DNA from: Chitinophagales bacterium
GTDB taxonomy: Bacteria; Bacteroidota; Bacteroidia; Chitinophagales; CAIOSU01
DNA length: 64,000 nucleotides
NCBI GenBank assembly: GCA_040877935.1
Contig: JBBDNB010000028.1
Span: 1-64,000 of the forward strand
Reading direction: 5' to 3'
Below are positions 1 through 64,000 of the stretch, piece by piece; within the stretch, counting starts at the first letter, position 1; each line of letters opens with the position of its first letter. The translations under genes were made by a program, and so were the position numbers. The notes beneath the pieces are model-generated. The model was not told where the DNA came from. It saw only the letters and a list, made by a program, of their open reading frames with translations, and made no database searches.

Positions 1-2
1 TT

Positions 3-27
3 ATATCAACATCTTTTTTGTTGATAT
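3..27. other. AT-rich hairpin at the window edge
   Basis: A 9-bp perfect inverted repeat (ATATCAACA at 3-11, TGTTGATAT at 19-27) with a 7-nt loop lies downstream of the minus-strand exporter gene. There is no T-run on the minus strand after the stem, so it is a poor terminator. The rest of positions 1-78 shows nothing else. Confidence 0.35.
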
Positions 28-78
28 CCAACCCTTGATTCGCATTATTAAGCAATAAATACCTACACTTTCTTTACA

Positions 79-3000
79 TTATTTTCTGGTAAGCAAAATC
101 AATGTATTAGAAGTATTCCCAGCTCTTTCTACAATTTCCATTTTCAATTGGTGTTTCTGGCAATTCCGTTCAATATCCTCCATACGCATAAAGTACAAAT
201 CTTCGTGTTTCTGCTTATTGAACCTGAATAGTCTTGTAGAATAAAATTCCGTTTGCTCGGTTTTCCTGTGCTGATCGCCCAAATCTTTTATTCCTTCGCG
301 AACGATCAATTTGCCATTGGCACTTAATGCATTCACACATCTTTCAATCAACTTATCCTGGTCTTTGTACTTAAGATAATGCAACACATCATTCAGAATG
401 ATGCAATCGGCAGCCGGAATTTCATAATTATTGAGATCTGCCACTTCAAACTGAATGCGCTCATTTTTTAGCCAGATATTTTTTGCGGTTTCAATTTTTT
501 CGCCATCAAAATCCACTCCCAATACCTGTCGCTTTCTGCCAGTCAGCATTAGCATATAGGGCAAATAACCATAGCCACAACCCAAATCCACAATTTTTCC
601 TTCCTCTGGACAAATCTGGTCGTACTGTACATAATAATCCTGCAGGCGGATTTTAATTTTGCTGTACCACTCCAAGACAGGGCTTTTATAGAGGTAAGCA
701 CTTTGCAATTTATGCCGGAAATAATAAGGCGTTTCAATTTCATTACTCATAGCTTCATAAGCAGATTTAAAATGCTTGCCGATAATTTTTGTCCTTTCCC
801 TGTAATCAGTTCCAAATTTGGCATCCTCCAAACTGATTTCAGGTAAAAAACGCAAAGTCATTTGCCCAAAATCGGTCATAAAATCGTGCTTGCGGGTCAC
901 ATCACCCGAGCCGTGAATCATTAATGGCTGAATGGGAATATTCAGCTTTTCGGCCAAAAGAAAAGCGCCTTTGTGGAATCGCTTCAATTGCCCATCAGGG
1001 CTGCGTGTACCTTCGGGATATACTGCAATGCTGTAGCCATCATTCACCACATCTTTTAAATGTTGAACACTTGACTGATAACCCGAAGCCACGGGATAAA
1101 AATCGGCATAGCGCACCAAAAAACCGAAAAACGGTGAATTGTAAACCCAGTCATTGGTGAGCATTATTATTCTTGGATTTTGCATCAATATCACCAGGAT
1201 ATCGAGGAAACTCTGGTGATTGGCAATGATCACTTTTGGCTTGGCCCAGTTTACATTTTCCAGTCCCTGCACACGCGTTTTAACAATCACAGTGCCGTAA
1301 ACCAGGGTTTTTGTTCCGAGCTGTATCAGCTTGTGAATAAAGCGTTTCTTGATTTTTTTGGAAATGGGGACAAAAAACAGAATCAAAATGCAGAAGCTGA
1401 TAAACAGGCATCCCACTACAAAATAGCCATAGGTATAGAGTGTAGAAAACCACCGGATAAGGGTGTATGGCGGCAGACCTCTTTCTTTTCGGCTTTGCAC
1501 AAAAAAGCGGAAAATCAGTGGCGTAATGCTAAAACTGATAAACAACACACTACTGATCCCAATAATGGACATCAGCGCAATAGATTGCAGGGCTGGATGT
1601 TTGGCAAAAATCAAAACACCAATTCCCGTGAGTGTAGTAAATGCAGAAAGTATAATGGAGGTTTTATAGGACTCCAGCATTCTTTTGCCTTTGTGGTATT
1701 CCTGCAACAAACCACGCATCAGGAAAATACTGTAATCAATGCCCAGCCCCAGCACAAAAGTGGAAATGATGATATTGAAAATATTGAACTGCATACCAAA
1801 CAATCCCATAATTCCGGTAGTCCAGAGCCAGGCCAGTGCCACGGGAATCAAAGTGAACAGGGTGAGTTCAATTCTGCCATAAGCCAGCAAAAGAATGATA
1901 AACACCACCAACAGGCTGTATTTAACCAGCACATCAAAATCTTTTTTCAGCACCTCCATAAAGCGGCCTGTGAGGTATTGCTTGTCCAGGATAAAAATAT
2001 GCTCCAGCGGTTCGAGTGCTGCATAAACCGCCTCTTTATCTTCATTTTCTACTTTTAGTACATTGATCACGGTACTCTGGCCTTGATTTTCGCTTACAAA
2101 GCCATCGAGAAAAAGCTCCTGAAGTTTGGTATAAGCAGCAGGACCTTTGGCTTGGTAATCTCCTTTAATCTGCTGACGCAAACCATCCAGGGCTTTTGCC
2201 TTTAGCTTAAAATCATCGCCATACCTTTGCATTTGCTGAAGTACAGAATCTCCACGGCCATTTTCAGCCCAGAAATTTTGCCATTTCTGAATGCGCACCG
2301 ATTGCAGGCTATCAGAAATCATAAAACTTCCCGGGTTGGTGTATTTCTGTACGATATCCTTTTCCTGTAGCTGGCGAATATCCTGCTGCACTTTTTCATT
2401 GTGCTGTAAGGTCTTTTCCAGCGTAGCGCCTTCAGCCAACACAAAAACAGATTTCAGCTTATAATCATTGATGCGGTTGAGGCGGTCTTCGGTTTGTTGC
2501 AATTCCGGCCTCACATAATTCATGTTGTTCAGGTCGCTTTCAAAGCCAATTTTCTTGCTGCTGAAATAGAACAAAATGCTCAAAAGCAAAACCGCTGCTA
2601 ATATCCATTTGCTTTTATCGAGTTGCAGTATCGAAAGCTTCTCAATAATTCCTACCGGTGAAAACCGCTTCTTTTCTTCCCGTTTTAAATCAGGAGCGAG
2701 TTGAGGCAAAATAATCAATGCAAAAATGGCGGCACTCAAAACACTGATTCCGGCAAAAAGCCCCAAATCGTGCAGTGCTTCAGAACGCACCAGCAACAAA
2801 CAGAAAAAAGCACTGGCCGTAGTAATGCTGCTGATAAGAATAGGAAAACTCAGATCGCGGATCAGTTTTCTGCGATTGTTCACTTTTCTTAAATGCGTGA
2901 AAATATGCAGGGAGTAATCTATAGAAATGCCCAGCAAAACAGAGCCGACTCCCAGCGCTATGGCGGAAACTTCTCCTTTGATCAGATACAAAACCGACAG

Positions 3001-3930
3001 AGCTGTGAGTCCGCCCAGTACTACAGGAAAAAAGATCAGCGCAAAAATGCGTTTTCTGCGGTAAAAAAAGCTGATAAAGAAAACCAAAACCAAAGCGGCA
3101 AATGAGGCGGTAAGTATAGCGTCCTGCTTGATCTGTCGGGCGTTGCTCACCGCCACAGCAGCTCCGCCAAAATATTCAGCTTTCAGCCCGGGAAAATCAT
3201 TGTGTAAATCGGTAATTAAGGTATCAAGCGCATCGAGAAAAGCCCCGTTTTCACCAGTTTCATTAGAAGGATTGGCTGTTTCCATGAAAATCATCAGATG
3301 TTTTCCATCCCTTGAAAATATCCTGTTTTGATAAATATTGTAGTTTTCGCCAAACTCCAGTTCAGAAAGCTTATCGAATGCAAGCCCGGTGAGATTGAGC
3401 GGATCTTTCAGAATGTTTTTCTTCATGGCAAAGCCTGCCGGGGAGAGCAGGGCTTTGTAATTGGCCGCTACCGTTTCCTTTAAAGCTGCACTGTCTGTTT
3501 TTTTCAGAATTTCAGCATAATCTGCCTCATTGATAAACAGCGGTAAATTGGCATAAAACTCATCGTACAACTGATTGTAAACATCCTGTGGCAATTCATA
3601 ATTGATCTTGCGGATGTAATTTGGCCTGAAAAGGCTGTCCATTTGTCCAACCAAATGATCACCTGCTTTCAGCAATTGATCTTGATCGCTTTTGCTGCTG
3701 TCTTTGGCATAAATAGTCAGCACCATTTTATCCATAAAGCGGCTGTTCTCAAATACCAGGTTGACCTTCTCTAATTCATCATCATTGGGAATGATCTTGT
3801 TGATGTCCTCTTTGAATTCCAACTGTGAGCTCATCCAGCCTGTTGCAAGCAAAAAAAGCAGCAAAACAATAGCAGCAAAGGCTTTTTGGCTTTTTATTGA
3901 TTCATAAATAAACAGAAATGTACGCTGCAT
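79..3930 (-). CDS. MMPL/RND exporter fused to PlsC-type acyltransferase and SAM methyltransferase
   Basis: A 1283-residue fusion. Residues about 1-830 form an MMPL-type RND exporter: a first TM helix near 20, a periplasmic loop, a TM bundle near 270-410, and a repeat of this plan in the second half. After another hydrophobic segment (about 830-865) comes a PlsC-like lysophospholipid acyltransferase with the NHxxxxD motif (NHQSFLD near 904) and the EGTRS motif near 972. The C-terminus (from about 1100) is a class I methyltransferase with the SAM loop DLGCGYG near 1115. MMPL exporters next to acyltransferases and GT2 proteins are known from aryl-polyene/flexirubin loci, so transport and modification of an acylated lipid or pigment in the inner membrane is inferred. 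The downstream GT2-DUF2062 gene in the window is 13 bases upstream on the same strand and probably co-transcribed. The substrate is unknown. Confidence 0.85.
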   Translation of the reverse strand: MQRTFLFIYESIKSQKAFAAIVLLLFLLATGWMSSQLEFKEDINKIIPNDDELEKVNLVFENSRFMDKMVLTIYAKDSSKSDQDQLLKAGDHLVGQMDSLFRPNYIRKINYELPQDVYNQLYDEFYANLPLFINEADYAEILKKTDSAALKETVAANYKALLSPAGFAMKKNILKDPLNLTGLAFDKLSELEFGENYNIYQNRIFSRDGKHLMIFMETANPSNETGENGAFLDALDTLITDLHNDFPGLKAEYFGGAAVAVSNARQIKQDAILTASFAALVLVFFISFFYRRKRIFALIFFPVVLGGLTALSVLYLIKGEVSAIALGVGSVLLGISIDYSLHIFTHLRKVNNRRKLIRDLSFPILISSITTASAFFCLLLVRSEALHDLGLFAGISVLSAAIFALIILPQLAPDLKREEKKRFSPVGIIEKLSILQLDKSKWILAAVLLLSILFYFSSKKIGFESDLNNMNYVRPELQQTEDRLNRINDYKLKSVFVLAEGATLEKTLQHNEKVQQDIRQLQEKDIVQKYTNPGSFMISDSLQSVRIQKWQNFWAENGRGDSVLQQMQRYGDDFKLKAKALDGLRQQIKGDYQAKGPAAYTKLQELFLDGFVSENQGQSTVINVLKVENEDKEAVYAALEPLEHIFILDKQYLTGRFMEVLKKDFDVLVKYSLLVVFIILLLAYGRIELTLFTLIPVALAWLWTTGIMGLFGMQFNIFNIIISTFVLGLGIDYSIFLMRGLLQEYHKGKRMLESYKTSIILSAFTTLTGIGVLIFAKHPALQSIALMSIIGISSVLFISFSITPLIFRFFVQSRKERGLPPYTLIRWFSTLYTYGYFVVGCLFISFCILILFFVPISKKIKKRFIHKLIQLGTKTLVYGTVIVKTRVQGLENVNWAKPKVIIANHQSFLDILVILMQNPRIIMLTNDWVYNSPFFGFLVRYADFYPVASGYQSSVQHLKDVVNDGYSIAVYPEGTRSPDGQLKRFHKGAFLLAEKLNIPIQPLMIHGSGDVTRKHDFMTDFGQMTLRFLPEISLEDAKFGTDYRERTKIIGKHFKSAYEAMSNEIETPYYFRHKLQSAYLYKSPVLEWYSKIKIRLQDYYVQYDQICPEEGKIVDLGCGYGYLPYMLMLTGRKRQVLGVDFDGEKIETAKNIWLKNERIQFEVADLNNYEIPAADCIILNDVLHYLKYKDQDKLIERCVNALSANGKLIVREGIKDLGDQHRKTEQTEFYSTRLFRFNKQKHEDLYFMRMEDIERNCQKHQLKMEIVERAGNTSNTLILLTRK

Positions 3931-3943
3931 TTTTTCAGATTGA

Positions 3944-5140
3944 TTACATTGTTTTATGCTGTGTCTTTACCGAAGCAAATACATAAGCCACAAATCCCAG
4001 CGCAAGCCCCATTAGTACAGCGAACAGACAACTGCCTAGGGCGTATTGCAGCAAATGGGTCTGCACGATGTTTTGCAAATTGGACAATTGAAATTCTGCA
4101 TTATAGTCAATGTCAGCCGGACTTTCCACAAACAAACCACCCATTTTAAAACTCAGAAAAATTATCCAGGGAATATTGGGCGGAATGCTGATATTGGCAG
4201 CAATGGCCACAATGGCCTTATTGAGCTTTAAAAAATGCCCCAGCAACAAAGCAGCTGCAAGTTGATAACCCCAAATCGGCACAATGCCCATAAAAACGCC
4301 AAAGCCCACCGAAAGCGCTTTTTTCTCTGCCGATTCTTCGGGATTGAATAAGTGGGTTTTGACCAATTGCCGTATATTTTTTTTTTGAAAAGAGCGAATG
4401 AATTGCCAGGGTCTGACAAAAAGAAAAGCCAGCAGCACCAATACGGTATTCAGGATACTGATCCGTGTGAAATCGGGCACTTTCCTGAAATGGGATATAC
4501 GCTCTTCCTGTGGCGGGTAGTAAACCTCTATTGGGACAGGAAGCACTTTAATGCCTGCCCATGCTGCGCGAACCAACACCTCTATCTCAAATTCGTATTT
4601 GCTGGTGAAAAAACGCATTTTACTGAGTTGCTCAATCGGATACAAACGATAGCCCGATTGCGTATCAGGAAGATCAATGCCCGTTTCAATGCGGTACCAG
4701 AAATTGGAAAACTTATGCCCAAAGCTGCTTGTGCCGGGTACATTTTCCTGCAACATGTTTCGTGCCCCTACCAAAAGCACCCCAGGGTTTTCTTCAATTT
4801 TATCTAAAAATACAGGCATATCTTTTGCCAGGTGCTGCCCATCTGAATCGATGCTGATGGCGTAGCGATAGCCGAGTTCCAGGGCTTTTTCAAAACCTTT
4901 GCGCAAGGCCATACCCTTTCCCTGGTTTTGCCCAAAATGCAATATTTCTAAATCGGGATATTTTTTGAGAATCTGACGGGTATTGTCTGTGGAACCGTCA
5001 TTGACGACCAGTATGTGATGGGTGTAATTTAGAATATCCTCAAGAACGGCAGGCAATTTGGCGGCATTGTTGTAGGTGGGCAACAGCACGACTGCTCCCA
5101 GTGCCTCCATTTTATCATCAATTGCGCCAGTTCGATTCAT
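3944..5140 (-). CDS. Glycosyltransferase family 2 protein with C-terminal DUF2062
   Basis: 398 residues. The N-terminal GT2 domain (about 15-230) has the nucleotide-sugar binding stretch LLPTYNN, the VVNDGSTDNT motif and the DxD-type metal motif in DSDGQH near residue 97. It resembles dolichyl-phosphate-mannose-synthase-like enzymes. A hydrophobic segment (about 232-255) follows, then a DUF2062 membrane domain (about 265-395) with several hydrophobic helices. GT2-DUF2062 fusions occur in Bacteroidota next to aryl-polyene or lipid-export genes. It precedes the exporter-acyltransferase-methyltransferase gene by 13 bases on the same strand, so the two likely form an operon acting on one membrane lipid. 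The donor sugar and acceptor cannot be told. Confidence 0.85.
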   Translation of the reverse strand: MNRTGAIDDKMEALGAVVLLPTYNNAAKLPAVLEDILNYTHHILVVNDGSTDNTRQILKKYPDLEILHFGQNQGKGMALRKGFEKALELGYRYAISIDSDGQHLAKDMPVFLDKIEENPGVLLVGARNMLQENVPGTSSFGHKFSNFWYRIETGIDLPDTQSGYRLYPIEQLSKMRFFTSKYEFEIEVLVRAAWAGIKVLPVPIEVYYPPQEERISHFRKVPDFTRISILNTVLVLLAFLFVRPWQFIRSFQKKNIRQLVKTHLFNPEESAEKKALSVGFGVFMGIVPIWGYQLAAALLLGHFLKLNKAIVAIAANISIPPNIPWIIFLSFKMGGLFVESPADIDYNAEFQLSNLQNIVQTHLLQYALGSCLFAVLMGLALGFVAYVFASVKTQHKTM

Positions 5141-5226
5141 CGCTCAAAGATAAGGCTTAGAATAGCAATTTAAATATGGGAAATGGGGTTTGTTATTGGC
5201 AGATAAGAAACTTGTGAAAGTTGATA

Positions 5227-5683
5227 TTATTCTTTGTTTTTTTGAAGTAATTCTTTTAAAATATTATCAGAAATTCTAAAATCCGTATTCTGTAATTGAT
5301 CTAAAAACGGTTTTATTTTATTTATCAAGCCAAGTAATTTGGCTTTATGAATTACACCCAATGTTCCTGTGTATTTTAAAACCTATATTCTTTGCAAATT
5401 TTCTCGCTTTTAAGTCATCAAGAATCACTAATGGGTTCTCTTTTTCTATGGCAAGAGCTAAAACAGAAGCCTCTCCAAGATCAATCTGGGCCAATAAAAA
5501 CCTTTGATACTTAATGTCCTTAACATTTTCAGGAATTACCCAATCAGGCAATGGTTTATTGTATTCCTTTGCTATTTCATCAGTTATATAAACTTTAGTA
5601 TAGATACTCTTTAGTAAATCCAATCTGTTGAGTTTATCGAAGATAATAAGTACACTTGTATCTACTATTACACAACTATGCAT
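5227..5683 (-). pseudogene. DUF3368 PIN-like toxin gene, frameshifted
   Basis: The intact part (5345-5683, 112 residues) begins VIVDTSVLIIFDKLNRLDLL and carries a PIN-like acidic pattern (D8, GEASVLALA, VILDDLKARKFA), as in DUF3368 putative RNases of type II toxin-antitoxin systems. The reading frame ends early after GFKI. One frame over, the family's expected continuation is present without a gap: TGTLGVIHKAKLLGLI, then a tail of about 30 residues ending at the stop at 5227-5229. One extra base near 5366-5377 therefore explains the break. The gene overlaps the UPF0175 antitoxin gene upstream by 8 bases. The toxin is either inactivated or the base is a sequencing error. Confidence 0.8.
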
Positions 5684-5903
5684 TGGAAATATCCGATTCT
5701 AAATCATCAGAAGATTTACTAAAAACTGAAACACCATATTTGCCGAGCATTTCAATAAATGTTCTTTTAGAAACCCCTGCCAATTCAGCTGCTTGTCCGG
5801 CAGAAAGCGTAGTATCTTCATATAATTTGGCTGCTATTAGCATTGTTAATTCCGAGTCGTTTTTTTCAACCGAATCAGGTATGTTCAGGCGCAGTGTTCT
5901 CAT
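5676..5903 (-). CDS. UPF0175 family antitoxin
   Basis: About 75 residues with the UPF0175 layout: a short N-terminal strand (RTLRLNIPDSV), a helix (ELTMLIAAKLYEDTTLSAGQAAELAG) and a helix-turn-helix-like end (VSKRTFIEMLGKYGVSVF). UPF0175 proteins are paired with DUF3368 toxins, exactly as here, with an 8-base overlap into the toxin gene. I chose the ATG at 5903 instead of an in-frame TTG at 5921, because that TTG lies inside a good -7 promoter box. Such antitoxins usually autoregulate their operon. Confidence 0.82.
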   Translation of the reverse strand: MRTLRLNIPDSVEKNDSELTMLIAAKLYEDTTLSAGQAAELAGVSKRTFIEMLGKYGVSVFSKSSDDLESDISNA

Positions 5904-5918
5904 ATGCTTTGTTTTATT

Positions 5919-5945
5919 CAAATTTAACGATTTCCATTGATCAAA
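5919..5945 (-). promoter_or_regulatory. Predicted promoter of the toxin-antitoxin pair
   Basis: On the minus strand TAAATTTG (5926-5919) matches the Bacteroidota -7 consensus TAnnTTTG. A TTTG at 5945-5942 could be the -33 box, although the 15-base spacing is a little short. The antitoxin ATG follows 16 bases downstream. Confidence 0.5.
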
Positions 5946-6092
5946 GTTCGGTGTGGATAAAATTATATTAAATCATGGATATCATTCAATGAGAAGGTAA
6001 TGGGGTTTTTTATTGACTTATCTGCTAACAGAATATTTAAAGCTTGAATGGATTCGGGTTGATTACAGACACATCATTCGGACTATAACATA

Positions 6093-6160
6093 TGATCCCT
6101 CCGGGATCAGGGAGTGGGTGAGTTTAGCCTGTTTATAGACATATCATCCTTCCAGGATGA
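6093..6160. repeat. Two short 7-bp/3-nt-loop hairpin repeats
   Basis: TGATCCC-TCC-GGGATCA (6093-6109) and TCATCCT-TCC-AGGATGA (6144-6160) are two copies of the same design: a 7-bp perfect stem with a TCC loop, each preceded by an ACATAT-like word. They sit in the gene-free stretch 5946-6427, in which I see no coding sequence. Confidence 0.6.
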
Positions 6161-6302
6161 ACTCATTTTTACAACAATATATTTGAATGTAATTAGGGTT
6201 TCTAATACGCTTGCTTTCTGGAGTGCATAAAATGCAATACTGTACAATAAGAATGATGCCGGAGGTATCCAATGTTTATAAAAAGGAGGGTTAAACTTTC
6301 AT

Positions 6303-6319
6303 AGACCCCAGAGGGGTCT
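6303..6319. repeat. Third short hairpin of the same design
   Basis: AGACCCC-AGA-GGGGTCT is a perfect 7-bp stem with a 3-nt loop, preceded by TTCAT. It resembles the two hairpins at 6093-6160 in size but differs in sequence, which suggests a family of small interspersed palindromes. The rest of 6320-6427 looks non-coding. Confidence 0.5.
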
Positions 6320-6427
6320 TACTTTATTTATGAAAAGAGTTAACTTCACAATAAAGCATGACAATAGTCATACATAGACAGCTAAGGGTGGTTGGATGAG
6401 TATAAACATGTTGGGACAATTTGAACA

Positions 6428-7054
6428 ATGAAACTGAAGAGAATCACAAAACGAGTTTTAATCTTTTTAATCTTTTTCGGTTTCCTTTTGGTTTCAGGTG
6501 TAGTAATCATCTTGGAAACTGGAGGAAAAAAATACTTGCAAACAGATACTAAGAAGGAATTAGTTGCCTCAATTAAACAAAGTAAAGAACTTCCTGAGAA
6601 CTTTCTGCAAGCCTACTGTAAACTTTATCCAGGTTCTCTGAAAAGTAATTACTGGGGATATGTCACAGAACATTTGATTAATAAGAACTCAGACAGACGA
6701 TGTCCTTGCAGAAAGGTAGCATTATTTACATCAAGTGAAAATATTAATTACTCTCGAGGTTTTTACAAATTAGCTCCAACGATGATTGGACTAGAATTAG
6801 AAGACTATGTTTCACAAGAACAATGTCTGAACTACATTAGTAGCAAATATAATTTTTTGCGTGATGTCAATGGAGTTTGGGATGCTTCCTGGGCTTACTT
6901 CAATAAAGATTTACAAGATTTGAATAATGAGGAGTTGGCAGGACTTCTATCTATTATTGAAAATCCTGTTCTCTATGATATGAAGCGTCATCCAGACCTG
7001 TTTGATAAAAAAAGAAAAGAGATAATAAAAAAAATTGTACACAGCACAAAATAA
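6428..7054 (+). CDS. Small membrane-anchored protein with degenerate transglycosylase-like (GT51) fold
   Basis: 208 residues: an N-terminal TM anchor (about 10-30) and an extracytoplasmic part. The C-terminal stretch WAYFNKDLQDLNNEELAGLL followed by IIENPVLYD...HPDLFDKKRKEII resembles the end of GT51 peptidoglycan transglycosylases (YFgK...L...EaA.LA...NP..Y.P...P..a..RR). The catalytic EDxxFxxHxG and GGSTITQQ motifs of active GT51 enzymes are not visible, and the protein is shorter than a normal domain plus anchor. Four clustered cysteines (near 68 and 93-95, plus 137) are unusual. I infer a divergent or inactive family member. Neighbours give no operon context. Confidence 0.6.
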   Translation: MKLKRITKRVLIFLIFFGFLLVSGVVIILETGGKKYLQTDTKKELVASIKQSKELPENFLQAYCKLYPGSLKSNYWGYVTEHLINKNSDRRCPCRKVALFTSSENINYSRGFYKLAPTMIGLELEDYVSQEQCLNYISSKYNFLRDVNGVWDASWAYFNKDLQDLNNEELAGLLSIIENPVLYDMKRHPDLFDKKRKEIIKKIVHSTK

Positions 7055-7165
7055 AGCTAATACAGTCATTTCCTCTTTCGTTTCTGAAGAAGTGAGTTTC
7101 GGCCCCTCCCCCTCTTGCGCAGGAATTAGCAAAGCGGTTCTTATCCATAGAAATAAACTTCCCCT

Positions 7166-7216
7166 AAACCCTTAAAGATCACCACGCTTCGCTCGTGATA
7201 ACGCCTTTGATTTTAC
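7166..7216. repeat. Direct repeat, copy 1
   Basis: A block of about 50 bp containing GATCACCACGCTTCGCTCGTGA (7177-7198) and CGCCTTTGA just after it. It recurs almost identically at 7707-7755, so the small membrane protein gene at 7260-7628 is bracketed by same-orientation copies. Confidence 0.65.
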
Positions 7217-7259
7217 TACTTTTACCCATAACATAATTCATCACTTATAACTCACAATC

Positions 7260-7628
7260 ATGGCATCACATCCAATCAATCTTGCACTTCGCTTTCTGCT
7301 GGAAATCACTGCGCTTGTTTCAGTAGGTATGTGGGGCTGGAGACAAAGTGAAGGATGGTTGCGCTATGCATTGGCCATTGGAATACCTCTTGTGCTTGCC
7401 CTAATTTGGGGAATGTTTGCCGTACCCAATGATTCAAGCCGTTCAGGTGCTGCACCCATTGTTACGCCCGGTCTCGTTCGCTTGCTTATTGAATTGTGCT
7501 TTTTTGCCCTTGCCAGCTGGTCTCTTTATGATATGGGAATGACAAAGGTGGGTTTGGCTTTTGGGTTAATTGTAATCCTGCACTACACCATTTCCTACGA
7601 CCGAATCCTGTGGCTTTTGTCGCAGTAG
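7260..7628 (+). CDS. YrdB/DUF2568 family membrane protein
   Basis: 122 residues with four predicted TM helices. The sequence LRFLLEITALVSVGMWGW, the loop GMFAVPNDSSRSG and the VRLLIEL segment are characteristic of the DUF2568 (B. subtilis YrdB-like) family. The function of the family is unknown; it is found in the cytoplasmic membrane. The gene stands alone between two copies of a short direct repeat, with no obvious operon partner. Confidence 0.85.
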   Translation: MASHPINLALRFLLEITALVSVGMWGWRQSEGWLRYALAIGIPLVLALIWGMFAVPNDSSRSGAAPIVTPGLVRLLIELCFFALASWSLYDMGMTKVGLAFGLIVILHYTISYDRILWLLSQ

Positions 7629-7706
7629 AGGCTTTCATAAACTTTTGTGCTTAATGGTTTGCAATCTTTGCGGCTTTGCGGCTTTGCGAGAAATTAATTT
7701 TGAGAA

Positions 7707-7755
7707 AAACCCATAGAGATCACCACGCTCCGCTCGTGACGCCTTTGAATTCACT
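7707..7755. repeat. Direct repeat, copy 2
   Basis: Second copy of the repeat seen at 7166-7216. It contains GATCACCACGCTCCGCTCGTGA at 7718-7739 followed by CGCCTTTGA, with one substitution in the core and a 2-base deletion compared with copy 1. Confidence 0.65.
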
Positions 7756-7779
7756 GCTTAACTCAGTACTTAGGACTCA

Positions 7780-9240
7780 TTATTCATCTTCCCCCAAATC
7801 CGGTGCCTCCCAGAAATTAAATCCAGGTGCTGCTGGAAATTTATTCCCTCCACTGGTTTCAGACCAGAATTCGGGGAATTTGTCTATGCCCTTTGATATA
7901 TCCAGGACTTCGCTAAGACAGCAGTCACCCGCTTTTTCTATTTTTCGCCAGTAGTCGCTGTCTTTGCTTTTGAACAAAGCCTTAAGTTCATCGCGGTGTT
8001 TCTTGTCATTGCTGAGCAGGCGGCTTTTCCATTCTTCTTTTTCAATATGTTCGCAAAAGCGGTTCCAGAATTTAGGTTCCAGTGCACCCAGCGCAAAATG
8101 ATCGCCCTCTTTGCTTTGGTAAATGCTGTAATTGATGTGTTGTCCGTTCAGCACAAAGCTGTTTTCATCACTGGTTCCCTGCAAATGTGTGGCAGTAAGC
8201 GTTAAAAGCGGGGTAACACCGCCCGTCATATTGATGTCAATGTGCTGTCCTTTTCCGCTTTGGTTTCTTTCTATCAATGCAAACAGAATTTCCTGCACAG
8301 CCTGCATAGATCCGCCAAAAATATCAGCAATCTGTACTGCGGGAACAAAAGGCTTACCGTGCTCATCTTTGATCTGGCTCAACACACCCGACCTTGCCAT
8401 ATAATTGATATCATGGCCGGGTTCGGAAGCGTACTCACCTTTTTGGCCATAGCCACTTATGGACACATAAATCAGGGAAGGATTGACGGCTTTCAGCGTT
8501 TCATAATCCAGGTCAAAGGCATTCATCACCCCGGGACGGAATTGCTCAATTAAAACATCAGCTGATTCAATTCTTTCCAGTAATACTTCTTTTTCCGATT
8601 TGTCCCTAAAAGCGATTTTCCAGCTTTTTTTGTTTCTGTTCAAAGCTTTATAAAACAAACTCTGATCGCCTTCAAAAGGAGGAAATCCCCGAATACTGTC
8701 GGGGCTGGAGGGATCTTCTATTTTTATTACATCCGCACCCCTATCGGCCAATATTCTGCTGCACAAAGGACCGGGCAATAGCTTGGTGAAATCCAAAACC
8801 AGCAAATCTTTCAGAGTGCCGGATTTTTCCGGACGATGTGTTTTTGCTTTTGTTTTATTGGCTTGCGTTGAACCTGAGTGCCGGGTTTTTTCAAATTCGC
8901 TGAATGGCATAAAAGCATTGCTAAAATCCAGCATCAACTCAATATCGCTGACCATAAGGCGACCACTCATCAAGGCTTCCTGTGGGCTTAATTTCCCGGT
9001 TTCCAGATCAACATAGTCTGACAAGGTACTTTCTACCTTGCAGTCAAATACATGCTTTTCTACCGGATAGATTGTCTTGCACACATCCTGATCAATAGCC
9101 ACTATAAAACTCTTGTCCATCTGATCTGAAAATTCAAACAAAACACTAACGGATTTTCGCTTACAGCGTTTTGGCAAAAACCTTTGAGGGATGCTTTTAA
9201 AAATGCTTTGGAAAATGTTTTTTTCTTCCATGATTGCCAT
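7780..9240 (-). CDS. SCP2 domain fused to CaiB/BaiF (alpha-methylacyl-CoA racemase-like) enzyme
   Basis: 486 residues. The first 115 or so look like a sterol-carrier-protein-2 (SCP2) lipid-binding domain, ending in the typical LETGKLSPQEALMSGRLMV stretch. From about 140 the protein is a class III CoA-transferase/racemase of the CaiB/BaiF superfamily: LDFTKLLPGPLCSRILADRG, then GYGQKGEYASEPGHDINYMA, in which the Asp of GHDINY is the family's catalytic residue. The local sequence is closest to alpha-methylacyl-CoA racemases, which epimerise 2-methyl-branched acyl-CoAs such as pristanoyl- or bile-acid-CoA. SCP2 at the N-terminus is an unusual arrangement. The neighbouring acyl-CoA dehydrogenase also carries SCP2, which suggests a shared branched or sterol-like acyl substrate. 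Confidence 0.82.
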   Translation of the reverse strand: MAIMEEKNIFQSIFKSIPQRFLPKRCKRKSVSVLFEFSDQMDKSFIVAIDQDVCKTIYPVEKHVFDCKVESTLSDYVDLETGKLSPQEALMSGRLMVSDIELMLDFSNAFMPFSEFEKTRHSGSTQANKTKAKTHRPEKSGTLKDLLVLDFTKLLPGPLCSRILADRGADVIKIEDPSSPDSIRGFPPFEGDQSLFYKALNRNKKSWKIAFRDKSEKEVLLERIESADVLIEQFRPGVMNAFDLDYETLKAVNPSLIYVSISGYGQKGEYASEPGHDINYMARSGVLSQIKDEHGKPFVPAVQIADIFGGSMQAVQEILFALIERNQSGKGQHIDINMTGGVTPLLTLTATHLQGTSDENSFVLNGQHINYSIYQSKEGDHFALGALEPKFWNRFCEHIEKEEWKSRLLSNDKKHRDELKALFKSKDSDYWRKIEKAGDCCLSEVLDISKGIDKFPEFWSETSGGNKFPAAPGFNFWEAPDLGEDE

Positions 9241-9251
9241 TTGTTAGAAAC

Positions 9252-9278
9252 AAAAAAAGCTGCCCGCAAGGGACAGCT
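9252..9278 (-). terminator. Rho-independent terminator of the acyl-CoA dehydrogenase gene
   Basis: On the minus strand AGCTGTCCC-TTGC-GGGCAGCT forms a stem with one bulged T, followed by seven T. It lies between the acyl-CoA dehydrogenase stop and the racemase start, so the two SCP2-fusion genes are probably at least partly separated in transcription. Confidence 0.75.
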
Positions 9279-9300
9279 CTATATTTTGCGGAATCCTTTA

Positions 9301-10839
9301 TTAGTGCAGTCTTTTAAAGAGCCCCACAAATTTCATCATCTCACCAATATTGGAAATTTTTATTTTCCCCATCATTACTGCCATTTGAGCATTGGTACGG
9401 CCCAATTCTGAGTCTTCATAAACTGCATCTTTGGTTTTCAGCACACATTTGGCTTCACCGTGCAAGCCTTCTTTCAAATCCAGTTTCTGTTCGGCAACTG
9501 TAATAGTCCATTGGCCTCCTCTTTCGCCTTCAATGTCGAAATGAAAGACTGTATCTACTCCTTCTGACTTCTCGCTTTTAAACCTTTCCGGTAATGATTC
9601 AATAATTTCTCTTGCTGTTTCTGGTTTTTTACTCATTTTCTCTTCTTTTAATTTATCTTTTTGGGAATTTTTATAAACGGGCTTGTAAGATACGTCATCG
9701 AGCCATATTTTACCAATGATTTCCTTCATAATTTCAGAAGTTCCGCCCACAATAGTGCCTACCCGTGCGTCTCTGTACATTCTTTCAATCGGGTAGCCGT
9801 GCATGTATCCATTGCCACCAAACATCTGTAAACACACATCAGATGCTTCTTTTGCCAATTCAGTTGCTTTCAATTTCGACATGCAGGATTCCTTTACAGC
9901 ATCTTGTCCATTTTGGTGTTTCCAACTGGCATAATAGCTAAGCTGTCGTACCGATTCCAATTCAGTATATAAATCAATCAGACGATGGCGCAAAATCTGG
10001 AATTTATTTAAAGTTCGGCCAAAAGCTTCCCGTTCAGACATATATTTCAGTGTAGCATCAATTCCGGCTTCAGCACCAGCAACTGATGAAATTCCAGTAA
10101 CCAGTCTTTCCAACTGAAAGCAATCCATGATGTAGAAAAAACCCTGGTTCTCCTCTCCCACCAAATGGTTTTCCGGCACTTTTACATCATCAAAAAAGAG
10201 TTCTGCTGTATCAGAACAGTGCCAGCCCATTTTTTTAAGTTGGTTTTTCTTTACCCCTGGTAAATTTTGATCTACCATGATCAAGCTAATGCCATTGATG
10301 CCATCTTCAAGTTTTGTTTTACAAGCCAGGCAAATAAAATCGCCAAACACCCCATTGGTAATAAAGGTCTTTTGACCATTGATGATGTAATGCCCCTCTT
10401 TTTTGACAGCCGTTGTTTTGATATTGGCCACATCAGAGCCAGCTATCGGTTCTGTTATAGCCAGCGAACCAATCCATTCTCCACTGATGGCTTTGGGCAA
10501 ATATTTTTCTTTCAGGAAATCGCTGCCGGTTCTGAGCAAATGCGCTGTTGACATATACTGATGCACACCCTGGGCTGCTGATACACCTGCATAGCCTGAT
10601 TTTGCCAGTTCTTCGAGCAGGATTACGGAATAGAAAAAATCATTGTCAGTGCCTCCGTATTTTTCAGGAAAATTGATGCCCAGAAAACCCTGATCCCCCA
10701 TTTTAGTCCAGAGGGATTTTGGTATTTTTTTATCTTCTTCCCACTGATCGGCAAAAGGGAGAATTTCCTTTTCTACGAATTGTTTTACACTGCTGCGAAA
10801 CATTTCATGGTCTTCATTGAAATAGGGGTGCTTCATCAT
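9301..10839 (-). CDS. Acyl-CoA dehydrogenase with C-terminal SCP2 domain
   Basis: 512 residues. Positions 1-385 are a complete acyl-CoA dehydrogenase: N-terminal helices, the middle beta domain with LAITEPIAGSDVAN and KTFITNG, and the C-terminal signature QMFGGNGYMHGYPIERMYRD, ending in GTSEIMKEIIG. It oxidises acyl-CoA to 2-enoyl-CoA using FAD. After a charged linker (about 388-405) an SCP2 domain follows (about 405-512) with FHFDIEGERGGQWTITV and NAQMAVMMGKIKISN. The fusion of an ACAD with SCP2 in one chain is uncommon; it suggests handling of a bulky hydrophobic acyl chain. A second ATG lies at codon 2, so the start could be 10836. Confidence 0.88.
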   Translation of the reverse strand: MMKHPYFNEDHEMFRSSVKQFVEKEILPFADQWEEDKKIPKSLWTKMGDQGFLGINFPEKYGGTDNDFFYSVILLEELAKSGYAGVSAAQGVHQYMSTAHLLRTGSDFLKEKYLPKAISGEWIGSLAITEPIAGSDVANIKTTAVKKEGHYIINGQKTFITNGVFGDFICLACKTKLEDGINGISLIMVDQNLPGVKKNQLKKMGWHCSDTAELFFDDVKVPENHLVGEENQGFFYIMDCFQLERLVTGISSVAGAEAGIDATLKYMSEREAFGRTLNKFQILRHRLIDLYTELESVRQLSYYASWKHQNGQDAVKESCMSKLKATELAKEASDVCLQMFGGNGYMHGYPIERMYRDARVGTIVGGTSEIMKEIIGKIWLDDVSYKPVYKNSQKDKLKEEKMSKKPETAREIIESLPERFKSEKSEGVDTVFHFDIEGERGGQWTITVAEQKLDLKEGLHGEAKCVLKTKDAVYEDSELGRTNAQMAVMMGKIKISNIGEMMKFVGLFKRLH

Positions 10840-10910
10840 TTCTATTGCTTAAAACTGAAAATTGAAGCGGCAATATACTAAAAACCTGAATTTGGAAATT
10901 ATTTAACACC

Positions 10911-10976
10911 CACCTGCCCGACTAAAGTCATTCCCGTCCGACTGCTATGGCCGGGCGGACAGGCGGGGAATGGCAG
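10911..10976. repeat. GC-rich interspersed palindromic repeat, copy 1
   Basis: It begins CACCTGCCCGACTAAAGTC and ends AGGCGGGGAATGGCAG, with internal inverted segments (CATTCCC/GGGAATG, GTCCG/CGGAC). A relative with the same ends lies at 15527-15589. It is far richer in GC than its surroundings and sits in the gene-free stretch 10840-11301. Confidence 0.7.
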
Positions 10977-11017
10977 TATGTTCAGAACAATAGTGCTTTC
11001 AACCTTATTTAACCCGC

Positions 11018-11046
11018 ATTATGCAATTGAAAAGCAATTGCATAAT
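11018..11046. other. Perfect 12-bp hairpin
   Basis: ATTATGCAATTG (11018-11029), a 5-nt loop AAAAG, and CAATTGCATAAT (11035-11046). It is the first of a run of three structures between the acyl-CoA dehydrogenase and folD. There is no T-run of terminator type after the stem. Confidence 0.75.
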
Positions 11047-11052
11047 TTGACG

Positions 11053-11107
11053 AATGAAAATCAATAAATATCATGAAATGGAGAATACCAAAATGGTGAT
11101 TTTCATT
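11053..11107. other. Perfect 11-bp inverted repeat
   Basis: AATGAAAATCA (11053-11063) pairs with TGATTTTCATT (11097-11107) across a 33-nt loop. It lies between the 12-bp hairpin and the four-way-junction element. Confidence 0.65.
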
Positions 11108-11114
11108 GTCATGG

Positions 11115-11202
11115 TTAAACCCAGACATTTTGCCCATTTACCGGGCAAAATCGTCTGCCCAGAGGGCAGGTTATTCATTTCTAATGAATAATCTGGGTTT
11201 AA
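11115..11202. other. Cloverleaf / four-way-junction element upstream of folD
   Basis: An outer 11-bp perfect stem (TTAAACCCAGA 11115-11125 with TCTGGGTTTAA 11192-11202) encloses three perfect hairpins: a 9-bp stem at 11127-11135/11143-11151, a 6-bp stem CTGCCC/GGGCAG at 11155-11160/11164-11169, and a 9-bp stem TTATTCATT/AATGAATAA at 11171-11179/11183-11191. Only about five bases between the stems are unpaired. The pattern can fold as RNA on either strand or extrude as DNA. It could be a structured RNA or a small palindromic mobile element; it matches no RNA family I can name. Confidence 0.7.
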
Positions 11203-11235
11203 TCATTATTAAGACTTTATTGCACTCAGGTTAAT

Positions 11236-11243
11236 TATCTTTG
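11236..11243 (+). promoter_or_regulatory. Candidate -7 box of folD-queE
   Basis: TATCTTTG matches TAnnTTTG and lies 58 bases before the folD ATG, just after the folded region. No convincing TTTG -33 box stands at the right distance, so confidence is modest. Confidence 0.45.
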
Positions 11244-11301
11244 CATGCGTTTACCAGTTTTAAGAACTTTGATCCAAATTTTTCTATAAATAAACCAATA
11301 A

Positions 11302-12183
11302 ATGGAATTACTCAGCGGAAAGAAATTAGCAGACGAAATAAAGAAAGAAATAAAAGCCGAGGTAGATCAAATAAAGGCCAATGGAGGCAAAACACCACAT
11401 TTGGCTGCTGTTTTGGTGGGCAATGACGGGGGCAGCGAAACCTATGTCAATTTCAAAATCAAAGATTGCGAAGAGGTTGGTTTTAAATCGAGTTTGGTAC
11501 GTTTCCCCGATTCAGTAACTGAAGAGGAATTGCTAAAATGCGTGCGTGATTTAAACAATGACAGCGATGTTGATGGATACATTGTGCAATTGCCTTTGCC
11601 CAAACACATAGACAAAGACAAAATAAACCTGGCTATAGATTTCAGAAAGGATGTAGATGGTTTTCACCCGATTAATGTTGGGAGAATGGCACAGAACCTG
11701 CCCTGTTATTTACCTGCAACACCTGCAGGAATCGTTGAAATTCTGCGCAGATACAATATAGAAACCAGTGGAAAAAAATGTGTGATTCTGGGGAGAAGCA
11801 ATATTGTGGGTTCCCCCATGAGCATTTTAATGGCGCGCAATTCCAATCCGGGCAACAGCACAGTAACGCTTTGTCACAGCCGTACACAAAATTTAAAAGA
11901 AGAGTGTTTGCAGGCCGATATCCTGATTGCAGCACTTGGGAAACCCGAATTTGTGACTGCCGAAATGGTAAAACAAGGTGCAGTTGTAATTGATGTGGGA
12001 ACTACTCGCGTACCTGATGCGTCTAAGAAATCTGGGTTTAAGCTGAAAGGCGATGTTAAATTTGATGAGGTGGCTGAAAAGTGCAGTTATATTACCCCAG
12101 TGCCGGGTGGTGTGGGGCCAATGACTCGAATTTCGCTATTATTAAATACCTTAAAAGCCGGAAAAAAAGAAATTTACAATTGA
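11302..12183 (+). CDS. folD: Bifunctional methylenetetrahydrofolate dehydrogenase/methenyltetrahydrofolate cyclohydrolase
   Basis: 293 residues, the normal FolD length. It interconverts 5,10-methylene-THF, 5,10-methenyl-THF and 10-formyl-THF in the cytoplasm, using NADP. Visible motifs: [13 protein letters not shown] with the catalytic Lys region, [30 protein letters not shown], the cofactor-binding GRSNIVGSP, and the C-terminal [14 protein letters not shown] at 11302 gives the usual N-terminus. queE starts directly after the stop, so the two are co-transcribed. Confidence 0.97.
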
Positions 12184-12184
12184 T

Positions 12185-12814
12185 TTGAGCATTTCTACAA
12201 AACATATCAACGCAGCCATTGCACTGCCTGTAATGGAAGATTTCTACACTATACAGGGAGAGGGTTACCATACCGGTAAAGCTGCCTACTTTATTCGCCT
12301 GGCAGGCTGTGATGTCGGTTGTCATTGGTGTGATGTAAAGGAAAGCTGGAAAGCAGAAGAACATCCTATTCTTTCTATTTCGGAAATTATAAATAGAGCT
12401 GAGCAACAAGCTTCGAGACTGGCTGTAATTACTGGTGGTGAACCGCTGATGTATAACATGGATGTGCTCTGCGCTGCATTACATAAAAAAGGTTTTAGCA
12501 TTCATATTGAAACATCTGGCGCACATCCACTTACAGGAAAATGGGACTGGATCTGCCTTTCCCCTAAAAAATTCAAAGCCCCAAGACCTGAGATTATTCA
12601 AAAAGCCAATGAGCTGAAAATCATAATTTTTAATAAAAGTGATTTCGAATGGGCAGAAAAATATGCAGAAATCGTGAACAAAAACTGTATTTTAACGCTT
12701 CAGCCGGAATGGAGTATGCGCAAGAAAGTCAGTGCTTCAATCGTTGAATATGTCAAACAAAACCCGCGCTGGAATATTTCTTTACAGACGCATAAATATT
12801 TACAAATTCCCTGA
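12185..12814 (+). CDS. queE: 7-carboxy-7-deazaguanine synthase (radical SAM)
   Basis: 209 residues. QueE converts carboxytetrahydropterin to 7-carboxy-7-deazaguanine in queuosine and preQ0 synthesis, using SAM and a 4Fe-4S cluster. The sequence shows FYTIQGEGYHTG, the CX3CX2C cluster motif in GCDVGCHWCDVKESW, the GGEP motif and ETSG. The reading frame opens with TTG at 12185, one base after the folD stop; the first ATG (12233, before EDFYTIQGEG) would give a protein 16 residues shorter, so the start is uncertain. The other queuosine genes are not in the window. Confidence 0.93.
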   Translation: MSISTKHINAAIALPVMEDFYTIQGEGYHTGKAAYFIRLAGCDVGCHWCDVKESWKAEEHPILSISEIINRAEQQASRLAVITGGEPLMYNMDVLCAALHKKGFSIHIETSGAHPLTGKWDWICLSPKKFKAPRPEIIQKANELKIIIFNKSDFEWAEKYAEIVNKNCILTLQPEWSMRKKVSASIVEYVKQNPRWNISLQTHKYLQIP

Positions 12815-12937
12815 AAAAATCGGGCAGGAAAAAAACAGAAATGAGTGAGATCAATAAATGGCAGTGGACAATAGACAGCAATAATTCCAGTTTTAAAAAG
12901 CAATGTTTAAATAGAGATTAAGATACTATCAATAGGA

Positions 12938-14869
12938 ATGAAAGCTATACAAATCCTGAACCACACTCTTTTTCTGTTGCTCCTTTGCTTTTTCTTTTCC
13001 TGCGAGGCAACAAGTGCACAAACCTACAAGCCCAAGAAAAAAGCCCTTTCCTATTTTAATGAAGGAAAAGAGCACATGAATTGGGGGCGAATTAAAGAAG
13101 CTGAAGAAGCTTTTAAAAAAGCAATAGATAAAGACGAAGATTACCTTGAAGCCTACTATGAACTGGGCAATCTTTATGAACAAATACGCCACTACGACAA
13201 AGCCTACCACCTCTACAATGATATTGCTCAATCTACCATGCGCTTTCCTCTTGAATTATATTTTCGCCTGGCAAAAATGAGTTTTGCTATTGGCAAATTT
13301 CAAGAAGCCGGACTTTTTGTAGAGCAATATGGAATGATTGACCGCATGTCGCCCTCAAGAAAAATGGAACTGGAGCAACTCAAAAGAAATATTGCTTTTG
13401 CAGAAAAAGCCAGTAAGGTAAAAGTAGCCTTCCAACCCAAAGCCCTGAATGGAAATGTGAATACTGAAAACAAAGAATACTTTCCATCGATGACTGCGGA
13501 TGGGGCAGAGCTGTATTTTACACGTCAACTGCCCGATTCAAAAGGCATGTTGCAGGAAGATATTTATGTGAGTGAATGGCAGGGAGACTGGATGCCTTCA
13601 AGAAGATTGCCTTTGATCAATACGCCCGACAATGAAGGTGCACATAGTATTTCGGCAGATGGGCGTCATTTGTATTTTACGCGCTGCGAATTTGAAGGCG
13701 GCTTTGGCGGTTGTGATATCTTAGTGGCTGAAAAGTCCGGTGATCGCTGGGGAAAACCAAGATTGCTGCCGGCTCCCATCAACAGTAAAATGAAAGAAAC
13801 CCAGCCCAATATTTCAGCGGATGGCAAAACTTTATTTTTTGTAAGCGACAGAAAAGAAGGCGGTTTTGGACATCTTGATATTTGGAAAAGTGAATTGCAG
13901 GAAAACGGGCAATGGGGCAAGCCGGAGAACCTGGGAGAAACGATTAATACCCCTTATTCGGAACAAAGACCATTTTTTCATCCCGATGGCAAAACCCTAT
14001 ATTTTTCCTCTGCCGGACATCCCGGATTTGGTGAAAGCGATATGTTTTTTAGTCGTTTACAAGCAAATGGGCAATGGAGCAAACCCGAAAACCTTGGATT
14101 CCCTGTCAACTCTGCTTTTAATGAAGCGGGAATTTATGTTTCACTGAACGGATCAAAAGGCTATATTGCTTCCGATCGTTTTGGCGAGCGTTTGCAGTTT
14201 AATATTTATGAATTTATGATTCCCGAAGCTGCCCGCCCCGAACATGTGGTTTATGTAAAAGGGAAAGTCACCGATGAGGAAAGTGAGGAAGGCCTGAAAG
14301 CTAAAATTGATTTTTACGATACCGATATCCAGGAAAAAGTAGAAAGCATCAATACCGATAAGGAAAATGGTAAGTTTTTGATCTGCCTGCCATATGGAGC
14401 AAATTATGCAGCAAAAATCAATAAGCCTGGATATTTGTACCACTCGGAGAGTTTTCCGCTTAAAGATGCTGAAATGCAGAATTACAGCCTTGAAATTGCA
14501 CTGAAGGCATTAGAGGCCGGAAATGAAGTAGTGCTGAAAAATGTCTTTTTTGAGGTGGATAAATATGAATTATTAGAAGCTTCCAAAACCGAGTTGACAG
14601 AATTTGCCGGTTTTTTAAAAGAAAATAAATCCCTGGTGATTGAAATATCTGGACATACAGACAGCACTGGAAGTGAGGCACACAACAAAACGCTTTCAGA
14701 AAATCGAGCCAAATCTGTTTATCAATTTTTAATTGAGCAGGGTATAGACAAAAATCGGCTGCGCTACAAAGGCTATGGCTCAGAGCAACCTATTGCTGAA
14801 AATAATACAGCAGAAGGCCGCGCACTCAACCGCAGAACACAATTTAAGGTTTTGGAAGTAAAGGAATAG
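12938..14869 (+). CDS. PorE-like TPR/PD40/OmpA outer-membrane lipoprotein
   Basis: 643 residues. An N-terminal hydrophobic segment ending in FFFSC looks like a lipoprotein signal. TPR helices follow (about 35-130), then a PD40/WD40-like beta-propeller (about 160-430) with repeated patterns such as YFTRQLPDS, LFFVSDRKEGGFG and LYFSSAGHPGFG, a carboxypeptidase-regulatory-like domain (about 435-510), and a C-terminal OmpA peptidoglycan-binding domain (about 525-640) with EISGHTDSTGS and the RALNRRTQF end. This order is that of PorE, a T9SS-associated protein that ties the system to peptidoglycan, but Bacteroidota have many paralogues, so its link to secretion is inferred. Confidence 0.88.
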   Translation: MKAIQILNHTLFLLLLCFFFSCEATSAQTYKPKKKALSYFNEGKEHMNWGRIKEAEEAFKKAIDKDEDYLEAYYELGNLYEQIRHYDKAYHLYNDIAQSTMRFPLELYFRLAKMSFAIGKFQEAGLFVEQYGMIDRMSPSRKMELEQLKRNIAFAEKASKVKVAFQPKALNGNVNTENKEYFPSMTADGAELYFTRQLPDSKGMLQEDIYVSEWQGDWMPSRRLPLINTPDNEGAHSISADGRHLYFTRCEFEGGFGGCDILVAEKSGDRWGKPRLLPAPINSKMKETQPNISADGKTLFFVSDRKEGGFGHLDIWKSELQENGQWGKPENLGETINTPYSEQRPFFHPDGKTLYFSSAGHPGFGESDMFFSRLQANGQWSKPENLGFPVNSAFNEAGIYVSLNGSKGYIASDRFGERLQFNIYEFMIPEAARPEHVVYVKGKVTDEESEEGLKAKIDFYDTDIQEKVESINTDKENGKFLICLPYGANYAAKINKPGYLYHSESFPLKDAEMQNYSLEIALKALEAGNEVVLKNVFFEVDKYELLEASKTELTEFAGFLKENKSLVIEISGHTDSTGSEAHNKTLSENRAKSVYQFLIEQGIDKNRLRYKGYGSEQPIAENNTAEGRALNRRTQFKVLEVKE

Positions 14870-14993
14870 CAAAAAACAGAACCTCCTGTAGGCGCACAAA
14901 TTATTTTAAATCAGCATCCGATTTGAATTTAGCCTGGGAATCCAGTTTTCGCATCCAAAATGTAATAACCTGAATCATTTCTATGGCTCTTTA

Positions 14994-15381
14994 TCAGTCT
15001 GTTTCCACTTCAAATTCAATGCCCCCTGTTCTGGCGGCCACTATATTATAAACAAAACAACCAATAGCTGTTATACCAATTAAATTATTTAATGCCGCTA
15101 AGGCATTTCCGAAAAGTATTATGCCGAAGTAGGTTTTAAGGAGCATTTTATGCGACATTTAAAACCACAATCGGTATTACAACAAAGCCCAGAACCCCAT
15201 ATATAAATGGCAGGATTACAAATACAATGCCACTGCTAAATGGAATTTCAGGAAAAATATAATCACTCATTACTGTACTGATAAGTGCAAATGGAATCAT
15301 GAAAAATGCCGTTATTAAAAAATAAACAATTCCGAAAACCTTGGCTGTTTGAAAAATTCCGATTCTTTTAATCCTTTTCAT
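14994..15381 (-). pseudogene. Small membrane protein gene, apparently broken
   Basis: The first frame (15148-15381, 77 residues) begins MKRIKRIGIFQTAKVFGIVY, has two TM helices and stops after PIVVLNVA. One base later an ATG (15146) opens another frame of 50 residues ending CFVYNIVAARTGGIEFEVETD at 14994. That ending (YNxxA...GGIE) is the usual C-terminus of DUF3566-like small membrane proteins that start with this kind of N-terminus. A frameshift, probably with a short insertion that includes the hairpin AATGCC-GCTAA-GGCATT (15091-15107), explains the split. The gap 14870-14993 holds nothing else. Confidence 0.55.
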
Positions 15382-15526
15382 GTGTTCTGATTTTAATTTT
15401 TAGCAAGACATCTTTATATCGATTAAATATACAAAAATATCAACTTGCTAATATTGGATTTAAATATTTATTCAATACACAATAAAAACTGATGTCATAA
15501 TAGGAGCCTGGAAATTAATTATTGCT

Positions 15527-15589
15527 CACCTGCCCGAATAAAGTCCTGCCCGAACTGGGACAGGCGGGCATTCAGGCGGGGAATGCCAG
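15527..15589. repeat. GC-rich interspersed palindromic repeat, copy 2
   Basis: It begins CACCTGCCCGAATAAAGTC and ends AGGCGGGGAATGCCAG, matching both ends of the element at 10911-10976, with a different centre (CCTGCCC...GGGACAGG). It stands upstream of truB in the non-coding stretch 15382-15713. Confidence 0.7.
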
Positions 15590-15654
15590 AAAACAATAAA
15601 ATTCAGCTCTTTTTAATTCTTGGAGTTTCTACTAATGCCCTTGCTATATTTCCT

Positions 15655-15662
15655 TAAATTTG
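15655..15662 (+). promoter_or_regulatory. Candidate -7 box of truB-ribF
   Basis: TAAATTTG matches TAnnTTTG 52 bases before the truB ATG. It overlaps an in-frame TTG, which argues for the ATG start at 15714. Confidence 0.5.
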
Positions 15663-15713
15663 CAGGCAAATAGCAAATTCAATTTACTTGCCACTCAAGA
15701 CAGACTCCGATTA

Positions 15714-16412
15714 ATGCCCCATTCACTTACATACGAATTTAATGAAGGCAGCACACTACTAATAGACAAACCACTGGGCTGGACATCTTTTGATGTGGTG
15801 AAAAAAATACGGAATCTCTGCAAAGCCAAAACCGGACATGCTGGCACTTTAGATCCGCTTGCAACAGGCCTATTGATTATTTGCACAGGAAAAAACACCA
15901 AGAAAATACAGGATTACCAGGGTATGGAAAAGGAATATACCGGAAGTATTTTTCTCGGTGCTACGCGGCCTTCTTTTGACAGAGAGACAGAAATTGATAA
16001 GGAATTTCCAATCGACCACATCACGGAAAATGCGATTCTCGAAACAGCTAAAGGCTTTATAGGTAAAAGTGAACAGGAAGCTCCGGCCTTTTCCGCATTG
16101 AAAGTAGCCGGCAAACCTATGTATGAATCGGCTCGGAAAGGTATTAAAACAGAAACAAAAATCCGCCCTATAGTCATTGGTTCTTTTAAAATAGAAAAAA
16201 TAGAAATGCCCCTGGTTTATTTTAGAATCCTTTGCAGCAAAGGTACCTATATCAGAAGTGTGGCGCATGATTTCGGAAAACGCCTCAACAGCGGAGCTTA
16301 CTTGCACAGCCTTGTCCGAACAAAAATCGGCACCTACAGTTTAGAAGATGCCTGGAACCTTGAAGAACTTAGTGCACATTTAAAAGAATTCAAAAACAAG
16401 CAAGCCACATGA
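15714..16412 (+). CDS. truB: tRNA pseudouridine(55) synthase
   Basis: 232 residues from the ATG at 15714; an upstream TTG (15660) lies inside the promoter box and is unlikely. TruB makes pseudouridine at position 55 in the T-arm of tRNAs. The motifs are [15 protein letters not shown], the catalytic block [15 protein letters not shown] with the active Asp, the Y of KEYTGSI, and the CSKGTYIRS segment. It overlaps ribF by four bases (ATGA), so the two are translated together. Confidence 0.96.
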
Positions 16413-17347
16413 GGGTTTTCAGATCGCTGGATAATTTACCCGCTTTTAAAAATGCCGTTTTAACCATCGGTACCTTTGATGGAGTGCACCTTGGCCATCA
16501 ATTTATCATCCGACAATTAAAGAAAATGGCACAGGATTGCAATGGTGAAACCATTTTACTCACTTTTCACCCGCACCCGCGACTTGTGGTCAATCCCGAT
16601 GATGATAGTCTTAGATTGCTCAATACCTTGGATGAAAAAATCGAGCTTTTAGAAAAATACGGCATTGACAACCTTGTAGTTATTCCTTTTACCAAAGCAT
16701 TTGCCAATACACGTCCTGAAGATTATGTAAAAGAATTGCTCTGGGAAAAATTCCATCCACATACTATTGTTATTGGTTATGATCATAAATTCGGAAAAAA
16801 CCGAAAAGGTGACATACAGACTATTCAGTCATTTAGCGATGAACTGGATTTCAGGGTAATAGAAATAGAAAAGCAATTGGTCAATGATATTGCCGTGAGT
16901 TCTACCAAAGTACGAAAGGCACTTTTTGAAGGAGCAGTGGACAAGGCTATGAAAATGCTGGGACACCCCTACTCTATTACCGGGCAAGTACAGGAAGGCG
17001 ATAAAATTGGAAGAACGCTTGGCTACCCCACAGCCAATATTCAGATAGAAGATAAAAACAAACTCGTTCCTGCCGATGGCATTTACTGTGCAAAAGTTTG
17101 GCGCGAAAAAGACCAAAGTACGCATTTGGCAATGCTCAGTATCGGACTTCGGCCAACTATCAACGATAAAAAAATCCGCAGCCTGGAAGTCTATCTTTTA
17201 AATTTTAATGAAGACCTATACGGAGAAACCCTTAAAGTAGAGTTTTACAAATACCTGCGTTCAGAAAAAAAATTCGACAGCCTGGAAAATCTGGTAAAAG
17301 CAATGGACAAAGACAAGGAAGCAACTATTGCTTACTTCAAGAACTAA
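16409..17347 (+). CDS. ribF: Bifunctional riboflavin kinase/FAD synthetase
   Basis: 312 residues, normal length. The N-terminal FAD synthetase domain shows TIGTFDGVHLGHQ, FHPHPR and GYDHKFGKNRKG; the C-terminal flavokinase shows GRTLGYPTANI and LSIGLRPTI. It phosphorylates riboflavin to FMN and adenylylates FMN to FAD. The truB-ribF pairing is widely conserved. The stop at 17347 abuts the end of the convergent barrel-protein gene with no space for a terminator. Confidence 0.97.
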   Translation: MRVFRSLDNLPAFKNAVLTIGTFDGVHLGHQFIIRQLKKMAQDCNGETILLTFHPHPRLVVNPDDDSLRLLNTLDEKIELLEKYGIDNLVVIPFTKAFANTRPEDYVKELLWEKFHPHTIVIGYDHKFGKNRKGDIQTIQSFSDELDFRVIEIEKQLVNDIAVSSTKVRKALFEGAVDKAMKMLGHPYSITGQVQEGDKIGRTLGYPTANIQIEDKNKLVPADGIYCAKVWREKDQSTHLAMLSIGLRPTINDKKIRSLEVYLLNFNEDLYGETLKVEFYKYLRSEKKFDSLENLVKAMDKDKEATIAYFKN

Positions 17348-18451
17348 TCAAAAAGCCTCGTTCAATACCAAATACCAATTCCAGGAACCATCGGGGCCAA
17401 AACCTACATCAAATCGGATATTGAGCCGCTCCTGCGCATTAAGCGTAAACCGCAGACCGGCACCACCTGCCAATCGCACACCAGGCCAATCCAAATCACT
17501 CCATTGATCCATCACCTCAGCGGCTCCGCCAAAAACAGCTCCTGAAAAACGCCACCAAATTGGAAAGCGGTATTCAAACTGAGTCAACAACATATGCCGG
17601 TCACGGTATTTTCCCCGCAAAATCCCACGCAGTAGCTGCTCCCCACCTATTTGTGCCATCATTAGAAAAGGTGGCTGTTCTCCAATATTAAAATCAAAAA
17701 CACTCTGAAAGGCCAGCACATGTGCCCTGTTGCCAGGATTTACATAAGAGCGCAAATCAAATTTCAGATTGTAAAATTGCATATCGCTGCCCAGGATATC
17801 CAGATAATTGTGATTGGAAAGCTGCATATAATGCCCTTCAAAAGGATAAAACGGATTATCCCGGGTATCGTAAGTAAGATTAGCTCCAATTCCCGTTGCA
17901 TCAAAGCCATCTCCTCCCGGAACCAGCCCCTGGTCAAACAAGCCTCCCTCTTTTTGCGCTTCAATATTATAGGCACTTTGATGGCGCACCTGAAGCCCTA
18001 TAAAAAACCCGGGCAGTACTTTTCTTAAATAGCGCAATTTCAAAACCATTTGATTGGAATTATAAGCTTCACGATCTTCTGAAGTATTCCAATTGCCCAG
18101 ACCGAAGTATTGAAAAGGATATTTCTCAAAAACTGCCGCTCCCTCAAGTCTATTGGTGTTTTCTTTGAAATTAAACTGAAATTGCAGATTAAAAACATAC
18201 TGTCTATTGAGCGTATAAAATCCTGTGAGTGAAGTGTAGGATACATTCGACAATGAATCATCTTTCAACCTGTAAAGATGTGCCACACTTGCACCAAACA
18301 TCCAATTGGTTTCAGGAGTGTAGGCTATAAGCGGTATAGGTAGGAAACGATGGCGCTTTTCTTCCCAATTGCTTATAAATTCGGCAAGTCGCTGTGCTTT
18401 AATTGGAAGTGAAAGCAAACAGACAAAAAGTAACAGGCCATATTTGATCAT
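17348..18451 (-). CDS. Omp85-type (bacterial surface antigen) outer-membrane beta-barrel
   Basis: 367 residues. A signal peptide (YGLLLFVCLLSLPIKAQ) is followed by a C-terminal-type barrel of the BamA/TamA superfamily without POTRA domains. Typical features are TYDTRDNPFYPFEGHY, the late-loop motif LLRGILRGKYRDR (the VRGF/Y-like lid motif) and the alternating aromatic C-terminus ending EAF. POTRA-less Omp85 barrels are common in Bacteroidota, and their roles are mostly unknown. It converges on ribF. Confidence 0.85.
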   Translation of the reverse strand: MIKYGLLLFVCLLSLPIKAQRLAEFISNWEEKRHRFLPIPLIAYTPETNWMFGASVAHLYRLKDDSLSNVSYTSLTGFYTLNRQYVFNLQFQFNFKENTNRLEGAAVFEKYPFQYFGLGNWNTSEDREAYNSNQMVLKLRYLRKVLPGFFIGLQVRHQSAYNIEAQKEGGLFDQGLVPGGDGFDATGIGANLTYDTRDNPFYPFEGHYMQLSNHNYLDILGSDMQFYNLKFDLRSYVNPGNRAHVLAFQSVFDFNIGEQPPFLMMAQIGGEQLLRGILRGKYRDRHMLLTQFEYRFPIWWRFSGAVFGGAAEVMDQWSDLDWPGVRLAGGAGLRFTLNAQERLNIRFDVGFGPDGSWNWYLVLNEAF

Positions 18452-18517
18452 CGCTGAAATAGAAATAAATTATGCAGAACTTTGCCGTGAATAAACAAAG
18501 TAAAGATATCCAGAATT

Positions 18518-18877
18518 ATGCGTTCTTCCGACCGTGAAATTATCCGATTTTTAGAAGCACTGATGCAACAGGGCGAAGCTATTGTTTCCAAAGTGGAAAA
18601 AGATGAAAAAAAAGAATTATTGGAAGATTACCTGCGCGAAATAAAAGCTTTTATGGAATGGCCGCACCAAAAGCAGCTCAATCCCTTGATTACAATGCGC
18701 ATTAAAGATTTCAACCTGCAATGTTTTATCGCTTATTTAAATGACATGCCCGTAAAAGAAAGGCAGTTTTTCTTTTTTGATAAAACAAGCTCAAATCCTG
18801 AAAAACAAGTACACCGCGAAATACAAAGGATTAACCTGGCACTTGAAGCAATCAAATATTTTTATAAGAGTAAGTGA
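18518..18877 (+). CDS. Hypothetical protein, helical, cytoplasmic
   Basis: 119 residues, charged, no signal peptide or TM helix, mostly helical (EALMQQGEAIVSKVEKDEKK). I do not recognise the family. It starts 66 bases from the divergent barrel gene, and its codon use fits its neighbours. A conserved-looking stretch, LQCFIAYLNDMPVKERQFFF, might be a dimer or binding surface, but this is a guess. Confidence 0.6.
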   Translation: MRSSDREIIRFLEALMQQGEAIVSKVEKDEKKELLEDYLREIKAFMEWPHQKQLNPLITMRIKDFNLQCFIAYLNDMPVKERQFFFFDKTSSNPEKQVHREIQRINLALEAIKYFYKSK

Positions 18878-18977
18878 AATTGTGGGGAATTGGTGTAAGA
18901 AGTTAATTTTTACAATACAGGCTTGTATTAATTCAGTTATTTTTTGCATAGCATTTAAATTATTACATTTGGCGGAA

Positions 18978-19367
18978 ATGCAACAATTCAAATCCATAAT
19001 ACTGCTATTTCTTATGGGGGCAATACTGTTCCCCTGGCAGATGATTTGTATTGGCCATCCGCTCGGACATGGCGAGCATGAATATGATGGCCCCAGTCCC
19101 TGTGAGATTTGGGAAGCATATGATGGTGAAGAAACAGCTTTGTTGCCGCCCATGCACTGTGGGCAAGTCAGTGCAGATATTGACGATTTTCAAATTCCTC
19201 AGAGCGAAAGAATTTCAGTAGAAAACATAGTTGTAGTAGCTGTACTCTTTGACCTTGTCAAATTACCACAAACTAAGACCCCTTATAGCCCACTGCCCGA
19301 AATTCGGTGCAATACAGGCCCTCCCTTACTTAGCGACAGCCCGCTACGGGCACCTCCTTTTATTTAG
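18978..19367 (+). CDS. Small secreted His/Cys-containing protein upstream of the efflux operon
   Basis: 129 residues from the ATG at 18978. It has an N-terminal hydrophobic signal (SIILLFLMGAILFPWQMIC) and a periplasmic part with GHPLGHGEHEYDGPSPCEIW and PPMHCGQV. Proteins of this size with scattered His and Cys are often found beside heavy-metal RND efflux genes in Bacteroidota, and here the RND permease lies 150 bases downstream. A role in metal sensing or delivery is inference only. I do not know a family name. Confidence 0.65.
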   Translation: MQQFKSIILLFLMGAILFPWQMICIGHPLGHGEHEYDGPSPCEIWEAYDGEETALLPPMHCGQVSADIDDFQIPQSERISVENIVVVAVLFDLVKLPQTKTPYSPLPEIRCNTGPPLLSDSPLRAPPFI

Positions 19368-19372
19368 AATTT

Positions 19373-19495
19373 AATTGGCTATTGGCAATACACAATTGGC
19401 ATAATGGGTATGAGTTGCCCTTTTTGCTTATTGCAAATTGCCTATTGCTAGTTGCTTTTGCTGAAGGCAAAATTTGCCCATTGCTAATTGCATAT
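19373..19495. repeat. CAAT-rich low-complexity repeat, block 1
   Basis: The block is built of units such as TTGGCAATA, CAATTGGC and, on its right side, the reverse complement ATTGCCTATTGCTAGTTGC. It is the first of five blocks of the same kind in and around the efflux operon and lies just before the permease start. Confidence 0.75.
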
Positions 19496-19517
19496 TTCTA
19501 AATAAAAGGAAAAATTC

Positions 19518-22500
19518 ATGATAAAATTATCTTTCAAGAACCCATATCTGGTGCTTGTATTTGCCATAATTGTGGCAGTACTGGCGGGAGTGTTTATCCC
19601 GAGGATGCCGGTGGACATCCTTCCTCAATTCAAAAAATCAGCCATGCAAATATTAACGCTCTATCCCGGTATGCCGGCCGAGGTAGTGGAAAAGGATATT
19701 ACCAGTCGTATGGAACGCTGGACTGGGCAATCGCCCGGAATCGAAAAGCAGCTTTCCAAGAGCATTATGGGCGTGAGTATTGTCACTAATTTCTATGGTG
19801 AAGACATTGACCCTGCTGAAGCGATGGCCAATACTTCTTCCTATGCCATGAGCGATATGTACTATCAACCTCCCGGCACTTTGCCGCCTATGGTGCAACC
19901 TTTTGACCCCACGGCTTCCAAACCCTTGATGCTACTTACGGTGAGCAGTGAGGAAAAGACCGGCAAGGAATTGTACGATGTGGCCTACTATAATCTCAGG
20001 CAAATGCTAAGCGGTGTGGAAGGTATTATTGCACCGGCAGCTTATGGCGGCACGCTTAGGCGGATTTATATTTTTGCAGATCCATCAAAATTAGAGGCAC
20101 TGGGCATTTCGCAAACAGAGGTGAATGAGGCGATTAAGAAAAACACCACTATGATTCCCTCTGGTATTGCCAAGATTGGAAATATCAATTATGGAGTGGA
20201 TGCCAAGGGAATGATCATTGATGTGGAAGATTTCAATGATATAGTCATTTCTTATAAAAATGGGAAACCAATTTATATTAAAGATGTGGGAAGAGCTGCA
20301 GATGCAAGCGCCATTCAAACCAATATTGCCCGTGTGGATGGAAAAGAGCAGGTCTATCTGCCTATTTTCAAGCGCTCGGGAGCCAACACCATTGCTTCTG
20401 TAAATGCAGTAAAAAATGCCATCCCAAATTTAAAGGAGCGCATGCCGGATGATGTGGAGATGAATGTCATTTTCGACCAGTCTTCCTACGTGCGAAATGC
20501 CATTTCGGGCTTGACATATGCCGTTTTGGGCGGACTGATTTTAGTGGTGATCGTGTTGATATTATTTTTGGGCAACTTCCGCTCGGCTTTGGTAGTATCT
20601 ATCAGTTTGCCACTCTCTATTCTCTTTGCTTTTGTAGTGCTGTTCATTACAGGGCAGGCTATCAATAGCATTACGCTTGGCGGCATTGCTTTGGTTTTAG
20701 GTTTATTGGTGGACAATTCCATAGTGGTGCTTGAAAATATAGACAGGCATCTCAAAATGGGCAAAAATTCCTATCAAGCTGGATTGGATGCTGCCCTTGA
20801 AGTGGCCAATCCTGTCCTGGCTTCTACATTGGTGATTATAGTCGTGTTTTTTCCGGTGATGTTTCTTACGGGAATTACCAAGTTTCTTTTTTCGCCATTG
20901 GCGATAACAGTGGCAGGTGCAATGATTGGCTCTTATATTTTCTCCCTGACCCTGATACCCATTGCAGCCGCATATTTTTTCCGGAATTATCTCCCCGAGT
21001 CAAAAGAAAAAAGCAAAACCAATGCCTTGGGATTTTTTCAGCGGTTTATCGATCGTTTGAAAATCCGTTACCAAAATAGCCTTGAGCATGTGATGAAATT
21101 AAGATTACCCGTATTGATTGTTACCGGGCTGCTTTTCTTTGGCTCATTATTTCTATTGTCCAATACCGGATATGAATTGTTTCCAAAATCGGATGTGGGT
21201 CAAATGGAAATACAGGTGCGCATGGAGTCGGGCACTACTTTACAGGATGCCGAAAAAACCATTGCCAAAATGGAACAGGTCGTCAGAAATGAAACCGGAG
21301 GCGACCTGGAGCAAATCATTTCCAATATTGGCGTATTTTACGACCTGCCCGCAGCTTATACGCCCAATTCGGGCACACAAGATGCCTTTATCGGGGTGCA
21401 GTTAAAGGAAGGACACAGTAGGAGCACATTTGATTATGCCTCGCAATTGCGCCAGCTTTTTCACGAAAAATTTCCCGGTGTGGAAGTTAGTTTCAATACG
21501 GGAGGGCTGATTACAGCGGCATTGAATGAAGGCAAACCTGCTCCAATAGATGTACAGGTAAAAGGAGACGACCTTGAAGTACTTCGCGATATTTCAGAAC
21601 AAATCAGGGATACCATTTCAAGTATTGCAGCCACCAGGGATGTACGTGTTCTTCAGCGTATTGATCAACCTGCAAAAAACATTGATATTGACCGGGTAAA
21701 AGCTGCAGAGCTTGGTGTTGAGCCAGTAGATGCCATCAAAAACATGGTTTCTGCGCTAAATTCCTCTGCTACTTTTGACAAGGCTTTTTGGATAGATGAA
21801 AATAATGGAAACCATTATTATGTAGGAGTAACCTATACCGAGGAAAACATTGACAATAAGTTTGTTTTGGAAAATGTGGGTGTAGGCAGTCAAACCTTTG
21901 ACAAAACCATTCCTTTCAGGCATTTTTCAAAAATAAGTGATGGCACCAATCCGGTAGAGATCAACCACCACAACCTGACAAGAGCATTCAATGTATATGC
22001 CAATGTAGAAGGCTCGGATATAGGTAGTGTATCCGATCAAATTCAAAATATCATTGACAATATGGATATTCCACCTGGGTATAAAGTGAATTTTCAGGGG
22101 GAAGTGGCCATCATTAAAGATGCATTTGGCGGACTGAGCTTAGGTTTGGGATTGGCCATTGCGCTGGCTTTTCTGATTATAACACCGCTGTTCAGGTCTT
22201 TCAGGCAACCCTTGATTATCATTTTTGCCTTCCCGCTCGGAATTATTGGTATAGCTGCCTTGATGTGGATTACAGGTACATACCTAAGTATTCAATCCAT
22301 CATGGGCATTATTATGATGGTGGGTATTTCTGTTTCTTATGGAAATATATTGATCGACAGAATCAATGCCCTGGTCAAGGAAGGCAAGGCGCGACAAGAA
22401 GCGATTGTAAACGGAGCAAGCGATCGGTTCAGGCCGGTTTTGATGACGGCTTCCACAACTATTTTTGGTCTATTGCCTACGGCATTGGCTACAAGTCCCG

Positions 22501-22622
22501 GCTCAGAAGCTAATGTGCCGCTTGCCATAGCTGTAATAGGTGGAACTTTTATGGCCACACTGCTCACACTTTATATTATCCCTGTACTTTATTCATTAAT
22601 TGCTAAAAAAGAAGAATCATGA
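19518..22622 (+). CDS. RND efflux transporter permease subunit
   Basis: 1034 residues with the full RND plan: TM1, a periplasmic porter loop, TM2-6, then a repeat of the same order ending in TM12. The TM4 block is GLLVDNSIVVLENIDRH; in AcrB the equivalent has two Asp, so one proton-relay Asp is replaced by Asn here. The N-terminus NPYLVLVFAIIVAVLAGVF and the loop MPVDILPQF are typical. It sits in the inner membrane and, with the adaptor and TolC encoded downstream, should form a tripartite pump. The substrate class cannot be told; the His/Cys protein upstream hints at metals. Its stop overlaps the adaptor start by four bases. Confidence 0.93.
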   Translation: MIKLSFKNPYLVLVFAIIVAVLAGVFIPRMPVDILPQFKKSAMQILTLYPGMPAEVVEKDITSRMERWTGQSPGIEKQLSKSIMGVSIVTNFYGEDIDPAEAMANTSSYAMSDMYYQPPGTLPPMVQPFDPTASKPLMLLTVSSEEKTGKELYDVAYYNLRQMLSGVEGIIAPAAYGGTLRRIYIFADPSKLEALGISQTEVNEAIKKNTTMIPSGIAKIGNINYGVDAKGMIIDVEDFNDIVISYKNGKPIYIKDVGRAADASAIQTNIARVDGKEQVYLPIFKRSGANTIASVNAVKNAIPNLKERMPDDVEMNVIFDQSSYVRNAISGLTYAVLGGLILVVIVLILFLGNFRSALVVSISLPLSILFAFVVLFITGQAINSITLGGIALVLGLLVDNSIVVLENIDRHLKMGKNSYQAGLDAALEVANPVLASTLVIIVVFFPVMFLTGITKFLFSPLAITVAGAMIGSYIFSLTLIPIAAAYFFRNYLPESKEKSKTNALGFFQRFIDRLKIRYQNSLEHVMKLRLPVLIVTGLLFFGSLFLLSNTGYELFPKSDVGQMEIQVRMESGTTLQDAEKTIAKMEQVVRNETGGDLEQIISNIGVFYDLPAAYTPNSGTQDAFIGVQLKEGHSRSTFDYASQLRQLFHEKFPGVEVSFNTGGLITAALNEGKPAPIDVQVKGDDLEVLRDISEQIRDTISSIAATRDVRVLQRIDQPAKNIDIDRVKAAELGVEPVDAIKNMVSALNSSATFDKAFWIDENNGNHYYVGVTYTEENIDNKFVLENVGVGSQTFDKTIPFRHFSKISDGTNPVEINHHNLTRAFNVYANVEGSDIGSVSDQIQNIIDNMDIPPGYKVNFQGEVAIIKDAFGGLSLGLGLAIALAFLIITPLFRSFRQPLIIIFAFPLGIIGIAALMWITGTYLSIQSIMGIIMMVGISVSYGNILIDRINALVKEGKARQEAIVNGASDRFRPVLMTASTTIFGLLPTALATSPGSEANVPLAIAVIGGTFMATLLTLYIIPVLYSLIAKKEES

Positions 22623-23809
22623 AATTTATAACAAACATAGTATTAAAATTAAATAAGCGATTGGCAATGAGTAATATGCAATTGGCAATTGACAATGAGC
22701 AATATACAATGGACAATTTGCAAAGTTCTATTCACCGTAAAATATTGCCTATTGCCTGTTGTCTATTGCTTGTTTTCATGTCTGCTTGCAACAACGATAC
22801 TCAAAAAAAGAAAACTTCTGATGGAAATAAGGAATCAAATAAAACTCAAAAAGTAGAGGTTGTTCATCCTCAAGCCAGGGAGTTTACTGCCGAAGTTCTG
22901 ATTACGGGAAGGGCTATGCCCAATCAAAAAGTAATGCTTTATGCCATGGAAAGTGGTTATGTAAAAGCAATGCGAAAGGACATAGGCGACAAAGTGAAAA
23001 AAGGGGAAGTGATTGCCATATTGGATAATCCTGAATTGTACAGACAGCTCGAAAAGTTGAAAGCCCAATTGCAGGCGAAAAAATCCATTTATGAGCGATT
23101 GAAATCTATTAGGGAGAAAACTCCGGCCCTCACAACTATCCAACAACTTGAAGAAGCAGAAGCCGATTTTCTAACACTTCAGGCTGAAAAGAATGCCATC
23201 AATGACCGCATTGGTTTTTTAACTATTAATGCTCCTTTTGATGGCGTCATTACCCAACGCTTTGTAGATAATGGAGCTTTATTGCAAAACGGTTTGAATG
23301 AAGATAATCCGCAATCTATTGCTGAAATACAACAAACAGATCCGGTAAGAATCACTGTTCCATTGCCGGAAAGAGATGCTACAGCCGTCCGGGTAGGAAT
23401 GGATGTCAAGATCAGTTTTCCTGAATTGCCCGGTGAATCATTTCAGGCCAAAATTACTCGTATGGCCAATGCACTTGATCCGGGTTCAAAAACCATGCAG
23501 GTGGAAATTGATATTCCCAATCCTGACAATAAGATTCTGACAGGAATGTACGCCAAAGCATTGATGCAAATAAGCGGTCGCAAAGATGTGCCTTCCTTGC
23601 CCCATATAGCCAAAACCATGCATCAGGACGAAGCGCATGTTTTGATTGTGAAAGAGGGAATTGTGGAGCGCATTCCTTTGAGAATAGGGCTAACAGGCAG
23701 GGATTATTTTGAAGTCCTGAATCCTGAAATAACAAAAGAAACACAGGTAATCGTGCAGGGAAAGAGCCTGGTGAAACCAGGGCAAATTGTTGAACCAATT
23801 ATTCAATAG
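22619..23809 (+). CDS. RND efflux periplasmic adaptor (HlyD/MFP family) lipoprotein
   Basis: 396 residues. The N-terminus is unusual: about 40 polar residues (LAMSNMQLAIDNEQYTMD) come before the hydrophobic core PIACCLLLVFMSAC, which ends in a lipobox. Both parts are encoded by a CAAT-rich repeat block. The mature protein has the MFP layout: a lipoyl/barrel-sandwich half (VMLYAMESGYVKAMRKDIGD), a helical hairpin (about 145-195), the second lipoyl half (INAPFDGVI) and a beta-barrel domain. It links the permease to TolC. An internal start might give a shorter signal peptide. Confidence 0.9.
   Translation: MKFITNIVLKLNKRLAMSNMQLAIDNEQYTMDNLQSSIHRKILPIACCLLLVFMSACNNDTQKKKTSDGNKESNKTQKVEVVHPQAREFTAEVLITGRAMPNQKVMLYAMESGYVKAMRKDIGDKVKKGEVIAILDNPELYRQLEKLKAQLQAKKSIYERLKSIREKTPALTTIQQLEEAEADFLTLQAEKNAINDRIGFLTINAPFDGVITQRFVDNGALLQNGLNEDNPQSIAEIQQTDPVRITVPLPERDATAVRVGMDVKISFPELPGESFQAKITRMANALDPGSKTMQVEIDIPNPDNKILTGMYAKALMQISGRKDVPSLPHIAKTMHQDEAHVLIVKEGIVERIPLRIGLTGRDYFEVLNPEITKETQVIVQGKSLVKPGQIVEPIIQ
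22658..22771. repeat. CAAT-rich repeat, block 2, inside the adaptor gene
   Basis: The left arm (22658-22733) has TTGGCAATGAG, CAATTGGCAATTGACAATG and CAATGGACAATTTGC; the right arm (22743-22771) is the complement type, ATTGCCTATTGCCTGTTG. It is translated as the N-terminal extension and signal sequence of the adaptor. Confidence 0.75.
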
Positions 23810-23873
23810 GCAATTGTCCTTCGGACGCAATGAGCAAATAGGCAATGGGCAATGGACAATATGCGATTGGTAA
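23803..23873. repeat. CAAT-rich repeat, block 3
   Basis: It begins at the adaptor stop codon. It has CAATAGGCAATTGTCC, a small GTCC-TTC-GGAC hairpin followed by GCAATGAGC, then GGCAATGGGCAATGGACAAT. The hairpin word plus GCAATG recurs in block 4. Confidence 0.75.
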
Positions 23874-23907
23874 ATAATATTTTAATTTATAATTAAATCA
23901 CGTAAAT

Positions 23908-24273
23908 ATGGCGGCTAAAAATTTTAAAGAAACCAAGGTGTATCAGAAAGCTTTTTCACTGGCTATGGATATTTTTCAAATTAGTAAGTCCTTTCCAAAG
24001 GAAGAGCGGTATTCGCTGACTGATCAGATCAGAAGGTCCTCAAGAAGCGTGTGCACGAATATGGCAGAAGCTTATCGCAAGCGACAATATCCGGCACATT
24101 TTGTTTCTAAAATCTCTGATTGTGATGCTGAAAACTCAGAAACTGGTGTCTGGTTGGATTTTGCCCTTAATTGTGAATACATCAAAACTGAACTCTACAA
24201 AGCACTAACAGAAAGAAATGAAGAAGTAGGAAGATTACTTTATCACATGTTAAATAATCCTGAAAAATATTGA
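23908..24273 (+). CDS. Four-helix-bundle protein (S23/IVS family)
   Basis: 121 residues. The sequence has the family pattern: KVYQKAFSLAMDIFQISKSF, then YSLTDQIRRSSRSVCTNMAE, and a C-terminal helix KALTERNEEVGRLLYHML. These small helical bundles were first noted in 23S rRNA intervening sequences and also occur as free genes, related in fold to the Avd accessory protein of diversity-generating retroelements. Their function is not established. Here the gene sits between adaptor and TolC genes, flanked on both sides by CAAT-rich repeats, which suggests that it came in with them. Confidence 0.88.
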   Translation: MAAKNFKETKVYQKAFSLAMDIFQISKSFPKEERYSLTDQIRRSSRSVCTNMAEAYRKRQYPAHFVSKISDCDAENSETGVWLDFALNCEYIKTELYKALTERNEEVGRLLYHMLNNPEKY

Positions 24274-24277
24274 AATT

Positions 24278-25747
24278 ATGAAATGTTTAAATAAAAATTG
24301 GCAATTGGAAAATGTCCTGCGGACGCAATGGACAATGGGCAATGAACAATTAGCAAATGGTAATAAGGATAAATTTGCCTATTGCAAATTGCTTATTGCT
24401 AATTTACTAAAGCGAAGCTTTTGCCTATTGCTAATTGCCAGTTGCCTATTATTAAATAGACAAAAAGCAACTGCTCAAGATACTATTCCTATTAACTTAG
24501 AAACGGTTTTAAAATTAGGCGGAGCAAACAATCTGACCATTCAGGAATTCAAACAACGACAGGAGCTTGCCGCTGCCGATTTGAGCAAAGCCAAAGAATG
24601 GTGGCTGCCCGACCTACATGCAGGTGTGCAAACCCATCAGCTTTGGGGAGCGGCCATGAATGCCGATGGAGGTTTTTTTCTGGATGTCAATCGCGACAAT
24701 CTTTGGGCAGGTCTTGGACTCGATGCCTCTTTGGATTTTGCAAATGGCATTTACAAAAAGAAAGCAGCACAATTAAAAGTTAGTGCCGCAGAATACCGCA
24801 CACAGTCGGAGCGCAATCAGGCACTGCTGGAAAGTATTGAAGCCTATTACGATTTCATGTCTGCCCAACTCTATTTTCAAGCCTACGATCAATTGGTGGA
24901 GCAAGCCGATACCATTGCACAGCAAATCGGAATTCAGGTAGAATCGGGTATTGCCTATGAATCGGAATCCTTGTTGTCAAAAAGCAATGTGAATCACTTG
25001 AAAGTACAGATGCTGAATGCCAAAGCCGAATACAATAGAAAATCTGCCAGGCTTGTGAAATTGCTGAACTTAAAACCGGGTATAAAACTCGTAAGCATTG
25101 ATACGGCAGTAAGTCCATTGAATTTGGAAAATGGAATATCCACAGTGGATTTTGATTCCAGCTATCAAAACAGACCGGAAATCAAAGCACTGGAATTTGA
25201 GGAACAATCGCTGCTAATGGAAAAGAAAACCACTACTACGGGCTTGCTAATACCCGAACTGAGACTGAACACTTTCGGTACTTATTTTGGTGGTTTATCG
25301 GATGATGTACGTGCTATGGATCCTATACAGAATCCTGAAACCAATCAATTGTACCCCACTGGTGCAGTCAATCTTTCATTGATGTGGCAGGTTCCCCTGG
25401 GCCGCTTGTTTTATGGTGGCGACCTGAAACAGTACAATGCGCGCATTGGTATTCAGCAAACAAAAATCGAGCGGCAAAAGGCAGAGATCAATGAAGAAAT
25501 ATTGGCGGCCAAAGCTTCTATTTCCGCTGCCCAAGAGCAAATGGAAATAGCTTTTGAGGGAAATCAATTTGCAGAAGAAGCTTTGAAGCAAAGCATTCAG
25601 CGACAGAAACTGGGTACTGCCCGTCCCTTTGAGATTTTGCAGGCGCAGGAAGTGTATATCAAGGCAAGATTGGATTATATTAAAGCAGTAGCCGATTACA
25701 ACAAAGCACAATACAGCTATTACGTGGCCTTGGGGAATGATCTTTAG
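24278..25747 (+). CDS. TolC family outer-membrane efflux protein
   Basis: 489 residues. The first 60 or so are encoded by a CAAT-rich repeat block and contain two hydrophobic runs (FAYCKLLIANLL and FCLLLIASCLLL) before a probable cleavage at KATAQD. The mature part has two repeated helical-coil segments of the OEP fold, with NQALLESIEAYYDFMSAQ and KLGTARPFEILQAQEVYIKA. It forms the outer-membrane channel of the pump encoded just upstream. An internal ATG at 24335 is possible as start; 24278 is four bases after the previous stop. Confidence 0.9.
   Translation: MKCLNKNWQLENVLRTQWTMGNEQLANGNKDKFAYCKLLIANLLKRSFCLLLIASCLLLNRQKATAQDTIPINLETVLKLGGANNLTIQEFKQRQELAAADLSKAKEWWLPDLHAGVQTHQLWGAAMNADGGFFLDVNRDNLWAGLGLDASLDFANGIYKKKAAQLKVSAAEYRTQSERNQALLESIEAYYDFMSAQLYFQAYDQLVEQADTIAQQIGIQVESGIAYESESLLSKSNVNHLKVQMLNAKAEYNRKSARLVKLLNLKPGIKLVSIDTAVSPLNLENGISTVDFDSSYQNRPEIKALEFEEQSLLMEKKTTTTGLLIPELRLNTFGTYFGGLSDDVRAMDPIQNPETNQLYPTGAVNLSLMWQVPLGRLFYGGDLKQYNARIGIQQTKIERQKAEINEEILAAKASISAAQEQMEIAFEGNQFAEEALKQSIQRQKLGTARPFEILQAQEVYIKARLDYIKAVADYNKAQYSYYVALGNDL
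24296..24455. repeat. CAAT-rich repeat, block 4, inside the TolC gene
   Basis: The left arm has AATTGGCAATTGG, GTCCTGCGGACGCAATGG and ACAATGGGCAATGAACAATT. The right arm has TTGCCTATTGCAAATTGC and TTGCCTATTGCTAATTGC. It is entirely within the TolC reading frame and supplies its signal peptide. Confidence 0.75.
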
Positions 25748-25749
25748 TT

Positions 25750-25780
25750 TCAATGGGCAATGGACAATGGACAATGGATG
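25750..25780. repeat. CAAT-rich repeat, block 5
   Basis: CAATGGGCAATGGACAATGG followed by ACAATGGATG, directly after the TolC stop. This is the shortest block and only the forward arm is present. Confidence 0.7.
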
Positions 25781-25797
25781 AATTTTAAATAAAAAAA

Positions 25798-27957
25798 ATG
25801 ATGTTGAATAGTAAATATATTTTATCAGTTCTTCTTTTTCAATTCGTAATACTCACGGGATGTGGGCAAAACGGTGAAACGAATGAATACTCGAAAAACA
25901 GTAAGGATCAGAATTCTGAACTCAATGACCTGGCTGATGCCAAAAGTCCATATCTCAGGCAACATGCCGATAATCCGGTAAATTGGCATGAATGGGGGGC
26001 CGAAGCGTTGGAAAAAGCCAAGAAAGAAAACAAGCCCTTGCTGATCAGCATTGGCTATGCAGCCTGCCATTGGTGTCATGTGATGGAACATGAATCTTTT
26101 ATGGACAGCACAGTAGCTAAAATCATGAATGAGCATTTTGTGCCCATTAAGATTGATCGCGAAGAACGGCCCGATATCGATCAGATTTATATGAATGCCG
26201 TGCAATTACTCTCGGGAAGAGGCGGCTGGCCGCTCAATGCTTTTGCCCTGCCCAATGGACAACCATATTATGCAGGAACCTATTTCTCTAAAGACCAGTG
26301 GATAAAGGTTTTGAATCAAATGAATGATGTCTATCGCAATGACTATGAAAAAGTCCAGCAACAGGCAATACAACTCACAAAGGGTATTCAAAGCCAAGAA
26401 ATAATCACGGTAGCCGGGGATAGTACTGCGGAGTTTCTCAAAAATTCTTACAAAACACTCTTCCAAAATTGGCTTTCGAGAATTGATTTCAAAAAAGGTG
26501 GATATGACAAAGCCCCGAAATTTCCATTACCCACCGGTTGGGAGTTTTTGTTGCAATACCATTATCTCACGGGAAAAGATAAGGCACTGGAAGCCGTTGT
26601 TACAACACTGGATGAAATGGCAAAAGGAGGAATTTACGACCAGATAGGAGGTGGTTTTGCCCGTTATTCCACCGATGCTGATTGGTTTGCGCCACATTTC
26701 GAAAAAATGCTTTATGATAATGGGCAGCTCATAAGTCTTTATGCCCATGCTTACAAGTTGACGAAAGATGAAACCTATGCAGAAGTGATTCGCGAGACAC
26801 TTGAATTCATAAAGAGGGAAATGACCAGTTCACAGGGCGGCTTTTATTCATCGCTCAATGCCGATAGCGAAGGCGAAGAAGGTAAGTTTTACGTTTGGAC
26901 CAGTTCAGAGATTGACCAGGTACTGGATGGGAAAACTGCTGAACTTGTTAAGGATTATTACGGGGTAAAAAACAGAGGCAACTGGGAGCACGGCAATAAT
27001 ATTTTGTACAGGGAAAGTGAAAAAATGGAATTTGCAGAAAACAATGATATGAGCTTGCAAGAATGGGATAAAATGCTCAAATCTGCCAAAAAGAAGCTTT
27101 TAAAAGCGCGGAGCAAAAGGGAACGCCCCTCCACTGATGATAAAGTGCTCACAAGCTGGAATGCCTTGATGTTAAAAGGCTACGTAGATGCTTATCTGGC
27201 TTTGGGAGATGAGGCTTATTTGAAAACAGCACTGAAAAACGCCCATTTTCTGGAGGCTAATATGATGCGTAAAAATGGAAGATTGTGGAGAAATTATAAT
27301 CCTGCCAGCCGGAAAGGCTGGGACGGTGAAGCAGGAATTGAAGCTTTTTTGGACGATTATGCATTGCTGGCTGATGCTTATATCCATCTTTATCAAGCTA
27401 CTTTTGATAAGCACTGGCTGGATTTGGCTAAAAAGCTTACTGATTACAGCATTGCGCATTTTCAAGATCCAAAAAGCGGTATGTTTTACTATACCTCTGA
27501 TCAATCTGAAAAGTTGATTGCCCGTAAAATGGAAATTACCGATAATGTTATTCCTGCCTCGAACTCCTTAATGGCCCACGTACTTTATAAAATGGGTGAA
27601 TATTACTACCACAAACCCTATATTCAAATGAGCAAAACTATGCTCAATCATGTGGTGGATGATATTCCAGAGGCAGGGCCTTATTATGCCAACTGGGCAT
27701 CACTTTTGGGGCTGATGGCCTACGAACCCTACGAAATAGCGATTATGGGGGATGCAGCCCAAAATAAAAATTTGGCCATGCAAAGCCATTATTTGCCAAC
27801 TGCAATATTTATGGGCGGTGCTGAGGAAAATCTGTCATTGCTCAAAAATAAATTGGTAAAGGATGAAACTATAATCTATGTCTGTAAAAATAAAGTTTGC
27901 AAATTACCAGTACAGCAGGTGGAGGATGCGCTTAAGCAAATTGAAAAATGGAAATAA
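25798..27957 (+). CDS. DUF255 (YyaL/SPATA20-like) thioredoxin-fold lipoprotein
   Basis: 719 residues. A lipoprotein signal ([11 protein letters not shown]) precedes the DUF255 thioredoxin-like domain: [18 protein letters not shown], then the redox motif [14 protein letters not shown] and the loop [15 protein letters not shown]. From about 230 the protein is an (alpha/alpha) barrel with [20 protein letters not shown] and [12 protein letters not shown]. The family is widespread, but its reaction is unknown. Most members are cytoplasmic, so a lipid-anchored form is notable. It follows the TolC gene by 50 bases, but I see no functional tie to the pump. Confidence 0.88.
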
Positions 27958-28012
27958 TGAAAATCCTTGTTTTTTGAATTCAGCATCCCTTATTCAGATT
28001 TTCTTCATTTTA

Positions 28013-28033
28013 TCTGTCAGGTTTAGTATTCAT
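28013..28033 (+). promoter_or_regulatory. Conserved upstream element of the first DsrE gene
   Basis: TCTGTCAGGTTTAGTATTCAT lies 57 bases before the start codon. Nearly the same sequence (TCTGTCAGGTTTTGAAGTAT) precedes the second DsrE gene at 32822, at a similar distance. It may be a shared promoter or operator, or simply duplicated along with the gene. Confidence 0.45.
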
Positions 28034-28089
28034 TTCGTCTTTTTAAACGCATTTTGCACAAATGTTAAAACTAAAAAACAATAGTGATT

Positions 28090-28446
28090 ATGAGTAAAGT
28101 AGCAGTAATTGTATTTGCAGATTCAGAATCACATGCAGACATGGGACGTATTTCCAACGCAATGGAAATAGTTTCTGAATTTGCCGAAAACGGAGACGAG
28201 GCAAAACTCCTATTTGACGGAGCCGGAGTGACCTGGCCCGGGAAACTTGCTGACGAAGACCATCCCCTTAACCAGTCATTTCAGAAGATAAGACCTCATA
28301 TACTTGGTGCCTGCCACTTCTGTTCCAAGGCATTTAATGCCAAGGACGGGGTAGAAAAATCAGGAATTCCTTTTTTACAGGATTATAATGGCCACCCAAG
28401 TGTAAGAAATCTGGTGAAAGATGGCTACCAGATTATCACTGCCTAA
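28090..28446 (+). CDS. DsrE family protein, paralogue 1
   Basis: 118 residues from the ATG at 28090; an in-frame GTG two codons earlier is less likely. The DsrE-like alpha/beta fold is suggested by VAVIVFADSESHADMGR, the LLFDGAGVTWPGKLAD segment and the conserved GACHFCSKAF, which has two cysteines. DsrE-fold proteins often carry sulfur or act in redox stress; for this subgroup no function is known to me. Two more paralogues follow within 6 kb. The spacing to the PoxB-like gene is 118 bases. Confidence 0.82.
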   Translation: MSKVAVIVFADSESHADMGRISNAMEIVSEFAENGDEAKLLFDGAGVTWPGKLADEDHPLNQSFQKIRPHILGACHFCSKAFNAKDGVEKSGIPFLQDYNGHPSVRNLVKDGYQIITA

Positions 28447-28564
28447 GCCGTATGCACCACAGACTTTTTGTTCAAGAAAAACTATCGCTTGACTCAGGTG
28501 CTGTATCGGTAGGTTCTTTTAGCTACAGATTATTTTTTGGATTTCAAACATTAAAACAAAAGCT

Positions 28565-30319
28565 GTGAGTACAAATGTATCTGATCAATTATTGCAAATA
28601 TTAACCAATGAAGGCGTAAAGCATATTTTTGGAGTAGCAGGTGACGCTCTCAACCCTCTTATTTCTGCTATGGCCAAGCAAAGTGAGGTGAAATGGGTAA
28701 AAACGAAACATGAAGGAAATGCTTCTTTTGCCGCATTTGCGCAAGGTGAACTAAATGATAATATCGGTGTATGTGCCAGCACGGTTGGCCCGGGAGCATT
28801 GCACCTCGTAAATGGATTATATAATGCCAAAAAAGAGCGTTCACCTGTTTTAGCTATTACCGGGCAAGTACCTGTAGAACACATTGGCACAAACTATCAT
28901 CAGGAAGTAGATTTGACCAAAGTGTTTGACGATATATGTGAATACCAGGCAATTATTCGCTCACCTGAAGAAGCTCCACGGGTTATATTGAGAGCCTTGC
29001 GTATTGCTATTAATCGTAAGTGTGTATGCAGGATTGAATTACCTGCTGATATAGCGGAAATGCCTTCAGCAAATGAGGATTTTGTTCATACTGTATTTCG
29101 ATCTCATTCTACAGTGATGCCAAATCAGGAAAACTTAGAAAAAGCTGTGAGATTAATTAATCAGGCCGATAAAGTAGGGATTTTGGCAGGAGCCGGTTGC
29201 CGTTCTTCCCGGCAAGAAGTGCTGGCGTTTGCAAAGAAAATAAATGCCCCTATTACGCACACCGTACGAGCATCCGATATTTTTGATCATAACAGCGAAA
29301 ATGTAGTAGGACTTACAGGACTTATCGGCAATCCGTCAGGCTATGAGGCAGTGATGAAATGTGATTTGTTAATCATGCTGGGTACTGATTTTCCTTATAC
29401 CTCATTCCTGCCTGACAACACCAAAACCATTCAGGTAGACATACGTCCAGAAAATATTGGTAACCGTACCTCTGTTACGCTTGGCTTGCATGCTGATATC
29501 AAGCATTTTGTAAATTATGTTAGTCAAAACTGCGAGATCAAGAAGAATTCTGAATGGGTTAAAAAATTAAATAAAGAGTTTAAAAATTGGCTCGATCATA
29601 ACTGCAAAACCTCTGACGGAGAAAAGGACTTCAAAATCATGCATCCGCAGGTGGTGGCCAGGCAAATAAGCGATATTGCTGCCGATGATGCAATATTTGT
29701 CATTGATACAGGTACATCCGCTATCTGGTCGAGTAACTTTATGAATTTCCACTCGCAGAGAAGAATTATTGGCTCCTTTAATCATGGCTCCATGGCTGTA
29801 GGGCTACCAGCTGCTATTGGAGCTCAAATGCAATTTCCTGACCGGGAAGTTTGGGCTTTGGTGGGGGATGGAGCTTTTAATATGTCACTTCAGGATTTTT
29901 CAACAGCTGTAGAATATGAATTGCCCATTAAGATTATTGTGCTTAATAATTCGGAGCTTGGTTTTGTGAAAATAGAGATGGAGGAAGCCGGTTTTGCACC
30001 TAATTTTGATGCCATTGAGGTAAAGAATTTTGATTTCGCAGCCTATGCAAAATTAGTGGGAGGCGATGGGTTGAATGTAACCCAAAATGATGGAATTATT
30101 CCAGCTATAAAAAAGGCTCAAAAATCAAAAAAGCCTTTTATACTAAACGCTCATGTTTCAAGCGGGGAATTATCATTGCCCTCTCATATAAGTTTTAGTC
30201 AGGCTAAGAATTTTGGTTTATCAAAAATGAAGGAACTTCTTGAAGCGGCAAAAGGAAATAAAGCTCAATGGGAAAATATAAAGAGTGAGGTGCAAGCCTA
30301 CTTTGATAAAGAGTCTTGA
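28565..30319 (+). CDS. poxB: Thiamine-diphosphate enzyme, pyruvate oxidase/dehydrogenase (PoxB-like)
   Basis: 584 residues, starting at GTG 28565. The sequence follows E. coli PoxB along its length: VAGDALNPLI, KTKHEGNASFAAFAQGEL with the ThDP-activating Glu, VGPGALHLVNGL, GLTGLIGNPSGYEAVM, GSFNHGSMAVGLPAAIGAQ and the ThDP/Mg motif GDGAFNMSLQDF...NN. PoxB decarboxylates pyruvate to acetate and CO2, passing electrons through FAD to quinone at the membrane. The C-terminal tail that binds lipid in E. coli is only partly similar, so membrane attachment is uncertain. It lies beside DsrE, M20 hydrolase and alanine racemase genes. Confidence 0.88.
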   Translation: MSTNVSDQLLQILTNEGVKHIFGVAGDALNPLISAMAKQSEVKWVKTKHEGNASFAAFAQGELNDNIGVCASTVGPGALHLVNGLYNAKKERSPVLAITGQVPVEHIGTNYHQEVDLTKVFDDICEYQAIIRSPEEAPRVILRALRIAINRKCVCRIELPADIAEMPSANEDFVHTVFRSHSTVMPNQENLEKAVRLINQADKVGILAGAGCRSSRQEVLAFAKKINAPITHTVRASDIFDHNSENVVGLTGLIGNPSGYEAVMKCDLLIMLGTDFPYTSFLPDNTKTIQVDIRPENIGNRTSVTLGLHADIKHFVNYVSQNCEIKKNSEWVKKLNKEFKNWLDHNCKTSDGEKDFKIMHPQVVARQISDIAADDAIFVIDTGTSAIWSSNFMNFHSQRRIIGSFNHGSMAVGLPAAIGAQMQFPDREVWALVGDGAFNMSLQDFSTAVEYELPIKIIVLNNSELGFVKIEMEEAGFAPNFDAIEVKNFDFAAYAKLVGGDGLNVTQNDGIIPAIKKAQKSKKPFILNAHVSSGELSLPSHISFSQAKNFGLSKMKELLEAAKGNKAQWENIKSEVQAYFDKES

Positions 30320-30438
30320 ATGGAAGTTCACTATGTCCAATTTGAAGGAGTGTTAGCAACTTTTAACGATTTCCTTTTTTAAGTAAAAATTAGGTTTTTC
30401 TATTTAAGAATTTTTTTTCACATCATTAAACTCACTTT

Positions 30439-31590
30439 ATGAAAGACACATCTCTCAATATGGAAAAGCTCATCAGCTTGCGTCATGAGCTTCATAAGCA
30501 TCCTGAAGTATCAAATAAAGAAAAACATACGGCTAAGAGAATCACAGAATTTCTAAAAACAACGGAACCTGATGATCTCATCAATGAAATAGGCGAATAT
30601 GGTATTGCAGCTATTTTTAATGGGGAGAAAAAAGGTCCTACGGTTATGATCCGTTGTGAATTGGACGCTCTTCCGATTGAAGAAGTCAACGACATGGAGT
30701 ATCGGTCAGTGAACGAAGGTGTTAGCCATAAATGTGGGCATGATGGTCATATGACTATCGTATGTGGTTTGGCAACGCTACTATCCAAGAATCGTCCTTC
30801 CTCAGGACGAGTGATATTGCTTTTCCAACAGGCAGAAGAAATTGGTGAGGGGGCCAGAAAAATTCTCAAAGATGAGAAATTTAAAGCATTGGAGCCCGAT
30901 TTTATATATGCCTTGCACAATCTTCCGGGTTTTGAAAAAAACCAAATTATAATTAAAGATAATATTTTCGCCTCTGCATCTCGAGGATTGATAGTAAAGC
31001 TTAAAGGCACCCCTTCTCATGCCAGCCATCCTGAAGATGGAAGAAACCCTTCTCTTGCAGCTTCTAAAATCACCCAACATTTATTTGAAATTCCGCAAAT
31101 GCATACTTTATTTCACAAAGCCTCTCTGATCACCCCTATTTATATAAGGGTAGGGAGTCCCTCTTTTGGAACTTCACCGGGCGAGGGCGAAGTGATGGCG
31201 ACTCTCAGAACTCATGAGGACGATGATATGAAAAATATTGCCGATAAAGCACAGGAAGTGATTCATAAAATTGCCGATGTACATGACTTGGAAGCCGAAA
31301 TATCCTGGACGGAAGAATTCGAAGCAGTAAAAAATAATAAAAATTGCATGCAGTTCATTAAAGCTGTGGCTGAAGACAGGGATATAAAAACCCGTGTGGT
31401 CGATCACCCTTTTCCCTGGTCAGAGGATTTTGGATTGTTCACCAGCCACTACAATGGGGCACTTTTTGGCTTAGGTTCCGGAAAAAATCAACCACAGCTT
31501 CACAACAATGACTTTGATTTCCCGGATGATATAATTGAAACTGGAGTGGTGATGTTTAGGGAGATTATTGATCAAATTCTTGGGGATTAA
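30439..31590 (+). CDS. M20 family amidohydrolase (HipO-like)
   Basis: 383 residues, cytoplasmic. It has the M20D signature: SLRHELHKHPEVSNKEKHTA, RCELDALPIEE, the metal ligands HKCGHDGHM, QQAEEIGEGAR and the C-terminal WSEDFGLFTSHY. These di-metal enzymes cleave N-acyl or similar amide bonds (hippurate, IAA-amino acids, N-acetylated amino acids). A substrate cannot be assigned. It is followed 14 bases later by alanine racemase, so the pair is likely co-transcribed. Confidence 0.9.
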   Translation: MKDTSLNMEKLISLRHELHKHPEVSNKEKHTAKRITEFLKTTEPDDLINEIGEYGIAAIFNGEKKGPTVMIRCELDALPIEEVNDMEYRSVNEGVSHKCGHDGHMTIVCGLATLLSKNRPSSGRVILLFQQAEEIGEGARKILKDEKFKALEPDFIYALHNLPGFEKNQIIIKDNIFASASRGLIVKLKGTPSHASHPEDGRNPSLAASKITQHLFEIPQMHTLFHKASLITPIYIRVGSPSFGTSPGEGEVMATLRTHEDDDMKNIADKAQEVIHKIADVHDLEAEISWTEEFEAVKNNKNCMQFIKAVAEDRDIKTRVVDHPFPWSEDFGLFTSHYNGALFGLGSGKNQPQLHNNDFDFPDDIIETGVVMFREIIDQILGD

Positions 31591-31604
31591 ACGAATGAAT
31601 AATT

Positions 31605-32756
31605 ATGCTACATACTTCATATATAGAGCTAAGCAAAAAGGCTTTAAATAACAATATTCGCTATCTCAAAAGCCTTGCAAAAAAGGATACGCGTTATTCA
31701 ATGGTGATCAAGGCCAATGCTTATGGCCATGGAATAGAGGATATTTTACCATTAATAGAGGAGTGTGGGGTAGATCACTTTTCTGTATTCAGCGTGGCAG
31801 AAGCCAAGCGGGCACATAAGATTAAAAATAAAGACTGCGACCTAATGATTTTAGGGTGGGTTGATACCGATGAGATAAGTTGGGCGATAGAGCATGAAGT
31901 TTCATTTTTCGTTTTCACAATTGAACGACTTCGTGCAGCTTGTCAAGTAGCAAAAAAAATGAGGAAACCTGCTGGAATTCACATTGAAGTGGAAACTGGT
32001 ATGCATCGTACTGGATTTGATACTGAAGAGCTAAAGGAAGCTGTGCAGATTATTAAGGATAACGAAGATTACTTTGAGGTCAAGGGAGTCTGCACGCATT
32101 TTGCCGGGGCCGAGGAAATGGCCAGTTTTGACCGTGTAGAAAAGCAGATTCAAAACTTTAATGAAGCGTGTTCATGGATTAATGAGCAAAATATCTATCC
32201 GGAGTATCGGCATGCTGCCTGTTCTGCTGCGCTGTTTAATTTTCCTGATACCGCCATGGATCTTATGAGGATTGGCATTTCGAGCTACGGTTTCTGGCCA
32301 AGTACCGAAACGAAGCTGCTTCATTTGAGAGAAAAGGAAGGTGAAGAAGATCCGCTTGAAAGGGTCTTGAACTGGAAGAGTGTTGTATTAAGTGTAAAAC
32401 ATGTGGCCGAAAATGAATATGTAAGTTATGGAAAGTCATATCTAACCAATCGCCCCACCACAATAGTTACTATTCCTGTCGGTTACGGTTATGGTTTCAG
32501 TCGTACACTTAGCAACAAGGGGCATGTTTTGATTCACGGAAAGCTTGTGCCTGTAGTGGGTAAAGTGAACATGAATATGGTAGTGGTGGATGTTACCGAT
32601 TTGGATACTGTGGAAGTAGGTGATGAAGTGGTACTTATCGGCAAACAGGGAGAGGAGGCCATAACTGTAGATTCTTTCAGCGACATGAATAACAGTATGA
32701 ACTATGAACTCTTGACCCGTTTGCCAGATCATATTCCCAAAAAAGTTATCGCATAA
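31605..32756 (+). CDS. alr: Alanine racemase
   Basis: 383 residues, the usual length. It is PLP-dependent: the Lys is in SMVIKANAYGHG and the second catalytic Tyr in the YVSYGKSYLTNR region; GVCTHFAGAEEM, RHAACSAAL, MRIGISSYGFWPS and GKVNMNMVVVDVT are also typical. It makes D-alanine for peptidoglycan. Its place between a hydrolase gene and DsrE paralogues is not the usual context (murF), so this may be an additional copy. Confidence 0.94.
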   Translation: MLHTSYIELSKKALNNNIRYLKSLAKKDTRYSMVIKANAYGHGIEDILPLIEECGVDHFSVFSVAEAKRAHKIKNKDCDLMILGWVDTDEISWAIEHEVSFFVFTIERLRAACQVAKKMRKPAGIHIEVETGMHRTGFDTEELKEAVQIIKDNEDYFEVKGVCTHFAGAEEMASFDRVEKQIQNFNEACSWINEQNIYPEYRHAACSAALFNFPDTAMDLMRIGISSYGFWPSTETKLLHLREKEGEEDPLERVLNWKSVVLSVKHVAENEYVSYGKSYLTNRPTTIVTIPVGYGYGFSRTLSNKGHVLIHGKLVPVVGKVNMNMVVVDVTDLDTVEVGDEVVLIGKQGEEAITVDSFSDMNNSMNYELLTRLPDHIPKKVIA

Positions 32757-32821
32757 AACAATCAGATGAACTATCAGAGCGGTGGTGTTTCTAATGCCCA
32801 CTTTCTAAAACTTTGACTTAT

Positions 32822-32842
32822 TCTGTCAGGTTTTGAAGTATC
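32822..32842 (+). promoter_or_regulatory. Conserved upstream element of the second DsrE gene
   Basis: TCTGTCAGGTTTTGAAGTAT, matching the element at 28013 upstream of the first DsrE copy. The third copy lacks it. Confidence 0.45.
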
Positions 32843-32881
32843 ATACGACTCATCTTTTGAAAACTTTAAAAAAACAGAATT

Positions 32882-33238
32882 ATGAGTAAAGTAGCACTTA
32901 TTGTATTTGCAGATTCAGAATCACATGCAGACATGGGACGCATTGCCAATGCCATGGAAATAGTTTCGGAGTTTGCAGAAAACGGAGACGATGCCAAGCT
33001 CTTGTTTGACGGTGCCGGAGTGACCTGGCCCGGAAAACTAGCCGATGAAGATCATCCCTTGCACAAGTCATTTGATAAAATAAAGCCCCATATCCTGGGA
33101 GCTTGCAAGTTCTGCTCAAAAGCTTTTAAAGCGGAAGAGGGAGTTGAAAAATCGGGAATTCCGTTTTTAGAGGATTATCAGGGTCACCCCAGCGTGAGAA
33201 ATTTAGTGAAAGAGGGTTATCAAATAATTACTGTCTAA
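32882..33238 (+). CDS. DsrE family protein, paralogue 2
   Basis: 118 residues, very close to paralogue 1 (SKVALIVFADSESHADMGR, GAGVTWPGKLADEDHPL, GACKFCSKAFKAEEG). Both cysteines of the CxFC pair are kept. It follows alanine racemase by 125 bases and leads into a small membrane protein gene 36 bases downstream, with which it is probably co-transcribed. Function as for the family: probable sulfur or redox role, not established. Confidence 0.82.
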   Translation: MSKVALIVFADSESHADMGRIANAMEIVSEFAENGDDAKLLFDGAGVTWPGKLADEDHPLHKSFDKIKPHILGACKFCSKAFKAEEGVEKSGIPFLEDYQGHPSVRNLVKEGYQIITV

Positions 33239-33274
33239 TTTCATAAAATCTAATCTAAATAAAAATTTTAAGCG

Positions 33275-33712
33275 ATGAATAATAAATTGACAAGTTCTAT
33301 TGTAGGAGGTATTGTAGGCACAATTGTAATGACGGTAATTATGTTTCTTGCCGCTAAAATGGGAATGCCAAAAATGAATCCGCCTGTAATGCTGGCTACC
33401 ACTATGGGTTTCTCAGTTGCTATGGGATGGATCATGCACTTCATTATCGGGATTATTTTTGCCCTGGCTTATGGATACCTGTTCTTGCCAAAGGTTCAAA
33501 AGATCAAGAGCAAGGTCGCCAAAGGCGCCATTTACGGGGTGATTATTTTTGTCTTTGCGCAGATCATGATGCAAGTTATGGGAGCAATGTTTTCTTCTAT
33601 GCCCGCCCCACAGGGAAACATGATGTTGATGATTGTTGGTAGCATTGTCGGCCACGTGATCTTTGCGATCGTGGTGGCGCTCTTTTTTAAACAGGTGAAC
33701 GCAAGTTCATAA
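33275..33712 (+). CDS. Small four-TM membrane protein (DUF6789-like)
   Basis: 145 residues with four hydrophobic segments and many glycines and methionines (SSIVGGIVGTIVMTVIMFLA, VGSIVGHVIFAIVVALFF). It resembles DUF6789-type membrane proteins of unknown function. It lies between two DsrE paralogues with short gaps, which suggests that it belongs to the same stress unit. A function cannot be given. Confidence 0.7.
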   Translation: MNNKLTSSIVGGIVGTIVMTVIMFLAAKMGMPKMNPPVMLATTMGFSVAMGWIMHFIIGIIFALAYGYLFLPKVQKIKSKVAKGAIYGVIIFVFAQIMMQVMGAMFSSMPAPQGNMMLMIVGSIVGHVIFAIVVALFFKQVNASS

Positions 33713-33745
33713 ACCTTTTGACTATTAGGCCAAAAATTAAAAGTT

Positions 33746-34102
33746 ATGACTAAAGTAGCCGTAATTGTATTTGCAGATTCTGAATCCCATGCAGATATGG
33801 GTAGGGTAACAAATGCAATGGAAATCGTGAACGAATTTACTGAAGCAGGAGATGAAGCAACATTGATATTCGATGGAGCAGGCGTAACCTGACCGGGCAA
33901 ATTGGCGGATGAAGACCACCCAATTCACCCGATTTTCAAAAAGGTAAAACCAAATATTCTGGGAGCTTGCGCTTTCTGTTCAAAGGCTTTTAAAGCTGAA
34001 GATGATGTGAAAAAATCAGGTGTCTCATTCCTTGAAGATTATAAGGGACACCCGAGTGTTCGCAACCTTGTAAATGATGGATACCAAATTATTACAGTTT
34101 AA
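33746..34102 (+). pseudogene. DsrE family protein, paralogue 3, with in-frame stop
   Basis: The frame from ATG 33746 to the stop at 34102 is collinear with the other two copies over all 118 codons, but codon 49, TGG (Trp) in the other copies, is TGA here (33890-33892). Everything after it, including GACAFCSKAFKAEDD, is well kept, so the change is recent, a sequencing error, or tolerated. A second product could start only inside the later part. An intrinsic terminator follows 23 bases after the stop. Confidence 0.85.
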
Positions 34103-34125
34103 TGCCAAAGATTGATGAAAAAACA

Positions 34126-34161
34126 GGATAGTGGCTTTTTTATAGCCGCTGTCCTTTTTTT
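34126..34161 (+). terminator. Rho-independent terminator after the DsrE locus
   Basis: GGATAGTGGC (34126-34135) pairs with GCCGCTGTCC (34145-34154) in a 10-bp stem with two G-T wobbles, followed by seven T. It ends the transcript of the DsrE-membrane protein unit and separates it from the peroxiredoxin-like gene. Confidence 0.85.
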
Positions 34162-34210
34162 GATTAAGAAGAAAAACTTAATTTACACCCAAACTTCACA
34201 AACCCATACC

Positions 34211-34831
34211 ATGAAAACGCTTACCAACCTCTTATTGATACTCCTTATTTTCACTAATTCAATATCCCAGGCGCAGGAAAAATATAAAACTGTAGAAGAA
34301 ACCAATGGCATTCAGGTTGGTGCAAGCGTTTCGGATTTTGAAGCCACAGATCAAAATGGAGAAATATTTAGGCTCAAGGAAACATTAGAAGAAAAGCCCG
34401 TAGTTGTAATTTTCTACCGAGGCCAATGGTGCCCAATTTGTAGCCGCCACCTTAGTAATTTACAGGATAGCCTGTCTTTCATCAATGAAATGGGCGCAGA
34501 AGTAATAGCAATTTCCCCTGAAAAACAAGAATATCTGAAAAAGACCCAGGAAAAAAGCAATGCCACTTTTACCTTGCTTTATGACAAGGATTACAAAATC
34601 TCAAAAATGTTTGATGTCCTTTTCCGTCCCGAAGAGAAAACCACATCGGTTTATAACAAGCGCTTGGGCGCAAATCTTACTGAAGCCCATTCAGATGAAT
34701 CACAGCGCTTGCCAGTTCCGGCTACTTTTGTTATCAATCAACAGGGAGAAGTCGTTTGGCGACATTTCGATAGGAATTATAAAGAAAGGGCATCGGTTGC
34801 TTCTATTGTTTCTGCACTTGAGAAATTGTAG
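34211..34831 (+). CDS. Secreted peroxiredoxin-like protein (AhpC/TSA, CxxC type)
   Basis: 206 residues from the ATG at 34211; the frame is open upstream, but that part overlaps the terminator. A signal peptide (LLLILLIFTNSISQAQ) is followed by a thioredoxin-fold domain: VVVIFYRGQWCPICSRHLSN with a CPIC motif, and PVPATFVINQQGEVVW near the end. It probably reduces peroxides or thiols in the periplasm. It is close to the GDCCVxC and flavodoxin-like genes, in keeping with a redox-stress locus. Confidence 0.85.
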   Translation: MKTLTNLLLILLIFTNSISQAQEKYKTVEETNGIQVGASVSDFEATDQNGEIFRLKETLEEKPVVVIFYRGQWCPICSRHLSNLQDSLSFINEMGAEVIAISPEKQEYLKKTQEKSNATFTLLYDKDYKISKMFDVLFRPEEKTTSVYNKRLGANLTEAHSDESQRLPVPATFVINQQGEVVWRHFDRNYKERASVASIVSALEKL

Positions 34832-34874
34832 CATCAAAAACAGCTAAAAAATTCACGAGCAAATACAGGCTGAA

Positions 34875-35081
34875 ATGACAACTGAGTTACGATCCACAAT
34901 CACCTGCCCAATATGCGGACATCAAAAAGAAGAAACAATGCCAACTGATGCCTGCCAGTATTTTTACGAATGTGAAAATTGCAAGACAATATTAAAACCA
35001 AAGCAAGGTGATTGTTGCGTGTATTGTAGTTTTGGAAGTGCGAAATGCCCGCCAGTTCAGCAAGGTGAAAATTGTTGTTGA
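34875..35081 (+). CDS. GDCCVxC domain small zinc-ribbon-like protein
   Basis: 68 residues, nine of them cysteine. It has CPICGHQKEETMPTDACQYF, a second CxxC (ECENC), and the hallmark GDCCVYCSFGSAKCPP. In related proteins the first Cys of this motif can be selenocysteine; here the codons are ordinary Cys. The function is unknown, though relatives are found near mercury and thiol-stress genes. It stands 43 bases after the peroxiredoxin-like gene. Confidence 0.85.
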   Translation: MTTELRSTITCPICGHQKEETMPTDACQYFYECENCKTILKPKQGDCCVYCSFGSAKCPPVQQGENCC

Positions 35082-35197
35082 TAAAAATCACACACGAATG
35101 TACCGAGCTATTGTAAATTAGGGCAGTTGTATCAACAATTATTATTTTCAATTGGCTTGTCAGTTTTGTTTATATTATACGACTAATAAAGAAAAAA

Positions 35198-35908
35198 ATG
35201 AGTAAACAAGAATTTTCAGGACTCAAAGCTGCATTTGTAAACTGCACATTAAAAAAATCACCCAAACAAAGCCACACCAAAGGTTTGATGGATTTATCCA
35301 TCAATATCATGGAAAAAGAAGGTGTTTCAGTAGATTATATCCGTTTGGTTGACCATGATGTAGCATCAGGTGTTTATCCGGATATGACCGAGCAAGGCTG
35401 GGAAAAGGACGAGTGGCCAGATTTATTCAAAAGAGTTTTCGAGGCTGATATACTTGTAATTGGAACTCCTATTTGGCTGGGAGAAAGATCATCTGAAGCC
35501 CAAAAACTGATAGAAAGACTTTACAGCATGAGCGGGGAACGCAATGCCAAAGGCCAATACCTATACTACGGAAAAGCTGGCGGATGTGTGATTACCGGAA
35601 ATGAAGATGGCGCAAAACACTGCGCTATGGGTATTTTATATTCCCTGCAACATATTGGCTACAGCATTCCACCACAGGCAGATTGTGCCTGGCTAGGCGA
35701 GATTGGCCCAGGGCCAAGTTATCTCGACAAAGAAGCAAATTCATCAGAAAGCGATTTTACCAACAGAAACACCACCTTTATGACCTATAATCTTATGCAC
35801 CTGGCTAAAATGCTCAAATCAAATGGTGGCTACCCTACTTATGGAAATGCCATAAAAGACTGGCAAGATGGTGAGCGCTGGAGTTTTGAAAATCCCGAGT
35901 ATCGATAA
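35198..35908 (+). CDS. Flavodoxin family / NAD(P)H-dependent FMN reductase-like protein
   Basis: 236 residues with the flavodoxin-like FMN fold: KAAFVNCTLKKSPKQSHTKG (phosphate loop), VFEADILVIGTPIWLGERSS (flavin contact) and GKAGGCVITGNEDGAKHC. Members of this family reduce quinones, azo compounds or iron. Partner and substrate are unknown. It precedes the DUF427-egtB-egtD operon by 47 bases and may be read with it. Confidence 0.85.
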   Translation: MSKQEFSGLKAAFVNCTLKKSPKQSHTKGLMDLSINIMEKEGVSVDYIRLVDHDVASGVYPDMTEQGWEKDEWPDLFKRVFEADILVIGTPIWLGERSSEAQKLIERLYSMSGERNAKGQYLYYGKAGGCVITGNEDGAKHCAMGILYSLQHIGYSIPPQADCAWLGEIGPGPSYLDKEANSSESDFTNRNTTFMTYNLMHLAKMLKSNGGYPTYGNAIKDWQDGERWSFENPEYR

Positions 35909-35955
35909 AATATTATTTAATTCATAGTGATCGGGTATAAAATAAAAAAACTGAC

Positions 35956-36237
35956 ATGAAAGCAATTTGGAACAATCAAGTAATAGCGGAAAGTGATGAT
36001 ACCGTGGTTGTGGAAGGCAATCACTATTTTTCTGCTGATGCAATTAAGCGTGAATATTTTGAAAAATCGGATCAAAAATCCGTTTGCCCGTGGAAAGGTG
36101 AGGCAAGTTATTACAATCTAAATGTTGATGGTAAAACCAATAAAGATGCAGCTTGGTACTATCCGCAACCAAAAGACATGGCCAAGCAGATCGAGGGAAG
36201 AATAGCTTTTTGGAGGGGCGTGGAGATTAAGGAATAA
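35956..36237 (+). CDS. DUF427 domain protein
   Basis: 93 residues forming the whole DUF427 beta-fold: KAIWNNQVIAESDDTVVVEG, YFSADAIKREYF, VCPWKGEASYYNL and AWYYPQPK. The family occurs in many bacteria and its function is not established. The stop shares a base with the egtB ATG (TAATG), so translation is coupled to ergothioneine synthesis genes. Confidence 0.88.
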   Translation: MKAIWNNQVIAESDDTVVVEGNHYFSADAIKREYFEKSDQKSVCPWKGEASYYNLNVDGKTNKDAAWYYPQPKDMAKQIEGRIAFWRGVEIKE

Positions 36238-37388
36238 TGCTGGATTTAGAGAATTACTATCAAAAAACCCGACAAAGGTCTGTCTTGCTTTGCAAACCGC
36301 TAAAAGTGGAAGATTACCTGCCTCAGCCAGAAACTTTTGTAAGTCCTGCAAAATGGAATTTAGCCCACACCACCTGGTTTTTTGAAGAAATGGTATTGAA
36401 GCATTTTAAAAAAACCCATAAAGTTTTTCATCCCGACTTCAGTTATTTGTTCAATAGCTATTACAACAATATTGGAGACAAAAACCCACGTGATAATCGA
36501 GGCTTTATAACGCGACCGGGCTTAGATGAAATTTACCAATACCGAAAGTTCGTGGATGAAAAAATGCTGGAATTAATCCAATCCAGGCCTTCTGAAAAAT
36601 GCCGCGAGTTGATTGTACTGGGGCTAAACCACGAAGAGCAACACCAGGAACTTTTGCTTACTGATTTGAAATACACCTTTTTCCAAAATCCTGTTTACCC
36701 GGCTTATGACTTAAAAAATGATTTTCTAAGTGACAAAAACAAAGAAAGTGGCTGGCTGAAAATGCAGGAGGGACTGTATGAAATAGGTTTTGATGGAGAT
36801 GGATTTTCGTATGACAATGAGCACAAAAGCCACAAAGTCTATTTGCAGGATTTTCAAATTGCCAGACAGCTTGTGACAAATGGAGAATATTTGGATTTTA
36901 TTGAAGCAGGAGGCTATGAAGATTTTAATCTATGGCTGGATGATGGATGGGCATGGAAAATCGAAAAGGATATTTCCCAACCGCTTTACTGGAAAAAAAT
37001 AGAGGATGAGTGGTTTCAGTTTACCCTATCTGGTTTAAGGAAGATTCAAGGAGAGCAAATTTTAGCACATATCTCTTTTTACGAAGCCGATGCATTCGCC
37101 AGATGGAAGGGAATGCGCTTGCCTACTGAGTTTGAGTGGGAAGCGGCAGCCGATCAATTGAGCTGGGGAAAACGCTGGGAATGGTGCAATTCTGCTTATT
37201 TGCCCTATCCGGGATTTAAGATTGCCGAGGGAGCAGTGGGTGAATACAATGGCAAGTTTATGATCAACCAAATGGTTCTGCGTGGTGCTTCAGTGGCAAC
37301 AACTCCGGGACATTCCCGCAAGACTTATCGCAATTTTTTTCATCCGCATTTGCAGTGGCAATATTCGGGCATTAGACTAGCAAGATAA
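36237..37388 (+). CDS. egtB: Ergothioneine biosynthesis sulfoxide synthase EgtB
   Basis: 383 residues, slightly short for the family. The N-terminal DinB-like iron-binding domain shows WNLAHTTWFFEEMVL and GLNHEEQHQELLLTDL, which supply the histidine ligands. The C-terminal FGE-type domain (about 170-383) has RQLVTNGEYLDFIEAGGYED, RLPTEFEWEAAA and the end NFFHPHLQWQYSGIRLAR. EgtB joins hercynine with a thiol (gamma-Glu-Cys or Cys) and O2 to form the sulfoxide precursor of ergothioneine. Which thiol is used is not visible. egtD follows without a gap. Confidence 0.92.
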   Translation: MLDLENYYQKTRQRSVLLCKPLKVEDYLPQPETFVSPAKWNLAHTTWFFEEMVLKHFKKTHKVFHPDFSYLFNSYYNNIGDKNPRDNRGFITRPGLDEIYQYRKFVDEKMLELIQSRPSEKCRELIVLGLNHEEQHQELLLTDLKYTFFQNPVYPAYDLKNDFLSDKNKESGWLKMQEGLYEIGFDGDGFSYDNEHKSHKVYLQDFQIARQLVTNGEYLDFIEAGGYEDFNLWLDDGWAWKIEKDISQPLYWKKIEDEWFQFTLSGLRKIQGEQILAHISFYEADAFARWKGMRLPTEFEWEAAADQLSWGKRWEWCNSAYLPYPGFKIAEGAVGEYNGKFMINQMVLRGASVATTPGHSRKTYRNFFHPHLQWQYSGIRLAR

Positions 37389-38336
37389 ATGATGGCAAAT
37401 TTTATAAAAGATGTTGATGAAGGATTGAGCAAAGCATCCAAGACCCTATCTTCCAAGTATTTTTACGATAAAAAAGGCGATGCGCTATTTGTTGAAATAA
37501 TGCGAATGCCTGAATATTATCTAACAAGGGCTGAATTTGAAATCCTGCAAAAGCAAGCGGTTGAGATAACCAAAACGCTTTCCCTAAATCCTGATACAAC
37601 ATTTGAAATTATTGAGTTAGGGGCAGGTGATGGCGAAAAGACCAAGGAATTTATCCGCTATTTAATGCAGGAAAATTTCAAGTTCAAATATATGCCTGTT
37701 GATATTTCACAAAATGTACTGGGAATACTTCAAAATTCGATGCTGAAAGAGTTTCCCAACCTGAAAATAGCACCCATGCAAGGGGATTACTTTCAAGTAT
37801 TGGAAGGCATAAAACACACACACCATCCCAAGTTGGTTTTGTTTTTGGGATCTAATATCGGGAATTTAAAAGATGAAAATGCCCAAAAGTTTTTGAAGCA
37901 AATCGGCCAAAAACTCAGTACCGGAGATCATCTGCTGCTCGGGGTGGATTTGATCAAACCAGCAGAAATTGTGGTACCGGCCTATAATGACGCAAAAGGC
38001 ATAACCGCTGCATTCAACTTGAATATATTGGAAAGAATAAACCGTGAACTGGACGGTGATTTTGACCTCAGTGCATTCCACCACGAAGTAGATTATACAC
38101 AAGAATTAGGTATTGTAAAAAGTTACCTTGTAAGCAATAAAGACCAAAAAGTTTATATTGGGCAAATTAGTAAAAGCTATAGCTTCAGAAAAGGTGAGCG
38201 CATAAATACTGAAATATCGCGCAAGTACAATGATGCGATGATTGAAAAAATCACACGCGATACTTCTTTTGAAACCAAAGCCAAATTCACCGATTCAAAA
38301 GGCTATTTTGCTGATTATATCCTGGTAAAAACCTGA
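37389..38336 (+). CDS. egtD: L-histidine N(alpha)-methyltransferase EgtD
   Basis: 315 residues. EgtD trimethylates histidine to hercynine using SAM, the first step of ergothioneine synthesis. The sequence shows SSKYFYDKKGDALFVEIMRM, TRAEFEIL, the SAM site IIELGAGDGEKT, FLGSNIGNLKD and GVDLIKP. It directly follows egtB. A second ATG is at codon 2. EgtA, EgtC and EgtE homologues are not visible in this window. Confidence 0.94.
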   Translation: MMANFIKDVDEGLSKASKTLSSKYFYDKKGDALFVEIMRMPEYYLTRAEFEILQKQAVEITKTLSLNPDTTFEIIELGAGDGEKTKEFIRYLMQENFKFKYMPVDISQNVLGILQNSMLKEFPNLKIAPMQGDYFQVLEGIKHTHHPKLVLFLGSNIGNLKDENAQKFLKQIGQKLSTGDHLLLGVDLIKPAEIVVPAYNDAKGITAAFNLNILERINRELDGDFDLSAFHHEVDYTQELGIVKSYLVSNKDQKVYIGQISKSYSFRKGERINTEISRKYNDAMIEKITRDTSFETKAKFTDSKGYFADYILVKT

Positions 38337-38339
38337 AAA

Positions 38340-39026
38340 ATGCAGCAGCAATTAGGTGTATTGGGCATGGGTAGCAGCACTACGCTTTTTTATATAGAAA
38401 AGCTCAATATCCTTTATCACCAAAAATTCGGTGGGGACAGCACCTGTCCTTTTAAAATGCTCAATGCCAATTTCAATCTTTTCAACCCCTATTTGCCCAA
38501 TCAATATGAAAAGCTTGTTCCTGAGTTACATCGGCATTTAATAGCAATGAACCGGTTAGGCGTAGATAAAATCCTAATTCCCAACATTACCCTGCACCAA
38601 ACCGTTGATCACTTGCCAGAAGATTTTCTTCCAAAACATAAAATCATTCATCCTTATGAACTTGCCATTGAAAAATTGCGCAGTGAAAACACAAAGGAAG
38701 TACTGGTATTGGGTTCTGTTCACACTATGAAATCAAGATATGTCAAAGAGAAATTTAAGCAGCAGGGAATAAAGCTTTTGGCACCTACACAAAATGAGGT
38801 TATACAAATTGACAAACTGAGAAATGAAGTATATATCGGTGAATCAACAAGAGAATCTAAGCTTGCTTTTGAACAAATTCTTTACAAATACCATAGAAAG
38901 CAAAGGGTTTTAATTGCCTGTACTGAATTGTCCCTTGCACTGAATAAAAAGAACAGCAATAATTTTATTGATCTTGCAACGCTTCAGTTGCAAAAGGCCC
39001 TGGATATCTTCAGTGAAAACCGTTAA
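38340..39026 (+). CDS. Aspartate/glutamate racemase superfamily protein in the ergothioneine operon
   Basis: 228 residues. The Asp/Glu racemase fold is seen from LGVLGMGSSTTLFYIEKLN, the ILIPNITLHQTVDHLP segment and the C-terminal block VLIACTELSLAL, which keeps the second catalytic Cys. The first Cys (PCNTxH in true racemases) is replaced: the site reads PNITLH. A one-Cys enzyme is unlikely to racemise and could be a lyase, decarboxylase or isomerase. It starts three bases after egtD, so a role in ergothioneine metabolism is plausible, but this is inference. Confidence 0.78.
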   Translation: MQQQLGVLGMGSSTTLFYIEKLNILYHQKFGGDSTCPFKMLNANFNLFNPYLPNQYEKLVPELHRHLIAMNRLGVDKILIPNITLHQTVDHLPEDFLPKHKIIHPYELAIEKLRSENTKEVLVLGSVHTMKSRYVKEKFKQQGIKLLAPTQNEVIQIDKLRNEVYIGESTRESKLAFEQILYKYHRKQRVLIACTELSLALNKKNSNNFIDLATLQLQKALDIFSENR

Positions 39027-39973
39027 GGCCTTTTCCATTCCTTTACGGCATGTAATAGCGCGCTGGAATCAGAATAGCCCAGCAGCATAGCCAATTCCCT
39101 GACTTTGATTTGCCTGGCTTTAGACAAGTATTGATAAAGCTCTTTTTTTATGTCATTTTTGATTTTTCTATAGCTTTGCCCTTCCATGCTTAATTTGCGC
39201 TGAACGGTTCTTTCGCTCATCAACATTGCTTTTGAAACTTGAGAAAAATCCGGAAGTTCTGGAGTGCTCATGTTCAATATCATGCTCCTGACCTTTGCCG
39301 AAAAAGTAGGATAAGCTGATTTATGGAACCCTATTAAATCCATGAATTTCGGGAGTAAAACTTCTATAGCTTTTATTTTTCCTTGATTGAGCTCTGCCTC
39401 CATAACCTTAGCATCAAAAACAAACAGATGCTCCTGACCCGAGGCCAAATCTATTTTCAGCATTTGCCTGTATTCACTCAAGTTAGAATAAGGCAAAATT
39501 AACTTTGGGAAATATTTTGTGGATAGAATCAATTTAAACTCCCTATAAATAAAACAGAACACCATATCCAAGACCTGAAGTCTTAGTTTTTCATCCTCAA
39601 TATTGCTTTTAAGGGAAACCGTATAATTCTTGTTCTTGACACTTGCTTCCAAAAAAACAATTGGGAAAGCATTTTGGAGATAATTCTGCAATATAAATAC
39701 AGCTTGTTCAAAACTGTATGAATTGAGCTGTAATTGCGTTACAAAACCCAATGTCTTATAATTTAGAGAACAGCCAAAATACAGACCCGCATATTTTGTA
39801 TTGGCAGACAATAATCCCAACGCATTGACAAATTCCGAGCTGTTTATTTTCCCTGAAACATCCCTAATATCTTGATTGGGATTTTCAAGAAATTGCCTCA
39901 ATTCAGCATCTTCATAGCCCAAATGTGCTGCATAGTGGAACAGGTTGGCTATATGTGGTGCGGAAATTTTCAT
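39023..39973 (-). CDS. AraC family transcriptional regulator, short C-terminus
   Basis: 316 residues from the ATG at 39973 (a TTG at 40000 is less likely, as it lies in a repeat). The N-terminal part resembles the arabinose-binding-like domain of AraC/OruR-type regulators (LNSYSFEQAVFILQNYLQNA). The C-terminal helix-turn-helix has SKAMLMSERTVQRKLSMEG and VRELAMLLGYSDSSALLHAV, but the usual ending after the second helix (GxSPxxYR) is missing because the frame stops at EWKRP. The stop overlaps the convergent racemase-like gene by four bases. It may regulate nearby stress genes. Confidence 0.82.
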   Translation of the reverse strand: MKISAPHIANLFHYAAHLGYEDAELRQFLENPNQDIRDVSGKINSSEFVNALGLLSANTKYAGLYFGCSLNYKTLGFVTQLQLNSYSFEQAVFILQNYLQNAFPIVFLEASVKNKNYTVSLKSNIEDEKLRLQVLDMVFCFIYREFKLILSTKYFPKLILPYSNLSEYRQMLKIDLASGQEHLFVFDAKVMEAELNQGKIKAIEVLLPKFMDLIGFHKSAYPTFSAKVRSMILNMSTPELPDFSQVSKAMLMSERTVQRKLSMEGQSYRKIKNDIKKELYQYLSKARQIKVRELAMLLGYSDSSALLHAVKEWKRP

Positions 39974-39990
39974 CTTAACAAGTAAACTAC

Positions 39991-40098
39991 TTCGGGGCAA
40001 GCCTGCCTTTGTCGCCTGCTAGCCGGAAAAGGCAGGGCAGACAGGCCTCGGAGCACCCACCTGCTTAGTCAGGCAGGTTTAAATCTCGATTATCGAGT
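39991..40098. repeat. GC-rich palindromic element with terminal 18-bp word
   Basis: It contains TTCGGGGCAAGCCTGCC, the inverted repeat CCTGCCTTT/AAAGGCAGG (40002-40010/40028-40036), ACCTGC/GCAGGT (40059-40064/40073-40078) and ends with AAATCTCGATTATCGAGT (40081-40098). Related GC-rich elements are at 60021 and 62281; the final 18-mer recurs exactly at 61772. Confidence 0.65.
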
Positions 40099-40140
40099 AA
40101 AATTGGCGTAAAATATCAACAGTTAATAATTTCATCAAAA

Positions 40141-40148
40141 TATCTTTG
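40141..40148 (+). promoter_or_regulatory. Candidate -7 box
   Basis: TATCTTTG, matching TAnnTTTG, 13 bases before the ATG of the small membrane protein gene at 40162. No clear -33 box is seen. Confidence 0.45.
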
Positions 40149-40161
40149 CTTAAAAAAAGCT

Positions 40162-40545
40162 ATGAATCCTTTACAAAAAGCACTTTTGGCAAACGCCCTA
40201 TTTTCTGGCGCATCTGGAATTTTAATGATATCGCTGCACCAAAAAATAGCGTCCCTTTTTGAAATACAAGACAGTACGGCCTTTTGGGCAATCGGTATTG
40301 CGTTGATATACTTTGCATTGACTATTGTTTACGAAATAAAAAAGCAAAGAAGATTGGCAGTTTTGTGGATCATCGCACAGGATATGCTTTGGGTTGTTGG
40401 CAGCATCATTGTTTTGCTTGCAGAGCCGTTTGGAATTTCATCAGCGGGAAACAAAATCATTTTCATTATTGCCCTTGTGGTATTTGCTATGGCGGCCAAT
40501 CAATACAGGGCTTTGAAGAAACCGAACATTATGGACAGACACTAA
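40162..40545 (+). CDS. Four-TM membrane protein of unknown function
   Basis: 127 residues with four hydrophobic helices (LLANALFSGASGILMI, FWAIGIALIYFALTIVYEI, VLWIIAQDMLWVVGSIIVLL, IIFIIALVVFAMAANQYRAL). It resembles small uncharacterised inner-membrane proteins found in many Bacteroidota. No partner is obvious; it converges on the hemerythrin gene, with only 24 bases between the stops. Confidence 0.7.
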   Translation: MNPLQKALLANALFSGASGILMISLHQKIASLFEIQDSTAFWAIGIALIYFALTIVYEIKKQRRLAVLWIIAQDMLWVVGSIIVLLAEPFGISSAGNKIIFIIALVVFAMAANQYRALKKPNIMDRH

Positions 40546-40569
40546 CAATAGACAGTTCCCGTCAAAGTT

Positions 40570-41034
40570 TTACCTCCAAAACTCGTCCTCTGTATTCTCC
40601 TGAAAAGCTTTTTCCTGATGGAATTTTGATATTGATTGCAGCTGTGCTTCACTTGCAGCTTCCTGCACTTCATTAAAAAGTTGTCGCTCTTCAAAGCGAA
40701 TATGGGCATCCAGTTGTTTTTCAATTTCACTAAGATTTGCCTTTAAATTATCCTTACTTTGGAAAAGCGTCTCTAATTTCCGGTGTTCTTCTATTGCCCT
40801 TTGCACATTTTTATGATCATTGCCCAGTATAGTGAAAATATGTTTTTCCTCAATTTCAAAATGTTCGCGAATATAATTTTCAAAAAACCAATCAGCGTAT
40901 TTTTTTATCCGCTTTACATCAATATCTTTTGTAAAACCGGTTCTGATTTTCCAACACAAAAGTAAACTGTGGTGATGTTCTCTGCTAAAGGGCTGAAGGT
41001 ACTTGTGTCGTTTTATTGGGTTTCTTTTTTCCAT
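40570..41034 (-). CDS. Hemerythrin (HHE) domain protein
   Basis: 154 residues. Histidine and glutamate ligands of a di-iron HHE fold are visible: SREHHHSLLL, EHFEIEEKHIF, EEHRKLE and DAHIRFEERQLF. Such proteins bind O2 or NO or store iron. It follows the RIC gene by nine bases and belongs to the nitrosative-stress cluster. Confidence 0.88.
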   Translation of the reverse strand: MEKRNPIKRHKYLQPFSREHHHSLLLCWKIRTGFTKDIDVKRIKKYADWFFENYIREHFEIEEKHIFTILGNDHKNVQRAIEEHRKLETLFQSKDNLKANLSEIEKQLDAHIRFEERQLFNEVQEAASEAQLQSISKFHQEKAFQENTEDEFWR

Positions 41035-41043
41035 AATTGTGCG

Positions 41044-41772
41044 TTACAAATTGCTTAATTCCTTTTCCATTGCAATAGCAGAGGGAAATAGAATATTGTT
41101 TTCCAGATGAATGTGCAAGTGCAAATCTTCCTCAAATTCTTTCAATAAAGCAAATGTAACATTGTAAGTATTGCAGGCATCAGCAGGGGGCGTATATTGA
41201 TTGCTCAGTGCTGCTATTTTCCTGAATCTTTCTCCTTCAATATCGTGTTCCTCCATCATCATATGAATAGGGTTTTCTACACTCCCAAAATGTGGTGTTT
41301 CCGGGTTGGTGCCACTTTGTTTGTGTTTCATGAGCTTGCGGACAAAAGGAAACAATATCAGCTCTTCTTTTTTCATGTGCATGGCCAGTTCTCCTGCTGA
41401 AGCCTCAAATTGTTCTGCAATTTCATGCAACTCAGGATGCATGGCACCATGTACTTTGCAGATTTTTTCAAGGTATGCGCTTATTTCAGGAATTTTAGCT
41501 TCTACATATCTGTGGTGTTTTTTTTCAATGTAATCAGCCAACAGATCTGCCGGCCAGGAATTGTAATCTATTGATGTGCTTTCCTTCAATTGGACAATTT
41601 GCTCTAAATCACCAATAAGCTTTGAAGTATCAATGTTTTTGCTTTTGCAGGCATCTGCTATACTTCGGTTTCCATTGCAACAAAAATCCACTCCATAGGC
41701 CTGGAATATTGTTGCTGTGCGATAATCATTAGCAACCAAATCACCAATGATATTATTTTCTTGCAGTTTCAT
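41044..41772 (-). CDS. Iron-sulfur cluster repair di-iron protein (RIC/YtfE/ScdA)
   Basis: 242 residues. The N-terminal ScdA domain has IFQAYGVDFCCNGNRSIADAC; the C-terminal hemerythrin-like domain has IEKKHHRYVEAKIPEISAYL, VHGAMHPELHEI, HMKKEELILFPFV, MMEEHDIEGERF and LHLHIHLENNILFP. The protein repairs Fe-S clusters damaged by nitric oxide or peroxide and may release NO. The gene lies between the truncated haemoglobin and hemerythrin genes on the same strand, a well-known combination. Confidence 0.93.
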   Translation of the reverse strand: MKLQENNIIGDLVANDYRTATIFQAYGVDFCCNGNRSIADACKSKNIDTSKLIGDLEQIVQLKESTSIDYNSWPADLLADYIEKKHHRYVEAKIPEISAYLEKICKVHGAMHPELHEIAEQFEASAGELAMHMKKEELILFPFVRKLMKHKQSGTNPETPHFGSVENPIHMMMEEHDIEGERFRKIAALSNQYTPPADACNTYNVTFALLKEFEEDLHLHIHLENNILFPSAIAMEKELSNL

Positions 41773-41816
41773 AATTTTGTTTTTTATTTATAATTTAATT
41801 TGCGTTTTATATACTT

Positions 41817-42206
41817 TCAAATAACAGGCTTAGATGGATTGTTTTGGTAGTATTGTATTTTTAGTAAAAACATTTCTGCCATTTTCTCTGCCCGCCATTT
41901 GGCTTCTATTGCTTTTTCACCTGTAAAATGTTCGTCCAGGGTTTTAGAAAAAAGTTGCAACCATCGTTCAAAATGCTTGCGCTCTACTTTTAATTTGGCA
42001 TGAGGAACAAAGGGACTTCCAAAATAGCTGTGCTCTTCTAATAAAACAGTTTCCCAAAAACGATACATTTTCTCCAGGTGTGCCGGCCATTTGTCTTGAA
42101 TGATTTGATTGAAAATATCCTTCAGCAAATCGTCCTTTCTTATTTCTGAATAAAAAGCATCTACCAAAAATTCAATATCCTTCCTGTTTTCAATTTGCTT
42201 TTTCAT
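41817..42206 (-). CDS. Group III truncated haemoglobin
   Basis: 129 residues with the globin pattern of the group III family: DIEFLVDAFYSEIRKDDLL, KMYRFWETVLLEE, GSPFVPHAKLKVERKHFERW, which contains the proximal His region, and the end KWRAEKMAEMFLLKI. Such globins bind and detoxify NO or O2. It lies between the Rrf2 regulator and RIC genes, which supports NO defence. Confidence 0.88.
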   Translation of the reverse strand: MKKQIENRKDIEFLVDAFYSEIRKDDLLKDIFNQIIQDKWPAHLEKMYRFWETVLLEEHSYFGSPFVPHAKLKVERKHFERWLQLFSKTLDEHFTGEKAIEAKWRAEKMAEMFLLKIQYYQNNPSKPVI

Positions 42207-42300
42207 CTGTTTAAAATTTTTCTGCTTGTTCGTTCTTAATTTCTATTTAGTCTTAAAACGATATTAATACCTTTTTATCCTTTTATTTCTGAATTTTTTT

Positions 42301-42738
42301 TTATCTTTTTAAATAAGTTAGACCAATTTCAAGTCCTGTTGCCAATTCATAAATACTTGTTTGGGAAAGCATTTCTTGAAGATCATCTCTAATAGCTTTG
42401 AATTTATCGTGCACCGGACATGGATATGATTCATTACATTCTTTCAAACCCAGGCCACACCCCTTAAAAATAGCATCCCCATCAATGGCAGTTACAATTT
42501 GTACCAACTTGAGTTTATCAATGTCTTCTCTTTGAATATAAAATCCCCCGGTGGGACCTTTTAAAGATTCTACAATATTGTTTTTTGCCAGTAGTTGAAG
42601 TATTTTTGCCGTAAAGGCAACTGGTGAATCAATTTCATTTGCAATATTTTTTAGGCTTACCCTTTCTCCATCCAAAGAACGTTGAGCAATATATAGCGTA
42701 GCCCTTATCCCGTATTCACATGCTTTTGAAAAAATCAT
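42301..42738 (-). CDS. Rrf2 family transcriptional regulator (NsrR-like)
   Basis: 145 residues. The winged helix is MIFSKACEYGIRATLYIAQR followed by VAFTAKILQLLAKNNIV and the wing GPTGGFYI. Three cysteines in CGLGLKECNESYPCPVHD follow the NsrR arrangement for an Fe-S cluster that senses NO. As the first gene of the cluster it should repress itself and the globin-RIC-hemerythrin genes. A palindrome overlapping its promoter supports this. Confidence 0.9.
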   Translation of the reverse strand: MIFSKACEYGIRATLYIAQRSLDGERVSLKNIANEIDSPVAFTAKILQLLAKNNIVESLKGPTGGFYIQREDIDKLKLVQIVTAIDGDAIFKGCGLGLKECNESYPCPVHDKFKAIRDDLQEMLSQTSIYELATGLEIGLTYLKR

Positions 42739-42753
42739 TGCTCAAATTTGAAT

Positions 42754-42799
42754 CAAAGTTACTAATATTTTTTATTTCGGACAAATTTATCCGAAATAA
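42754..42799 (-). promoter_or_regulatory. Promoter and overlapping palindromic operator of the NO-defence cluster
   Basis: On the minus strand TTTG (42785-42782), 20 bases, then TAACTTTG (42761-42754) match the Bacteroidota -33/-7 promoter. The -33 box lies in the centre of a palindrome with perfect 10-bp arms, TTATTTCGGA and TCCGAAATAA (42772-42781 and 42790-42799), and an AAATTT core. A dimer bound here would block sigma-factor contact, as expected for repression by the Rrf2 protein. The start codon is 16 bases beyond the -7 box. Confidence 0.75.
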
Positions 42800-42810
42800 G
42801 AAAACAATCA

Positions 42811-42839
42811 AAAAAAAGAGGCCTAAAAAGAGGCCTCTT
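42811..42839 (-). terminator. Rho-independent terminator of the secreted protein gene
   Basis: Read on the minus strand, AAGAGGCC (42839-42832) and GGCCTCTT (42823-42816) form an 8-bp stem followed by a T-run. It ends the transcript of the gene at 42860-43417. Confidence 0.85.
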
Positions 42840-42859
42840 AATATTTAGGTACATTAATT

Positions 42860-43417
42860 TTATTCGCTATCAACCATCATTCCCGGAGCTGTTGCAGTTT
42901 CTTCAAATCGGTAGGTAGTAACCAACTCTTCAAATTTAGCAAGGTTGCTGTTAAAAGCTTCTTCTGTGTCGGCACGTAGTGTAATGAAGTTTACATGTCC
43001 TTCTTCAGGTATGTAGGCATATGCTTCATAAACACCATCTGCTTTTGAAATCAAGTGTTTTACCACTGCAAGATTGTGTCCTTCTCCAATTTCAATGACT
43101 CTGGCTCTTTTTACCTGAAGATCATTTACTGATGCAGTATAGAAGAGAATATCATCATCGATATAATCAAAGATACTTTCGTATGACTTCAGTTTAGCCT
43201 GATTAGAAAAAAGGATTGCATCTGTGTTTTCCCATGTTTTTCCCTGTGGAACAAAGACATATTTCAAGCCTTGCTTTTCAGCAACAGTGCTTTCCATTTC
43301 CCATCCCTGTGGGGATTTAAGATCAAAATCTTTTTGATTTTGTGCCATCAGCGGTTGCAGCATAAAACAGAATGTTGTGACTGCGCTGAAAATGATTGTT
43401 GAAATTTTAGTTGTCAT
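42860..43417 (-). CDS. Secreted protein of unknown function
   Basis: 185 residues. A signal peptide (TIIFSAVTTFCFMLQPLMAQ) precedes a compact domain with FVPQGKTWENTDAILFSNQA and YAYIPEEGHVNFITLRADTE. It looks like the small periplasmic proteins of Bacteroidota that are annotated only as hypothetical. It is a single-gene unit with its own terminator. It stands between the NO-defence cluster and HMG-CoA reductase, with no tie to either. Confidence 0.7.
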   Translation of the reverse strand: MTTKISTIIFSAVTTFCFMLQPLMAQNQKDFDLKSPQGWEMESTVAEKQGLKYVFVPQGKTWENTDAILFSNQAKLKSYESIFDYIDDDILFYTASVNDLQVKRARVIEIGEGHNLAVVKHLISKADGVYEAYAYIPEEGHVNFITLRADTEEAFNSNLAKFEELVTTYRFEETATAPGMMVDSE

Positions 43418-43586
43418 GATTGTGTGTTTTTTTGTTTACACACATCTTTTACGCAAGCCAATTGAAGAGGTTACACTTTTCTAAAAAATGTTGTCCAATT
43501 TATCACTGAATGGCTCCTACTCTACACTACAGGGCAAATAAAATTTATTCAGCCCTATCACAATGATTTATAATTGAGCATTTTGG

Positions 43587-43600
43587 ATTAGAATTCTAAT
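43587..43600. other. 14-bp perfect palindrome downstream of HMG-CoA reductase
   Basis: ATTAGAATTCTAAT, just past the HMG-CoA reductase stop on the minus strand. It is too weak and lacks the T-run for an intrinsic terminator. Its role is unknown. Confidence 0.35.
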
Positions 43601-43609
43601 GCAGCTATT

Positions 43610-44944
43610 TTACAATAGTTCGGGCTTATTGCTTCTGATGGTTTCTAAAAAATCACACACATTGCGGTAGCTCACCACATGGTCTTTAAAATACTCTTTT
43701 GCTCTTTTGACCTCACCCATTGTGGCGTCCATACTGTTGAGGATATTCAGCAAATGCATTTTCATATGTCCTTTCTGAATGCCGGTAGTCACCAGGGATC
43801 GCAATGCACCAAAATTATTGGCCAGACCTGCTGTTGCTGCAATCATCATTAATTCAGGGGCTCCGGGATTCCCAAGCATTTCCATTGAGCGCTTTACCAT
43901 GGGGTGTAGATTGGTCAAGCCACCCACCGTGCCGAGTGCCATAGGAACTTCCAGGTAATATTCAAAAATGCCATGCTCCACTTTCATATCGGTTAAACTG
44001 GTGTATTTGCCACTTCTCGCTGCATAAGTATGTCCGCAGGCTTCTACTGCTCGAAAATCATTTCCGGTAGCAAGGACTACTGCATCAATGCCATTAAAAA
44101 TCCCTTTGTTGTGGGTAGTAGCCCGGTGCGGATCGGCTTTGGCTATCATTACTGCTTTGGAAAAACGCTCGGCAATATCTTCAGCTTCCAGTTCATTTTC
44201 AAGCCCTGCCAATTGTTCTACCGGACAGGAAACACTTACACGTACTTTGCATTCGGGCGTATAATTGGAAAGAATAGACATGATTATTCGAATATCCCTC
44301 TCTTCATCTTGCAGATCGGGATAAGTCAAAACCTGTTGTTTTAAAGTGGCTGCAAATTTTTCCAAAACAGAGTTGATAAAATTGGCCCCCATAGAATCAC
44401 AGGTTTCAAAATGTACTTTCAACTGGTGATAACCTTTATCGTGGTCAGTCATATCCACCAACTCAATATCCAAAATTCCTCCTCCCCTCGCTTCCATATT
44501 TCGGGTGAGCGGAGCAGCCTCTTTCAGCAATACAGGTTTTACATCTGTAATGAATTTGCTCAATTTAGCAGTGCTTCCATTCCATATAAAGTGAATCTGC
44601 CCAATTTTTGTAGTACTGATCACTTCTGCTTTAAAACCACCTTTGTCCAGCCAGAATTTGGCACTTTTACAGGCTGCTGCCACTACAGAACTTTCTTCTA
44701 TAACCATTGGTATGCAAAAAAGCTTGCCATTGATCAGAAAGTTTGGGGCAAGTCCATAAGGCATTACAAAATTGCTCACCGTATTTTCACTGAATTCGTC
44801 AAAAAGTTTTTGCTGGGATTTATCAGGATGCCAGTAGCTGCTGTATTCCTGAACTGCAGATTCAGGATCGCTGAAAAATGTATTGGCTGCCCATTCGAGT
44901 TTTGCTTCTTTCGAAAGCTTTGAAAATCCTTTAATTTCTTTCAT
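43610..44944 (-). CDS. mvaA: Hydroxymethylglutaryl-CoA reductase, class II
   Basis: 444 residues. Class II HMG-CoA reductase, which makes mevalonate from HMG-CoA in the biosynthetic direction when it sits with isoprenoid genes. The sequence shows NFVMPYGLAPNFLINGK, ARGGGILDIEL, CDSMGANFIN, THNKGIFNGIDAVVLATGND and the late PMALGTVGGLTNLHPMVKR. It lies 14 bases after the IPP isomerase gene, in the same direction. Cofactor preference (NADH or NADPH) cannot be told. Confidence 0.94.
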   Translation of the reverse strand: MKEIKGFSKLSKEAKLEWAANTFFSDPESAVQEYSSYWHPDKSQQKLFDEFSENTVSNFVMPYGLAPNFLINGKLFCIPMVIEESSVVAAACKSAKFWLDKGGFKAEVISTTKIGQIHFIWNGSTAKLSKFITDVKPVLLKEAAPLTRNMEARGGGILDIELVDMTDHDKGYHQLKVHFETCDSMGANFINSVLEKFAATLKQQVLTYPDLQDEERDIRIIMSILSNYTPECKVRVSVSCPVEQLAGLENELEAEDIAERFSKAVMIAKADPHRATTHNKGIFNGIDAVVLATGNDFRAVEACGHTYAARSGKYTSLTDMKVEHGIFEYYLEVPMALGTVGGLTNLHPMVKRSMEMLGNPGAPELMMIAATAGLANNFGALRSLVTTGIQKGHMKMHLLNILNSMDATMGEVKRAKEYFKDHVVSYRNVCDFLETIRSNKPELL

Positions 44945-44958
44945 TATAACTGTTGTTT

Positions 44959-46014
44959 TTATTTCACTTTTAAAAATGCAGTGGCCACCTTATAAGCATC
45001 CATCTGCTGCTTCACAAATGCTTGAAGCGGTTCATAATTATCTTCCTGTGCATATTTCAGCAGTGCCGATCCCTGGCCATAAACTGCCGGCAATGGACTT
45101 TTATGCACAAAGTAGTAACCGTCTAAAAAATCTTTTACCCCACCGGAAATAATCAGTTTAGAGCATTTTCTTTTGGAGCCTAATTCATGTGTTAATTCGC
45201 TGCACATTTGCAACATATCTTCTGCTGAATGTCCAACACTAACAAGTGGCTCAAATAATTCAGCCTGTTCACCTATTTTTTTCCTGAGCAATTCCACCTT
45301 AGAAAAATTGGTACCTCCATGTGCTGCAAAATCAATGGCTTCTATGGGCAATTGCAATAATGCACGTAGGCTTTCTTTGCCCATTCCCTGCCCTACTTCT
45401 TTTACAATAATGGGATAATCCGCTTTTTCCAGTAAAGCTTTTATTGTTTTAATTGGTGCTTCTGCAATATGATCGCCCTCGGGTTGCAGCCATTCCTGCA
45501 ATGGATTGACATGAATGATCAGGCCATCGGCATCTAATTTCTCTAATAGTGCATCAATCCTGTATGTTTCATTTTCAGTCAGCAGCTGTTCCACCTGTGC
45601 TATTCCCAGGTTGATCAATAGAGCTTGTTCGGTTCCTATTAATGGACGTAGATTGAAATCGTCAAACCTTTCATTGCTGTACAACAAAGAGCGTGTAGAA
45701 CCAAGCCCCATACCAAGACCAAATTCACGACATGCCATTGCCAGGTGTTGATTGATGCGTGCAGCTTTCTCAGTTCCACCAGTCATGCTCGAAATCCACA
45801 GCGGTGCTTTCATCAATTTTCCGGCTATTTTAAATTCAGGTAAAACAGCCTTATCGGGATGGCCGGACAATACCGGTTCATAATAAAAGCGCGGATCTGC
45901 CCCGGAGGAATTTTTCTGCGAAGCAAATGCAAGCTCTATATGATCTTTTTTACGGCCTGCTGCATTGGTATCCGTATTGTTATCTGTTTGAACTGTGAAA
46001 TTTTCCTTTTGCAT
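44959..46014 (-). CDS. fni: Type 2 isopentenyl-diphosphate delta-isomerase
   Basis: 351 residues. FMN-dependent isomerase converting IPP to DMAPP. Motifs: RKKDHIELAF, WISSMTGGTEKAARIN, GLGMGLGSTRSLL, HVNPLQEWLQPEGD, IVKEVGQGMGKESLRALL and ISGGVKDFLDG. It is four bases after the AraC-type regulator gene and 14 before mvaA, so the mevalonate-pathway genes form a single operon with the regulator. Confidence 0.95.
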   Translation of the reverse strand: MQKENFTVQTDNNTDTNAAGRKKDHIELAFASQKNSSGADPRFYYEPVLSGHPDKAVLPEFKIAGKLMKAPLWISSMTGGTEKAARINQHLAMACREFGLGMGLGSTRSLLYSNERFDDFNLRPLIGTEQALLINLGIAQVEQLLTENETYRIDALLEKLDADGLIIHVNPLQEWLQPEGDHIAEAPIKTIKALLEKADYPIIVKEVGQGMGKESLRALLQLPIEAIDFAAHGGTNFSKVELLRKKIGEQAELFEPLVSVGHSAEDMLQMCSELTHELGSKRKCSKLIISGGVKDFLDGYYFVHKSPLPAVYGQGSALLKYAQEDNYEPLQAFVKQQMDAYKVATAFLKVK

Positions 46015-46018
46015 AATA

Positions 46019-47290
46019 CTATTGTTTAGGCATTAATTTTTCGTTTTCATCCAATTGATCATTCTCTTCAGACTTTTTTTTCTCGTTTTCATCATTGCTG
46101 TCTTTTCTCCACTGTGTTGGTGTCTTGCCTGTTACTTCTTTAAAAAGCGTATTGAAAGTCGATTTTGAATTAAACCCACAATCATATGCAATGGCCATAA
46201 TAGTATAATGCGCATATTTTGGGTTCAGCAATCTTTTCTTCACTTCATCCAGGCGATATTGATTGACAAACTCAAAGAAATTCAGCCCCATATGGCTATT
46301 GAAAAGTATGGTCAATTGGTGTTTTGGGATATTTGTTTGTTCTGCCAAATCCTGAAGTGTAAGCATTGGATTCATATAGGGGCGATCACTTTCCATATGC
46401 TCTATTAAATGATCAATCTGTCTTTTTTTAGCTTCCGGAATTTCTTCATCCTCTATTTCAGATGCTTTTGCTTCAACCGGACTATTTTTTATGTTTTTTG
46501 CAATTACCAAATCACTTCTGCCAATTTTGGAAATCCTGAAAACTTTATCTACCAGATCACTGAGCATATTTCTGATGCCGTAATAATTTCCCTTGCTATA
46601 ACTTATGTTTAATGCCCGCTGATTGACGCCAAAGTAGCTTACTGAAAAAGAGAAGATCACAAGCCCGAGGCTGCTGATAAACTGCAAATTATAATTTGAA
46701 GCTTCATCGGGAATACTGATGAGCATATAGAAAAAATAGAGTACGAAAGTCACTACAGAGATAATTGCTACATAATTGAGCCAGAACAAGCGGTTTGAGG
46801 AAGTGTCATAGGAGAAAAACTGAAAGCGGATTTTCTGACGGTATTTTCTCAACTGAATAAATACCAGCGATGAATAAACCAGTATAGAAATCAGGAAAAG
46901 TAAATTCAGCGATATCCCATAATCCAGGTCGGATATACGATTGTCAATGTTTTTAATCACCAGGAAATAAACAGTAAGAAATATAAAAGGAATGAAATGC
47001 ACATAATCCTTTGCTGCCATTTTAGTATCCTCACTGATCAGGTATTTGGAATAGAGGTATAGAAAAGGGCCAAAAGTAAGCGGAATCAAAGCATCTGAGA
47101 AATTGATGTCAAAAAATGGTTTGTGCCTGATTCCATTGGCTACCAGCCAAAACCGCAATGCGATGATCAGCAACCAAAAGACCATAATGCGGTCGGGCAA
47201 CAGTACAGGCCGCTTGGTAAACAGCAAAAACACTGCAAAAATAGCTTGGCTTAAGCCCACATAACACAATATGACCAGATCGTCTGCCAA
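46019..47290 (-). CDS. Membrane-anchored AraC-type regulator in the mevalonate operon
   Basis: 423 residues. The first 235 or so form about seven TM helices (LCYVGLSQAIFAVFLLF, FIPFIFLTVYFLVI, LNLLFLISILVYSSLVFI, VAIISVVTFVLYFFYMLI). After a linker an AraC helix-turn-helix (about 300-400) follows: TLQDLAEQTNIPKHQLTILF and TIMAIAYDCGFNSKSTFNTL, ending VTGKTPTQWRK. It probably binds DNA while embedded in the inner membrane and could sense a membrane lipid. The start is TTG immediately after the DUF2147 stop; the next ATG is 34 codons in. Control of the linked isoprenoid genes is inferred. Confidence 0.85.
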   Translation of the reverse strand: MADDLVILCYVGLSQAIFAVFLLFTKRPVLLPDRIMVFWLLIIALRFWLVANGIRHKPFFDINFSDALIPLTFGPFLYLYSKYLISEDTKMAAKDYVHFIPFIFLTVYFLVIKNIDNRISDLDYGISLNLLFLISILVYSSLVFIQLRKYRQKIRFQFFSYDTSSNRLFWLNYVAIISVVTFVLYFFYMLISIPDEASNYNLQFISSLGLVIFSFSVSYFGVNQRALNISYSKGNYYGIRNMLSDLVDKVFRISKIGRSDLVIAKNIKNSPVEAKASEIEDEEIPEAKKRQIDHLIEHMESDRPYMNPMLTLQDLAEQTNIPKHQLTILFNSHMGLNFFEFVNQYRLDEVKKRLLNPKYAHYTIMAIAYDCGFNSKSTFNTLFKEVTGKTPTQWRKDSNDENEKKKSEENDQLDENEKLMPKQ

Positions 47291-47746
47291 TTATTTTTCT
47301 TTTATTTTTTGCCAAAGTGTTGCACTGCCCAAAAAGCGGAAATACGACCAATAGCCTTTGATGTAAAGGTTTTCGTCTTCATCCATATTCATTATAGCAT
47401 TGTAGGTGTTGCCGTTTTGATAATTGTACAAAGTCCCACCTGTCCACTTTTTGGAATTTTCCTTGTATTTCAAACCATAGAGATAATCGATGCCGATGAT
47501 TTTTCTTGCCCGCATGGAGGCATCAGTGTTGTAGATATCTCTTTTCTTATCGCCATAGCGATCAAGACTGTCTTCAATAGCTACAATACGCGCATGCCAC
47601 AGATCATTTTTTTCATAAAACTCTATGACCATGGATTCTTCTTCATTCTGCCAGTGTCCTTCCAGTAGTTCCTCTGCCGGCTGTGACAATGCTGTAGAAC
47701 TCAGAATAAAAATGTAGAAAAATACTTGTGTAAGAAGCTTTAACAT
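47291..47746 (-). CDS. DUF2147 family secreted protein
   Basis: 151 residues. A signal peptide (QVFFYIFILSSTALSQP) is followed by a beta-rich DUF2147 domain: EGHWQNEEESMVIEFYEKND, then GGTLYNYQNGNTYNAIM and NLYIKGYWSYFRFLGSATLW. Family members are small periplasmic, probably lipid-binding proteins of unknown role. It is the first gene of the unit that continues with the membrane AraC regulator, fni and mvaA. Confidence 0.85.
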   Translation of the reverse strand: MLKLLTQVFFYIFILSSTALSQPAEELLEGHWQNEEESMVIEFYEKNDLWHARIVAIEDSLDRYGDKKRDIYNTDASMRARKIIGIDYLYGLKYKENSKKWTGGTLYNYQNGNTYNAIMNMDEDENLYIKGYWSYFRFLGSATLWQKIKEK

Positions 47747-47768
47747 AATTCAGATACGCTTTATAACG

Positions 47769-47776
47769 CAAAGATA
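47769..47776 (-). promoter_or_regulatory. Candidate -7 box of the DUF2147-regulator-fni-mvaA operon
   Basis: On the minus strand TATCTTTG matches TAnnTTTG 22 bases before the DUF2147 start. It lies in the 95-base gap after the polyprenyl synthase gene and marks the start of a separate transcription unit. Confidence 0.5.
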
Positions 47777-47841
47777 CTTTTATAATAATTTGGAACTATC
47801 GTGCCGCTTTTAAATAAATTACTTTCAATCCCAACTCCCAA

Positions 47842-48837
47842 CTAATACTTTCTATTGTAAACACTTTCGGCAAGCCCAAATAAAGCCTGCTTGTTTTCAA
47901 GATCAAGTGAAACACCTTCTAAAGCAGTTACAGCACGATTGTAATAATTTTCCATTTCTGATTCCACAGCAGATTTAGCACCAGATAGTTCAAATATTTC
48001 CAGTGTCTGCTTTACTTTTTGCTCAGCATCATCTGAATTTTCCAGCTGCATTAAAATTTCCCTGTCGGCTTTATCAGCTCTGTGCTGCGCTTCAATTAGC
48101 AAAAGTGTCTTTTTATTGCGCAAAATGTCTCCGCCTCTCTTCTTTCCAAAGCTTTCCATATCGCCAAAAGCATCTAAATAATCGTCTTTCAACTGAAAGG
48201 AAATGCCCAGGTTGAGTCCAAAATCATAAATCTTGCGAATGTTTTCAGAACTTGCACCCGCAACAATAGCCCCCATAGCAGCCGAAGCCGCCAATAGCAC
48301 AGAAGTTTTCCAGGCAATCATTTTCAAATATTCCTGCTTAGTGACCTGCTTTCGGGTTTCAAAATCCATATCCATGCTTTGGCCTTCAATCACCTGAATG
48401 GTAACTTCATTAAATTGTCCTATAAGTTGCCTGTAAGTATAGCCCTCATACTTTAAAAGCGACTGAAATGCCAGGGATGTCAAAAGATTTCCGGCATTAA
48501 TGGCCGTATTTATTCCATAGCGTAAATGCGTTGCTTCAACTCCTCTTCTCACATCTGCTGCATCCATAATATCGTCATGGATAAGCGTAGAATTGTGGTA
48601 CAATTCCACGGCCATAGCTGCGGGGATCAGGTTTTGGGCCTCTGCACCAAACATTTGCCCACAGTGCATTAGCAACATCGGGCGAATGCGTTTGCCTCCT
48701 GTACTGAGTATATGATTGGCCGCACCAGTCAATTCTTCAGAAGCTGCATTGATCTTGTTTTTTTCAAGTTGAATTTCGAAAAGCTCCAACAGCTTCGCAC
48801 TACTGAGTGCTTTTTGTTCTTTCAATAATGTATCCAT
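47842..48837 (-). CDS. Polyprenyl diphosphate synthase (short-chain, FPP/GGPP type)
   Basis: 331 residues from the ATG at 48837; an upstream ATG at 48909 would overlap the squalene epoxidase gene. It has both Asp-rich motifs: LIHDDIMDAADVRRG and FQLKDDYLDAFGD, and the KTSVLLAASAAMGAIVAG stretch. These enzymes condense IPP with DMAPP or longer allylic diphosphates. Its neighbours suggest farnesyl diphosphate supply for squalene, though a GGPP or longer product cannot be ruled out. It starts four bases after squalene epoxidase. Confidence 0.92.
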   Translation of the reverse strand: MDTLLKEQKALSSAKLLELFEIQLEKNKINAASEELTGAANHILSTGGKRIRPMLLMHCGQMFGAEAQNLIPAAMAVELYHNSTLIHDDIMDAADVRRGVEATHLRYGINTAINAGNLLTSLAFQSLLKYEGYTYRQLIGQFNEVTIQVIEGQSMDMDFETRKQVTKQEYLKMIAWKTSVLLAASAAMGAIVAGASSENIRKIYDFGLNLGISFQLKDDYLDAFGDMESFGKKRGGDILRNKKTLLLIEAQHRADKADREILMQLENSDDAEQKVKQTLEIFELSGAKSAVESEMENYYNRAVTALEGVSLDLENKQALFGLAESVYNRKY

Positions 48838-48841
48838 GTTC

Positions 48842-50281
48842 TTATTTTTTTCGGTTGAATTTATCAGCAATATTAAATGCCGTCCGCATAAACAAACCCT
48901 GATCTTCATTTAGAATCAGGGGAGAAAGTATGCCACTTGCCCTGCCGAGCATTTTCCCTGCACTGCTAAAGCCTTTGGCAATTCCCCTTTGTTTTATTTG
49001 CCGGGATGCTCCGTAAAGCGCCACTGCAAAAAAATGGCGGAGCAAAACCTGTTGATCACGATTGAGGCCGGCAAGCAAACCAAGCGGTTCTTCTGCATAA
49101 AGCCCTCCTCTTTTTAAATAATCAAAACAAGCTGTTGCCAATTCGGGATCAGAAAACACCTGGTTAAGTGCATCAGCAAGGATATTAATGCTTGCATTTT
49201 CCTTGCGCTGTTGATAATATCCCGCAATCAAATTTCCGGGTGTCTTAGGCTCCCCATTTTCACGTATTTTAATTAAAATATTGCCCAAATTCCGGGCATC
49301 TGTAAGCCCGGCTGTCATGCCCCCGCCTGTTAACGGATTGCGCATATTCAAGGCATCTCCGAGCAATACGAGTCCTTCTTTTTGCTGTACTTTTCCGGGC
49401 AACATATGGCTGGGCATCATCTGAAAATCAGCTTTTTCTACTGCTCTGTCGAATGCGGAATACATATGCCCCGGCAATTGTGTCATAATATTCTCATAGA
49501 GCCATTCTTTCATAGCTGCACTTTTCAGTGCTGGCCCTTTGTCCTTTCTTTCAATCAAAAGCCGGATGGTATTTGTAGCAGTAGGGTATGCCAGAAATTT
49601 TGCTTTTTGATCAATAAAAACATGCCCGTAATTTGAAAAAGGCAGGGTGGTATCGTGCAGCAGCATTCCAATAAAAAAACCTGTAACTTTTGGCTGACAC
49701 AAATGCAGCTCTTTTCTCAAAACTGAAAAGAAACCATCGCTGATCACAGTATATGCAGCAGTAATTTTGTTGGATTGAGTTACATTGTTAGACTTGATGC
49801 GCACTCCTGTTGCTTTGTTTCCCTCATAGCAAATTTGCTCTGCTTTAGCCTCAAATATTTTTACATTATGAATGCCTGAAACTTCTGCTCTAAGTGCTTC
49901 CAACAAATACTTGTTGCGCAGACCATAGCCTTTGGGCATTCCGTCTTTTTCAGGATAATTCAGCAACAGATGATCCCCTTTGTGGAAAACAGCATAACCA
50001 TTGACAGGCTGTGCATCAATATTTTCCAGCACAGAAGACAAGCCCATCAATTCAAGCTGCCGTACACCATCGGGCTGCAAGAGTTCACCAACAATCCTGT
50101 CCGGTGCTTCCCACTGTTTTTCTACCAATGCAATTTTCAAACCTTTTCTACCGAGATAAGCGGCAAGTGCAGCTCCGGTAACCCCGGCACCGATTATACA
50201 AAGGTCAAAATGATCTTTTACTGCCGAAACAGGATTGAAAATTCCTGAAATCGGTTTTTTATCAAAAACTACAGTTCCCAT
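48842..50281 (-). CDS. Squalene epoxidase (squalene monooxygenase)
   Basis: 479 residues. It matches eukaryotic ERG1/SQLE along its length: the FAD-binding GAGVTGAALAAYLGRKG, then APDRIVGELLQPDGVRQLEL, NIDAQPVNGY, the FAD ribityl site LLGDALNMRNPLTGGGMTAG and the C-terminal block LGLLAGLNRDQQVLLRHFFA. It should convert squalene to 2,3-oxidosqualene with O2 and FAD. It begins four bases after squalene synthase and four bases before the polyprenyl synthase gene, so the three are one operon. Squalene epoxidases are rare in bacteria and mark sterol synthesis. An oxidosqualene cyclase is not in the window. Confidence 0.92.
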   Translation of the reverse strand: MGTVVFDKKPISGIFNPVSAVKDHFDLCIIGAGVTGAALAAYLGRKGLKIALVEKQWEAPDRIVGELLQPDGVRQLELMGLSSVLENIDAQPVNGYAVFHKGDHLLLNYPEKDGMPKGYGLRNKYLLEALRAEVSGIHNVKIFEAKAEQICYEGNKATGVRIKSNNVTQSNKITAAYTVISDGFFSVLRKELHLCQPKVTGFFIGMLLHDTTLPFSNYGHVFIDQKAKFLAYPTATNTIRLLIERKDKGPALKSAAMKEWLYENIMTQLPGHMYSAFDRAVEKADFQMMPSHMLPGKVQQKEGLVLLGDALNMRNPLTGGGMTAGLTDARNLGNILIKIRENGEPKTPGNLIAGYYQQRKENASINILADALNQVFSDPELATACFDYLKRGGLYAEEPLGLLAGLNRDQQVLLRHFFAVALYGASRQIKQRGIAKGFSSAGKMLGRASGILSPLILNEDQGLFMRTAFNIADKFNRKK

Positions 50282-50285
50282 AATT

Positions 50286-51398
50286 TCAGGCCACTAAAGC
50301 AGCCTTATTTTTTTCAGCAATCCTTTTCAAGACTACTTTCAATGACTGGTCAATTGCGGTCTCCCCGTTTATTTCCCACTGATCTAAAATTGATGCACAC
50401 AGGCTGAGGAAGCTTTGCATATCATTGCAATCGAGAAATACTTTAGTGCTTTCCTTTTTGCTGATTTTCACATTTTCAGTAAAAACCAATGGGTTGTTGT
50501 ACAATTTTTTCAGTGTGGCCAATGCCATTACCTGTGGAATGGCACAAAAACGAAATACAGATTTATCCTGCAAAAGCTCCATATAATCAATACATTCATT
50601 GAAATGCTCCAGTGCATTCAGGATCATTTCGTTCAGGCACATAAGTGCTTCGGGGCTTTCCGGTTTTGCCTGCAGTTCCGATGGCGCATTGCAGTATTTT
50701 TCCCAGATTTCTTCCGGCCAGAAAAAGCGGCCTGAATCCAGGTCTTCGGCAAAATCCCTGGTAATATTGGTTTTCTGAAGAAACAGCCCCATTGCATTGG
50801 ATTTTTCCCACTTATCTACCAATTCCTTACTTTCAGTTCCCGAGGCTACAAAAAGCTCCGATAAGCCCATACCGACCAATCCGGCCACATAATGACAATA
50901 TTCATTGTAATCGTGCTTGCTTTCTACCGGTGTCTGACTGTAATAGGCCATGCCCTGCCCCATTTTTGAGGCTATTTCATGAATGGTATTTCTGTAGGGT
51001 TCTGGCAATTGATTGTACATTTTAGCTACCAGGCCGTAGTTTTCGAGAAGATTTCTGTAATCGGGATGATCACCAATATTTTGGAGTGAAAAACTTTCAT
51101 CCCCCAAGTGCTTGTGGAATGCATGCAAGTACTTCAAGCGAATGCTAAGCGGGATTTCAAGATCATCTTCTATGCTGTCAAGCGCCCTGAGCGAAAGGTA
51201 AAAGACACAAACACCATCCCGTAATTCCGGTCTTAATTCACGTATGACTACAGCAAATGAACGGGACACTTTTTCAAGGGTCTCATAGCAATACTGCTCT
51301 GCTTCATTTTTGCTGATTGTATTTGGGAGTATGCTGCTTTTGGCGTATTTGCCAATTTGGCGAACGCGCTCTTTATACTTTAGGATTGAATTTGACAT
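50286..51398 (-). CDS. Squalene synthase, eukaryote-like
   Basis: 370 residues from ATG 51398 (another ATG at 51422 is possible). It joins two farnesyl diphosphates to squalene. The sequence follows the ERG9 family, not the bacterial HpnCDE set: VSRSFAVVIREL, FYLSLRALDSIEDD (first Asp-rich motif), YCHYVAGLVGMGLSELF, GLFLQKTNITRDFAED (second Asp-rich motif), FFWPEEIWEKY and FCAIPQVMALATL. The C-terminal TM helix of eukaryotic enzymes is missing. The pairing with squalene epoxidase supports synthesis of oxidosqualene. Confidence 0.94.
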   Translation of the reverse strand: MSNSILKYKERVRQIGKYAKSSILPNTISKNEAEQYCYETLEKVSRSFAVVIRELRPELRDGVCVFYLSLRALDSIEDDLEIPLSIRLKYLHAFHKHLGDESFSLQNIGDHPDYRNLLENYGLVAKMYNQLPEPYRNTIHEIASKMGQGMAYYSQTPVESKHDYNEYCHYVAGLVGMGLSELFVASGTESKELVDKWEKSNAMGLFLQKTNITRDFAEDLDSGRFFWPEEIWEKYCNAPSELQAKPESPEALMCLNEMILNALEHFNECIDYMELLQDKSVFRFCAIPQVMALATLKKLYNNPLVFTENVKISKKESTKVFLDCNDMQSFLSLCASILDQWEINGETAIDQSLKVVLKRIAEKNKAALVA

Positions 51399-51664
51399 AA
51401 TACTTAGCTTTTGATTGTTCATTAGCTAAAGTAAGTGTCAACAAGAGGCGTAGTGGCTGCTTAAACAAAAAAAAGTGACTTATAGTAGCAAAAGGAAGTA
51501 TTTGATTGATTATCAGAAAGTTAACGAAGTTCGTTTAAAACAATCAAGCGTTTGAATGAATCAATTTTTAGTCAAGCTGAACTTCAATGCTGTGGATAAC
51601 CATAAATCTGGGATTTGTAGTAAAAAGTTTATCACAAAAAAACATTTTAAAATCTATGTTTACC

Positions 51665-52522
51665 TTAAGAAAATCGGATTCTCAAATAGGTTTTCAATTT
51701 TTGCAGAAGTTCTTCACTTTGTTTTTCAGCTTCATCAGCTACAACTAAATAATTGTTTAGAATATCCAATGCTTCGGATACACCTCCTGCCTCATCCATT
51801 TTTCTGAGTGCTTTGGAAAAACGATCGGGGTCGTGGTCAAAGAGGCATTGAATAAAGACATATTTCTCACTCAGGTCGATCAATTCTCTCAGGGGTTTGG
51901 CTTGTTTGAATTTCAGGCCAATGCCATAATCTTCATCCAATTCAACTTCTTCCTCAGTTTGTTTTCCATTATTACTGCCATGCACTTTTTCAGTTTTAGA
52001 ATCTGGGTCTTTTTCTGCTTCAAGAGGCTTTTCAGTGGCTGTTTTAACTTCATTTTCTGCCGCACTTTTTTCCGCTTTATCAACTGCTTTATCAGGAGTT
52101 TTTTCTGGTTCAGGAGTAGCTGTTTCTTCTTTATTTGCTTGCTTTTCTTTTTCGTCCGGTACTTGTGTGGGCTCTTTAGAGAAGAGCTCTGCTGTCTTTT
52201 CTTTTTCAGTTATTGGAGGTGCTGATCTTTCTGCTTCAGGTCCTGCTATCTTTTCACTTTCGCTACTTTTGTCAGGTGCAGTTTCCCGTTTTTGGCTTAT
52301 TGATTCCTGTTTATCAATTACCGTTTGCTTTTGCCCTGGTTCATTTTCATTTTTTGAAAAATGCTCCAGTAAATCTGTGCCATTACTTTCAATTTCCTGT
52401 GCAAGACCATTGGAATAGGCTTTCAGTAAATCCAGTTCAACAGGAAGTATAGCTTCACCCGCATCTATTTTGGCAAATAAGTACTGTATTTTTTCTTTTA
52501 GTGTCTGAAATTCACGAGACAT
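51665..52522 (-). CDS. Acidic linker protein with conserved C-terminal domain
   Basis: 285 residues from the ATG at 52522; an in-frame TTG at 52549 is less likely. A short N-terminal helical part (LKEKIQYLFAKIDAGEAILP) is followed by about 140 low-complexity residues rich in Glu, Lys and Pro (ESEKIAGPEAERSAPPITEK). The C-terminal domain (about 205-285) has RELIDLSEKYVFIQCLFDHD and FSKALRKMDEAGGVSEALDI. Many Bacteroidota have a protein with this C-terminal module, but I do not know its function. No signal peptide is present; it is probably cytoplasmic. Confidence 0.7.
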   Translation of the reverse strand: MSREFQTLKEKIQYLFAKIDAGEAILPVELDLLKAYSNGLAQEIESNGTDLLEHFSKNENEPGQKQTVIDKQESISQKRETAPDKSSESEKIAGPEAERSAPPITEKEKTAELFSKEPTQVPDEKEKQANKEETATPEPEKTPDKAVDKAEKSAAENEVKTATEKPLEAEKDPDSKTEKVHGSNNGKQTEEEVELDEDYGIGLKFKQAKPLRELIDLSEKYVFIQCLFDHDPDRFSKALRKMDEAGGVSEALDILNNYLVVADEAEKQSEELLQKLKTYLRIRFS

Positions 52523-52637
52523 AATAATTCGATTTTTAAACTCCTTCAAAGATAAATCTAAAGCTTTAATAACAAGAATATGAGTGCTTTTATTTCATGT
52601 GTTTATATTTATCTTATATGGTCACATGGAACCTTTG

Positions 52638-52685
52638 ATGTTAAAAATAATCATTAACATACAAGATAATGATTATTTTTAACAT
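52638..52685. other. 19-bp perfect inverted repeat between divergent genes
   Basis: ATGTTAAAAATAATCATTA (52638-52656) pairs fully with its complement at 52667-52685 across a 10-nt loop. It lies in the 315-base divergent region between the acidic protein and the first T9SS-secreted protein. It could be an operator for either gene, or a terminator for neither, since there are genes on both sides reading away. No other feature is seen in this region. Confidence 0.75.
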
Positions 52686-52837
52686 GTCGGTTTCATTTCC
52701 AAAATCAAGTACTCAACTAATGCAATTAGAATGTCATTCCATTAATTCATAAATTATTTTTAAATTCACCTTGCGAAAATTAGATGTGCTGACGCAGTAT
52801 ATTCACTTTATCTCAAAACAAACAAAATATTAAGCTC

Positions 52838-55800
52838 ATGAAAAGGGTTCTAACACTTGCACTTGCATGTTTCTTCACATTTTTGGCCTATGGTCAAAAC
52901 GACACACTGGACTACCCATTCTTTGACGGACAAGCAGCAACTTTATTCAGTGCTCCTGGAGGAGGATTTGTTGCAGGTTCAAACTTATTTAATACTGAAA
53001 TAGGTCAGGTATTTGAAACAACCAGTGGCGACCTAACCAGTTTTGTATTCTGGGCAGGAGAATTAGATATCATCGGTACCCCGAATAATTTTAACATTAA
53101 TGTTTACAATGTCAACACTAATGGGGTTCCTACTGGTGCTCCATTGGCTTCACGAGTTTTATCCGCAAGTGATATTGTTAGTGGATCAGCTTTTGCTGAT
53201 GGGGTCAATTCATTTTTATTCAACCCACCTGTAGCAGTTTCGGGGAAATTTGCGGTTGCTATTGATGTTGATCTATCCACAAAAGACGATACTTTAGGCT
53301 TGGTAACAATTGAAGACAATTTGAACACTGGAAGATCAGTAGGAAGCTTCCCAGGAGGTGGAGGTTGGTTAAAACTTGAAAATGCCTGGGTTGATTTGTC
53401 AGAAAATGTTGCATGCTGGGTTACCCTGGAAAATGTGGTTCCCGGAATATCTATTAATTCAAAGGGCAATTCCTGGTGCTCAGGAGATGTAGATACGGTT
53501 ATTGCAATTTTTTCAGGTTCGGCAGCACCTCAAAATCAATTAAATGTACAATGGAGTCCCACAACCGGGGTCTCTAACCCATTCAGTCTTCAAACAGAAA
53601 TAGTAGTTGATGCTTCAGTTCCTTCTTATACGGTCAGTGTTTATGACCCGGTTCTGAACAACACTTATACAGAAACCATAAATTACAGTTTCAATGACCT
53701 GGCTGTGGCTATTAATCAGTCAGACCCCGTACAATTGCCCTGTGGCGGTAGTGTAGATCTTTCTGCTTCAATCGGGGGCGTAACAGCAGGGTCGAGTTTT
53801 ACCTGGAGCGGGCCGAACAATACGAGCAGCTCTGGTACAAGTTTTTTAGATGTGGATGAACCCGGCACATATACTATTACCGGAACAAATGCATTTGGGT
53901 GTTCTGCTGAAGATCAAATTGATGTAGTCTTAAACAGCAGTCAAAACCTGGATTTTGACATCCCTTCCCAAATTTGTGCAGGACAACAAACTACATTAAC
54001 CAATACTTCAGATATTCTGACCGGCTGGAGTTTCTCCTGGTTTGTTGACGGTTTCTTTGCCTCAAGCACCCAAAACCTGAGCGAAACCTTCCCTTCAGGA
54101 ACCTATGATATAACCCTGGAAGGCAATTCAGGTTCATGTACCTTAAGCACAACAAAAAGCATTACAGTGCAAAATTGCCAAACCTGTAATCTTACACTCC
54201 CAAGTACTTTCACAAATGTCGGTTCAAACTCAGGTACAGCATCATTTTTTGTGAACGAATCCGGTGGAAGTTCATGCTCATGGAATGCTTTTACCAATGA
54301 TCCCTGGATTACCGTTTTAACTAGTTCTGGTAGTGGGAGTGGTTCTGTAAATTTTGCTTACGATGCTTGTACAGGTACTGGCTCCAGAATTGGTGACATA
54401 ACAGTTTCTGGACAAGGTGGAACATTTACATATATTGTAGATCAAAATTGCGGTGGAAGCAATTATTGCAGCGGCACTACTACGCTTACAAATTGCTCAG
54501 GCAGTTTTAATGATGGAAGCGGTGGAAGCAATTATTTAAACAATACAGATTGTAGCTGGCTGATACAACCTTCCGGGGCAAATTCTATTACTTTAAATTT
54601 CTCTTCATTCAATACTGAATCCTGTTGTGATTATGTAGAGGTATATGATGGTGCTACTACATCTGCACCTTCAATTGGATACTTTTCAGGTTCATCAATT
54701 CCCCCTTCTGTAACTTCTTCAGGAGGCAGTATGTTGGTACGTTTTACTACTGATGCTTCTATAACTGAATCTGGATGGTCGGCCAATTATTCCTGTAATA
54801 CGGGCACGAGTAACTGCCCGGGTCCTGCAACAGGTCAACCATTTTACAGGCCGGACAACAATCTTGTGGACTGTATTGTAAATGGACAGTTTTATTCTGA
54901 GCAAGTAGAATTTGAAGTGCCACAAAGCATAGGTGGAACTACAGTCAATTCAATCCAAATTGATAACATTTCCAATATACCCTGCGGTATCAATTATACC
55001 CTTGACCGGCCAAATGGATTTTATTATGGAGGAGAAGTGGCCTGCATTACTTTTAATGGCATCAGCAATGATCCTGCCGGTCAATACAATTTGGACACCT
55101 ATATTGAAATTGATCTTGATGGTATCGTTATTTATGAAACTCTTGAGAATTTTATAGATTTAGTAGTTGGCGGTAATGGTTCCGATTTTAAACTAATCTT
55201 AAGAGTAAAAAATACCCAGGGTTCCAATTGCCCTCCCGTAAATACAGGAAGCAGTGGACTAACAGCTTCTGCAAATTGCAATATTCCTTTGGGGGCTTCC
55301 CCAAGTGCAAGTCCTGAAACCATTTGTATTGGTGGGCAAAGTCAGTTGTCGGCCAATGCCTATGGAGGAAGCGGAAGCAGCTATACCTATTCATGGTCAA
55401 ATCCCACGACATTAAGTTGCTCCAACTGCCCTTCTCCCATTGCAACTCCCGTTAATACTACTGACTACTCTGTTACAGTTAGTGATGGGGTTAATTCGGT
55501 TGTAAGAACAGAAAGAGTAACTATCACCACAAGTTCACCTCCATGTCCACCTCAACAATGCACATATGTATTGGATCCTGATAGCACCAATATTTCTGCT
55601 GCTGCAAGAACAGGGTTGTTTTTCCAGGTAGATGTTGCAAGCGGCAGCAATTGTTCATGGACAGCCAGCCTGATCAACAATCCCGGGAATATGATATCTT
55701 TGGCTTCAGCATCAGGAAACGGCTCCGGTATTGTTACTTTTGATGTAGCTGACAATCTCAATTCCAATCCAAGAGTTGCAACTATTTTAGTGGGCAACCA

Positions 55801-56338
55801 AACACATACAGTAGTTCAGGCTGCCAATACAAGTGGCTGTGGCCTAGCCCAACCTACGATCAACCGAAACAACGAACCGCAACTTTTGGCAAGTAACCAT
55901 GGCAATGTTGAATATGCCTGGTACAAAAGCAATGATCCTACACCTGTAGCTTCCGGACAATTCTATACGGTTACTTCTAATGGCTGCTATAAAGTGCGCA
56001 TTACTGAATTTGGAAATCCGAGTTGCTTCAATGAATCCAATCCCGCTTGTGTAAACATCGATGCGATTGAAAATATTGATGGCTTGAATAGTTTAAGTAT
56101 TTTCCCAAATCCAAGCACTGGTTCATTTTATATCGAAATGGAGAGTAAAGAATCCAGTGAAGTTCAATTTAGGGTGCTCAACACTATAGGCAAAACAATA
56201 TACAGTACACAGAAAATTGAAATTCAGGGCAAACACACCCAGCGTATAGCACTCGATCAGGCAGCTGCAGGTTTGTATTTTGTAGAAATTATTCTAAATA
56301 CTGAAAAACTCAGTCGCAAATTGTTTATTCAGTATTAA
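52838..56338 (+). CDS. T9SS-secreted multidomain adhesin-like protein with CUB domain
   Basis: 1166 residues. A signal peptide (VLTLALACFFTFLAYGQ) is followed by a beta domain shared with the next gene (about 20-200), Ig/PKD-like repeats, a BACON-like domain (about 450-545), a CUB domain (about 548-655, FNTESCCDYVEVYDGATT), a further BACON-like domain with Trp (near 910-1000) and a C-terminal T9SS sorting domain (about 1085-1166, SIFPNPSTGSFYIEM...GLYFVEI). The protein is therefore exported and anchored on or released from the cell surface. The CUB and BACON domains suggest protein or glycan binding. The target is unknown. Confidence 0.88.
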   Translation: MKRVLTLALACFFTFLAYGQNDTLDYPFFDGQAATLFSAPGGGFVAGSNLFNTEIGQVFETTSGDLTSFVFWAGELDIIGTPNNFNINVYNVNTNGVPTGAPLASRVLSASDIVSGSAFADGVNSFLFNPPVAVSGKFAVAIDVDLSTKDDTLGLVTIEDNLNTGRSVGSFPGGGGWLKLENAWVDLSENVACWVTLENVVPGISINSKGNSWCSGDVDTVIAIFSGSAAPQNQLNVQWSPTTGVSNPFSLQTEIVVDASVPSYTVSVYDPVLNNTYTETINYSFNDLAVAINQSDPVQLPCGGSVDLSASIGGVTAGSSFTWSGPNNTSSSGTSFLDVDEPGTYTITGTNAFGCSAEDQIDVVLNSSQNLDFDIPSQICAGQQTTLTNTSDILTGWSFSWFVDGFFASSTQNLSETFPSGTYDITLEGNSGSCTLSTTKSITVQNCQTCNLTLPSTFTNVGSNSGTASFFVNESGGSSCSWNAFTNDPWITVLTSSGSGSGSVNFAYDACTGTGSRIGDITVSGQGGTFTYIVDQNCGGSNYCSGTTTLTNCSGSFNDGSGGSNYLNNTDCSWLIQPSGANSITLNFSSFNTESCCDYVEVYDGATTSAPSIGYFSGSSIPPSVTSSGGSMLVRFTTDASITESGWSANYSCNTGTSNCPGPATGQPFYRPDNNLVDCIVNGQFYSEQVEFEVPQSIGGTTVNSIQIDNISNIPCGINYTLDRPNGFYYGGEVACITFNGISNDPAGQYNLDTYIEIDLDGIVIYETLENFIDLVVGGNGSDFKLILRVKNTQGSNCPPVNTGSSGLTASANCNIPLGASPSASPETICIGGQSQLSANAYGGSGSSYTYSWSNPTTLSCSNCPSPIATPVNTTDYSVTVSDGVNSVVRTERVTITTSSPPCPPQQCTYVLDPDSTNISAAARTGLFFQVDVASGSNCSWTASLINNPGNMISLASASGNGSGIVTFDVADNLNSNPRVATILVGNQTHTVVQAANTSGCGLAQPTINRNNEPQLLASNHGNVEYAWYKSNDPTPVASGQFYTVTSNGCYKVRITEFGNPSCFNESNPACVNIDAIENIDGLNSLSIFPNPSTGSFYIEMESKESSEVQFRVLNTIGKTIYSTQKIEIQGKHTQRIALDQAAAGLYFVEIILNTEKLSRKLFIQY

Positions 56339-56365
56339 CATCATGATTTTAGGCGGGCGGGAAAT

Positions 56366-56452
56366 AGCGGTCAGACGGCTTTTCAAAAATTTGCAAGGTA
56401 GCCCAATATGCATCTGACAATTCCATTAAGCAGCCGTCAGACCGCTTTTTTG
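56366..56452 (+). terminator. Long-loop inverted repeat and T-run after the first T9SS gene
   Basis: AGCGGTCAGACGGCT (56366-56380) pairs with AGCCGTCAGACCGCT (56432-56446), with only the centre base unmatched, and the second arm is followed by six T. The 51-base loop is long for an intrinsic terminator, but the stem is strong. The rest of 56339-56636 holds no gene. Confidence 0.6.
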
Positions 56453-56636
56453 AGCTCTTAAATAATTATCGAGTCAGGTTATTAATAACAGGCATGCAAC
56501 TTATCAATGCAAAACTGATTCTATTTGGTATCAGCAAAACAAAATTGGAGAATTAATTTTTCCTTTAAAAAGGAAAAACTTAACTTCACCCTTACTTAAT
56601 ATAACATTAAACAAACCCAAACAAAATTTCAAACAC

Positions 56637-58265
56637 ATGAAAAGGATTTTAGCACTTGCAGTAGCAAGTTTTTTCACACTCTTTGCCTATGGGCAGAACG
56701 ACACTTTAGATTACCCGTTTTTTGACGGACAAGCAGCAACAATTTTTTCTGCTCCTGGAGGAGGATTTGTTGCAGGTTCAAACTTATTTAATACTGAAAT
56801 AGGTCAGGTATTTGAAACAACCAGTGGCGACCTAACCAGTTTTGTATTCTGGGCAGGAGAATTAGAAAAAATTGGTGCTCCTGATACTTTTACAATTAAG
56901 GTGTACGATGCAACCCAAAATGGCCTTCCAACCGGACCTTCTTTAGGATCTATCTTAGTAAATTCTGACAGTATCTTTGCTGGGTCAAGTTTTGCTGATG
57001 GAGGCAATTTATTTTTCTTCAACCCACCTGTAGCAGTTTCAGGCAAATTTGCAGTGACTATTGAAGTGGACCTAACTGCGATAGATGATACTTTAGGTTT
57101 AGTAACAATTGAAGACAATTTGAATTCTGGAAGATCAATAGGAGGATTTCCGGGCGCACCTAACAACGGATGGTTAAAATTAGAAAATGCATGGGTTAAC
57201 TGGGCAGAAAACATCGCATGCTGGGTAACTTTAGAAAATGTAGATCTTGGTGCATCAATATCCTCAAAAGGAACAAATGCAAGATGCACAGGAGAAACTG
57301 ATACTTTATACACAACTGTATCTGGTGCTGCTGTTCCATTAGGTCAATTACAAGTTCAATGGGATCCGATTACTGGTTTAAGCGATCCTAATGCTCTTAA
57401 AACTAATGTAAACTTAGATGCCGCTATTGACTCATACACTGTTACTATTTTTGATGGTGATTCAACTTTCACTGCAGGCGTAAAATACACTTTCGCAGAC
57501 ATTACAATAGATGTCAATGGTTCAAATCCATTACTCCTTGATTGTGGAGGTAATATTGATATTTCAACGACTATAGATGGAGCAACACTTAGTCCTAATT
57601 ATACTTGGGTTTCAGGAAATGATACAATTGGTTTTGGAGCAATATTAAATGATGTAGATGAACCAGGGACTTATACAGTAAATGTTGTAAATAGTCCTGG
57701 ATGTAGTGCTTCTGCAAATGTTGCTGTTGAACTGGATGTTGCTGTTGCTGTTGATTTTGAAGTGCCTTCTGGTAACTTATATGAAGGTGATCAAATTTCA
57801 TTTACAAATAACTCAAGCTCAACAAGCGGTTGGAGTTTTACTTGGTTAGTAAATGGAAATGAAGAATCTACATCAGAGGATTTCCTTTTCACATTTAGTG
57901 ATGCCGGAAGTTATACTGTAACATTAGTTGCTGATACTGCCGATGGGCTTTGTGATAAATCAACGACTAAAAATGTTGGCATTCAAGAACCTACCGGAAT
58001 CGAAGAAGCACTTCAGGGTGAGTTAGTTGAAGTATTCCCCAACCCATCAAATGGAGTATTCTCTTTGGATCTTAGAAGTGTAAACAGCACTGACATTACT
58101 GTAAGAGTTGTTGATTTGACTGGAAAAACGATTTTCCGCCAAGATAAAATTGCCGGTAATTCAGTTTACAACTTAGATTTAAACAATGTATCTGAAGGTG
58201 TTTACTTGTTGCAAGTAATTACTGAGGAAAATACTTTGATCAATAAATTGCAGGTTACTAAATAG
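56637..58265 (+). CDS. T9SS-secreted protein, shorter paralogue
   Basis: 542 residues. The signal peptide (LALAVASFFTLFAYGQ) and the N-terminal beta domain are close to those of the preceding gene; a 116-bp stretch is identical in DNA. Ig/PKD-like repeats follow (about 200-440), then the T9SS C-terminal sorting domain (about 465-542; VEVFPNPSNGVFSLDLRS, GVYLLQVITEENTLINKL). The CUB and BACON domains of the longer paralogue are absent. It ends in a strong terminator and is likely a surface protein of the same system. Confidence 0.88.
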   Translation: MKRILALAVASFFTLFAYGQNDTLDYPFFDGQAATIFSAPGGGFVAGSNLFNTEIGQVFETTSGDLTSFVFWAGELEKIGAPDTFTIKVYDATQNGLPTGPSLGSILVNSDSIFAGSSFADGGNLFFFNPPVAVSGKFAVTIEVDLTAIDDTLGLVTIEDNLNSGRSIGGFPGAPNNGWLKLENAWVNWAENIACWVTLENVDLGASISSKGTNARCTGETDTLYTTVSGAAVPLGQLQVQWDPITGLSDPNALKTNVNLDAAIDSYTVTIFDGDSTFTAGVKYTFADITIDVNGSNPLLLDCGGNIDISTTIDGATLSPNYTWVSGNDTIGFGAILNDVDEPGTYTVNVVNSPGCSASANVAVELDVAVAVDFEVPSGNLYEGDQISFTNNSSSTSGWSFTWLVNGNEESTSEDFLFTFSDAGSYTVTLVADTADGLCDKSTTKNVGIQEPTGIEEALQGELVEVFPNPSNGVFSLDLRSVNSTDITVRVVDLTGKTIFRQDKIAGNSVYNLDLNNVSEGVYLLQVITEENTLINKLQVTK

Positions 58266-58290
58266 TAATTTTCGATTCAAATAAATTTTA

Positions 58291-58319
58291 AACCCCGTCC
58301 ATTTGGATGGGGTTTTTTT
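58291..58319 (+). terminator. Rho-independent terminator after the second T9SS gene
   Basis: AACCCCGTCC (58291-58300), a 4-nt loop and GGATGGGGTT (58305-58314), then T. One G-T wobble in a 10-bp stem. Confidence 0.9.
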
Positions 58320-58375
58320 ATGTCCAATCCAATCTAAATGTATATTTTAGAAGCTCTTAAATCTATTTAAATACT

Positions 58376-59971
58376 ATGCAAGCTTTAGTAAGTAAAGTCC
58401 AAAAAGAAAGCCAATCCTACCAGGAGAATTACGCCAAAATGAAGGCTTTGATCGATCAACTCGATACACAACTTCAAGAAAGTTTAGATCAAGGCAAGGA
58501 CAAACACATTGATCGAGCACATGAAAGCGGAAAATTCACGGCTCGAGAACGAGTAGAACTGTTATTGGATCAAGACAGCCCATTTTTAGAATTGCTGCCA
58601 CTGGCCGGAAAGGGCATGGGAGGATTTGGGGCAGGTGGAACCATCGTTTGTGGCATTGGATTGGTGAGCGGTAAAATCTGTATGATCAGTGCCAATATCG
58701 GAACTAAAAAAGGTGGGGCAATAGATTATGCCACTTTGCAAAAGAGCCTTAGAATTGGTGAGATAGCTTATGAAAATAAGCTTCCCATGATAAATTTGGT
58801 AGAATCTGCGGGAGCCAATTTGCCCGAACAGGAGAAAATATTCAATTACGGGGGAACGACCTTTCGAGAAATCACTAGAAGATCGAAAGAAGGCCTAACT
58901 ACCATAAGTGTGGTTTTTGGAAACAGCACGGCAGGTGGAGCCTATATCCCCGGCATGTCGGATTATACGGTAATGGTAAAAAAACAAGCCAAGGTGTTTC
59001 TGGCCGGACCGCCTTTGGTAAAAATGGCCACCAATGAAGTTACCGATGAAGAAAGTCTGGGCGGTGCCGAGATGCACAGCAAAATTTCAGGTGTTTCCGA
59101 TTATTTGGCAAATGATGAAAGAGATGGCATTCGCTTGGCCAGGGAAATTCTTTCTTTCATCGAGAGACCCATTGCTATTCAAAAAGCCAGAAAAAACAGA
59201 AATCCAAAATTTAATACAGATGAACTGTTGGGCATAGCCTCCGCTGATGTGAAAATACCTTTTGACTGTCGGGAAATCATTGCCCGGCTAACCGATGCTT
59301 CCGAATTTTCAGAGTTTAAGCCAGAATATGGAAGTACCTTGGTTTGTGGATTTGCTTATATCCACGGCTACAAAATCGGGATTTTGGGAAATAATGGCGT
59401 GCTGTTTTCTGAATCGGCCAATAAGGGTGCGCAGTTCATTCAATTGTGCAATAAAAACAATACACCCTTGCTTTTCCTACAGAATATCACTGGATTTATG
59501 GTTGGAAAAAAATACGAGGAAGGGGGGATTATCAAGCACGGAGCAAAATTGATCAATGCCGTTTCCAATAGCGAAGTTCCGGCCATCACCATTATGATCG
59601 GGGCATCTTTCGGGGCGGGCAATTATGCCATGAACGGGCGTGCCTATCAACCCCGATTTTTGTTCAGTTGGCCCAATTCGCGCATTGCCGTAATGGGTTC
59701 TGAGCAATTGGCGGGGGTAATGGAAATCATTCAAAAGCAAGCTGCCAAGAAAGCCGGAATTCCCTATGATGAGGAGCAAGGCAAGCAAATGGCTGAATAT
59801 ATGATCGGGGAGGTAGAGAAAAAATCCAACGCCCTTTATTCCAGCTCACAATTGTGGGACGATGCTGTTATCGACCCCAGGGATACCCGGGATGTTTTGG
59901 GCATATGCCTAGAGGTCATTCATCAGGCAGGATTTAACAGTGAAGGGAAGTATGGAGTTTTCAGAATGTGA
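58376..59971 (+). CDS. Acyl-CoA carboxylase carboxyltransferase subunit (methylcrotonyl-CoA type)
   Basis: 531 residues, the length of MccB. The N-terminus has HIDRAHESGKFTARERVELL and SPFLELLPLAGKGMGGFGAG; the crotonase-like halves show MSDYTVMVKKQAKVFLAGPP, EESLGGAEMHSKISGVSDY and the second half INAVSNSEVPAITIMIGASF. It transfers CO2 from biotin to an acyl-CoA. Together with the biotin-carboxylase gene and an enoyl-CoA hydratase it suggests leucine or geranyl/isoprenoid acid breakdown. Propionyl-CoA or geranyl-CoA as substrate cannot be excluded. A palindrome lies just after the stop. Confidence 0.87.
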   Translation: MQALVSKVQKESQSYQENYAKMKALIDQLDTQLQESLDQGKDKHIDRAHESGKFTARERVELLLDQDSPFLELLPLAGKGMGGFGAGGTIVCGIGLVSGKICMISANIGTKKGGAIDYATLQKSLRIGEIAYENKLPMINLVESAGANLPEQEKIFNYGGTTFREITRRSKEGLTTISVVFGNSTAGGAYIPGMSDYTVMVKKQAKVFLAGPPLVKMATNEVTDEESLGGAEMHSKISGVSDYLANDERDGIRLAREILSFIERPIAIQKARKNRNPKFNTDELLGIASADVKIPFDCREIIARLTDASEFSEFKPEYGSTLVCGFAYIHGYKIGILGNNGVLFSESANKGAQFIQLCNKNNTPLLFLQNITGFMVGKKYEEGGIIKHGAKLINAVSNSEVPAITIMIGASFGAGNYAMNGRAYQPRFLFSWPNSRIAVMGSEQLAGVMEIIQKQAAKKAGIPYDEEQGKQMAEYMIGEVEKKSNALYSSSQLWDDAVIDPRDTRDVLGICLEVIHQAGFNSEGKYGVFRM

Positions 59972-59973
59972 AT

Positions 59974-60019
59974 TTTTCATTAGTAGGGGCGCACGGCCGT
60001 GCGCCCCTACTAATGAAAA
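59974..60019. other. Perfect 46-bp palindrome
   Basis: Two 23-bp arms (59974-59996 and 59997-60019) with no loop, fully complementary; the centre is GGGGCGCACGGCCGTGCGCC. It starts two bases after the carboxyltransferase stop. Similar GC-palindromes occur as interspersed elements in unrelated genomes. It could act as a strong terminator-like hairpin or be a small mobile or replicative element. Confidence 0.85.
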
Positions 60020-60020
60020 T

Positions 60021-60063
60021 CCTCGGGGCAAGCCAGCCTTTTTGGGCAGGCAAGTTTACGAGG
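60021..60063. repeat. GC-rich palindromic element
   Basis: CCTCGGGGCAAGCCAGCC, TTTTT, GGGCAGGC and a closing CGAGG. It shares TCGGGGCAAGCC with the element at 39991 and lies directly after the 46-bp palindrome. Confidence 0.6.
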
Positions 60064-60134
60064 AATTTAGCGGAATTTTATTTAATATTTCTCGAAACGT
60101 GCTTTGAGAAACTAAATCTGATTAAGGTTAAAAG

Positions 60135-62201
60135 ATGATTCAAAAAATATTAATAGCCAACAGGGGTGAAATTGCCCTGCGCATAGCAAAAACATGTAGA
60201 AAAATAGGAGTGGAAACATTGGCCGTATATTCCAATGCAGATGCCAAAATGCCTTTTGTGAAATATTGCGATAAGGCTGTTGCGCTTGGTGGCAATCAAT
60301 TAGCGGAAACCTATTTGAACGGAAAAAAGCTGATTGAAATAGCGCAGAAATTCAATTGTGATGCCATCCATCCCGGTTATGGTTTTTTATCTGAAAATGC
60401 TGGATTTGCTAAGGCTTGTAAAAAAGCAAAAATCATTTTCATTGGCCCTCAAGCCGATGTGATTGATGAAATGGGCGACAAGAAAAAAGCCCGTTTGATT
60501 GCGCAGAAAGCCAATGTACCTGTTGTTCCCGGCTATGATGGAAAAGAACAGGATGCCAAAAAGTTGAAATCGGAAGCCAAGAAAATAGGATTTCCCGTAT
60601 TGCTGAAAGCGTCTGCTGGAGGTGGTGGAAAAGGAATGCGCATTGTCCATGAAGAAAAAAATCTGGAAAAAGAATTGGCAGCGGCAAAAAGCGAAGCCAA
60701 AAACGCATTTGGGGACGATAAAATCCTATTGGAGAAATACTTTGAAAAAGTAAGGCATATTGAAGTGCAAATTTTAGGAGATCAGCACAAGAATATCATC
60801 CACTTAAACGAACGGGATTGCTCGGTACAAAGGCGCTACCAAAAGATCATAGAGGAAAGTCCCTCGCCTGCCTTGGATGAGAAATCCAGGAATGCAATTT
60901 GCAATGCGGCCCTAAAATTGGCCAAGCAATTGAATTATCAAAATGCGGGAACCGTAGAATTTATTTTTGATGAAAAGGGCGGTTTTTATTTTCTGGAAGT
61001 CAATACAAGATTGCAAGTGGAGCACCCTGTAACCGAAGCCATTACAGGTCTGGATTTGGTGGAATTGCAAATCCGAATTGCCGAAGGACAAAAGCTCGAT
61101 CTAAAACAATCGGATATTGGCTTGAACGGCCACGCCCTTGAATGTAGGATTTATGCGGAAAACCCTTACAAGGATTTCGCTCCTGCAACGGGAAAAATTT
61201 TGGCTTTTGAATTTCCCGAAATGGAAGGGTTGCGCTTGGACAATGGCGTGCGGGCCGGCAATAAAATAGATGTTTTTTACGACCCCATGATTGCAAAAGT
61301 CGTTACACATGGCAAGGACAGAACGGAAGCCATCCGAAAAATGCATTATGCCCTGGCAAATGCACAAATAGTTGGTCCGGAAAACAACAAGTATTTTCTC
61401 CAAAAAATCATGCAGCACAAAGCATTTGTAGCCGGGGATATTTACACCCATTTTTTACAAGACAATAAAGAATTGTTTGCTCCCGCTGAAAATCAACTAT
61501 TGCAAAACCTCGGGCTTTTAAGTGCCGCAGCTTATAGATGGAATTACAGAAAAGTGCGCAGAACAAACTTCAGCGGAGTAAAATCCGGTTGGCGCAATGT
61601 GAAATACAGTCTGCAAAAAGAAGCTTTCAAGCTCAATGAAAAGGAAGTTGAAATTGCTTATGAAGTCCGAAAAAATGGCTTTTATGCGCATGTAAACTAC
61701 CTAGGAGCAAGCCCACAAAACATTTATGATAAAAATGAAATTAATATTTCAAGTAAGACCTCTGAAGATTCAAATCTCGATTATCGAGTCAATGATTCTG
61801 AATATCTATTGGAAAATTTGGTGTTCGATAAAAAAATCTGCGCTTTTACTTATGATGGTGTTCGATACAAATTCCGCTTAAATTCAAATGCCACGCATAT
61901 TTTCATCAGCAACCCTAAAATGCAAGTGCTGAAAATAGAGCGTGTGAGCAGATTCCCACAAATAGAGCAAGAAAAAATCCCCGGAAGCTATCTGGCGCCC
62001 ATGCCTGGGGAAATCACGAAAGTACTGGTAAAGAAAGGCGACAAGATCAAAGCAGGTTCACCTTTGCTGGTGCTGGTATCCATGAAAATGGAAAACACCA
62101 TAGAAGCCCAGGAAGACGGTACCGTTTCCGAAATTTATGTAAAAGCAGGGGATTTCATTGAGGCGGATAGTGCTTTGCTAAAATTGGATGTAAAAGAATA
62201 A
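60135..62201 (+). CDS. Acyl-CoA carboxylase biotin carboxylase/biotin carrier subunit (methylcrotonyl-CoA type)
   Basis: 688 residues. The N-terminal biotin carboxylase domain (1-450) has ILIANRGEIALRIAKTCRK, the ATP-grasp KASAGGGGKGMRI and NERDCSVQRRYQKIIEE. A linker domain follows, and the end is a biotinyl domain with the biotinylated Lys in VSMKMENTIEAQEDGTV. With the carboxyltransferase gene upstream it makes a complete two-subunit acyl-CoA carboxylase. An 18-bp word within its sequence (61772-61789) also stands in the intergenic element at 40081. Confidence 0.92.
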   Translation: MIQKILIANRGEIALRIAKTCRKIGVETLAVYSNADAKMPFVKYCDKAVALGGNQLAETYLNGKKLIEIAQKFNCDAIHPGYGFLSENAGFAKACKKAKIIFIGPQADVIDEMGDKKKARLIAQKANVPVVPGYDGKEQDAKKLKSEAKKIGFPVLLKASAGGGGKGMRIVHEEKNLEKELAAAKSEAKNAFGDDKILLEKYFEKVRHIEVQILGDQHKNIIHLNERDCSVQRRYQKIIEESPSPALDEKSRNAICNAALKLAKQLNYQNAGTVEFIFDEKGGFYFLEVNTRLQVEHPVTEAITGLDLVELQIRIAEGQKLDLKQSDIGLNGHALECRIYAENPYKDFAPATGKILAFEFPEMEGLRLDNGVRAGNKIDVFYDPMIAKVVTHGKDRTEAIRKMHYALANAQIVGPENNKYFLQKIMQHKAFVAGDIYTHFLQDNKELFAPAENQLLQNLGLLSAAAYRWNYRKVRRTNFSGVKSGWRNVKYSLQKEAFKLNEKEVEIAYEVRKNGFYAHVNYLGASPQNIYDKNEINISSKTSEDSNLDYRVNDSEYLLENLVFDKKICAFTYDGVRYKFRLNSNATHIFISNPKMQVLKIERVSRFPQIEQEKIPGSYLAPMPGEITKVLVKKGDKIKAGSPLLVLVSMKMENTIEAQEDGTVSEIYVKAGDFIEADSALLKLDVKE

Positions 62202-62280
62202 ACCACACAGTATTATTAAACTAATATGAATAAGATGTTAAAGGAAATAGTCAAATTATTGTAGGATAGGCATTCAAAAA

Positions 62281-62408
62281 AATAAAGTTCTGTTCAAAGC
62301 AAAAGCTTAGTGAGACCGGGAACCTGCCTGACCGGCATAGGCAGGGCTCCGAAGGATTGAGGAGATCACCCGGCCGAACTTAGCTTTTGTAAAGTACAGG
62401 TTTTTATT
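62281..62408. repeat. Long imperfect inverted repeat, GC-rich centre
   Basis: Three paired segments: AATAAAGTTCTGT with ACAGGTTTTTATT (10 of 13), CAAAAGCTTAGT (62300-62311) with ACTTAGCTTTTG (62378-62389; 11 of 12), and CCGGG with CCCGG. The centre has CCTGCCTGACCGGCATAGGC. It spans 128 bases in the non-coding stretch 62202-62525 and looks like a miniature inverted-repeat element. Confidence 0.65.
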
Positions 62409-62525
62409 TTTTTGTCAGCCTTGAACTTTTGCTTCGTTTTGGTTCAAGCCAAAATGAAGAGAGAAAATATTCAAAGATTAATCCCAAATTTTCACCAAAA
62501 AGCTCAAAATAAAAAACCTAAGCAA

Positions 62526-63350
62526 ATGACTGCATACAAAGAAGAACAAGTAAAAGACCTATCAAAAGAAAAATTTCATTATTTATTGGTCGAAACCAAA
62601 GACCATGTATTGACACTTACGCTCAATCGACCAAAGAAGAAAAACGCTATGAATCCGCAGTTTATGCGGGAAATTGTTTTTGCGCTGAATCATGCCAAAT
62701 ACAATAAATATATTTGGGTGGTGGTACTTCAAGCCAATGGCGATATATATACCGCAGGAGCGGATTTAAAGGCATTTGCCGGACAAACTACAGAAGACGA
62801 TTCCACAATTCCAGAAACAGAAGAAATGCCCGTTTTAGGTGATGCTTTCAAGCAATTGAACAAGCCCTGTATTGCCAAAGTCCACGCCAATGTATATGCC
62901 GGAGGACATTTGTTGATCTGTGGTTGTACGCATGTTTTAGCAGCAGAACAGGCTCTTTTCAGTCTGCCGGAAGTCAGGCGTGGTATCTGGCCCATGCAAG
63001 TAATGGCGAGCCTGGCACCCTTGATGAACGAGCGGGAATTGCTGGATTATTGTATGCGCGGTAAAACGATTGGTGCTGAAAAAGCAAAGGAACTCAACCT
63101 GGTTACGCAAGTCAGTAACAAAGATTGTCTAGACAATGATGTCAATGAATTGGTAGAAGAGCTCAAAACCTTTTCTCCTTCTGCCATTCGATTGGGACTG
63201 AAAGCCTGGCACGAAATGAAGGAAATCAATTCTGAAAAACAGCACGGCTATTTGCTGAATATGTTGCAGGAGATATTACAAACCAAAGATGCAGGCGAAG
63301 GACTTCAGGCATTTATGGAAAAAAGGGAGCCAAAGTGGACTGGGGAATAA
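62526..63350 (+). CDS. Enoyl-CoA hydratase/isomerase family protein
   Basis: 274 residues from the ATG at 62526; the open frame reaches back to 62412, but that region is part of the inverted repeat. The crotonase fold shows LTLTLNRPKKKNAMNPQFM, IYTAGADLKAFAG (the oxyanion hole), VYAGGHLLICGCTHVLAAE and LPEVRRGIWPMQVM. With the two carboxylase genes it may be a 3-methylglutaconyl-CoA hydratase of leucine breakdown, but substrate specificity cannot be told from the sequence. Confidence 0.85.
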   Translation: MTAYKEEQVKDLSKEKFHYLLVETKDHVLTLTLNRPKKKNAMNPQFMREIVFALNHAKYNKYIWVVVLQANGDIYTAGADLKAFAGQTTEDDSTIPETEEMPVLGDAFKQLNKPCIAKVHANVYAGGHLLICGCTHVLAAEQALFSLPEVRRGIWPMQVMASLAPLMNERELLDYCMRGKTIGAEKAKELNLVTQVSNKDCLDNDVNELVEELKTFSPSAIRLGLKAWHEMKEINSEKQHGYLLNMLQEILQTKDAGEGLQAFMEKREPKWTGE

Positions 63351-63562
63351 ATTTAAAAAAATTGCTTTCTTCCTTCAGGAATTAAGCTTTTCAAATAAAT
63401 TGTCGACAATTGTTTTAAACAAATCTGGGATTTTGTTATTTTAATGGAAATGTAATTCCATTGAAGATTGCAGCAAAAAACATATGGTTTACAAATTATT
63501 CCCAGTCGAATCTCGCTGTTTTCTGGCATTCTGAGCAATAAATAATTTCCGAATTCAGGTTA

Positions 63563-64000
63563 CTAAGAAACATGCTTCAAAGCCCTGAAATCTACCGGAA
63601 CTACTCGCGACACACCAGATTCTATCATGGTAACGCCATAGATAACATCCACGGCTGCCATGGTCTGTTTGTTGTGGGTGACCAATATGAACTGGGAATT
63701 TTTGGAAAAATCCGTAATGATGTCGTTGAATTTGCCAATATTGGCATCGTCCAAGGGAGCATCCACTTCATCGAGAATGCAAAATGGCGCAGGTTTTAGC
63801 AAATAAAGCGAAAATAGAATGGCCAGCGCTGTAAGCGACTTCTCCCCTCCCGATAACTGATCGATTACCTGTGGTCGTTTGCCCTTAGGTTTTGCCAAAA
63901 TATCAATTTTAGAATCCAGCGGATAATCGGGATCTGTGAGTGTCAAATCACAATCGTCTTCTTCCTGAAAAAGTGAGCGGAATACTTTCTGGAAATTTTG
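63563..64000 (-). CDS. smc: Chromosome segregation protein SMC, C-terminal part
   Basis: Partial: the gene runs off the right edge. The 145 visible residues are the C-terminal ATPase head: VFRSLFQEEDDCDLTLTD, the ABC signature QLSGGEKSLTALAILFSL, the Walker B CILDEVDAPLDD and the H-loop FILVTHNKQTM, then the end GVTMIESGVSRVVPVDF. SMC dimers with ScpA and ScpB organise the chromosome. The gap to the preceding convergent gene (63351-63562) holds only a small AATGGAA/TTCCATT inverted repeat. Confidence 0.95.
   Translation of the reverse strand, partial: QNFQKVFRSLFQEEDDCDLTLTDPDYPLDSKIDILAKPKGKRPQVIDQLSGGEKSLTALAILFSLYLLKPAPFCILDEVDAPLDDANIGKFNDIITDFSKNSQFILVTHNKQTMAAVDVIYGVTMIESGVSRVVPVDFRALKHVS

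Follow-up and report, generated by a model that had tools for sequence, protein, structure and literature searches.

It is very probable that the Chitinophagales bacterium analyzed here synthesizes sterol-type membrane lipids of its own, a capacity mostly linked with eukaryotes. Its gene content points with good confidence to a core route from squalene through oxidosqualene to cycloartenol; methylation at C-24 on top of this route is proposed tentatively, at slightly below an even balance. The stretch of DNA analyzed (assembly GCA_040877935.1, contig JBBDNB010000028.1, positions 1–64,000; hereafter the window) contains an operon at 43610–51398 that would provide the early steps of a sterol pathway, and the rest of the draft genome (98.75% complete, 0.94% contamination) was searched family by family. 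From the genes, their families, the product-determining residues and their co-occurrence, which were established directly, we infer which reactions take place and in what sequence, what the exact product is and what the regulator does, as follows. HMG-CoA reductase and IPP isomerase would serve mevalonate pathway supply, the prenyl synthase may produce farnesyl diphosphate, and the squalene synthase (SQS) would join two farnesyl diphosphates into squalene, which the FAD-dependent squalene epoxidase (SQE) is predicted to convert with O2 to 2,3-oxidosqualene. A single oxidosqualene cyclase (OSC), encoded on contig C56, would turn this into cycloartenol, and a methyltransferase (SMT) encoded on contig C7 would probably act at side-chain C-24, giving a product of the 24-methylenecycloartanol type. 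A Rieske oxygenase and an ERG24-family reductase may further alter the rings or the side chain, and the 14-methyl group is expected to be retained, because no CYP51-type enzyme is present.

The squalene synthase–epoxidase operon

Seven genes, all intact and all on the minus strand, span the locus: squalene synthase, squalene epoxidase, prenyl diphosphate synthase, a DUF2147 protein, an AraC-type membrane regulator, type 2 IPP isomerase and HMG-CoA reductase. This agrees with the sequence-only reading, which had described the first three as a cluster near the last two. The 4-base gaps that it gave for SQS–SQE and SQE–prenyl synthase are right if the prenyl synthase begins at its second ATG. The DUF2147 and AraC genes, which lie between the prenyl synthase and IPP isomerase genes, were absent from that reading.

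Squalene synthase (50286–51398, minus strand, with the second ATG at 51398 taken as start; the first would place it at 51422) carries PF00494 and scored 383.5 bits against the NCBIfam equivalog TIGR01559 (cut-off 286.75), and it stayed far below the cut-offs of the hopanoid-type models HpnD (55 of 278.6 bits) and HpnC (39.6 of 250.45 bits). Its top PDB matches were the T. cruzi and human squalene synthases (E 1e-82 to 1e-78), which bears out its assignment to the eukaryotic ERG9/FDFT1 type. The trans polyprenyl (GGPP/FPP-type) diphosphate synthase (47842–48837, minus strand) matched Pfam polyprenyl_synt at 3.4e-73 and reached no NCBIfam equivalog cut-off. HMG-CoA reductase (43610–44944, minus strand; Pfam HMG-CoA_red 1.5e-84) proved to be class II, above the TIGR00532 cut-off, and the IPP isomerase (44959–46014, minus strand) is a type 2 enzyme by its TIGR02151 match (2.5e-57; 194 bits, under the equivalog cut-off of 281.3) and by synteny in relatives.

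Squalene epoxidase (48842–50281, minus strand) matched Pfam SE over residues 175–435 (2.3e-66, 224 bits, cut-off 20.1). Human squalene monooxygenase was its best PDB match (E 4.6e-66) and aligned over residues 26–459 of 479, in keeping with the near end-to-end similarity to SQLE-type enzymes claimed earlier; the next matches were other FAD monooxygenases at 2e-15, which makes human SQLE the nearest solved relative by 50 orders of magnitude. The motifs GAGVTG, DGFFS and GDALNMRNPLTGGG align with the human enzyme, and the SQLE/ERG1 motif GD(A/S)xNMRHPLTGGGMT is present as GDALNMRNPLTGGGMT. In the tree, the window epoxidase has a long branch (1.09) and takes no supported position within the SQE family.

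An oxidosqualene cyclase in the same genome

One oxidosqualene cyclase gene (763 aa) was found on contig C56 amid bacterial genes. In the whole genome PF13243 matched this gene only, and thus no squalene-hopene cyclase competes with it. The protein matched human lanosterol synthase at 2e-213 versus squalene-hopene cyclase at 3e-42, and carries DCTSE (WPITDCTSE), a sterol-type DCTAE-like motif, instead of the squalene-hopene cyclase DXDD. It scored 678.3 of the 851 bits required by NCBIfam TIGR03463 (2,3-oxidosqualene cyclase) and 681.6 bits against the broader model TIGR01787 (cut-off 322.7); having passed only the latter, it is classed in the broader squalene/oxidosqualene cyclase family, with residues of the cycloartenol type, and outside TIGR03463. 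The sequence-only reading had expected oxidosqualene and possibly sterols and had proposed a search for a cyclase outside the window; the sterol-type enzyme on C56 supports that expectation. The outcome named there as its refutation, a genome lacking a cyclase together with an epoxidase placed among unrelated FAD monooxygenases, was not obtained, since a cyclase was found and the epoxidase matched the SQE family.

Candidate downstream enzymes

Sterol-related genes are spread over separate contigs of the draft genome. On contig C7, a putative sterol C-24 methyltransferase gene adjoins a gene for a KshA/Neverland-type Rieske oxygenase. The methyltransferase matched Pfam Sterol_MT_C (PF08498; 5.8e-22, 78 bits, cut-off 21.7) and the SAM-binding domain Methyltransf_11 (64 bits), and contains the SMT motifs YERGWGQSFHF, VLDVGCGIMGP and YAIEALCHAP. 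The Rieske protein has a KshA_C domain, with 3-ketosteroid 9-alpha-hydroxylase as its top PDB match (1e-37), and scores far below the equivalog cut-off of the SdmA C-4 sterol demethylase model (NF052579, 76.3 of 600). An ERG4/ERG24-family reductase on contig C39 matched PF01222 (164.7 of 27 bits) and, in the PDB, delta(14)-sterol reductase (3.6e-36). Its role may not be sterol-specific, because, in the 398-genome sample, about 18 genomes without a cyclase encode family members as well.

The earlier suggestion to look for C-14 demethylation genes yielded none of CYP51 type in the genome. The helix-I motif of CYP51 is AGQHTS; the sole P450 has AGHETS and profile matches to terpene P450s, e.g. 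albaflavenone monooxygenase, and was rejected as a CYP51. PF05241 (EBP, the C-8,7 sterol isomerase) was without a match in the genome. Eleven FA_hydroxylase-family genes were inspected as ERG25/ERG3 candidates; several of those profiled were closest to the ornithine-lipid hydroxylase OlsE, all under its cut-off, and those on C44 and C12b reached only about 25 bits against it; none gained a sterol assignment or was rejected as a candidate. The FAD_binding_4 matches from the DHCR24 search included, on brief inspection, one MurB-like protein and one that resembles the alditol-oxidase/gulonolactone-oxidase type.

Taken together, these genes suggest a Bacteroidota that makes C-24-alkylated sterols de novo by a cycloartenol route like that of plants, without C-14 demethylation, perhaps with Rieske modification and with AraC control from the SQS/SQE operon, a composite reading that we hold as plausible but short of probable. 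In a simpler account, which is doubtful but carries appreciable weight, the route ends at cycloartenol, and the methyltransferase, the Rieske oxygenase and the ERG24-like reductase use other or external sterols or isoprenoids. Fluviicola taffensis indeed yields cycloartenol alone (PMC4919349), and the missing CYP51-like P450 and EBP, the ERG24-family genes in genomes devoid of an OSC, and the location of the OSC on a different contig from the SMT and Rieske genes all fit this account; however, a Sterol_MT_C methyltransferase beside a sterol-type Rieske oxygenase in a cyclase-bearing genome is most simply explained by one pathway. SMT-related enzymes of Botryococcus methylate squalene or another isoprenoid, and the C7 methyltransferase could likewise act on such a substrate, as squalene would be made in the same cell and the Sterol_MT_C domain by itself leaves the substrate unfixed; this is unlikely, since the adjoining Rieske oxygenase belongs to the KshA_C class, which acts on steroids.

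Product specificity of the cyclase

The triad Y381/H449/I453 (human LSS numbering) is complete in the C56 cyclase, in which GYNGSQ and HDWPITDC align with human GTNGSQ and CGWIVSDC. I453 corresponded to cycloartenol and V453 to lanosterol in every bacterium tested by Wei et al. (2016, PMC4919349). In the tree, the cyclase groups with Fluviicola/Taishania sequences inside a clade of Bacteroidota (SH-aLRT 98), and its Fluviicola-lineage neighbours there include V453 enzymes. Formation of another triterpenol, such as lanosterol, parkeol or an arborane-like pentacycle, is quite unlikely. Small changes in oxidosqualene cyclases do shift products, and a pentacycle of the arborane-like kind is reportedly the product of the Eudoraea cyclase, also from Bacteroidota. 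That enzyme belongs to a separate group (PMC4919349), and both the intact triad and the supported clade, which includes a reported producer of cycloartenol alone, argue for cycloartenol.

Distribution and origin

Among 398 genomes of the order, 25 from nine genera encoded the epoxidase, and precisely these 25 encoded the cyclase; the two genes were neighbours in most related clusters examined. SQS–SQE, usually plus OSC, were adjacent in most relatives examined, joined in some by the prenyl synthase, IDI2 and HMGR, and the flanks of the other OSC loci examined contained no SMT. This patchy but perfect co-occurrence would offer a clear system for the spread and loss of bacterial sterol synthesis.

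In both trees, SQE and OSC fall within bacterial clades, and direct uptake from a eukaryote, which had been considered possible, is therefore unsupported; the well-supported Bacteroidota clade of the cyclase and the host-like composition of the genes point the same way. The trees hold few eukaryotes (human and one PDB cyclase as outgroup) and are compatible with an ancient eukaryotic source. One relative (G053) grouped with Methylococcaceae in both, which supports exchange of the epoxidase/cyclase pair between bacteria. That the sterol genes are contaminating eukaryotic or other bacterial DNA, as the draft assembly and the likeness to eukaryotic enzymes might suggest, is very improbable, since the genes of the 64-kb window are Bacteroidota-type and intron-free with 4-base operon spacing, the sterol genes have intact reading frames, bacterial flanks and a native composition with GC and GC3 near those of their neighbours, and the cyclase and methyltransferase contigs hold housekeeping genes (DEAD helicase, ribBA, suf operon).

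The AraC and DUF2147 genes

The AraC-type protein (46019–47290, minus strand; HTH_18 8.9e-20) has an N-terminal half that is hydrophobic as judged by eye and probably multi-TM, and may control the operon as a candidate regulator. Its subfamily is enriched in, and not exclusive to, cyclase-positive genomes (9/25 versus 5/373 cyclase-negative, by manual count of strong matches, full-length or split). The DUF2147 gene (47291–47746, minus strand; PF09917, 78 bits; signal-peptide-like N-terminus) adjoins the AraC gene beside SQS/SQE in several relatives. DUF2147 was rejected as a sterol-specific marker, as the family is present in 290/398 genomes of the order. Copies in sterol clusters were closer to the window copy than other copies were, and an AraC neighbour occurred at 0/30 other high-scoring DUF2147 loci. 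The recurrent pair is a candidate for regulating bacterial sterol genes in Bacteroidota.

Comparison with known systems

Side-chain-alkylated steranes serve as biomarkers of eukaryotes and sponges. If the proposed pathway is true, Bacteroidota with their own cyclase and SMT would be a further possible bacterial source of them. A simple cycloartenol pathway is already known in Bacteroidota, and the addition of side-chain methylation by Bacteroidota using that route is undescribed in the literature searched.

Eudoraea adriatica likewise combines SE and OSC in a Bacteroidota, but its OSC is annotated as lanosterol-type and belongs to a different group from that of Fluviicola (PMC4919349). Sterol biosynthesis in Methylococcales and Myxococcota involves OSC–SQE, CYP51 and SdmAB (PMC10202945); their OSC and SQE are homologous to those described here, and adjacent in Methylococcales, whereas the Methylococcales loci examined have a P450 near the OSC and V453 (lanosterol type), neither of which occurs in the window genome. 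SMTs of uncultured bacteria alkylate C-24 in vitro (2023, PMC10070321), and their clusters resemble the present case in pairing OSC with SMT in a bacterial genome. They come, however, from sponge symbionts, Sandaracinus, Chlamydiae and others ('Bacteroid' is absent from the main text), and several include C-4 and C-14 demethylation genes, in contrast to the window genome with no CYP51-type gene. A close parallel is F. taffensis, a member of Bacteroidota that makes only cycloartenol with a squalene epoxidase (Fluta_3221) and a cycloartenol-type cyclase (Fluta_3214) and has no C-14 demethylase (Wei et al. 2016, PMC4919349); the cyclases of its lineage share a supported clade with that of the window genome. 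Unlike Fluviicola, the window genome has its OSC away from the SQS–SQE operon, carries DUF2147 and AraC genes within that operon, and adds a sterol methyltransferase, a Rieske oxygenase and an ERG24-family reductase to a route for which no downstream genes are reported in Fluviicola.

Squalene synthase, squalene epoxidase and a cyclase gene on another contig

Re-translation revealed that positions 43610–51398 hold seven intact minus-strand genes in one run, in order of transcription squalene synthase (SQS; 50286–51398), squalene epoxidase (SQE; 48842–50281), prenyl diphosphate synthase (PDS; 47842–48837), a DUF2147 gene (47291–47746), an AraC regulator with a hydrophobic N-terminal half (46019–47290), type 2 IPP isomerase (IDI2; 44959–46014) and HMG-CoA reductase (HMGR; 43610–44944), with gaps of 4, 4, 95, 0, 4 and 14 bases. 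All were assigned by Pfam and NCBIfam, and SQS and SQE also by PDB matches. SQS exceeded the curated NCBIfam equivalog cut-off for squalene synthase and lay far from HpnC/HpnD, and SQE matched human squalene monooxygenase end to end (4.6e-66).

The sequence-only reading had proposed that the organism makes oxidosqualene and possibly sterols, and is supported by a sterol-type cyclase elsewhere in the same draft genome (4.03 Mb, 63 contigs), in which the window lies on contig C28. A PF13243 search detected a single cyclase gene, a 763-aa open frame on contig C56, with an MFS transporter gene on one side, an acyl-CoA-reductase-like gene on the other and otherwise ordinary bacterial surroundings. 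The protein matched human lanosterol synthase (LSS) at 2e-213 but squalene-hopene cyclases at just 3e-42, and carries DCTSE in place of DXDD. It scored above the NCBIfam cut-off of the general cyclase model and below that of the narrower oxidosqualene cyclase (OSC) model (678 vs 851 bits). Since this search detected no second cyclase, that cyclase family does not divert squalene to hopanoids. Y381, H449 and I453 (positions of Wei et al., human numbering) are all present; in every bacterium tested in that study I453 marked cycloartenol and V453 lanosterol, and cycloartenol was the sole product in Fluviicola taffensis, also of the Bacteroidota (PMC4919349). Genes, families, product-determining residues, linkage and co-occurrence can be read directly from the sequences, and from the genes squalene would very probably be converted to 2,3-oxidosqualene and then to cycloartenol.

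Co-occurrence and gene order in the order

Cyclase and epoxidase were each found in 25 of 398 genomes of the same order, and the two lists, spanning nine genera, were identical. In most of the relatives examined, SQS and SQE are neighbours, usually adjoining a divergent cyclase gene, and several of these clusters also contain PDS, IDI2 and HMGR; one genome (G054) carries the cyclase, AraC, DUF2147, PDS, SQE, SQS, IDI2 and HMGR genes in one stretch. The window operon appears to be a version of this cluster type in which the cyclase gene lies elsewhere.

The AraC protein is a candidate regulator of the operon. Its gene and the DUF2147 gene form a pair next to SQS/SQE in five genomes, the window genome plus G149, G054, G008 and G010, and in three more (G020, G034 and G060) with no SQS/SQE within the short flanks examined. 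Five cyclase-negative genomes, four from the window genome's own family, carry the same pair as well, so it predates the pathway or is independent of it. Beside SQS/SQE or alone, it recurs at 46019–47746 and among loci L106–L124 and L232–L244.

Phylogeny and transfer

The suggestion of a eukaryotic donor was not borne out. In a 44-row tree with minimal eukaryote sampling, the cyclase grouped with other Bacteroidota sequences, among them the Crocinitomicaceae (Taishania, Fluviicola) lineage (SH-aLRT 98), at a clear distance from human LSS. In an epoxidase tree, also with minimal eukaryote sampling, the window SQE lay within the squalene epoxidase family, far from unrelated FAD monooxygenases, on a long branch whose position inside the family is without support. 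Both the operon and the cyclase had GC and GC3 values inside the range of neighbouring genes and so gave no indication of recent transfer. The C7 methyltransferase described below is slightly GC-richer (GC3 0.50). In both trees, the sequence of another genome (G053, locus L110) grouped with Methylococcaceae at support 100. This is evidence that SQE and OSC move jointly between bacterial phyla; the OSC of G053 is also set apart from others in the order by V453.

Four Crocinitomicaceae cyclases (L123, L125, L126 and L128) also carry V453 (HAWAVT or HAWPVT), in contrast to Fluviicola taffensis, the reported cycloartenol maker with I453, and products may differ within this clade. A record titled Glaciecola amylolytica, a gammaproteobacterium (L127; CP034120.1), carries the Fluviicola/Taishania SQS-SQE-IDI2-HMGR-PDS-OSC cluster, groups among Fluviicola/Taishania and is probably a mislabelled genome.

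Candidate downstream steps

A Rieske search of the window genome led to contig C7, where L267:8574–11857 is a possible sterol-modifying locus. It contains a divergent short-chain dehydrogenase gene, a 326-aa predicted sterol methyltransferase (SMT; L267:9694–10674) with a Sterol_MT_C domain (78 bits vs a cut-off of 21.7) and SMT sequence regions, and, directly downstream, a Rieske oxygenase (L267:10679–11857) whose N-terminus carries a hydrophobic helix and whose KshA_C domain is that of the steroid-acting oxygenase class. This oxygenase may resemble the DAF-36/Neverland cholesterol 7-desaturase; as SdmA it was rejected by the NCBIfam cut-off (76 vs 600). The suf operon is also on C7. Methylation at C-24 after cycloartenol is a tentative prediction, and the 14-methyl group would be retained. 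The check for a C-14 demethylation gene showed that the only P450 is not CYP51.

An ERG4/ERG24-family protein on contig C39 had delta(14)-sterol reductase as its top PDB match (3.6e-36); its gene lies downstream of, and overlaps, a short-chain dehydrogenase gene, and the overlapping genes at L268:9332–12602 also include an aldehyde dehydrogenase. By hand count, 20 of the 25 cyclase-positive genomes had ERG24-family matches above 100 bits, as did about 18 of the 373 cyclase-negative ones; because many positives come from one family, the difference is suggestive only. The 360-aa reductase subfamily is 57–64% identical across the order, including where OSC is absent. The window genome contained no EBP isomerase, and none of its 11 FA_hydroxylase-family genes, at eleven places with two adjacent on contig C48, was assignable to ERG25 or ERG3. 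Contig C62 encodes a geranylgeranyl-reductase-like protein that has a YxWxFP motif and belongs to a broad family; in some myxobacteria such a protein acts as C-24 sterol reductase (PMC12004948).

Other window features and comparison with known systems

At 7780–10839, a CoA-transferase family III gene adjoins an acyl-CoA dehydrogenase that carries a fused SCP-2 sterol-transfer domain; these genes could serve isoprenoid or sterol side-chain catabolism. At 79–5140, a 1283-aa MMPL transporter-acyltransferase-methyltransferase fusion adjoins a glycosyltransferase, an arrangement like that of flexirubin/aryl polyene clusters.

The open-licence literature searched held no report of a cycloartenol-type cyclase, an SMT and a steroid-type Rieske oxygenase in one Bacteroidota genome. 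Bacterial SMTs are known from other groups, in a study that nowhere names Bacteroidota in its main text (PMC10070321), and sterol synthesis itself is already known in the phylum from Fluviicola, with Eudoraea carrying the genes (PMC4919349).
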